Source: a virus. Taken from it: a stretch of DNA of 28,905 nucleotides. The translations under genes and the position numbers were made by a program. The stretch lies in IMG/VR virus record IMGVR_UViG_3300022673_000047, positions 1-28,905 of that record; one strand, 5' to 3'. Under the pieces are notes generated by a model. It did no database searches. It was not told the DNA's origin and worked only from the letters and a program-made list of their open reading frames with translations. Within the stretch, counting starts at the first letter, position 1. Every line of letters begins with the position of its first letter. Shown one piece after another: positions 1 to 28,905 of this stretch.

Positions 1-396
1 TTTCCAATTCCATAAAAAGAATATAACACCTCCCGCTAAGCTAATAAGAAACCCCACAAGTCCAGCATAAAATAATCGATCAAATCGTTTGTTAATATTT
101 CTCTTGGCTTCAACAAGATCATTAATATCCTTTTGATGGCTATCAACCTTTGTCACAAGTTTTCCGAAATCCCCTGACATTTTTTGAACCGCTTCAAATG
201 TTTTAAAACCAGTTTCTCGAGAATGGCCAAATCCCGTTTCCATGCGTTTGAAGGATTCGGCCAGTATATCCATTTTATGTTTCAGGCCCATATCCTCGAC
301 CATGAGCCTCTCCACATCCTTTTGAAGATGTCGAATGTCTTCCTTATTAGTCAAATAGAGATCCAATTCTGTTTTTTTCGATGGCTCATCGGTCAT
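1..396 (-). CDS. Coiled-coil / C-terminal TM protein, XhlA-like holin accessory (3' end off window)
   Basis: The frame is open for 132 codons from ATG 396 to the window edge, so the stop lies outside. The protein begins MTDEPSKKTELDLY and is a long charged, heptad-rich region (about residues 15-110). It ends in a hydrophobic segment (about 113-130, YAGLVGFLISLAGGVIFFLW). That layout matches the XhlA/hemolysin class of small phage membrane proteins, which sit beside endolysins and help lysis. The start overlaps the endolysin stop by 11 nt and has a GAGG 7 nt upstream, so the two genes are translationally coupled. The lysis role is inferred from layout and neighbour; another membrane-anchored coiled-coil protein is possible. 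Confidence 0.6.
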   Translation of the reverse strand, partial: MTDEPSKKTELDLYLTNKEDIRHLQKDVERLMVEDMGLKHKMDILAESFKRMETGFGHSRETGFKTFEAVQKMSGDFGKLVTKVDSHQKDINDLVEAKRNINKRFDRLFYAGLVGFLISLAGGVIFFLWNWK

Positions 397-889
397 TTCT
401 TTTCCTCGCTATCAAAATTGTAAGGGATATCACCCGGTAAAACCAGCCTCTCGCGTATTTTGATAGCTTCGTGTTCTTAGATATTATTTCGTGATAATTA
501 ATTAATCGTTCTGATAGAAATCGTTTGAGCCCCAATTCGTCGGAGCCATGAGCCTGGGCTATCGTAATCGGTCCAACGATGCCATCATCCTTCAATCGTA
601 GTGAGACTTGGAGTGTTCGGATAGCCTTTGAGATTCCCATATTGACTGCCATATCAAAAAGAGAAATGGCGAATTCACGCGGTAAATCATCGCATTTGCA
701 TGGATCCCAGAAATCATGTCGATAGATTCGTTTGGCTTCGAGGAGTGTTAAATTCTTAATATCAAGATGGGGGTAGCGCCGTTTTGAAATACCATATCGA
801 GTTTCACCGCCGGGATCATCGGGATCATTCACATGGCCCCCTTCCATTTTTAAAACAAATTCTATCGCGGTATCCCAATCGATTTCCAT
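386..889 (-). CDS. GH108-family endolysin (N-acetylmuramidase)
   Basis: A 167-aa cytoplasmic phage lysozyme that cleaves the glycan strands of peptidoglycan. The N-terminus has the GH108 signature: MEGGHVNDPDDPGGETRYGI (residues 15-34) with the catalytic Glu at 16. The second half has the helical PG_binding_3-type segment (about 80-110, VNMGISKAIRTLQ...DGIVGP) and a GWFYRV motif near 148-153, also typical. Length matches the family (about 165-180 aa). No signal peptide is visible, so release needs a holin; the overlapping downstream gene is a candidate. AAAGGG lies 6-7 nt before ATG 889. A 157-nt gap upstream separates it from the virion genes and holds a candidate promoter, so it may be transcribed on its own. 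Confidence 0.9.
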   Translation of the reverse strand: MEIDWDTAIEFVLKMEGGHVNDPDDPGGETRYGISKRRYPHLDIKNLTLLEAKRIYRHDFWDPCKCDDLPREFAISLFDMAVNMGISKAIRTLQVSLRLKDDGIVGPITIAQAHGSDELGLKRFLSERLINYHEIISKNTKLSKYARGWFYRVISLTILIARKRNDR

Positions 890-1007
890 AAGTAGCCCTT
901 TTTTTGATACTTATTCTATTCTCAGGATTAAACATGATATCTGAAACAGGCATAGAGTTGCTAAGGAATAAAAGCCATCCATCGGAGATTCGGCCCATTT
1001 TGAGCAA

Positions 1008-1035
1008 AATATTGATGAAAATATAACACAGTCAA
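1008..1035 (-). promoter_or_regulatory. Candidate sigma70 promoter upstream of lysis genes
   Basis: Minus strand TTGACT (1030-1035), 16-nt spacer, AATATT (1008-1013, 4 of 6 match). It lies in the only sizeable gap (890-1046) between the virion genes and the endolysin. The -10 is weak and the support is sequence-only. No other gene is convincing in this gap. Confidence 0.35.
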
Positions 1036-1046
1036 TAATATCCATA

Positions 1047-2684
1047 CTATCTGGATCCTGAGAAGGCAGCCGCAGTTGGCACAATATATTTGGGTTGAAG
1101 CGTTTTTTTAATTAATTCAACCAAGGGAGAATTGCTCGTTTGGGATGTTATTAATCTATCTAAATTCCTCGCGGCATCAATTATTTTCCCGCTGACAACT
1201 CCGCCATAAACATCGGCTGCCCGTCCAGCTCCGGCCCCTATCAAGGATGAATATCCATGTCCAGGGATAACGGGCTCAAGCGCCAATCCACCCAAAGCCC
1301 CAATGAGGGTCCGCGCCGATCCTCTGGCACGATCTCCGGGCGAAAATGCTTCTTTCGCTGCTGTCAAATTCACCTTATCGATAAAATCTTCTCCCGTTTC
1401 TTCTGATAGTATCTTGAGAGTTTTTTTGGTTTCTGGTTTTTTATTCAATCCTCTTGAAAGACTCGACAACTTCTGGGCCGTCGAATCAGTTGGGACATAA
1501 CCAAATCTTGGATCTGTCTTGAATCGAAACTTAGAAGCGGCTTCTTTTAGAGCCTTTGTCGCAGGAGCCAAATGTTTATCCATGATCTCTGCATAATTCC
1601 CATTCTCTCTCAATAAATTATTTAGGCCACCTTGAACTTTTTTAGCGGCCAAATTTGTTGGTGTTTCAACAATGCCACCAAACTTTGCATCTCGTCTGAC
1701 AGATTGGACAATTTCTCTCAATTGATGTTGATCTAGCATTTGGTCGAGTTCTGGTTTGATGCCTTTCTGGCGAATATTATTGACCCTATTGATATACTCA
1801 TCAATTTTCCGGACAGCTGCCCGATCCGCATCACCTATCTTTGTCTTCCCAGAACCAACAAATTCTCTCCGGGCTTTTTTCAAAACATTAATTATTTTGG
1901 ATCGAGGTTCTGATTTTAATTTAAGTAGACTATCCCATGCTGCATCATCGAGCTTATCAACACGATCTGATAATCGATTTAAAGTTCCAGCGAATTCATC
2001 GGCCAATTCATCAAAATCCTTTGCCTCTCTAACAGCCATCGGACGACGAAAGAAGGTCGATTGTTGCTTCTCGGTTGGGCCAAACAATGTTCGAAGTCCC
2101 TTCTGGCCAATCTTTTTAAATCCTTTCCCAACCGTTTTTGTTCCTTTCTTGAGGACATTTCCCGTCGCTTGATAGGGAAGATTAAGGACACTTTCTCCCG
2201 TTGGTGTTTTTACTTTCCCGAGAAGAAGGGCAGCAGCCGTATCTTCTACTGTTCCCGTAACGCCCCGATCAGCCTGGTAGGCTCTCAGGGCAGCATTTTT
2301 GGCCGATTCAACACCATTGGGCATTTCATTCGCAAAAGCCGCTCCGGCCCGGATCAATTTATTCGCCACATCCACACCAATGGATGGAGGTTCTTCTGTT
2401 TTCATGGATGGATCCAATCGCTGGAAAAGAGTGGGAGCGCGAAATCCTTTTCCAGCCGGTGCTCCCTTTGGATATTCGACTGGAACTCGAATAGATTCCC
2501 CGACCAATTCCAATGGAACCGATAAGGTTTCGAGACCAACTTGAACGGCTTTCATAGCGACCGACGGGGCATTTTCAAAGAAAGTCGGTTTATGTTTGAT
2601 AGCTTTCTCGATTTGCTGACGCGAACGAGATATTCCCCTTTCACCATCTTTATATCTTTGATAGCGTTCCGGATCGAAAGCCAT
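1047..2684 (-). CDS. Putative ejection/internal virion protein, 545 aa
   Basis: A 545-aa protein of unknown family. I start it at MAFDPERYQRYKDGERG (ATG 2684), which follows GAGGAAGG by about 8 nt and the upstream stop by 1 nt; an extension to 2744 would overlap that gene without its own ribosome site. It is Lys/Arg/Ala-rich and mainly helical, with a charged middle (about 230-420). Near 470-505 there is a Gly/Ala-rich stretch with small-residue spacing (IGALGGLALEPV, SLIGAGAGRAADVYGGVV) that could insert in a membrane. Position (last of three large helical proteins between fibre and lysin), size and composition resemble the ejected internal proteins of short-tailed phages. That role is inferred, not recognised by homology. 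Confidence 0.6.
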   Translation of the reverse strand: MAFDPERYQRYKDGERGISRSRQQIEKAIKHKPTFFENAPSVAMKAVQVGLETLSVPLELVGESIRVPVEYPKGAPAGKGFRAPTLFQRLDPSMKTEEPPSIGVDVANKLIRAGAAFANEMPNGVESAKNAALRAYQADRGVTGTVEDTAAALLLGKVKTPTGESVLNLPYQATGNVLKKGTKTVGKGFKKIGQKGLRTLFGPTEKQQSTFFRRPMAVREAKDFDELADEFAGTLNRLSDRVDKLDDAAWDSLLKLKSEPRSKIINVLKKARREFVGSGKTKIGDADRAAVRKIDEYINRVNNIRQKGIKPELDQMLDQHQLREIVQSVRRDAKFGGIVETPTNLAAKKVQGGLNNLLRENGNYAEIMDKHLAPATKALKEAASKFRFKTDPRFGYVPTDSTAQKLSSLSRGLNKKPETKKTLKILSEETGEDFIDKVNLTAAKEAFSPGDRARGSARTLIGALGGLALEPVIPGHGYSSLIGAGAGRAADVYGGVVSGKIIDAARNLDRLITSQTSNSPLVELIKKTLQPKYIVPTAAAFSGSR

Positions 2685-2685
2685 A

Positions 2686-3741
2686 TTAATAACCTTCCTC
2701 TTGGAGAATTCCATAGGCTTCTTCTTCGGTGTATCCCCCTTCAATTAATTCATTGTATCGAGATTCGGCGTCTTTTGTATCTTCTTCTGATCCTCCAACG
2801 ATTGAAGAAACGCCATTCCAATCGGCCCCTCCTTCCACTTCTCTTCCAGTTTGATCAAAGGATAGCCGATATCGTTCTGGCCCATTTCCTTCTCCATGAA
2901 TAATATCGTTATAAATGTTGTATATCCGTTTCATGTTATCGGCTAAAACCTTTGGTTTTTGTTCAATTTCCAAGGATCCGAGCAATTGCATTAAATACCG
3001 TTGTTGTTGAACGGGAATTTGCCCCAAAGCACCTCCGGTCGGAGAGGCTTCTCTCATAGCCTGTAAACGATCTATCGATATGTTTGATTTAACGGATTCC
3101 GCAAATTTCTCGACGGTATGAGCATCTGATGCAGGGATAAATTTCATGAACATTCCAATTGGACCGGCGGCTGTTGTTGGCCCAAATTGATCCATGTTTT
3201 TTTCTAGTATTTTGATCCCTCGATTGATATCCTGAACGACTGTTTTGGCTGCCAGGTCGATGTTTTCTTTTCTTGTTTTTGCTTTCTCTTCTTTCGTTTT
3301 GACGCGAACGCCTTCTCTTATTGCCGCGTTTACAAGTTTCTGGGGAACGCCAAGGGGAAATTCCCTCTTTATTCTTTCCACATCACCACTTTGGAGTGCA
3401 TCCAATGCTTCAGGAGATACCATGGCACCAGCTTCTTTCCCGGAATATGTCGTTTTTACTCCTTTATCATCAATAACGACAGATTTAGTTACTTTTCCTT
3501 CCTTAACAGCCTTATCCATAACTTTTTGCATTTGATTCCGTTCTCTTTGAATTGTTTTCTGATTTTCCATTTCCATTTGAAACTTTTTTATTTCAGCCAA
3601 TTTCACAGCTGTGCTTAATGGATCAACCGATTGTTGCCTTTGATTAAGAGCACCCAAAAAACTTTCGAGAGCCGATCCCCCTCTTCCTCCTGATTGCCCC
3701 GCATTTGCGGCTATGATTAAATCTCGAACGGATGCGACCAT
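2686..3741 (-). CDS. Putative internal virion / ejection protein, 351 aa
   Basis: A mostly helical 351-aa protein with AGGGAGG well placed before ATG 3741. The N-terminus is Gly/Ser-rich (GGRGGSALESFLGALNQRQQ), followed by a coiled-coil-like region (about 45-85). The region around residues 225-265 (LQAMREASPTGGALG then QQQRYLMQLLGSLEI) resembles a segment that recurs in hypothetical structural proteins of tailed phages, usually near tail or ejection genes. The acidic C-terminus has an EF/UBA-like run (GGYTEEEAYGILQEEGY). It ends 1 nt before the 545-aa gene. Location supports a virion role; DNA ejection is an inference. Confidence 0.6.
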   Translation of the reverse strand: MVASVRDLIIAANAGQSGGRGGSALESFLGALNQRQQSVDPLSTAVKLAEIKKFQMEMENQKTIQRERNQMQKVMDKAVKEGKVTKSVVIDDKGVKTTYSGKEAGAMVSPEALDALQSGDVERIKREFPLGVPQKLVNAAIREGVRVKTKEEKAKTRKENIDLAAKTVVQDINRGIKILEKNMDQFGPTTAAGPIGMFMKFIPASDAHTVEKFAESVKSNISIDRLQAMREASPTGGALGQIPVQQQRYLMQLLGSLEIEQKPKVLADNMKRIYNIYNDIIHGEGNGPERYRLSFDQTGREVEGGADWNGVSSIVGGSEEDTKDAESRYNELIEGGYTEEEAYGILQEEGY

Positions 3742-3765
3742 ATATCCTCCCTATGCTGTTGCCAA

Positions 3766-4662
3766 TTATTGTGGTTGACTGAAGATGTCTTTATAAATAT
3801 CCTTCTGGATTTGACCGCCGACAATATCTCCGCCGATCCGAGAAACCAAATCCAGTACACCCTGAAAAGGGCTTGATTGGGCCACATCAACAGAAGGAAC
3901 ACCAAATTGGGTCGGCGACCTTAGGACTGACGTTAGCGCATCAATTCTCCCCAGATCCTCACCCCGTCTCCGTAAAATCTCTTGTCGCTCTTGATTAATA
4001 CGGGCGTTTTCTAATTCCCGCTCAAGTCCCCCTACGCCCAGAAGATCACCAATTCGCCCCCTCTGAATGGATTCAAGTAACGAAGAAAGGCCTCCAAGCT
4101 GGTTTGCCGCTGTGAGCCTCCTGTCCAGAGCTTGGTTGGTCAATCCAGCAAGCCTTTCCGCAATAATCTGACTTCCTTCGTTTTGGACGTCACCTAACCG
4201 TTGAACGGTATTCGTAGAGAAAAGATCTCCAAAAACTCCAGCCTCCCTCTTAAGAGCATCGTTTCTGTCCCTTATTTCGGACTCTAAGCGATCTTTAAAG
4301 GGCGCGAAGGTCCCTGCTGGGTCAATTGTTGGGTCGTTTAAAAACTCTAGAGTCGTATCAATTGCTGAAAAAAGAGAGGAAGGCCCTCCTTCTCGGAACC
4401 TATCTTCAAAGGCACCAATCGCATCCCTCTCGAGACCTGACAAATCAAATACACCTTCCGGAAGACCAATATCTTCACCGAGTCTTAAATCATTTAGTGT
4501 TCCACTGTCAGCCAATTCAAGCAGCTTGCTTCTAGCTAAGGCCTCCTGAGGCGTTTGTAGGGGAACCTGCGTCGAGCTTTTCTTCTTTCCCCCCAATAAT
4601 GCGGATCCCACGCTTCCAACGCCTCCGAGTAAAAGACCGCCTGTAATTGGATTGAGTCCCAT
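3766..4662 (-). CDS. Putative internal virion protein with glycine-rich N-terminus, 298 aa
   Basis: The 298-aa product starts MGLNPITGGLLLGGVGSVGS, a Gly-rich hydrophobic N-terminus common in podovirus ejection proteins (P22 gp7/gp20-like in style, not in demonstrable sequence). The rest is amphipathic helix and coiled coil: Arg/Glu-rich runs around 130-245 (LERELENARINQERQEILRR) and an amphipathic C-terminus (VLDLVSRIGGDIVGGQIQ). The start overlaps the upstream stop in TAATG, with GGAGGG upstream, so it is coupled to the fibre gene. A pilot or membrane-pore role is inferred. It could also be a minor tail component. Confidence 0.6.
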   Translation of the reverse strand: MGLNPITGGLLLGGVGSVGSALLGGKKKSSTQVPLQTPQEALARSKLLELADSGTLNDLRLGEDIGLPEGVFDLSGLERDAIGAFEDRFREGGPSSLFSAIDTTLEFLNDPTIDPAGTFAPFKDRLESEIRDRNDALKREAGVFGDLFSTNTVQRLGDVQNEGSQIIAERLAGLTNQALDRRLTAANQLGGLSSLLESIQRGRIGDLLGVGGLERELENARINQERQEILRRRGEDLGRIDALTSVLRSPTQFGVPSVDVAQSSPFQGVLDLVSRIGGDIVGGQIQKDIYKDIFSQPQ

Positions 4663-5903
4663 TAGATTCGCCCTCCATTTTTAACAAGATTTTTGATCCC
4701 GGATTCCACATCTTTCTTAAGAACCAATTTTTTGTCGTTGGGGCTGAATTCCATAAGATTTCGGATAACGAGAGAGGGGGACATGGGAGCAAAGAGAGAT
4801 CTGAAATAATAAAGTTTTTTCATGTTTTTCATTGTGTCCGGGATCCGTTCCATTAAGGAATCGTGGCATTTGACGCCTTTCATATCCATTTTCCATTTTG
4901 GTCGATCTTCACACCATCGACGGAAAACCTTATAACCGAGAGCTACATTCTTCTTCGATATTTTTTCCCTTAGTTTTGTTGAAATGGATAGATCAACAAT
5001 TGATACTTTGTGGGCACGCCATTTTGGATGCTCAAATAATTGACCTTCAAATGGATTCGTTTCCAATTCGGGGTCTGTTTCGGTTTGGTTCGGCGGATCT
5101 TCCGATTCCCATATCCCCTGAATATTCTTTTTTTCATCAATAAGGACCCATAAACGAGGTCTATCAGAAGATGTGATATACCGCCATCGCGTACTTTTTG
5201 TTTGAGTTGCACCAATTCCAAATCGACCCGTTGGATCTCCGGGATCACTGGATCCATTTGACCATGAAGCTAACGCATCGGTTGAAGCCCACGACGCAAT
5301 GGACGGAAAAAAGCAGAAGTCATTCATTGTAATGCTTCCACTTGAACTGCTTGATCCTGTTGAAGTTAGTATCTTGCCGGAAGTAACGGAGCTGGCAGCC
5401 AGATGTTCATTATCAATTGAACCATCGGCATAATGTTCCGAGTCAATGGAATCGTCGGCAATTTTATTGCCGTTTACGCAATCGGCTGAGAGATGCTCAT
5501 TATCAATTGATCCTGCTACATAATGTTCGGAATCGACTTGATCATCAGCTATTTTTGCACCTGTTACACAATCAGCGGCCAACTTTGCTGTCGATATTCC
5601 CCCGTCAGCAGGCAAAGTGAATACAGTATCCCAGGTTGATCCGTTATATCGCTCCAATACGTTTGTTGATGTATTTATATAGAGACGGCCTTCGACCAGG
5701 CTATCTCCCGTCGGTCTCGATGCCGTTGCTCCCCTCAGAAATCCAGGGATGAAAATGGGAGTCGATCCTGGTGTTGCCCCAGGAAAAGTAGAAAATTCAT
5801 GACTCAATGCCTCCGCCAAGGCTGCTTTCATTTCTCTGATGCGGTCATCCCCTTCGCGTGCTAAATCTGTTCCAGCTGGTGTTGTCGCGTCCCAGACGCC
5901 CAT
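4662..5903 (-). CDS. Tail fibre-like protein with 30-aa repeats
   Basis: A 413-aa protein starting after AGGAGGATATT at ATG 5903. The N-terminus (MGVWDATTPAGTD...GDDRIREMKAALAE) is a widespread anchor type of phage tail proteins (PAG...GDDRIRE.K). Residues 109-168 hold two near-identical 30-aa units (AKIADDQVDSEHYVAGSIDN and NKIADDSIDSEHYADGSIDN, each followed by EHL), then a partial third; such DSEHY/GSIDNEHL units are familiar in aquatic phage fibres. A Ser-rich linker (180-190) follows. The C-terminal 220 residues are unlike a fibre: Trp-rich then strongly basic (about 300-413). Either it has an unusual adhesin tip or an unrelated domain is fused. Host recognition is the likely role of the repeat part. 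Confidence 0.75.
   Translation of the reverse strand: MGVWDATTPAGTDLAREGDDRIREMKAALAEALSHEFSTFPGATPGSTPIFIPGFLRGATASRPTGDSLVEGRLYINTSTNVLERYNGSTWDTVFTLPADGGISTAKLAADCVTGAKIADDQVDSEHYVAGSIDNEHLSADCVNGNKIADDSIDSEHYADGSIDNEHLAASSVTSGKILTSTGSSSSSGSITMNDFCFFPSIASWASTDALASWSNGSSDPGDPTGRFGIGATQTKSTRWRYITSSDRPRLWVLIDEKKNIQGIWESEDPPNQTETDPELETNPFEGQLFEHPKWRAHKVSIVDLSISTKLREKISKKNVALGYKVFRRWCEDRPKWKMDMKGVKCHDSLMERIPDTMKNMKKLYYFRSLFAPMSPSLVIRNLMEFSPNDKKLVLKKDVESGIKNLVKNGGRI
5400..5579 (-). repeat. Two tandem 90-nt repeats inside the fibre gene
   Basis: These encode residues 109-138 and 139-168 of the fibre protein. The shared core is KIADD-x-x-DSEHY-x-x-GSIDNEHL. A partial third copy continues to about 5373. 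Codons differ between copies, so the duplication is not recent and protein sequence is under selection. Confidence 0.75.
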
Positions 5904-5912
5904 AATATCCTC

Positions 5913-6287
5913 CTAGAATACAATGACGCTAAAAGACGTGCTCGAAGCGTCAGATCGTAAATATAAAGTTGTGGCCGTATTTGCCGTTGGCCCATTGTAG
6001 ATAGTCCCTGCCCCACCCTGTTTGTATACGATGTAGCCGGTCGGCACTTTTCCAAGCCCATGTGAGACACTAAATTCTGTTCCGGGTGTAGCATCGGATG
6101 TCACTGTTACCAAAGAAACATCCATATTATCTTCAAAGGATAATCCTCCATCCAAAATCGATTTTAAGTTTTGTTGCCATTCCTCTAAGATTTGGAGCAA
6201 TCGTTTTAATAAGTCTGGAATCTTTTTTGGATCGGAATCCGTCGTTTTAAATAGCCCTGGGAATGTTGGGTCTTTATATTCTGTCAA
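5913..6287 (-). CDS. Small virion (tail-associated) protein, TTG start
   Basis: A 124-aa protein starting at TTG 6287, which overlaps the stop of the gp10-like gene (TTGA) and follows GAGAGG by 5 nt. Residues 1-50 are helical (KIPDLLKRLLQILEEWQQNL). Residues 70-124 are a beta-rich module (EFSVSHGLGKVPTGYIVYKQ...TATTLYLRSDASSTSFSVIVF) of a type that recurs in small tail-region proteins of phages and often trimerises in fibres or needles. It sits between tail hub and fibre genes, so a fibre-attachment or tail-needle role is plausible. No specific family is recognised. Confidence 0.65.
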   Translation of the reverse strand: MTEYKDPTFPGLFKTTDSDPKKIPDLLKRLLQILEEWQQNLKSILDGGLSFEDNMDVSLVTVTSDATPGTEFSVSHGLGKVPTGYIVYKQGGAGTIYNGPTANTATTLYLRSDASSTSFSVIVF

Positions 6288-7834
6288 TTTCGCCTCTCCC
6301 GAATTGTACCGCGAATGGAATATTTTTTGATCGTGAAACTCTCTCCGCTTCCATCTTTGCTGAATCGAAACCGTGTTTTCGTTGATATAACGTCAAAATA
6401 AAGAATGATCGGTGAATCGTCTGTCGGATAATCGGAACTCAAGCTGATATTTCCATTTGGGAGAGTTATCCAAGATGTTCCGGAATCTGTCGAATATTCC
6501 ACCTTGAGATCGGTCCCTTTGGCCCATAGTTCGATCAGTGTCCACCTCACGAAATGTCCATAATCAGGTGTTCCTAAATCCTGGGCTGTAAAATCCTTTG
6601 TCTCAATGATGCTTTCAACAGCTGATCCATTATCATCGGATCCCGTTGATACCTTTGTCGTAACACCGGATGAATCGCCCATAATCAGGACGGGTTGAGT
6701 GTTGGATAGAATTTTGTCATTCCACCGGAAAGTTTGTTCATCCCAATCCCCTACTAAATCATCCCATGTAAATTCCTGCGTGTTTAAAAATAATCCCATT
6801 GTCGTCATATTGGATCGATTGTCTTTGTATATTTCACCTGTTCGATAATTGAATTTGTAAATAGTATCGGGTTCGGTATTGGATCCAATGGGAATGGCAA
6901 TCCAGACCTCATCATCTTCTTCCTTCACAACGGCTTCGGCTTTCATCAAATATTCTGAATTCATTTCGTCTCTTAATTCTTCCTGAATGGGGCTGGGGAT
7001 CAGTGGCGCGGTAATCCCATTAAATAAATGAATACCATCGGGAGCCAAAAACAATTGCTCTCCGGTCGGAATTGTTACGATGGCTTTATTGCTAACAGCC
7101 CCGATTCCTGTTGCTTTCCTATCGAATCGAACGATACTGGAAGTCGTAACCAATTGCCCCACATAAATACTTTCCGTCTTATGGACAGTCAAAAAATTCC
7201 CCCATGTTTTCATTCCGGTAATAAATCCTTTATCAAGAAGAAGATTCGTGTTACCTGAATTTCCACCAGACCATGTTTCTGGATCCGATGTATCCGGCCA
7301 TTGAACACGATAAGGTCTTTCGTTTCCGCTTCCATCGTCAGTGATGTGGGCCAAAAATAAGTAAGGGCCAAATGCTTCCATATATTTGGCTTTGGGGGGG
7401 GATCCGCCCAAATCAGCATCATTTCCAGACCCCGTGTATTTTCGGATGGCATCGGCTCCGTTTGTAAAACAAACGATCCGACTACCAGAAAGCAATGGGA
7501 ATGCGTAATCCACCATATCTGTTTCTGTTCCCGCTAATACTGAATTGGCAATGCTCGACCATGTATCCGTCGATTTGTTGAGAACCTCGACCTTCGTAAG
7601 GCCTACGCGAATTAAATGGGTGCTTCCGTTCTCGGTTTCCAGCTCAAAGATTCGCTGAACTCTTTCCGAAAGAGATGATCCAACCGCTGTCGTTCCAGGA
7701 CGAGATTCCACTATACTTCTCTTGGCTCGAATATTTTGATTCGAGGCGTGAGCTCTGGGATCGATGAATTCCCCTGGCCGGTCAATGACCAATCCTTTAA
7801 TGGGAAGTGGGATGTTGAGTGTTTGCCTGGGCAT
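6284..7834 (-). CDS. Tail hub / DNA-stabilisation protein, P22 gp10-like
   Basis: A 516-aa beta-rich protein. The N-terminus (LNIPLPIKGLVIDRPGEF...NQNIRAKRSIVESRPGTT) and blade-like repeats (residues 60-330: LIRVGLTKVEVLNKSTDTW, IVCFTNGADAIRKYTGSG, LFLAPDGIHLFNGI) resemble the beta-propeller tail-accessory proteins of the P22 gp10 / packaged-DNA-stabilisation type. These close the portal channel in short-tailed phages. The C-terminal 120 residues look like a separate beta sandwich. The ribosome site before ATG 7834 is weak and the adaptor gene stops 2 nt upstream, so translation is probably coupled. The family assignment is by pattern and position right after the adaptor. Confidence 0.65.
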   Translation of the reverse strand: MPRQTLNIPLPIKGLVIDRPGEFIDPRAHASNQNIRAKRSIVESRPGTTAVGSSLSERVQRIFELETENGSTHLIRVGLTKVEVLNKSTDTWSSIANSVLAGTETDMVDYAFPLLSGSRIVCFTNGADAIRKYTGSGNDADLGGSPPKAKYMEAFGPYLFLAHITDDGSGNERPYRVQWPDTSDPETWSGGNSGNTNLLLDKGFITGMKTWGNFLTVHKTESIYVGQLVTTSSIVRFDRKATGIGAVSNKAIVTIPTGEQLFLAPDGIHLFNGITAPLIPSPIQEELRDEMNSEYLMKAEAVVKEEDDEVWIAIPIGSNTEPDTIYKFNYRTGEIYKDNRSNMTTMGLFLNTQEFTWDDLVGDWDEQTFRWNDKILSNTQPVLIMGDSSGVTTKVSTGSDDNGSAVESIIETKDFTAQDLGTPDYGHFVRWTLIELWAKGTDLKVEYSTDSGTSWITLPNGNISLSSDYPTDDSPIILYFDVISTKTRFRFSKDGSGESFTIKKYSIRGTIRERRN

Positions 7835-7836
7835 AA

Positions 7837-8817
7837 TTAATCGTATGAATCATCCGGCGCTTGAACAAAAACATGATCGCCGGTCGCATATTCCTCCCTT
7901 TCCATGGACTGATTTAATTCTTGCTCAGCCCGTTGAGACCAATATCCAGACCGCTCGAAGTCTTCCAAGGCCTCATAAAGATATTTATAAGTAAAAAATT
8001 TGAGCATCGACCGATATTCAGCCGTAAAAGGAACGCCTGTCGTTGAGGAGGTAATGGTCCCGCCGAGTTTGGAATAGGTCTTTCGATAACCATAATCTGT
8101 TTTATCCGGGATAGGACCGATATAAATATCATTGTTATAGAGGCAGGCGTGTTCAGGAATTCCCCGATCTGACGTTACATTTTGATCGGGATATATTTTA
8201 TCGAACTTATTCTTAGAAATAATATCCAATGGCCAAGCATCTTCATCATCTTCAACAACGATCCCAGACAGCATTCCATAATCGGATTCCACATCCATTT
8301 TAAAATCGCCATCAACAGTGATGCTGTCTGTAATGAGAGTTTCTTGTTGAGATTCTTGGAATTGAAATCGTCGATTTAATTCTTTGACCGCATCCGTAAT
8401 CGCCTCATAGATTTCCGTATCTTTATCGTCTCTTTTGAATCCACCGCGAAGGAGATAATCTCGGAAATCCGATCCTGTCATGGCGCCCGAAGGTGTGGAG
8501 GCCGAGGCGGTTCCCGTCCAGTTAACCTCTCCTGTATCAGCTCGAGTATCAGATTCGGCTGGACTTCCACCAGACTGAATATAAGATACCCAATGATAGG
8601 TTCCTCCGGTTACGATAGCCGAAGGGAAATCGGCCGTATAAACACCCGAGGCGGTTCCCAATTCCGTCAAAGAAATATCATAATCGCCAATATTTGCCGT
8701 TGCATAGGCTTCGAAGGCGGATGAACTTGTATTCCATACCTGACCATCGGCATTGTATAGATTGACATAAAGTGTTTGGCCTGTAACGCCTAATGGATCA
8801 AATATTTCATTTGACAT
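7837..8817 (-). CDS. Head-tail adaptor protein (SU10-adaptor-like) with N-terminal Ig-like domain
   Basis: A 326-aa protein, AGGGAGAAATT before ATG 8817. Residues 1-105 are a beta domain (GQTLYVNLYNADGQVWNTSS...GTASGVYTADFPSAI...GGTYHWVSYIQSGG) seen in many phage proteins as an add-on module. Residues 115-320 look like the helical adaptor family of SU10/phiEco32-type phages: a helix with NRRFQF, a beta pair around MDVESDYGMLSGI, the IYIGPIP turn, and the C-terminal helices (FTAEYRSMLKFFTYKYLYEALEDFERS...). Such adaptors bind under the portal and receive the nozzle/hub, here encoded immediately downstream. The fusion to an Ig-like domain is uncommon. Confidence 0.65.
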   Translation of the reverse strand: MSNEIFDPLGVTGQTLYVNLYNADGQVWNTSSSAFEAYATANIGDYDISLTELGTASGVYTADFPSAIVTGGTYHWVSYIQSGGSPAESDTRADTGEVNWTGTASASTPSGAMTGSDFRDYLLRGGFKRDDKDTEIYEAITDAVKELNRRFQFQESQQETLITDSITVDGDFKMDVESDYGMLSGIVVEDDEDAWPLDIISKNKFDKIYPDQNVTSDRGIPEHACLYNNDIYIGPIPDKTDYGYRKTYSKLGGTITSSTTGVPFTAEYRSMLKFFTYKYLYEALEDFERSGYWSQRAEQELNQSMEREEYATGDHVFVQAPDDSYD

Positions 8818-8826
8818 AATTTCTCC

Positions 8827-10275
8827 CTATAACCCGTTTATTTCAACCAAAACAAGGACCGAACGCTGCATATTTCCATTGGCCCAACCTGTCGTTCCCG
8901 ATCCACTGACCGTTTTAAATTGAACCTTGTATTCCGTGGAACTTGTCGTCGATGGACTATCCACATAGAGAAGAGTAGCGGGCATCACATCGGTGGCTCC
9001 CGCGCTAAATATTTCTGTTAAACCATGTGTCGCGCCGAGATTGGTTCCGTTTCGCGCAATTGTGGCCACGCCCGAAAATCCACTGGCATCATGACTTAAA
9101 GTTCCGTTCGCGATAATTAAAACGCTATTCGTTGTGGATGAAGGAGTAATGGATGCTTCTAGACCTGTGTCGGTAAAACTTGTATTGGTTGTTGTCGTCG
9201 ATCCATTGAGCGTGGCGGAAACAACCTGAATCATTTTAACTTGGTCATAACGAGCAAGATGATAAGCAAGGGTAGCATCAACCTGAGATGTTGGCGCATT
9301 GCTTATCGCGGTGAAACTGGATACTGTAATGGTCGAAACGGTGGCGGCATCAAAAGTCAGGGAATCAGCATCCAGATTTGTGACGGACAGGTTTGTTATG
9401 GTCCCACTGGAAGCCGTGATAGTCGAGACATCGACTCCCTCTCCTGTATAATCATTTGCTGAAACGTCTCCCGAGAAATTAGCATCCACACCGGTAAGAG
9501 TTCCCTCCACTTCAAAATCTCCATGGATTGTTCCACTGGATCCCACATAAAGAAAATCCGAATAAGATGTCGAACCCGATTGAAGTGTTCCTTGATTTAA
9601 AATGGCTTCATCGTCCGTCAGGATATCCGTTACATCTGTCAATTGTGTTTCTAATTCTGATTCCGAATCAAGTTCAGTTTCACTAATGTAATCCGTATCT
9701 AAATCCGTTGAATCAATACATCCCGAACAGGAAAAATTTGTTACCGATAATGAATCGATGGTTCCGCTACTGGTAGCGGTTATGGTTGAGACCGTCAGGC
9801 TTTCGGAGGTCGGGTCGTCACCCAAAAGAAGAGATCCACCAGATTCCTGAAAATCTGTGGAATCGTAATTTAAATATATATTCACGTTTCCCGATGAATT
9901 TTGGGAGGACGTTAAGACATTGTTGACGGAAATGGTCGATACGTCTGCATCAATTTCAACGCCCGTATCTTGGATGACAAGCGTCCCAACACCGCCTGTA
10001 AGAGAGGTTCCGTCAACAAAATGAATGGAGGATACATTGCTGATTGTTGATACTTCGAGATAGGTTAGTGTTCCGGTCGATACCGATAGAACATTGGTCG
10101 TTGTGGAATAGGTGAGATCAGAATTCGATCCAAATAGACCGTCATTATTGAATTGAATTTCTCCATTTGATCCACCAGGAAGAGTCAATAGAGATGTGAT
10201 TCGGGCTGAGACCGGGGAAGCAAAAGACAGAATCAATCCAAAGACCAAATATTTCATTTTTATCCATTTTGTCAA
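8827..10275 (-). CDS. Secreted beta-rich fibre-like repeat protein, 482 aa
   Basis: The start is TTG 10275 (AAGGGG 8 nt upstream); the next in-frame ATG (10257) is 26 nt from that site. The N-terminus has a Sec signal peptide: basic MTKWIKMK, hydrophobic YLVFGLILSFAS, and PVSA cleavage near residue 24. The mature part begins with the fibre-type motif GGSNGEIQFNNDGLFG (about 34-50). It then has repeated Thr/Ser/Val strands (VSTITATSSGTIDSLSVTN, VSTITASSGTITNLSVTN) and a compact beta domain at 340-482 that resembles C-terminal modules of phage fibres. The isolated CSGC pair (about 183-186) is odd. A surface-exposed adhesin or fibre is likely; an exported, host-displayed protein is possible because of the signal peptide. 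Confidence 0.7.
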   Translation of the reverse strand: MTKWIKMKYLVFGLILSFASPVSARITSLLTLPGGSNGEIQFNNDGLFGSNSDLTYSTTTNVLSVSTGTLTYLEVSTISNVSSIHFVDGTSLTGGVGTLVIQDTGVEIDADVSTISVNNVLTSSQNSSGNVNIYLNYDSTDFQESGGSLLLGDDPTSESLTVSTITATSSGTIDSLSVTNFSCSGCIDSTDLDTDYISETELDSESELETQLTDVTDILTDDEAILNQGTLQSGSTSYSDFLYVGSSGTIHGDFEVEGTLTGVDANFSGDVSANDYTGEGVDVSTITASSGTITNLSVTNLDADSLTFDAATVSTITVSSFTAISNAPTSQVDATLAYHLARYDQVKMIQVVSATLNGSTTTTNTSFTDTGLEASITPSSTTNSVLIIANGTLSHDASGFSGVATIARNGTNLGATHGLTEIFSAGATDVMPATLLYVDSPSTTSSTEYKVQFKTVSGSGTTGWANGNMQRSVLVLVEINGL

Positions 10276-10289
10276 TTTCTATTCCCCTT

Positions 10290-11030
10290 CTAGGGATTGC
10301 TGACACCCGTCGATGATGTCCAAGTCGGTGCATCATTAGGGGAACCATGATAATCATTCCCTGATCGATCAAGGACAGAACTAGCTCCTTCGACGGAGAC
10401 CCCCTCAACTCCTTGATCGAGAGTCCAATGTCCTACCAACCCATCTGTCAAATGAATACGGGATCGAGATAAGGCAATTGATTCAATCTCAGCCGCGTTT
10501 AAGGCTCGATTGTATATCCGAACATCATCCACATATCCTTCGTAATAATTGGCTGGTGTTCCGCCCACAACGCGATATCCAATCGTAAAAGGGCCATCGC
10601 AATCAATATCTCCTACGCTCGATATGTCTCCCGTTGAAACTTCCACCCCATCGACATAACCATGGAAGGAATCATCGGATCGATCAATGACGCCTGCATA
10701 ATGATGCCAAGTATCCGATGACATATTGGCCACCAATCCAGGGTCTCCATTTCCGGCGGAATCCCGAAGACGCCAATTCACTTCCTCACCAGAATCGGTG
10801 ATGAAAAAATCGAAGAAACTGGTTCCGCCTGTCGAATTCCATTTGGAAACAACCTGAGGACCGGATCCATTGGATTGAGCCCATGCCATATAGGTAAAAG
10901 AATCCGTTCCGGGTTCTAGATCGGCATTGGTGGAGGTCGATATGCCATCATTTGCCCCATCAGAATAAACAGCCGAATAGGCTGACATGGATAAGGTGAA
11001 AACAAATAAGAGGGCTAATTTCTTAATCAT
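10290..11030 (-). CDS. Secreted LamG/concanavalin-like lectin-fold protein
   Basis: A 246-aa protein with a Sec signal peptide (MIKKLALLFVFTLSMSAYSA, cleavage near residue 20). Residues 21-186 form a LamG-type jelly-roll domain: SFTYMAWAQS, WHHYAGVIDRSDDSFHGYVD, EGYVDDVRIYNRALNAAEIE are its hallmark strands. Residues 196-246 restart the same fold (DGLVGHWTLDQG...DRSGNDYHGS...PTWTSS) but stop after about 50 residues, so a second domain is truncated or is only a strand-swapped extension. The start overlaps the upstream stop (ATGA, 11027-11030). Sugar binding at the surface is a family-based inference. Confidence 0.75.
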   Translation of the reverse strand: MIKKLALLFVFTLSMSAYSAVYSDGANDGISTSTNADLEPGTDSFTYMAWAQSNGSGPQVVSKWNSTGGTSFFDFFITDSGEEVNWRLRDSAGNGDPGLVANMSSDTWHHYAGVIDRSDDSFHGYVDGVEVSTGDISSVGDIDCDGPFTIGYRVVGGTPANYYEGYVDDVRIYNRALNAAEIESIALSRSRIHLTDGLVGHWTLDQGVEGVSVEGASSVLDRSGNDYHGSPNDAPTWTSSTGVSNP

Positions 11031-12826
11031 CTTTCTTTTATAACCACCTTTCGAACTTCAATATCACCAGAAGCCCCATCGCTGGCATGATCGGCATTTC
11101 GGCCGAATCGAACCGTTATAAGATCTCCCTCTTTACAAGAATCGTCATTGGTCAAATTCGTAGAAACAACATCCAAATAACCAGCTGTCCCAGGGACAGT
11201 GGTAGTGGATCCGTTGACTGAATCAAACGAAGCCGAATCCAGATCGGCTGAATCCGCATCGGTCACACACATTAATTCAACCTCCGTGACTACATCGCCG
11301 GAAGTTGCACTGGCCATCGAATAATAAATATCCGCGACCATCGTCCCATCATTGAAGGGATAGAGAATTGTTGACCATGTAACTGTTTCATCCGTCGAAG
11401 CATCACAGAGCAAAGAACTGGTAACGGCATTGGTTGAGTTTGATATTGCACACGGATTAGAATCCGGCAATTTAGCTTGGTCCGGATTAAAAACATAGAA
11501 ATAATTCGCCGAGGCAGCTGTTGTTCCGACGAGTCCTGTTACTGTCGCGGTTAGATCCAGTCCACCAAATGTTGGTGGAGTATAATTAAGTCGAAGAAAT
11601 CGATATCCCATATCACCGAAATCCCATACTGTAGTCCCGTCAGCCGAATAAGTTACGGATGTAACAGCGATTCCATTGACGACCGTTCCGGTGAGATCCG
11701 ACCAATTACTTCCGTCATTTGAGACTTGCCAATAGAATCCTGTATTATACGCCGCACTGAAGGTTATGGGAGTCAATGTGAAGGATCCACCCCCGGTAAC
11801 GCCCGTGATATCAACAGCTGATCCCGCAACCGCATTGCTCTTACTGGATGCTAATTGATACGCATTTTCGCCCTGTTTAATCACATAATAAGTCGTTTGA
11901 TCGGTCAATCCGCCTGGATCGGTTCCTGATACATTGGCAAATAAAAGACCCAATCCTTGACCGAATCCGTGAGACGTTTGTGAAATAGTATCTTCGTCAG
12001 GATCAATATCGGAGCTGATTCCATATGTCCAATTTGAAATGGTTATCCCGGTCGTTGAGGCACTGGCAAAATAAGCAGATCCACTTGGATCAATTTCGGT
12101 TAAGGTGATGACATTGACAGATGTGGATGTTGAAAATATAGCCCCCAAAGTCGAATCGTTTCCAATGGCATCCGCCAAATTATCGGCGGATGTGGCCGAA
12201 TCCGTAACAATATTGAAGTCGGTGTCTTCGGTTAAAGTTACGCCGTAAATCGTGACAGAAGGTGCATCGATTCCGCCCGATAAAGCGGAGGCCGATACAA
12301 CCAAATTCGAATCATCGGTACTTAGGAGGGAAATATCATTCCCGGAAGTTCCGAGGGATCGAGCGGTGACGGTGACTGTTGAAACACTACTGGTGGCGGT
12401 AACATCGGGGTGACGAGCTGCAATAACGGCCGCGAGATTTGAGGCCGATACCGTCGAAGAGGTTTCGGCATCGAAGTCCGTTCCTTCCGTAAAACGACGA
12501 CCGGCAATTATGATGGAATCTCCGCTAACGGCTGTGTAATCTTGGAAATTAATCGTCGCCGAGGCGGCTGTCCCAATTAATCCTGTTATATCGTCTGGAA
12601 TGGTGATCGTGAGGTTGGCTAAGACCCCATCACTGACAGTATCGGCAGAGGGACTGGAATCTTCATAAACGGCTTGAACGCTAACTTGGCCGAATCGGCT
12701 AATATCGGTGGAATTGGTTCGGGTGGATCCTTGAGCAGTCCAGGAAACGAAATCATAGGTCACGGTTTCGCCAAACGCTAGACTCCCCATCAAGAATAAG
12801 AGTGGAAACAATGTCTTTTTTAGCAT
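11027..12826 (-). CDS. Secreted beta-sandwich repeat protein, 599 aa
   Basis: ATG 12826 follows GGAGG by 10 nt. Residues 1-19 are a Sec signal peptide (MLKKTLFPLLFLMGSLAFG then ETVTYDF). Two related units follow: residues about 75-180 (INFQDYTAVSGDSIIIAGRR, FTEGTDF..., TVTARSLGTSGNDISLLST) and about 185-270 (SVTIYGVTLTEDTDFNIVTD). This strand pattern is common in phage tail and surface proteins. Further beta domains reach the C-terminus; residues 450-599 contain several Cys (SSLLCDAS, CVTDADS, DDSCKEGD) consistent with disulfides in an exported protein. A terminator lies just upstream. It is probably an adhesin or virion decoration, but I do not recognise the family. Confidence 0.7.
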   Translation of the reverse strand: MLKKTLFPLLFLMGSLAFGETVTYDFVSWTAQGSTRTNSTDISRFGQVSVQAVYEDSSPSADTVSDGVLANLTITIPDDITGLIGTAASATINFQDYTAVSGDSIIIAGRRFTEGTDFDAETSSTVSASNLAAVIAARHPDVTATSSVSTVTVTARSLGTSGNDISLLSTDDSNLVVSASALSGGIDAPSVTIYGVTLTEDTDFNIVTDSATSADNLADAIGNDSTLGAIFSTSTSVNVITLTEIDPSGSAYFASASTTGITISNWTYGISSDIDPDEDTISQTSHGFGQGLGLLFANVSGTDPGGLTDQTTYYVIKQGENAYQLASSKSNAVAGSAVDITGVTGGGSFTLTPITFSAAYNTGFYWQVSNDGSNWSDLTGTVVNGIAVTSVTYSADGTTVWDFGDMGYRFLRLNYTPPTFGGLDLTATVTGLVGTTAASANYFYVFNPDQAKLPDSNPCAISNSTNAVTSSLLCDASTDETVTWSTILYPFNDGTMVADIYYSMASATSGDVVTEVELMCVTDADSADLDSASFDSVNGSTTTVPGTAGYLDVVSTNLTNDDSCKEGDLITVRFGRNADHASDGASGDIEVRKVVIKER

Positions 12827-12853
12827 GGCGGATTCGCCTCCATTACGGAAATT

Positions 12854-12880
12854 AAAAAAGTGCCCAGCCTTTCACCGGGC
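12854..12880 (-). terminator. Intrinsic terminator after the capsid/decoration genes
   Basis: Minus-strand stem GCCCGGT / GGCTGGGC-side (7 pairs, two G-U; loop GAAAG) at 12862-12880, followed by AC and six T (12854-12859). It lies 56 nt after the decoration-like gene and 28 nt before the ATG of the 599-aa secreted protein. It would reduce expression of everything downstream of the capsid genes. Confidence 0.7.
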
Positions 12881-12935
12881 TCGGAAGCACGAAGAAAAAA
12901 GGGAATCCAATCTCCCGCTTCTATTTGGGCGTTAT

Positions 12936-13244
12936 TTAAAGACCTTCGTCTTCACCAATCGCAAAGATGGTGATGGCAGCACCCGTCCAATCGGTGGCAG
13001 CCGTCCCGTCATTCTCAAGCTCCGTGAGAGTCACGGTGGTCGTCGATACGACAGCCTGAACCAATGAGAGAGCAGCATCCATTCCAGCCGATATGATGGC
13101 AAAGGCAACATCAATCGAGCTGAACCAAGTGGCCAAAGCGACGGTATCTCCATTCGCCTGCGGAGTAACCGTAAAGACTTTGAGTTTTTTTGTTCCCGCC
13201 GATGCATCAAGCGAAAGAACAAGTGTGGCTGTTAAAGCGGCCAT
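12936..13244 (-). CDS. Small beta-rich protein following capsid, putative head decoration
   Basis: A 102-aa protein with AGGAGG before ATG 13244. It is Ala/Thr/Val-rich with alternating strands (LTATLVLSLDASAGTKKLKVFTV, VVSTTTVTLTELENDG, GAAITIFAIGEDEGL) and one hydrophobic helix (IDVAFAIISAGMDAALSLVQ). Small proteins of this size directly after the major capsid gene are often decoration or capsid-stabilising proteins. That role is positional inference. The segment is followed by an intrinsic terminator, so it closes the highly expressed head block. Confidence 0.6.
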   Translation of the reverse strand: MAALTATLVLSLDASAGTKKLKVFTVTPQANGDTVALATWFSSIDVAFAIISAGMDAALSLVQAVVSTTTVTLTELENDGTAATDWTGAAITIFAIGEDEGL

Positions 13245-13277
13245 AGTGAATACCTCCTATTCAAATAATCAAGACAC

Positions 13278-14396
13278 TTAGGCAATGGCCGCAGTGTCAA
13301 TCGCAATACATCCATATTCCAATGAATTGAACATGATTTTCTGAACACCGCCGATGAAGCTGATCGCCACACCGTCTTTGTTCTTATAATCGAATTGCTC
13401 AACAACCAAGGCATCGGGGTTAGAGGCTTCCGCCACCGCAACCGCACCTTTTCCGCAGAAAATTGCTCGAGCGGAATCCACACCGAAATCGGTCCCAGAG
13501 GATGCACCCCGAAAGCTGTTTCCAGCCACCGAAATGTCCAGCCAAGGACAGAATTCGTTTCGAAGGAGAAGCGTATTCCCCCAGAATCCGAGAGCGCCTC
13601 GAAAGACAGGATTACTTTGAGATCGTTCACGAGCATTTTCTTGAGCGGTTTTCCAATCAGATGATTTACGGATATCGCGAGCTTGAAGAGGATGGAGATA
13701 ACAAACATAGAAATCACCAGCCGGATCTTCAATGGGTTGGATTTTTGGATCGGCCAGATGAGCTTTGGTTTCAGCATCAGTGATGAGATCCAAGTCCATG
13801 GTATCACCTGAGTCAGCCGTTGCCATCGAGTGACCGGCGGCGTTCAAGTAACGATCTCCTGAACCCGTTGCCGATGCGGTATCCGCATTAGGAATGAAAT
13901 CGGGAGTGTTTGACCATGTGGCCCTTGTTCCCACAACACGCCCATTGACATCGGTCAATGTGGTATTGGTAACACCGCCCAGCTTTAAAAATATTTGCTG
14001 AACGATAAACTCCTTCATCCAGACGCGGAGGTTTTCACGGGCTGGCTTGATCTGGTCATAGACAACCTTTTGGGCGTCTAATTTTCCTTTTAAACGAACG
14101 GCTTCCCGGATTTGATCAATGGCAACTTGCTCATTGAACGATTCCATGGCCTCTTCGTTTCCTTCAAGTTCAGCGTCACCTGTGACACCAAACCCATCCA
14201 ATCGAGCAACCATTGAGAGATTAGCTGTATCTCCCTTCTTTTCCATAAGATCTCGTTTCTTTATAACAACACCATTTCCGTTTTCTTCCATGGTGGTGAA
14301 GCGCATAATATTATCGACGTCACGCGCCACGTCGGCCATAAGCTCCTTAGACCATAGTTCTTGCCTATTGGCATCAATTGTTACTGTATTCGACAT
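13278..14396 (-). CDS. Major capsid protein, N4-gp56 family
   Basis: A 372-aa HK97-fold capsid subunit with GGGAGG before ATG 14396. The N-terminal half shows the hallmarks of the N4-gp56/DUF4043 family: ELWSKELMADVARDVDNIMR (13-32), GNGVVIKKRDLMEKKGDT (40-57), LDGFGVTGDAELEGNEE (66-82), then IDQIREAVRLKGKLDAQK (about 93-110), with RENLRVWM a little later. The C-terminal half has typical capsid strands and loops (PLQARDIRKSSDWKTAQENA, GNTLLLRNEFCPW). Length is within the family range. It lies directly after the scaffold gene and before a decoration-like gene, the usual head order. Confidence 0.9.
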   Translation of the reverse strand: MSNTVTIDANRQELWSKELMADVARDVDNIMRFTTMEENGNGVVIKKRDLMEKKGDTANLSMVARLDGFGVTGDAELEGNEEAMESFNEQVAIDQIREAVRLKGKLDAQKVVYDQIKPARENLRVWMKEFIVQQIFLKLGGVTNTTLTDVNGRVVGTRATWSNTPDFIPNADTASATGSGDRYLNAAGHSMATADSGDTMDLDLITDAETKAHLADPKIQPIEDPAGDFYVCYLHPLQARDIRKSSDWKTAQENARERSQSNPVFRGALGFWGNTLLLRNEFCPWLDISVAGNSFRGASSGTDFGVDSARAIFCGKGAVAVAEASNPDALVVEQFDYKNKDGVAISFIGGVQKIMFNSLEYGCIAIDTAAIA

Positions 14397-14419
14397 TGAG
14401 GGCCTCCCTTACGTGAAAA

Positions 14420-15646
14420 TTATCCACGCACTAGGCGATTCACAACATCGGGATGTTTGGCTCGGAAGTCGTTATAGGTTTGGCTGTCCATGGCATTCAA
14501 GTCATCGATGGTGACATCTTCGACTGAAAGCACCCGACGGCCTCCGGATCCCGTTATTGAAGCTGAAGAACCTGTGCGAGATTCATTTTTCTTGATTCTT
14601 TCTTCTTCTTCGGGTGTGAGGCCCCCGTCGTCCTGTTCGGCATTTGGATTATGAGGTTCGGCGCTCGGGCCGCGAGATTTGTCTTCCGATGGTAAATACT
14701 CAAGAGCAATTTTACCCAGATCATAAGCCATATCCGCTACGTTATAGTCGTCTATAGACATCTGATCCGCTTGAACGGATGACGCTTGTATGCTTCTTAG
14801 CAAGGCAAACGCCTTTTTTCGAGCTCCTATTGGCAATGTTTTGAGATTGACTTCATTCAAAAACACTCCGGTTTTTGGATCCCGGTCTACCAATTTCTTA
14901 CCCAGATTGACGATATTATCGAAATCCGGATATTCACTTCTAGCATGATTTTCTTGGATTAGCAAGGCTTCGTTGATTTTTTTGGCCTCATCATTGGTTT
15001 TATCCTTAGCCTCTCTTTCCGCATTTTTCTCATCATCCTTCATGGTTTTCATCATTTCGCGGAATTCTTTTCGGGTCATTGGCTTTTCTTCTTTCTCTGG
15101 ATCTTCCTGGGGAGGAGGCGTTCCCGGTTCTAATTTCACCATCCGGGATTTTAAGTCATCTATCTCTTTTAAAGCACGATCTCGCTCCCGTTCGGCCGCC
15201 TGGGCCCTAGATTTAAAATGCTTTTGCTGAAAATACAGGCCCGAAACATTACGGAGCTTATGAGAAGCCTGTGAATCCCGACCAAATGTTTCACGTAGAA
15301 CTTTTTCCTCTGTCTCATTCAAAGCGAAATCATCAATAGTGGGTTTATTTTGAGGATGGGGAATCGACTCAGGCCTCTTATTATCAGGCGGTTTTTCTTC
15401 TTTGGGTGGTTTGTTTTTATCTTGATCGTCAGTCTTTTTCGGTTCCTCTGGAGATTTCTTCTCTTCGGCAAACATCTTATTCTTTTTCCCCATCTCAATC
15501 TCTTCCGGGGACCATCCTTGCTTTTCGGCTTGTTCGAGTGTCATCCTTTCCGGAGCAGGTGGCAAAACGGCCTTGGCCGGAAGCTCATAAGTCTTTTTAT
15601 TCTTATCCGCTTCTTTGGGTGCATCTTGGACTATCGGATTTGTCAT
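14420..15646 (-). CDS. Capsid scaffolding protein
   Basis: A 408-aa highly charged protein directly upstream of the major capsid gene, AGAGGAAAGAA before ATG 15646. Residues 55-110 are Lys/Pro/Glu-rich and probably disordered. A coiled-coil region follows (about 140-250, SRAQAAERERDRALKEIDDL, REMMKTMKDDEKNAEREA). The C-terminal part is helical and ends FRAKHPDVVNRLVRG, a basic end suited to capsid-shell binding. Low-complexity, coiled-coil composition and position between portal and capsid are characteristic of scaffolds. No protease motif is seen, so removal would be by exit or by another protease. Confidence 0.75.
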   Translation of the reverse strand: MTNPIVQDAPKEADKNKKTYELPAKAVLPPAPERMTLEQAEKQGWSPEEIEMGKKNKMFAEEKKSPEEPKKTDDQDKNKPPKEEKPPDNKRPESIPHPQNKPTIDDFALNETEEKVLRETFGRDSQASHKLRNVSGLYFQQKHFKSRAQAAERERDRALKEIDDLKSRMVKLEPGTPPPQEDPEKEEKPMTRKEFREMMKTMKDDEKNAEREAKDKTNDEAKKINEALLIQENHARSEYPDFDNIVNLGKKLVDRDPKTGVFLNEVNLKTLPIGARKKAFALLRSIQASSVQADQMSIDDYNVADMAYDLGKIALEYLPSEDKSRGPSAEPHNPNAEQDDGGLTPEEEERIKKNESRTGSSASITGSGGRRVLSVEDVTIDDLNAMDSQTYNDFRAKHPDVVNRLVRG

Positions 15647-15664
15647 TTCTTTCCTCTCTTTGTT

Positions 15665-16036
15665 TTATTTTCCTCTCTTTTCCAATCGAGCTCTCTGAAG
15701 ATTGGATCTTTCCTCGCGGCTGAGAATAACCCGCTTCGGGTTGATCCAAATCTTCATTCGACGATAAAATATTCGGTCTTTATCTTTATCCCCAACCAAT
15801 ATAGCCCCATCCGGTGCCTCAAAAAGCTTTTGATGGACTGGATCAAAGTCAGGGACCGATTTATCAATAGACGGTTTCTCATTTCGGCCTTTCTTCTGCC
15901 GAAGCCGATCCAGTCGATTATCGTGGTCGTCCTTTGGATCAACTGGTATGGCCTGAACCGGTTCTTGAGCCGTTTCTGGCAATGGATTTGGTTCTTTACT
16001 TTTTGGATTTGGTAACTTTTTTTTGCGTGGGGGCAT
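15665..16036 (-). CDS. Small basic protein between portal and scaffold
   Basis: A 123-aa protein, AAGGAGATACAATC before ATG 16036. The N-terminus (MPPRKKKLPNPKSKEPNPLP) is basic, Pro-rich and probably disordered. Residues 60-123 contain a small beta segment (EAPDGAILVGDKDKDRIFYR) and a basic helix at the end (REERSNLQRARLEKRGK). No family is recognised. Position suggests a minor head or assembly protein. Confidence 0.65.
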   Translation of the reverse strand: MPPRKKKLPNPKSKEPNPLPETAQEPVQAIPVDPKDDHDNRLDRLRQKKGRNEKPSIDKSVPDFDPVHQKLFEAPDGAILVGDKDKDRIFYRRMKIWINPKRVILSREERSNLQRARLEKRGK

Positions 16037-16136
16037 GATTGTATCTCCTTTTCAATCTCTTTTTCTGAAGGATCACCGATTTTTTCCTAGCTTCAATCAT
16101 ATCCTTCTCACCATGTAAGACTTTTTTCTCTGTCAT
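15996..16136 (-). CDS. Small basic protein overlapping portal stop, 46 aa
   Basis: ATG 16136 overlaps the portal stop (ATGA) and has AAAGGAG 7 nt upstream, a better site than many neighbours. The product begins MTEKKVLHGEKDMIEARKKS and is almost entirely Lys/Arg-rich. Its 3' end overlaps the next gene by 41 nt, which is long for this genome and the main reason for doubt. No family recognised. Confidence 0.45.
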   Translation of the reverse strand: MTEKKVLHGEKDMIEARKKSVILQKKRLKRRYNHAPTQKKVTKSKK

Positions 16137-18028
16137 CCCTGTGCTCCTTTTGCTGTCGATTGTTGCTGTCGAAAGAATTTTGATTTGACATGGGCCGGAA
16201 GATCCGATTCATCCAATAAAACTTCCGGATTGAAAGAATTCGGAAAAAGCTGGGCAAGCTCTTTAACCTCATCAAATCGCGCTTTTTTCATTGTTTCACT
16301 CATCACAGCCTCCCCAACGGTCACGTCATATTTCCCAATGTTGATATCCGTTAAGACTTTATTGATGGAGAGATTAAGAGCCTTCTCCGATTCGTCCGTC
16401 ATTTCCTGTGTTACTTGACCCGTCTTTGGATCTTGGACTAGCTGGGAGAAGTTTTTCTTAATGAAGGTTGGACCCAATATCTTTTTAACAGCTCGGATAT
16501 GGAAGATCTCCGAGAATTGGGAGAGGATGAATCGACCTGCCAATTTCTTGGTTCGGCTCAAATTATCATAGAGCTTCTGGACATTGACCACGCCTTGCCT
16601 TTGGCGAAGAGCGATGGCCTTACCACTAGACTGACCACCATCCGAAACGGCAAGTAAATCAGCATTGATTCCCGTTTGGGCCTTGATTGATTCGGCTGAT
16701 TCTTCGGAACTAAAGACATGGCCCTGGCTGAGAGGCATGGGAAACATACGCTCTGGCTTCTGGTGGCCCTTTTTATATTCCAAGTTCACATTGGGCGTTG
16801 ATCCGTAATCAGCCACCTTCTTACGATCTACCCAGGCTCCTTGCTCTGTCAACCAGCCAGAATTGGTCGTCCCATCCAAGAATCGGAGGTATTGTGTCTT
16901 TCGCTTATTATGCTCCTCCTGAGAGGATTTGGAGCCCCGAACCAACCCTTGAACACCGAGATGTTGATCCTGCGTCTGAAAGCTATTGGCAATATTAGAC
17001 CAATGAGCGAAATAGGGAATGAATGGCCAATTTCGCCACCGGGGATAGAACCACGCTATTTCATCCGATAATGGCTCAGTCAACCCACCTGTCATAACAT
17101 ACCGCCATATCTGGGGAACCAGTCTCTTCTGTATGCGAAATCGTCCCTTATTATTGGAATCGGCCTCAACCATCCGTTTCACATTCTCTTTGGCAATTTC
17201 CTCTAGTGTTTTCGGATTTTTTTTATCCGTCTTAATAACTTCGATTAAATCTCCTTCATTCAAGTCAAAGACAAAAACACCCTCAACCCACTTTTTGTAA
17301 TACCGCTCCAAGAGGTCAAATGTCCCTCTCTTCTGGCCATCAAAAAAGAGACCATCTCTGTTTTTCGTGGGATAATCTCGGAGTTGTGCGTGCGTTCCGG
17401 TTTTGGAAAGGATGCCAGGATCGAGCAATCCTTCTTTTAAACCTTCAATCTTATTCTTCATATCAGGGAAAAGTGTTTGAAGATCACCCTTTTCTATGCA
17501 AGGGGTATACTTATAGATATAGGGAACATCGGACAGATCGTACTCAGCCCATCCTGGTTTGGGATAGATTTGATCGAAGTTTAACTTCTTCCAACGCGGC
17601 TTAGGGCTTAAAAGATTGAACGTCGAATCCAACCATAATTCGAGGTAAGACTCTCCACCAGTAATCCCATCCTCAAACATCTCAGAGAATTTATCGGATC
17701 CGTCGGATTGCTTCATGACGTTTTTGAAGAGTGCCGTGGCAATAGACGCTTCAATAGTATCCTCTTCTCCTTCTGGAAAGGCTTTAAATTCCGATCTGTT
17801 TTGACGCTCTAAACCAGAAAGAAGAAAGATATTGGTCCGTATTCGGTTATCGGTAATTGGCTTCACTTTCTTTTTCCGAAGTTTTGCCACCACATCATCA
17901 TCCCATTGCTTTCCCAGGGAAAACAAATGATCTTTGGTTTGTTCCTCTGTCAGCTTCTTTTTGGCTTCATGAGCCTCAAGGAATTCTGATAAGACTTTCG
18001 AATTTGTTAGTTCATCTTTTTTGGCCAT
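16133..18028 (-). CDS. Portal protein, P22-like
   Basis: A 631-aa portal subunit forming the dodecameric DNA channel of the head. I start it at ATG 18028 (MAKKDELTNSKVL, GGAGGGAG about 10 nt upstream). The frame is open to 18148, but the extra codons cover a terminator hairpin and are not protein-like. P22-type portal features: PITDNRIRTNIFLLSGLERQ (about 56-75), an acidic PEGEEDTIEASIA segment, an ...EDGITGGESYLELWLD stretch, the central WPFIPYFAHW...NKRKTQYLRFLDG region, and the late helix GQSSGKAIALRQRQGVVNVQ. The terminase genes lie upstream and the scaffold gene downstream, as expected. Confidence 0.85.
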   Translation of the reverse strand: MAKKDELTNSKVLSEFLEAHEAKKKLTEEQTKDHLFSLGKQWDDDVVAKLRKKKVKPITDNRIRTNIFLLSGLERQNRSEFKAFPEGEEDTIEASIATALFKNVMKQSDGSDKFSEMFEDGITGGESYLELWLDSTFNLLSPKPRWKKLNFDQIYPKPGWAEYDLSDVPYIYKYTPCIEKGDLQTLFPDMKNKIEGLKEGLLDPGILSKTGTHAQLRDYPTKNRDGLFFDGQKRGTFDLLERYYKKWVEGVFVFDLNEGDLIEVIKTDKKNPKTLEEIAKENVKRMVEADSNNKGRFRIQKRLVPQIWRYVMTGGLTEPLSDEIAWFYPRWRNWPFIPYFAHWSNIANSFQTQDQHLGVQGLVRGSKSSQEEHNKRKTQYLRFLDGTTNSGWLTEQGAWVDRKKVADYGSTPNVNLEYKKGHQKPERMFPMPLSQGHVFSSEESAESIKAQTGINADLLAVSDGGQSSGKAIALRQRQGVVNVQKLYDNLSRTKKLAGRFILSQFSEIFHIRAVKKILGPTFIKKNFSQLVQDPKTGQVTQEMTDESEKALNLSINKVLTDINIGKYDVTVGEAVMSETMKKARFDEVKELAQLFPNSFNPEVLLDESDLPAHVKSKFFRQQQSTAKGAQG

Positions 18029-18050
18029 GTTTGTTATTCTCCCTCCAACG

Positions 18051-18096
18051 AAAAAAGGGCCGTTTCCAGAGGCTACCACACCTCTAAAAACGACCC
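18051..18096 (-). terminator. Strong intrinsic terminator just upstream of the portal gene
   Basis: On the minus strand GGGTCGTTTTTAGAGG (18096-18081) pairs in full, allowing G-U, with CCTCTGGAAACGGCCC (18072-18057). The stem is 16 bp with an 8-nt loop, and six T follow (18056-18051). The portal ribosome site begins about 4 nt after the T-tract, so no promoter fits between terminator and gene. Read-through, antitermination or use as a processing/stability hairpin is implied. Confidence 0.85.
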
Positions 18097-18173
18097 TATA
18101 AATCGTTGGTTTCCGCTCGTTATAGGCGATTAAGTGGGAGCTACCCACAGACGGAATATTTTAAATTGTTCGG

Positions 18174-18347
18174 TTATCGACCTCTTCTATAACTTGAATT
18201 AATCGCCCTCGCTTGCTTCTGAGCTTTTACCAGACTCCGATGACCACCCCCATCTCGAGCAACTCCTCTCGCTGTACGAGGAATCCGTCCCGATTTGGCC
18301 TCAACGACTCGATATTTTCCATTCCGCAACGATACTTTAACTGGCAT
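18174..18347 (-). CDS. Small basic protein, 57 aa
   Basis: I start at ATG 18347 (MPVKVSLRNGKYRVVEA), with AGGAG 7 nt upstream. The C-terminal half (GGGHRSLVKAQKQARAIN then SSYRRGR) resembles a recurring tiny phage protein ending in an S..KAxxQxRAIN-type basic helix, often encoded next to portal or capsid genes. Function is unknown. Overlaps the upstream stop by 11 nt. Confidence 0.65.
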   Translation of the reverse strand: MPVKVSLRNGKYRVVEAKSGRIPRTARGVARDGGGHRSLVKAQKQARAINSSYRRGR

Positions 18348-18612
18348 TGTCTTTCTCCTCTCGATCATAAAACTCTTTTATTTTAAGCAAATTATTCCGG
18401 AATTCCTCAGGTTTTGTTTCTTTTTCTTTTTGACGAAGTACGGATACGGCATGTTTTCCGCCTGGAATCGCCCATCCAATAACCACATATCGATTCTCAT
18501 GAGACGTCCGAATCTCGATTTTGGTTTTTGGATAGACTTCTCGAATGGCCCGAATAGCCCATTTGTAAGCCTCTTTAATTTCTTTCGATGTATCGGGCTT
18601 GACGGGACTCAA
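18337..18612 (-). CDS. Hypothetical protein, 91 aa, TTG start
   Basis: Starts at TTG 18612, sharing bases with the upstream stop (TTGA), so it is coupled. AAGG lies about 10 nt before. The predicted fold is alpha-beta: helix (KEIKEAYKWAIRAIREVYP), strands (KIEIRTSHENRYVVIGWAIP, KHAVSVLRQ), then a charged helix. Not recognised. It lies in the packaging block between terminase and portal. Confidence 0.55.
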   Translation of the reverse strand: MSPVKPDTSKEIKEAYKWAIRAIREVYPKTKIEIRTSHENRYVVIGWAIPGGKHAVSVLRQKEKETKPEEFRNNLLKIKEFYDREEKDNAS

Positions 18613-18824
18613 TCCCGATCTACCTTTTTCCGGTTGAACAAACTTCCCAATTCATCCCGATTCTTAGGCATAATGACTTTCGCATTGGATCGTGTTCTCG
18701 TATCGAATCCTGATTTTTCTTTTTTAAGTTGGTTGGCTCTTCGGATTTGTCGAATTGATCCATTCTTTCCCGGTGTAAATAAATACTCTTTGTCTCCTTC
18801 TCGTCTCATTCGTTGCTTGGCCAT
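18609..18824 (-). CDS. Small basic protein, 71 aa
   Basis: AAGGAG 7 nt before ATG 18824 and 15 nt after the TerL stop. The product (MAKQRMRREGDKEYLFTPGK...) is Lys/Arg-rich throughout, with no hydrophobic core visible, so it may bind nucleic acid or be disordered. No family recognised. Confidence 0.6.
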   Translation of the reverse strand: MAKQRMRREGDKEYLFTPGKNGSIRQIRRANQLKKEKSGFDTRTRSNAKVIMPKNRDELGSLFNRKKVDRD

Positions 18825-18839
18825 TGTTGATCTCCTTTT

Positions 18840-20195
18840 TTAAAGTGCCATGGGATCTTCATCGATCACTGCATCCCTTTCTTCACGAAGTCTATATTTA
18901 TCTTTCTCCGTAATCACATCCACCTGTTCAACTGCCCAAAGTCCGTTAACGAAGGCATCCGCACAGTCCGGGCTTCGGCCCAATCGTTTCTTGATATCCT
19001 CTTTGGATTCTATCTGGAAAACGCCATTGGATTTAATCGCTTTGTACTTGATCCAATTCAATTCCTCCACCAAATCTTCGTCTTCTGGGTCAATATCGAT
19101 CTTTTCTGATTCGAGAAGATTGGCAGCATTATCGTAAATCTCGGCCCGTGTGTTATAAAACTTCTGAGGCTGTGTCGATTTCCTTGAGGAATTCACATAA
19201 ATGACCTGATACCCCAGCTCCGTCAAGCGATCCGCTACACCGGCCCCAACCCCAATTTCATCAACGGCAAAGGCTTTAATTCCGTTCTTTTTCGCAAAAA
19301 TCACCGCTAGGCCCACCGTTTCCATCGTATTCTTCTTCTCCCACGATTGTTTATCAATCATGAATGTTTCTTTCCGTGCTCCTTGCTCAAGCGCGTAGAA
19401 GACTGTTTTATCATCTCCATATCGAGCCACATCAATCGTAATGATCTTTCGGATGGGAGGCTGAATATTCAAATCTTTTTCGCGTGCTTTATCAATCCAT
19501 TGGGAGTTGATAATCAAATCGGCGGTATCACTGTCTTCCCAGGAATTTTCTACAAATCGGCTGTAAATGCTTGGCTTTCTCTTCTTTAGGATCTCAAGGC
19601 TCTTAAGAAATTCGGGCGAAAGGTTTTTTTCGTTGTCATGAGTCTTTGCTTCATAAAGTTCCCCATTCTCAAGTTTTCCCGCCTTCCAGAGCTTATGAAT
19701 CCAATTGCGGCCCCGTGTGTTGGCTGTAATAAAGCCCGAGTGCGGCATCCCTTTGCGTCTCAATCGACCAAAAAGCATAAAAAAGATCTCATCTGTTTCC
19801 AATTCCTCTGCCTGTTCAATCCAAAACCAACCTAAATTGATATTTTGGATGTTATTTAGCTCTTCCAGATGTCGGAACATGATGATCGAACCATTCGGGA
19901 AATCGACTTCTCGGGAGGAATTGACACCCAATCCGGTGTAAATCTCAAAATCTTTTATAGTGGAGTCCTTAAGATCGGTATATTCCTTTCGGAAGATGGC
20001 CCCCAGGTTGTTCTCATGGCCCTCTGAGAGCCTCATGGCGCGACAAATCCCACATAACGACTTACCAGTCCCCCACCCCCCAATAAACGCAGGGTAGCGC
20101 GCTTTTGACGCAATGAAGGCCCTTTGAACAGGGATAGGCCGAATGATGGTGTCATTTTTGTTAAAGGTGGGCTTTTCTTTAGTCTTGGTCGCCAT
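18840..20195 (-). CDS. terL: Terminase large subunit (ATPase-nuclease)
   Basis: The DNA-packaging motor, 451 aa from ATG 20195; in-frame ATGs at 20210 and 20216 and an open frame to 20282 are alternatives, and no start has a strong ribosome site. Using 451-aa numbering: Walker A GGWGTGKS at 39-46, Walker B region NLGWFWIEQAEEL ending near 132 with catalytic Glu in EQAEE, and coupling motif FITANTRG near 155-162. The nuclease domain has TIDVARYGDDKT (Asp 255), AFAVDEIGVGAG (Asp 312) and SPDCADAFVNGLWA (Asp 410/413). All catalytic residues expected for an active headful or cos-type TerL are present. The preceding gene is a probable small subunit, overlapping by 17 nt. Confidence 0.92.
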   Translation of the reverse strand: MATKTKEKPTFNKNDTIIRPIPVQRAFIASKARYPAFIGGWGTGKSLCGICRAMRLSEGHENNLGAIFRKEYTDLKDSTIKDFEIYTGLGVNSSREVDFPNGSIIMFRHLEELNNIQNINLGWFWIEQAEELETDEIFFMLFGRLRRKGMPHSGFITANTRGRNWIHKLWKAGKLENGELYEAKTHDNEKNLSPEFLKSLEILKKRKPSIYSRFVENSWEDSDTADLIINSQWIDKAREKDLNIQPPIRKIITIDVARYGDDKTVFYALEQGARKETFMIDKQSWEKKNTMETVGLAVIFAKKNGIKAFAVDEIGVGAGVADRLTELGYQVIYVNSSRKSTQPQKFYNTRAEIYDNAANLLESEKIDIDPEDEDLVEELNWIKYKAIKSNGVFQIESKEDIKKRLGRSPDCADAFVNGLWAVEQVDVITEKDKYRLREERDAVIDEDPMAL

Positions 20196-20466
20196 TGTCT
20201 TTGTCGTCATCCCCATCCATGATGATAACCAACCTCTTCTTTTGTTCGAACTTATGGTGGAGATCCTGGGCTGGCTTGCCATGGGCGATAGGTTGAATCT
20301 CTTTAAAGACCGGGAACCACGTATCGAAATCGTCTGATTTGAGGGCTTTTTCTAGCTTCTTTAAGAATATTTCGCTCTTAAGAGCCCGATCACACCACTC
20401 CCGGAACCAGCCTGGTTTTCGCCCTGCGTTCTTTGGGTTGCCTATATTTCTTCTTTCTTTAGCCAT
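20179..20466 (-). CDS. Putative terminase small subunit
   Basis: A 95-aa protein immediately upstream of TerL. The N-terminal part (NAGRKPGWFREWCDRALKSE) and middle (WFPVFKEIQPIAHGKPAQDL) resemble short terminase small-subunit-type proteins that start with a GRKPG/GRPPG motif and end with a ...YGKP.Q segment. The C-terminus is acidic (IIMDGDDDKDNGDQD). Function is assigned from position and this pattern; the helix-turn-helix expected in a full TerS is not clear. GAGGAT just before ATG 20466 is close to the start. Confidence 0.5.
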   Translation of the reverse strand: MAKERRNIGNPKNAGRKPGWFREWCDRALKSEIFLKKLEKALKSDDFDTWFPVFKEIQPIAHGKPAQDLHHKFEQKKRLVIIMDGDDDKDNGDQD

Positions 20467-20506
20467 ATCCTCAAATATCCTAAATAGAGCTTATTCACTT
20501 CTATTT

Positions 20507-20692
20507 CTAGATTCGATTATTATTTGCATCTTCCGTCACTTCTCCTTTCATCTGCTCGACCATCTCTCTTAAATACCGACGACAATCCCATATTCTTAGG
20601 TCAAATAAATAAGCAAACATATCAGGGTTTATAACCCCATAATAATTGCCATCGGACCCAATATAGAATGGGCTCTTGTTCCTATTGGGCAT
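20507..20692 (-). CDS. C-terminal part of a split zinc-ribbon protein (or separate 61-aa protein)
   Basis: Begins at ATG 20692 (MPNRNKSPFYIGSDGNYYG) and ends EVTEDANNNRI. The frame extends to 20737, but those codons are a shadow of the zinc-ribbon frame. It has no convincing ribosome site of its own. Reading TGC then CCC AAT across the frame switch would give a continuous protein ...EFHECPNRNKSPFYIG..., of about 87 aa. Restoring one C in the CCC run at 20687-20689 would do this. So this is either the downstream half of a frameshifted gene or an overlapping gene. No family recognised for this half. Confidence 0.55.
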   Translation of the reverse strand: MPNRNKSPFYIGSDGNYYGVINPDMFAYLFDLRIWDCRRYLREMVEQMKGEVTEDANNNRI

Positions 20693-20769
20693 TCGTGAAA
20701 TTCGGCATCCATTTGCAGCTCTCCGCACCATGGACATAAGACTTCAGGCGTCCAATTGAAATTGGACAT
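20629..20769 (-). CDS. Short zinc-ribbon protein, probably 5' half of a split gene
   Basis: ATG 20769 lies inside the 3' end of the upstream gene. The 46-aa frame begins MSNFNWTPEVLCPWCGELQM and continues DAEFHECP, giving CxxC (12, 15) and HxC (25, 27), a zinc knuckle. After the Cys-Pro the frame runs into unlikely sequence (IGTRAHSILGP...) and stops at 20629, while the -1 frame continues with plausible protein. The ribosome site is weak (GGTG), consistent with coupling to the upstream gene. It may be a complete short protein, but a frameshift is more likely. Confidence 0.55.
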   Translation of the reverse strand: MSNFNWTPEVLCPWCGELQMDAEFHECPIGTRAHSILGPMAIIMGL

Positions 20770-21028
20770 GGTATTTTTCACCGACCTTAAACCGATCTTT
20801 ATCCATCGACATAATAATCACCGATTGAATAAGATCCCCGGTACTGGCACCAAACCCCAGATCATTTTTGAGAGTTCCAAACTCATAACGATAGCGAACA
20901 ACGCGGGTCATTCCCTGTCCACTTGAGATGCTTTCTTCTGTTTTCGAAAGGCAAATAATCTTTTTAAAGGGTCGTTCCCCTTTCGGAGAGGGTTTGGAAT
21001 GGGGAAGGATAGCTTCAAGATCACTCAT
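20744..21028 (-). CDS. Hypothetical protein, 94 aa
   Basis: Starts in an ATGA overlap with the upstream gene. Residues 20-94 look like a small beta-barrel (FKKIICLSKTEE, TRVVRYRYEFGTLKND, KVGEKYHVQFQLDA), with no known motif. Part of the continuous small-gene string upstream of the terminase genes. Confidence 0.6.
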   Translation of the reverse strand: MSDLEAILPHSKPSPKGERPFKKIICLSKTEESISSGQGMTRVVRYRYEFGTLKNDLGFGASTGDLIQSVIIMSMDKDRFKVGEKYHVQFQLDA

Positions 21029-21273
21029 GTTCGGATTCCCATTTTCTCTTTAAGTTGATTTTTGAGGCGTTCAAATTGGGTTCGCCTGTAAGTCTGGGGA
21101 AGGTGTTGGAGACCTTGATTCATATTCTTTCGGAGCCGCTTAGCAAGCCGGTAGGCTCGCCGATGGCCCCGGCTTGCCAGCGTGCTCCCAAATTGATCAT
21201 AGAGTCGAATTTGTTTCTGGGAATATTCTCCATATATCTCTTGCCTGAGTTTCTTGGCTTGAACTTGTCTCAT
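21025..21273 (-). CDS. Hypothetical basic protein, 82 aa
   Basis: Starts in an ATGA overlap at 21270-21273. The product is rich in Arg, Lys and Gln (KKLRQEIYGEYSQKQIRLYD, RAYRLAKRLRKNMNQGLQHL) and almost all helical. No family recognised; nucleic acid binding is possible from charge alone. Confidence 0.55.
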   Translation of the reverse strand: MRQVQAKKLRQEIYGEYSQKQIRLYDQFGSTLASRGHRRAYRLAKRLRKNMNQGLQHLPQTYRRTQFERLKNQLKEKMGIRT

Positions 21274-21494
21274 TTCTGCCAGCTCTCATCGCGCTGTTGT
21301 CTGCATTCGGACAGTTCCCGTTCCAGAAGATCAATATAGATTTTTGCTTTTCGTTGGAGGTCGAGGCACTCTTCATCACAGGCTTTGAAGCCTTCATTGT
21401 AACCGATGGTTCTAAGTTTTTTCTTCTGAGCGGAGGTCGCGCAGGCAGAGAAAACGAGAAAAGAAATCAAAATGAGAATCATTCGGCTTTGCAT
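21270..21494 (-). CDS. Small lipoprotein with charged helix
   Basis: I start at ATG 21494 (MQSRMILILISFLVFSACAT); a start at 21482 is also possible. The open frame reaches 21740, but that extension overlaps another gene and is not protein-like. Residues 5-18 are a signal sequence ending in a lipobox (FSAC), so the mature protein is probably lipid-anchored. The mature part is about 55 residues, mainly a helix with several Cys (KACDEECLDLQ, ELSECRQQRDE). Small Rz1-like spanins have a similar plan, but they usually lie next to lysis genes, so an envelope role is all I claim. Confidence 0.55.
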   Translation of the reverse strand: MQSRMILILISFLVFSACATSAQKKKLRTIGYNEGFKACDEECLDLQRKAKIYIDLLERELSECRQQRDESWQK

Positions 21495-21543
21495 GGGCCT
21501 GATTTTAATCCCATTTCTTTTGATTTTCAAGCTATTAATGGAT

Positions 21544-21771
21544 TTATTTTTTCTTGGACTTAATTTTATGAGCGTTGGTAAGTTTGAGCCGAATGGTTTT
21601 CTCTTTGTAGTTCCGATAAGAATAAATATGGTCAAAGGCATATTGATCGCCACGAAGGGTGAGAATTCGGCGACCGGTGAGGGGATGTTTTGAAAGTTCG
21701 AATTCAGGCTCCCCCTCTTCAACCACAATCCAGATTTCATTCATCTCATGAGATTTTGTCATTCTCTTCAT
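21544..21771 (-). CDS. Hypothetical protein, 75 aa
   Basis: The start is probably ATG 21771, 2 nt after the upstream stop; ATG 21762 or 21744 are alternatives. Residues 10-75 look like a small alpha-beta protein with strands (EIWIVVEEGEPEFELSKH, GRRILTLRGDQYAFDHIYSY) and a basic tail ending KSKKK. Not recognised. Confidence 0.55.
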   Translation of the reverse strand: MKRMTKSHEMNEIWIVVEEGEPEFELSKHPLTGRRILTLRGDQYAFDHIYSYRNYKEKTIRLKLTNAHKIKSKKK

Positions 21772-21773
21772 TC

Positions 21774-21983
21774 TCAATTCATAGCAACGAGCGTATCCAA
21801 GACACCTTCTGGAATGAAATAAAAAAGAGGCGGCTTCTGATAGGGTGTTTGGATCGGAGCAAAATCCTTTTGGCAATAATGGATGACCGGGCATGGCTTC
21901 ATCCCCTCGTCTATCTCAACCACATCAACATCCAAGATTAAATGACAAGCGCCACAGGTTATTTTCGTATGGTATTTCTTCAT
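21774..21983 (-). CDS. Small CxxC protein, 69 aa
   Basis: The product begins MKKYHTKITCGACHLILDVD and continues with PCPVIHYCQKD, giving CxxC at 10/13 and Cys 31 and 37 with nearby His, a likely four-Cys zinc site. The ribosome site is weak. No family recognised. One of several tiny zinc-type proteins in this block. Confidence 0.55.
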   Translation of the reverse strand: MKKYHTKITCGACHLILDVDVVEIDEGMKPCPVIHYCQKDFAPIQTPYQKPPLFYFIPEGVLDTLVAMN

Positions 21984-22031
21984 GATTGAAGTTTACCGAT
22001 AAGTTCCTTTGATGTCGAAGGGTTATTTCAA

Positions 22032-22688
22032 TTAATCCATGTGAAAACCGGTCATGGGCCCATCATTGTAGTAAATGTCTTTATGATCCGGCCGGAATCC
22101 AGATCGAAAGAAGGCAACGATATTTTCCCCTGTTTTTTCCGTCTCTGTGAAAGGGTGTTCTCTCTTCTTGATCACCTTCCATGTTGAATAATAACTAGGT
22201 TCCAGATTTAAAAACCCAGAGGGACTCCACCGCTGAAGAGCAGAAGGGGAATAGGTTCCCGGCGATTGATCTCCTTTTTTGTAGGTGATGTGGACGATTC
22301 CTTTCTTTCGGAAATTAGGGTGATCCGGTTTCGTTTCCCAGGCCAGGATCTTGGTTCCATAAAAGCTCTCATCAATCTCTTTCTCTTCGAGGGAAGGAAT
22401 ATAGATAATGGAGGTGGCCCCAGCGGTTTCCCACCGCGTCACACCCTTTCCCCTCATGAGCTTTGGGGGCCAAGAGGCGTATCCCAGACCAGGGCAATCT
22501 GGACATTGCATGAGTCCTTTGCACCGGGGACCCCGAACATTCCAAGAGCGGGGTATTTTATTTAAAGGCGGTGGCCAATCGGTGTGCAATTTAACCTTTC
22601 CTGTCCCATTGTAGTTGCGAAGATGATCCGGCAAGACACAGGGATAACGATTAAATTTCTTATATATATAATCGTCAAGGCGAGACAT
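22032..22688 (-). CDS. Hypothetical protein with CxxC pairs, 218 aa
   Basis: ATG 22688 overlaps the upstream stop (TAATG), so translation is coupled. Residues 50-70 carry RGPRCKGLMQCPDCPGLGYA, a Cys cluster of zinc or iron-sulfur type. The rest is Trp/Tyr/Pro-rich (LHTDWPPPLNKIPRSWNVRG, SPSALQRWSPSGFLNLEPSY), with no motif I recognise. It is the longest accessory gene of the left-middle block after the 213-aa gene. Confidence 0.55.
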   Translation of the reverse strand: MSRLDDYIYKKFNRYPCVLPDHLRNYNGTGKVKLHTDWPPPLNKIPRSWNVRGPRCKGLMQCPDCPGLGYASWPPKLMRGKGVTRWETAGATSIIYIPSLEEKEIDESFYGTKILAWETKPDHPNFRKKGIVHITYKKGDQSPGTYSPSALQRWSPSGFLNLEPSYYSTWKVIKKREHPFTETEKTGENIVAFFRSGFRPDHKDIYYNDGPMTGFHMD

Positions 22689-22948
22689 TATTGATACCGA
22701 GGGTGAGTGAAAGCAGAATCACGACCTTGCCGGGATCGGAGTTTAACCAGTTTGGATTTCCAGTTAGAAGGAAGAAGGCGGCGGCGCGTATAATCGGCAA
22801 CAGACAGTTCATTCTCATACGCCATCCGGGCAATAAATTCATATTCGTCCTTATCCGTTCGGTAATGATTATCGATTGGACGGGACTTTGTGAATCGCTT
22901 TCTCTTCTGGTTTGTCATGCTACCATTGATGGTATCATATTTCGCCAT
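22688..22948 (-). CDS. Putative ribbon-helix-helix (Arc/MobC-like) protein
   Basis: I start at ATG 22948 (MAKYDTINGSMTNQKRKRFT), AGGAG 9 nt upstream. Residues 28-60 (YRTDKDEYEFIARMAYENEL then SVADYTRRRLL) match the RHH/mobilisation-protein pattern: strand, helix with A..., SVxxYxRRRLL second helix. RHH proteins bind DNA as dimers, usually as repressors or in relaxosomes. Here it could control the middle genes. The basic N-terminal arm supports DNA binding. The pattern is short, so confidence is moderate. Confidence 0.55.
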   Translation of the reverse strand: MAKYDTINGSMTNQKRKRFTKSRPIDNHYRTDKDEYEFIARMAYENELSVADYTRRRLLPSNWKSKLVKLRSRQGRDSAFTHPRYQ

Positions 22949-23108
22949 GATCCTCATCTCCTGAAAAATCTTCATCCATAGTCCGTTGAATCATCCGCTG
23001 GCCATTTAAATCTTTCTCTTTTTGGCCACACTCCGGACATCGGGTTTGCAATTGGTTATCAAACCAAACGTGACGACATCTTTTGCAAAAGTTTTCCATG
23101 CAAGCCAT
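22935..23108 (-). CDS. Zinc-ribbon protein, 57 aa
   Basis: Short gene starting at ATG 23108 with AAGGGGG 5-6 nt upstream. The product MACMENFCKRCRHVWFDNQL... has two knuckles, FCKRC (8, 11) and RCPEC (24, 27), the standard rubredoxin-like zinc ribbon, followed by an acidic tail (MDEDFSGDEDHGEI). It overlaps the next gene by 14 nt. Such ribbons bind nucleic acid or protein; no specific partner can be named. Confidence 0.65.
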   Translation of the reverse strand: MACMENFCKRCRHVWFDNQLQTRCPECGQKEKDLNGQRMIQRTMDEDFSGDEDHGEI

Positions 23109-23124
23109 TAGGCCCCCTTACATA

Positions 23125-23155
23125 GGATATTTGAAACTCTGTCTTTTAAATATCC
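23125..23155. repeat. Inverted repeat upstream of the zinc-ribbon gene
   Basis: GGATATTT (23125-23132) and AAATATCC (23148-23155) are perfect 8-bp arms 15 nt apart, in the only untranslated gap (23109-23164) of this block. Could be an operator, an mRNA hairpin in front of the 57-aa gene, or chance. Confidence 0.45.
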
Positions 23156-23164
23156 TCCAAAATA

Positions 23165-23410
23165 TTATTTATGATGCCCTCTTCGATTCACTGAAAACCA
23201 ATTTGGGTCAAGAGCAATAGAAACATCTTTGTACGCCGAAGATAAATGTCTCTCATATTCTGCTTCAGACTTAAACTCCAAACCGCATTCGCAGCACTCA
23301 ATAGGATAATCTCTGGACCCTTCTGCTGGACACTTGCCTTTGTGCCAATCTTGGTCTGATTTGGTTCTCAATTCTTTTCCGCATCCTGGACACTTCATGT
23401 TCAAGCCCAT
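23165..23410 (-). CDS. Two-finger zinc protein, 81 aa
   Basis: The start is ATG 23410, overlapping the upstream stop, or ATG 23398 (MKCPGCGKELRTKSD). Two C2H2-like units are visible: CPGC...WHKGKC and ECCECGLEFKSEAEYERHLS (CxxC then x9-12 and H). The second is a classical finger spacing up to its first His. C-terminal residues 60-81 are not zinc-related. Likely DNA- or protein-binding; function unknown. Confidence 0.6.
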   Translation of the reverse strand: MGLNMKCPGCGKELRTKSDQDWHKGKCPAEGSRDYPIECCECGLEFKSEAEYERHLSSAYKDVSIALDPNWFSVNRRGHHK

Positions 23411-23592
23411 ATAAGCGAACCGCCTAACCTTTCTGACACGTCTTTGCTTATTTGGGATAAGAGATGGATCTTGGCTTCAATCTGAAACTCATCGGTCTCT
23501 ACCTTTAATTCTTCCAATGTTTCTCTCACCTTTTCCACTTTGTTCGTAAGGCGGTCTATCGTTTCTAACTTAATCATTTGAACGCTTTCCAT
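23401..23592 (-). CDS. Small coiled-coil protein, 63 aa
   Basis: GAGGAGG lies 5-6 nt before ATG 23592, a strong site, inside the end of the upstream gene. The product (IDRLTNKVEKVRETLEELKV...) is one charged helix with heptads. Function unknown. Confidence 0.6.
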   Translation of the reverse strand: MESVQMIKLETIDRLTNKVEKVRETLEELKVETDEFQIEAKIHLLSQISKDVSERLGGSLIWA

Positions 23593-23827
23593 TTTCTTCC
23601 TCCTCTAATACAGACTCTAAATATCCGGGTTCCATTTCTTCGTAGACGGTGAAAATAGGCTCTCCCGGTTCAAAGAAATAAACGCTTTCGGTTCCGTCCT
23701 TCCATTGGCAGGTCACTATCGTGTACCCTGTGTCTCCTTTTATTTCCCGGCATTCCTGGGGTAACTCTGATGATTTCACATTCGAAGCCAGAATCATTGA
23801 AACTATTAGAGCCATAAAAATTCTCAT
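23570..23827 (-). CDS. Small exported protein, 85 aa
   Basis: Residues 1-20 (MRIFMALIVSMILASNVKSS) are a Sec signal peptide. The mature part has two Cys (LPQECREIKGDTGYTIVTCQ), a probable disulfide, strands, and an acidic tail. It starts in a 4-nt overlap with the lipoprotein gene, so both are probably co-translated and sent to the envelope. No family recognised. Confidence 0.6.
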   Translation of the reverse strand: MRIFMALIVSMILASNVKSSELPQECREIKGDTGYTIVTCQWKDGTESVYFFEPGEPIFTVYEEMEPGYLESVLEEEENGKRSND

Positions 23828-24225
23828 AGCTGGGCAACCGCCTTCTTAAGCGTCTTTTTCATTGACCACTGAAAGATAGACCCACTATTAAACCGAACGG
23901 ATCGAACAATATTGCCGTCATCGGTATCAACAAGAATGGCAGTAAAGGACTGAAAGACTTTATTCACAGGGAATGAGTCCTCAATCGAATAACTATACCG
24001 GAGAATATAATCAGATGATACGGCGGGATCAACCACCTCAAATCCACGCTCCATAAGAAGCCCTTCCAATTGCGCCTTGACGTTATAGGGATCGACCGTC
24101 ATCTGACTCATGATCATGACTGTGGCCTGAGGCTTTAAGTTGGGCTCTGTTTTTTTGACTGATCGAGAAAGACTGGCACATCCTTGAAGCATAAGAACGA
24201 CGATGAGAGCATTGATAATTTTCAT
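23824..24225 (-). CDS. Lipoprotein, 133 aa
   Basis: I start at ATG 24225, preceded by TAAGGAGG 6 nt upstream; the open frame to 24261 lacks a site. Residues 1-16 are a lipoprotein signal (MKIINALIVVLMLQGCASLS) with lipobox LQGC. The mature alpha-beta domain (about 30-133: ATVMIMSQMTVDPYNVKAQL, GLLMERGFEVVDPAVSSDYI, SFTAILVDTDDGNIVRSVRF) resembles periplasmic small lipoproteins of bacteria. Phage lipoproteins of this kind can block superinfecting phage receptors; that role is an inference. Confidence 0.65.
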   Translation of the reverse strand: MKIINALIVVLMLQGCASLSRSVKKTEPNLKPQATVMIMSQMTVDPYNVKAQLEGLLMERGFEVVDPAVSSDYILRYSYSIEDSFPVNKVFQSFTAILVDTDDGNIVRSVRFNSGSIFQWSMKKTLKKAVAQL

Positions 24226-24236
24226 AATTATCCTCC

Positions 24237-24494
24237 TTAGTATCCTTTCCGCCCTTCGCATTTTTGGGGTTGGTAATGAACAAACGAATCACAGAAGATG
24301 TGATGATAATGCTGATATAACTCTTGAGATTTGAGACTCATTCTCTGGGCGAGATTGGTAAAAAAGAATATCCTCCCTTCGAATAGATTCATGTCCTTTT
24401 CATTTTCAACCATGTCAATGGCACGATCCAATCGCTTAAGGCCTTCTCTCAGCTCTGAAACGATTACATCTTTTGTCATAACAATGTCATCCAT
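24237..24494 (-). CDS. Hypothetical helical protein, 85 aa
   Basis: AAAGGAGG 6 nt before ATG 24494. A helical product (VSELREGLKRLDRAIDMVEN, FFFTNLAQRMSLKSQELYQH) with His and Cys near the end (HYHHIFCDSFVHYQPQKC). Not recognised. Confidence 0.6.
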   Translation of the reverse strand: MDDIVMTKDVIVSELREGLKRLDRAIDMVENEKDMNLFEGRIFFFTNLAQRMSLKSQELYQHYHHIFCDSFVHYQPQKCEGRKGY

Positions 24495-24507
24495 AAAATT
24501 CCTCCTT

Positions 24508-24699
24508 TTAAAAATAACGACGTGTTTCTCGTTTTGGATAGAGTGGCTTAATATACGCCAAGTCTTGCGTGCTTGTTTTCATGAAACAGGGATCACAAAG
24601 ATCAATCTTATGGCCGGTGTTTCGAAAAACCCGATAAACCGCTTTTCGTTCTTTGTGTTCACTGGATTCACAGAGAGGATTTTTAGCGAACGGATCCAC
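24508..24699 (-). CDS. Small zinc-finger-like protein, GTG start, 63 aa
   Basis: I start at GTG 24699 because AAGGAGG lies 6 nt upstream; the open frame to 24780 overlaps the upstream gene without a site. The product starts MDPFAKNPLCESSEHKERKA and has C-x4-H (10, 15) and LCDPC (CxxC), giving a likely four-ligand zinc site of treble-clef type. Overlaps the upstream stop by 17 nt. Confidence 0.6.
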   Translation of the reverse strand: MDPFAKNPLCESSEHKERKAVYRVFRNTGHKIDLCDPCFMKTSTQDLAYIKPLYPKRETRRYF

Positions 24700-24883
24700 A
24701 GTTTTCCTCCTTATCCTTATACGGATTGGGCTCAATATGAATCCAAACTTCCCGAAAGCCCCAATAGAGAATGGCCACAATCAAATGTCCAACCAAAATA
24801 CGCATATCGTCAAACTTATCCCATAGGGCAAAACCCATCACGACATGAACAAACGACAGAAACGCCAGTGTTAGTTCTAACAT
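24683..24883 (-). CDS. Two-TM small membrane protein, 66 aa
   Basis: I start at ATG 24883 with GAGGAGGGG 2-5 nt upstream, right after the previous stop. Two hydrophobic helices (3-20 LELTLAFLSFVHVVMGFA; 30-46 LVGHLIVAILYWGFREV) flank a short charged loop and are followed by an acidic/basic tail. No family recognised. A holin-like or anti-host membrane role would be speculation. Confidence 0.6.
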   Translation of the reverse strand: MLELTLAFLSFVHVVMGFALWDKFDDMRILVGHLIVAILYWGFREVWIHIEPNPYKDKEENCGSVR

Positions 24884-24893
24884 AACCCCTCCT

Positions 24894-25535
24894 CTATTTT
24901 TTATTTCCACCATAGTAATACCGATTGTAATTTGGATCCGGAAACCAACCTACTTTGACCGGTGCATTGATGGGCTCAGTTTCCAGGCCTTTCTCATCTA
25001 AATATTCATTGATGGTTTGCTTCTGCCCCGGCCCTTTAAGAGTCCAGGATATGATCCCTCGATCATGAGACGGAGGCCGTTCGTTTGGTTCCTCCTGCGT
25101 TAGATTCGGATGAAGCTTGTCAAAGAGTTGATTTTGAAGAATGGCTTCAAGCTCTTGGACCTTTCTTAATTTCTCTTCTATCTCCGATCTGTCTGATTTT
25201 AAAGAAAGGGCCTTGATCGATTCGTGAAGGTGGTCAAAATGAATCTGGTAGGTTTGTTGAAGTGAGGATTTGCCTTGAAAATTAAGGATGATAAGATCGT
25301 AATCCTTAGGCTGAATCATAAGCTTATATTCAAGTTTTTTTCCCCCATCTAGGATTTGGGTCATCTCATCAAGAGTAAATTGGTTTTTCCCGGTCCAATC
25401 GTGATAAACCTGAGGCTCGGTTTCCTTGGACTCTTTGTAATCAACTGCAAGCATACCAAAGAGATCATCATTGTATTGAATGACAGCGTAGGTTCGATCA
25501 TTTTTCTTCCAGACTTGCCCGTTTTGAATATTCAC
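24894..25535 (-). CDS. Hypothetical protein, 213 aa, GTG start
   Basis: Starts at GTG 25535 with GGGAGG 6 nt upstream, just below a predicted promoter. The N-terminal half is alpha-beta (MNIQNGQVWKKNDRTYAVIQ, KLMIQPKDYDLIILNFQGKS). The middle is a coiled coil (about 95-140: HLHESIKALSLKSDRSEIEE, KVQELEAILQNQ). The tail is Pro/Tyr/Gly-rich. No family recognised. As first gene of the promoter it may be a regulator or an early host-takeover protein. Confidence 0.6.
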   Translation of the reverse strand: MNIQNGQVWKKNDRTYAVIQYNDDLFGMLAVDYKESKETEPQVYHDWTGKNQFTLDEMTQILDGGKKLEYKLMIQPKDYDLIILNFQGKSSLQQTYQIHFDHLHESIKALSLKSDRSEIEEKLRKVQELEAILQNQLFDKLHPNLTQEEPNERPPSHDRGIISWTLKGPGQKQTINEYLDEKGLETEPINAPVKVGWFPDPNYNRYYYGGNKK

Positions 25536-25565
25536 AGTTGGCCTCCCTCTTTATTGTTACTACAG

Positions 25566-25592
25566 GTTATACCAACTATGGTATTACGTCAA
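25566..25592 (-). promoter_or_regulatory. Promoter with embedded palindromic operator
   Basis: Minus strand TTGACG (25587-25592) and TATAAC (25566-25571, 15-nt spacer) or TAACCT (25564-25569, 17-nt spacer). Between and over the -10 lies the perfect 16-bp dyad ATACCA-4-TGGTAT (25569-25584), which would compete with polymerase if bound. It is about 30 nt upstream of the GTG of the 213-aa gene. Confidence 0.5.
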
Positions 25593-25633
25593 GGGGTATT
25601 ATCAACTGAAACGATGCGTGTTTATGGATATCT

Positions 25634-25894
25634 TTAAGATTTCACAGATTTGCCATCAGTGGAATTGGATGGTTTGTTGGCGGGCGTGGCCAGGGCTGTT
25701 AGGAGACTTAAGGGATTGAAGGGTACTCTTTCCGATGTTTGTTTTAATTCCGATTGGCAAATTCGATCTTTGAGGTAGCTGACGATTCTCGTTCTCTCGT
25801 CCCAATTGTGCGATTTTAAGATATTGAGAATCATCCAGATCGTTTCCAATTCTCGATCTTTTATTGGGTCGGAATTTTCTTTATGGTCCGGCAT
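25634..25894 (-). CDS. Hypothetical protein, 86 aa
   Basis: I start at ATG 25894 (MPDHKENSDPIKDRELETIW), GAGG 9 nt upstream. The N-terminal half is helical (IWMILNILKSHNWDERTRIV). The C-terminus is Ser/Pro/Thr-rich and probably disordered. It is the last gene before the 25535-25634 promoter gap. Not recognised. Confidence 0.6.
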   Translation of the reverse strand: MPDHKENSDPIKDRELETIWMILNILKSHNWDERTRIVSYLKDRICQSELKQTSERVPFNPLSLLTALATPANKPSNSTDGKSVKS

Positions 25895-26219
25895 TACTCT
25901 GATCCTCAAAATACTTGTGAATCTGCATCATGATCGTTCCCTTGGAACCGTAAAAGATGGATTTCATCTCGTCAATTGGGCCGGTAATTTTTGGGTTTTG
26001 CGGGTCTGTGAAATCCATAGATCCGATCTTGCTGTAGATCTTTTTTTCACCTTTGTTCGGGTTGATGTTTTTGTAGAAATACACAATGCTCTTCGATTCC
26101 CAAAACGCCGGGTCATCAAAAGAATAATACATTTCTGGTTCGCGAATAGACGAGGCCTCCAAGAGAGGGAGAACAAAGAGGGGAGTGATAAAACCAATAG
26201 CCAATAGAAAGAGTCTCAT
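25881..26219 (-). CDS. Exported or membrane-anchored protein, 112 aa
   Basis: The N-terminus MRLFLLAIGFITPLFVLPLL is a signal peptide or anchor, with possible cleavage after LLEASS. The mature part is alpha-beta (MYYSFDDPAFWESKSIVYFY, EKKIYSKIGSMDFTDPQNPK), no known family. Lies in the replication operon, 24 nt after the lambda-P-position gene. The ribosome site is weak. Confidence 0.55.
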   Translation of the reverse strand: MRLFLLAIGFITPLFVLPLLEASSIREPEMYYSFDDPAFWESKSIVYFYKNINPNKGEKKIYSKIGSMDFTDPQNPKITGPIDEMKSIFYGSKGTIMMQIHKYFEDQSNAGP

Positions 26220-26243
26220 GACCCAGACTCTAAAACTTTATTT

Positions 26244-26681
26244 TCAGGAATGCAAGAGGCGGCCATGAACAAATTGCGTGGACTCTCCATTCCACCGAAC
26301 ATTCCCCTGGTTCTGAATGACATCCCCATTCTGGCAAGTGCAAGCCAATGCAAAACTCCTCATCTCGTCGTCTCTCATCACGACAAATCCAGAGCTAGAA
26401 CATTTTTCACATCGCGTTGGTCCCGAATTGACTGGTTCACAATGATCGAATATGGCATTCATAATTATTGGGTATGAGATCTTTTTTAGATCCTCGGACC
26501 TCAAGTCATAGAGCCCTGCCATGATGGCTTTAAAGGGTTTCCCCGAATTCACAATCTCGGATAGCATCGTGGCGAATTGATCTTTTTTGATGGGCTTATC
26601 TTGGAGTATGTATAAATCCCGTAAGCGTGACTCGACTTCAATTTCTTCTTTTGCTGTTAAGCATTGAACTAACTCGTTCAT
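26244..26681 (-). CDS. Replication-associated CxxC protein in lambda-P position, 145 aa
   Basis: GGGAGAGAA before ATG 26681, overlapping the initiator gene by 44 nt. The N-terminal 80 residues are helical (DQFATMLSEIVNSGKPFKAI, LYDLRSEDLKKISYPIIMNA), a pattern similar to helicase-loader N-termini. Residues 91-116 hold a zinc site, CEKCSSSGFV...ACTC. In lambdoid phages the gene after O recruits the host DnaB helicase, so loader/organiser is the positional inference. There is no Walker motif, so it is not a DnaC ATPase. Confidence 0.5.
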   Translation of the reverse strand: MNELVQCLTAKEEIEVESRLRDLYILQDKPIKKDQFATMLSEIVNSGKPFKAIMAGLYDLRSEDLKKISYPIIMNAIFDHCEPVNSGPTRCEKCSSSGFVVMRDDEMRSFALACTCQNGDVIQNQGNVRWNGESTQFVHGRLLHS

Positions 26682-27636
26682 TTCTCTCCCTCACTTTTTG
26701 TTTTTCAATCTCCATCTCTTCTCTTTCGATTTGCTCTTTTGACTTGGTTGAATTCGGGATGATACCATTCCAATGTGCGGAAAGCGTTTTGATCGAGAAA
26801 GAGGCCCAGCCGTCTTTGGTAAACCAGCTCGTTTTACTTTTGCACATATGTCCAAGCATCTGGGCTTTCTTAACACAGGCCTCATAGCCGTGATCCCTAA
26901 TCAACCGGGCCGTTAAGATAAAATCTGTCTTATCGTACTTGTAAGGTTCATTGGTCATAAGTTGGTAGGCTTTTTTGAATCGCTCAACAAAATCTTGGTT
27001 GGGGGCGAGGGAGTGGCCGTTGGTCTTTTCAACGGCTCTCTCTCTTTCTTCTTTCTTTAAAGTTTTCTTTCTTTTATTTAATAATAAGGTGTCGGGTAAC
27101 TGATTAGTTACCTTTTTGGTAACTGATCCGTTACCTTTTTGGTAACTATTTAGTGACCTTTTGCCTGGTAACTGATTAGTTACCTCTAACTTATCCACAG
27201 AGTTATCCACAGAGTTATCCACACCCCAAACATTCCATTGTGGATACATTTTATTAAGTTTCAAGTATCCGTTTTCGAGCATAAGGACATTCATTTTGAT
27301 TAGGTTTTTGAGTTCCCGTATGACTTGTTTCGGATTCATTCCTGTCTTAAGGCTTATGGCTTTGTAACCATCCCATTTCCATTTAGTCAGCTTCTTGTTC
27401 TTATCAGTATTATCCACCCAACCATATGTATCCCTGAAAAACCACCACAAGAGACGGTGCTGGGAACCATTTAGTTTAATTAGGGATAGAACATCAGCAA
27501 TCTCATTGGCTATCCAGAAATATCCTTTTTCAATTTGAAAAGAAGGCATCTTCGCCAAACATTCGTCGTCGTTCTTCTTCAAAAAACCATTTTCATAAAG
27601 TATTTTTATAGCGTGTTGAATGTCATCTCTTGTCAT
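26638..27636 (-). CDS. Replication initiator, phage O-like
   Basis: A 332-aa protein. Residues 33-122 match the phage replication protein O N-terminal winged-helix domain: EKGYFWIANEIADVLSLIKL, the RLLWWFFRDTYGW core, AISLKTGMNPKQVIRELKNL. In lambda this domain binds origin iterons. A repetitive linker (138-190, VDNSVDNSVDK, VTNQLP twice) is encoded by the DnaA boxes and iterons. The C-terminus (about 210-332) is helical and basic and would contact the helicase loader. The first 30 residues are an extra N-terminal segment. A weak AAGGA lies about 10 nt before ATG 27636; a terminator-like hairpin lies upstream. Confidence 0.85.
   Translation of the reverse strand: MTRDDIQHAIKILYENGFLKKNDDECLAKMPSFQIEKGYFWIANEIADVLSLIKLNGSQHRLLWWFFRDTYGWVDNTDKNKKLTKWKWDGYKAISLKTGMNPKQVIRELKNLIKMNVLMLENGYLKLNKMYPQWNVWGVDNSVDNSVDKLEVTNQLPGKRSLNSYQKGNGSVTKKVTNQLPDTLLLNKRKKTLKKEERERAVEKTNGHSLAPNQDFVERFKKAYQLMTNEPYKYDKTDFILTARLIRDHGYEACVKKAQMLGHMCKSKTSWFTKDGWASFSIKTLSAHWNGIIPNSTKSKEQIEREEMEIEKQKVRERNERVSSMLNSKRRN
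27041..27093. other. AT-rich, strand-biased tract; candidate unwinding element
   Basis: Almost free of G on the top strand (TTTCTTCTTTCTTTAAAG, TTTTATTTAATAATAAGG), adjoining the first iteron. In lambda-type origins the DNA unwinding element sits beside the iterons like this. Confidence 0.6.
27095..27184. repeat. Four palindromic 18-bp iterons
   Basis: GGTAACTGATTAGTTACC at 27095-27112 and 27167-27184 (identical), GGTAACTGATCCGTTACC at 27118-27135, GGTAACTATTTAGTGACC at 27141-27158. Each is a 7+4+7 dyad. Spacing is 23, 23 and 26 nt, with TTTTT linkers. They are the likely binding sites of the O-like protein encoded by the same DNA. Confidence 0.85.
27191..27223 (+). repeat. Three tandem perfect DnaA boxes
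   Basis: TTATCCACA at 27191-27199, 27203-27211, 27215-27223, each 12 nt apart and separated by GAG. All match the 9-bp E. coli consensus exactly. A fourth copy with one mismatch (TTATCCACC) is at 27410-27418. They imply host DnaA participates in origin firing or copy control. Confidence 0.85.
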
Positions 27637-27681
27637 CTCCCAATCATCCTTTATCCTCTCTCCCCTTCCACATTGCCTCCG

Positions 27682-27747
27682 AAAAAAGAAAGCCCCATTG
27701 CACGTCTATGAGAAATCGGTGGGATTTCGGGAGTGTGCAACAGGGCT
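27682..27747 (-). terminator. Nested hairpin plus T-tract upstream of the initiator gene; possible attenuator
   Basis: Minus-strand AGCCCTGTTGCAC (27747-27735) pairs in full with GTGCAATGGGGCT (27703-27691), 13 bp with two G-U. Inside is a second hairpin, GAAATC-CCACC-GATTTC (27728-27712). TTCTTTTTT follows (27690-27682). The initiator start is about 45 nt further on. Confidence 0.7.
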
Positions 27748-27771
27748 AAATTGTGTTGTTTTATCTCCCAT
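27706..27771 (-). CDS. Possible 21-codon leader peptide across the terminator arm
   Basis: ATG 27771 (GGTGGG about 5 nt upstream) opens a 21-codon frame, MGDKTTQFSPVAHSRNPTDF then S and stop at 27706. Codons 9-13 form the 5' arm of the terminator, so a translating ribosome would melt it. This is the layout of an attenuation leader, but a chance ORF cannot be excluded. Confidence 0.3.
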   Translation of the reverse strand: MGDKTTQFSPVAHSRNPTDFS

Positions 27772-27792
27772 GGTCCCACCAGACCAATCGGC

Positions 27793-27821
27793 ATTTAACT
27801 AAACGGACTTAGGTTTTGCAA
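27793..27821 (-). promoter_or_regulatory. Candidate promoter for leader and initiator gene
   Basis: Minus strand TTGCAA (27816-27821), exact 17-nt spacer, TTAAAT (27793-27798); 4 of 6 in each box. Lies just before the possible leader ATG at 27771. Confidence 0.4.
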
Positions 27822-27823
27822 TC

Positions 27824-28378
27824 TCATTTCATATTTTTCTTATTTTGGGAGGAGGCGTAAATTTTTTGGAGATGAAGTCCTTGACTTATCGCATCGTCTA
27901 AGGCATGATGGTGAGTTCCAATCCGCTCGAATGGGATCCCTTTTCCAAAGAAATTCTTGAAGGTTTGATAGCACATATCGCGTGTGTAATGCCAAGGTGT
28001 TGGAATCTTACACGCCTCATAAGCATTCCTTAAGATGACATTATCAAATGTCGCTCCATTTCCCCATATCAAGTATTGGTTAACGGTTAGCCAATCTCGA
28101 AAGGCCATTAAAGCCAATTGAATGGTTACCGGACGATTCATAGCAGATTTTCGGCATGAATCGATTTGAGACATCCACCAATAAATCGTTGGCCCATCCA
28201 CCTCGAGCCCGACATCGAGACACGATTGCAAGTCAATGACTCGATAATATTTCTGGCTATCTTCTATTTGATCCAATGTCTGGGGTTCGGATAAGTTAAA
28301 CCGGTAGGCTCCAATCGATAAAAGGCAGGCATTATTCATTGTGGAGGCCGTTTCCAGATCCAGCATGACTGAATCCAT
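27824..28378 (-). CDS. 3'-5' exonuclease, DnaQ-like fold (Rv2179c-type)
   Basis: I start at ATG 28378 (MDSVMLDLETAST); ATG 28387 is an alternative. All RNase H-fold exonuclease motifs are present: ExoI VMLDLET (D7, E9), ExoII IWGNGATFDNVILRNAYE (D112), ExoIII HHALDDAISQ (H158, D162). The layout, including WWMSQ near 67-71, matches the Rv2179c-like exoribonuclease family (PF16473), frequent in phages beside replication genes. Two divalent metals would be bound by the acidic residues. It may process RNA or DNA ends; substrate cannot be told from sequence. It follows the upstream stop by 1 nt. Confidence 0.8.
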   Translation of the reverse strand: MDSVMLDLETASTMNNACLLSIGAYRFNLSEPQTLDQIEDSQKYYRVIDLQSCLDVGLEVDGPTIYWWMSQIDSCRKSAMNRPVTIQLALMAFRDWLTVNQYLIWGNGATFDNVILRNAYEACKIPTPWHYTRDMCYQTFKNFFGKGIPFERIGTHHHALDDAISQGLHLQKIYASSQNKKNMK

Positions 28379-28379
28379 T

Positions 28380-28694
28380 CTACCCATGAAAGAAATTAAG
28401 CCATCCTTTCTCAGTAATGAGATGATTCATAAACCATCCTGATAGAAAACCTGTTACGAATATCAGAAATACTTTTATTGCTGTCCAAATCGAACAAATT
28501 TTGTCGTAGATAGTCTTGGCATCCACTGTAAGATCGGCATCGTCTTCGTTATAAACAATCTTTTCGTACCGGACCCTTGCTCTCCCAAAGGCCACGCAAT
28601 GGATAAATTCTCCGTGGTGGCTTTCTTGATTGTAGAGATATTCTTTTCTAAGCCAACATTCAAATTCCGGGATGTCGGCATTGATCTCTGACAT
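28380..28694 (-). CDS. Protein with C-terminal TM segment, 104 aa
   Basis: First complete gene downstream of the right-hand promoter. Residues 1-65 are soluble alpha-beta (CWLRKEYLYNQESHHGEFIH, VRYEKIVYNEDDADLTVDAK). Residues 70-92 are a TM helix (WTAIKVFLIFVTGFLSGWFM). The stop overlaps the exonuclease region. No family recognised. The ribosome site GAGGGG is about 14 nt from ATG 28694, inside a possible hairpin, so translation may be controlled. Confidence 0.6.
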   Translation of the reverse strand: MSEINADIPEFECWLRKEYLYNQESHHGEFIHCVAFGRARVRYEKIVYNEDDADLTVDAKTIYDKICSIWTAIKVFLIFVTGFLSGWFMNHLITEKGWLNFFHG

Positions 28695-28707
28695 TTAATG
28701 GGCTCAT

Positions 28708-28728
28708 CCCCTCACAGCCGTGATAGGG
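28708..28728. promoter_or_regulatory. Dyad around the predicted transcription start
   Basis: CCCCTCAC...GTGATAGGG surrounds AGCC. Core TCAC-4-GTGA is perfect. It overlaps the 5' end of the transcript and the GAGGGG ribosome site, so it could be an operator or an mRNA hairpin. Confidence 0.4.
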
Positions 28729-28731
28729 ATT

Positions 28732-28760
28732 ATTTTAGATAGGATAACTCTTTATTTCAA
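28732..28760 (-). promoter_or_regulatory. Sigma70-type promoter for the leftward early operon
   Basis: Minus strand TTGAAA (28755-28760), exact 17-nt spacer, TAAAAT (28732-28737). Each box matches consensus at 5 of 6. It lies in the 28695-28809 untranslated gap and is the best promoter in the window. Confidence 0.65.
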
Positions 28761-28809
28761 CTATTTAAAGTTGGCGGTTTTTTCCGTCGAGAAGTTTACT
28801 TTTTTATAT

Positions 28810-28905
28810 TTATTTTATGAATCCAAATCTTTCGAGAATGAATCTTTCTGGATCATTATGCTGCAATGCACTCGTTCTTAAATTAGCAACTTGCATGACC
28901 TCTTC
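28810..28905 (-). CDS. 3' end of an unidentified gene (5' end off window)
   Basis: Open from the right edge for 31 codons to a TAA at 28810-28812: EEVMQVANLRTSALQHNDPE then RFILERFGFIK. Protein-like composition, and it stops before the promoter gap. The family cannot be identified from this much. Confidence 0.5.
   Translation of the reverse strand, partial: EEVMQVANLRTSALQHNDPERFILERFGFIK

Follow-up and report, generated by a model that had tools for sequence, protein, structure and literature searches.

Tailed phages are understood to assemble their particles in the cytoplasm, and their virion proteins normally remain there. The question raised by the locus studied here is why three consecutive genes in the virion block of such a phage encode proteins that begin with Sec signal peptides, and what these proteins might do. 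The window (the whole stretch of DNA that was analysed) is a 28,905-base record of a P22-like podovirus, with its virion genes on the minus strand. A PF13252 capsid protein, a P22-type portal and a terminase large subunit mark it as a P22-like tailed phage, and ejection-type proteins (a label taken from gene order and weak matches) as well as a GH108 lysozyme are also encoded; an Rfam scan of the window gave no match. The relevant features are listed below, and the interval between the decoration-like protein and the adaptor is called the slot.

18840-20282, minus strand: terminase large subunit
16133-18148, minus strand: P22-type portal
14420-15646, minus strand: scaffold-like protein (named from gene order and weak matches)
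13278-14396, minus strand: major capsid protein, PF13252
12936-13244, minus strand: 102-aa decoration-like protein, upstream edge of the slot
11027-12826, minus strand: family A protein, 599 aa (ATG start, GGAGG upstream)
12770-12826, minus strand: signal peptide of the 599-aa protein, residues 1-19, MLKKTLFPLLFLMGSLAFG, predicted cut before ETV
10290-11030, minus strand: LamG (Laminin_G_3) protein, 246 aa (ATG start, overlapping the stop of the 599-aa ORF)
10974-11030, minus strand: signal peptide of the 246-aa protein, residues 1-19, MIKKLALLFVFTLSMSAYS, predicted cut before AVY
8827-10275, minus strand: family B tail-fibre-like protein, 482 aa (TTG start, AAGGGG upstream)
10204-10275, minus strand: signal peptide of the 482-aa protein, residues 1-24, MTKWIKMKYLVFGLILSFASPVSA, predicted cut before RIT
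10051-10203, minus strand: conserved mature N-terminus of family B (RITSLLTLPGGSNGEIQFN..., residues 25-75), a putative docking segment
8833-9237, minus strand: fibre-tip-like C-terminus of the 482-aa protein, matching fibre and hypothetical proteins of Methylophilales and Pelagibacter phages
7837-8817, minus strand: SU10-type adaptor with an extra N-terminal domain (about 110 aa)
6284-7834, minus strand: nozzle-like virion protein, phrog_3287 ('nozzle-like' from order and weak matches)
4662-5903, minus strand: ordinary tail fibre without a signal peptide

Signal peptides in the slot

The sequence-only reading had claimed Sec signal peptides for all three ORFs and a position between the capsid and decoration genes and the adaptor, and both claims are borne out. 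Specifically, each protein opens with the elements of a Sec type-I signal, namely a basic n-region, an h-region of 11-13 residues (short for a membrane anchor) and a cleavage site of the small-x-small type, and each start is preceded by a ribosome-binding site at the right distance. Neither a twin-arginine motif nor a lipobox was found in any of the three, and the mature chains contain no later stretch as hydrophobic as the signal h-region. The signals were called by our own rule-based scorer, which in a control on E. coli K-12 gave a positive call for 15/15 exported, 2/62 cytoplasmic and 5/13 inner-membrane proteins; because of this last figure, membrane anchors and signal peptides cannot be told apart by the scorer alone. 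When the three sequences were shuffled, no more than 0.2% of trials reached the score of the real protein.

Elsewhere in the window, the scorer also called three small proteins of the early region exported (23570-24261 and 25881-26219, minus strand), including a lipoprotein with a clear lipobox, which points to much phage investment in the envelope.

Distribution of the signal block among relatives

Relatives were fetched with the capsid protein, the family A protein and the adaptor as queries, which gave 13 further independent contigs of the clade (one of them, L004, truncated). All 13 encode signal-peptide proteins between the decoration protein and the adaptor. At 11 loci, 26 of the 35 ORFs of this block were scored as exported, as against 1/79 further virion genes recognised at these loci and 3/109 virion-region genes of nine cultured PF13252 phages that served as a control. 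Some of the block signals rest on a non-ATG or alternative start, and several of the nine negative ORFs acquire a signal when an alternative start is used. In a tree of the nozzle-like protein, the phages with the signal block form a single clade (99/99), corresponding to one change. The signal block is a clade-wide, slot-specific trait, and its carriers are uncultured short-tailed phages.

The contents of the slot vary over the 14 contigs: family A is present in 11, family B in 10 and a signal-bearing LamG protein in two (the window and L111, where the relative is 33% identical to the 246-aa protein). The remaining slot proteins, exported ones among them, are each restricted to one or two contigs; among block proteins, a lipoprotein was seen in L008 only. 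As for the idea that relatives might carry the same trio, the slot and the signals are conserved and the exact set of proteins is not, while the suggestion of a coherent module holds in that both the slot and the exported character are kept.

A signal-like N-terminus is also found on the ordinary tail fibre of L005 (8719-9588; also in L113), unlike the signal-less copy of the window. In a distant phage whose capsid protein is 26% identical (L016), signal-like proteins lie directly after the capsid genes (9411-10991), perhaps as an independent case.

The adaptor search also returned an outer group, in which the slot is occupied by large fibre-like proteins, joined in L133 by a LamG protein, all of them signal-less; the two low-scoring exceptions, of 165 aa in L118 and 69 aa in L130, are unlike secreted fibres. 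The adaptor measures 301-326 aa in the signal-block clade versus 213-227 aa outside it, with the same branch of the nozzle tree dividing the two, and the extra N-terminal domain of about 110 residues is found only in the clade. The signal block and the adaptor domain share a branch, with one change each, a coincidence that is suggestive only. By eye, the slot before the adaptor in the outer relatives L125, L126, L128-L130 and L132-L135 contains either proteins resembling glycosyltransferases or long runs of serine with repeated W-DR-E motifs behind them.

Domain composition of the probably exported proteins

The fibre-like or lectin-like domains proposed from the sequence are supported: the 246-aa protein matches PF13385 with an E-value of 5.7e-24 (85.4 bits, against a curated cut-off of 27.6), and the 482-aa protein shows a fibre-type similarity in its C-terminal part.

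Family B, whose members carry a signal peptide in 10/10 cases (in L010, where no common start codon is suitably placed, the protein was read from the probable start), is on sequence grounds tailspike- or fibre-like. More specifically, a conserved stretch of the form (E/R/D)I(T/G)...PGGSNGEVQFN opens at the predicted cleavage site or no more than about three residues away from it; the body behind this stretch is hypervariable, and complete members range from 392 to 1692 aa. The member of L002 contains a pectate-lyase-like domain (PF12708) together with a weak endosialidase N-terminal match, and that of L110 ends in a Peptidase_S74 chaperone (PF13884). Pectate-lyase-like domains and S74 chaperones are hallmarks of tailspikes and tail fibres. 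The 482-aa copy of the window contains neither PF12708 nor PF13884, its fibre-type likeness lying in the C-terminus alone. A consensus query of the family retrieved one signal-less protein, in L139, where a related N-terminal stretch opens a fibre-like protein of 1655 aa. Family B starts are mostly TTG or GTG (the window at 10275, L001, L002, L005, L006, L010 and L011), which suggests that expression may be low relative to family A.

The family A protein of the window (599 aa) consists of a signal peptide, a beta-sandwich with inserted virion-type alpha/beta modules and an extra C-terminal region. This last region (11027-11530, minus strand) contains four cysteines and is absent in most relatives; it shares 52% identity with a portion of a 1229-aa protein in L111 that also bears a signal, a sign that modules move among exported proteins. 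An AlphaFold2 (AF2) model of the 599-aa protein built with 9 sequences reached a pLDDT of 50, and one of the mature core of the family, built with 21 sequences including distant homologues, reached 92. In structure comparison the inserted modules match tail-sheath and T7-type nozzle domains with Z-scores of about 9-13, and the sheath module is also matched by a sequence profile (E 0.0017); on the basis of these matches, family A is composed of modules otherwise found in virions. The 599-aa protein had no match among cultured phages at E 1e-3.

A tree of family A, built on the C-terminal core alone, places 15 signal-bearing members in one group (100/100) and 10 signal-less ones in another. The signal is thus present in 15/15 members of its group, which includes phages outside the clade of the window (L024, L025 and L027-L030), that of L027 requiring a GTG start. 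In L033, L037, L048 and L050 a signal-less family A gene follows a gene in capsid position (a position taken from order), and the chains begin within the mature domain. Identity in the signal part versus the mature part is 38 vs 40% for family A and 35 vs 41% for family B, a contrast too small for anything to be drawn from it.

Probable export, possible use and comparison with known systems

That the three proteins are Sec-exported and of tail-fibre type is the reading we hold with good, though not full, confidence. Export is argued by signals that are clade-wide and slot-specific, at the frequencies given above, and the fibre type by the PF12708 and S74 domains in family B relatives, the sheath and nozzle modules of family A, and the signal-less fibre-like and LamG counterparts in the slot of outer relatives. 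Alternatively, the hydrophobic N-termini could be uncleaved anchors that hold the proteins on the inner membrane, facing the periplasm; the scorer did accept inner-membrane proteins of E. coli, and the cleavage site is less clear in two family A members from outside the clade (L024 and L028), but this is improbable, since the cores of the trio are short and small-x-small sites recur where they are expected in both families, A and B. Virion-type domains and position would also suit ordinary cytoplasmic fibres, with the signal-like N-terminus buried in the fibre core or binding the neck. This is quite unlikely, given that the segment occurs on unrelated slot proteins (A, B, LamG and others) and is nearly absent from other virion genes of the clade, and that in other phages the homologous domains do without such a segment, their chains opening at the mature part; the placement in a fibre core, which the sequence-only reading had set against its own proposal, is accordingly disfavoured. 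Chance or wrong start codons, to which the non-ATG starts of some relatives and the family B gene of L010 might point, are very improbable in view of the rarity of such scores among shuffles, the restriction of the trait to one clade and slot, and the well-spaced ribosome-binding sites. Signal peptides that turn up in the virion genes of a phage thus deserve attention and are not to be written off as annotation noise.

From the signals, the slot and the domain types, which are observed, we infer Sec export, cleavage, periplasmic folding, release at lysis and a target. The trio would (i) be produced together with the capsid genes and passed unfolded through the Sec translocon, (ii) be cut after the small-x-small site and fold in the periplasm of a diderm host, (iii) be freed at lysis alongside the progeny and (iv) bind glycans or other surface structures via the fibre-tip, LamG and beta-sandwich domains, while docking on the new virion may occur through the N-terminus that cleavage exposes in family B, or through the beta-sandwich in family A. 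As for the host, when genome contigs were searched with family A, the only matches were two from Winogradskyella, to a stretch of 58 residues, and a search of plasmids with the nozzle protein gave no match.

The leading idea for the use of the Sec-exported trio, put forward tentatively, is that of fibres added to virions outside the cytoplasm. It is favoured by the virion-type modules, the constancy of the slot, the additional domain of the adaptor and the conservation of the mature N-terminus in the fibre-like family B, and disfavoured by the unusual route for tail-fibre-type proteins and by the precedent of XepA from the B. subtilis prophage PBSX, which is exported beyond the membrane during phage development and is absent from particles (PMC6834076). 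Nearly as likely as docking, and possible in its own right, is that the proteins never enter the virion and act unattached, in the periplasm or outside, where they might mask the receptors of debris and neighbours, keep out other phages or aid lysis. The signal peptides themselves and XepA speak for it, and soluble products are to be expected because the trio lacks a membrane anchor; against it stand modules and a slot that are those of virion proteins, and the layout of family B, which is that of a receptor-binding protein with a conserved N-terminus and a variable body. P22 tailspikes join finished heads last, and do so in vitro. A specific form of docking, in which Sec-exported receptor-binding fibres would be placed on finished virions only at cell burst, as an extracytoplasmic maturation with the adaptor domain or the capsid decoration as possible dock, is possible, though less likely than not. 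The signal-less counterparts in the same slot of relatives offer a natural comparison for the purpose of an exported fibre, which might serve to mature virions late, to mask receptors on debris, to exclude other phages or to bind matrix.

Several known systems resemble the block in part. Phage tailspikes and fibres that carry PF12708 or PF13884 share these domains with family B relatives, behind a conserved N-terminus and in a variable body, but all family B members found have a Sec signal and the window copy lacks both Pfam domains. XepA and YomS (the latter of the B. subtilis prophage SPbeta) contain a beta-sandwich that the outer sandwich of family A matches weakly (Z 9.5-9.7 over about 100 residues, hardly above unrelated entries near 8, and no sequence match reported); XepA is encoded in a lysis cassette, whereas the slot adjoins the capsid genes and family A has inserted sheath-type modules. 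The SGNH esterases of Sinorhizobium phage PBC5 (gp16) and Xanthomonas phage PBR31 (gp40; for the latter see PMC10975493) likewise have a predicted signal peptide and lie near virion or lysis genes, but they are single enzymes and not a conserved block of fibre-type proteins. Coat proteins of filamentous phages (M13 G3p and others) are virion proteins that are synthesised with a signal sequence (PMC8310372); these phages assemble at the membrane without lysis, unlike the P22-like tailed phage considered here, with its portal, terminase and GH108 lysozyme. Among open-licence papers, no report was found of signal peptides on a conserved fibre-type set of tailed phages. Thus, while XepA, single SGNH esterases and filamentous coat proteins were known already, a conserved block of fibre-type proteins, probably exported, may be new for tailed phages.
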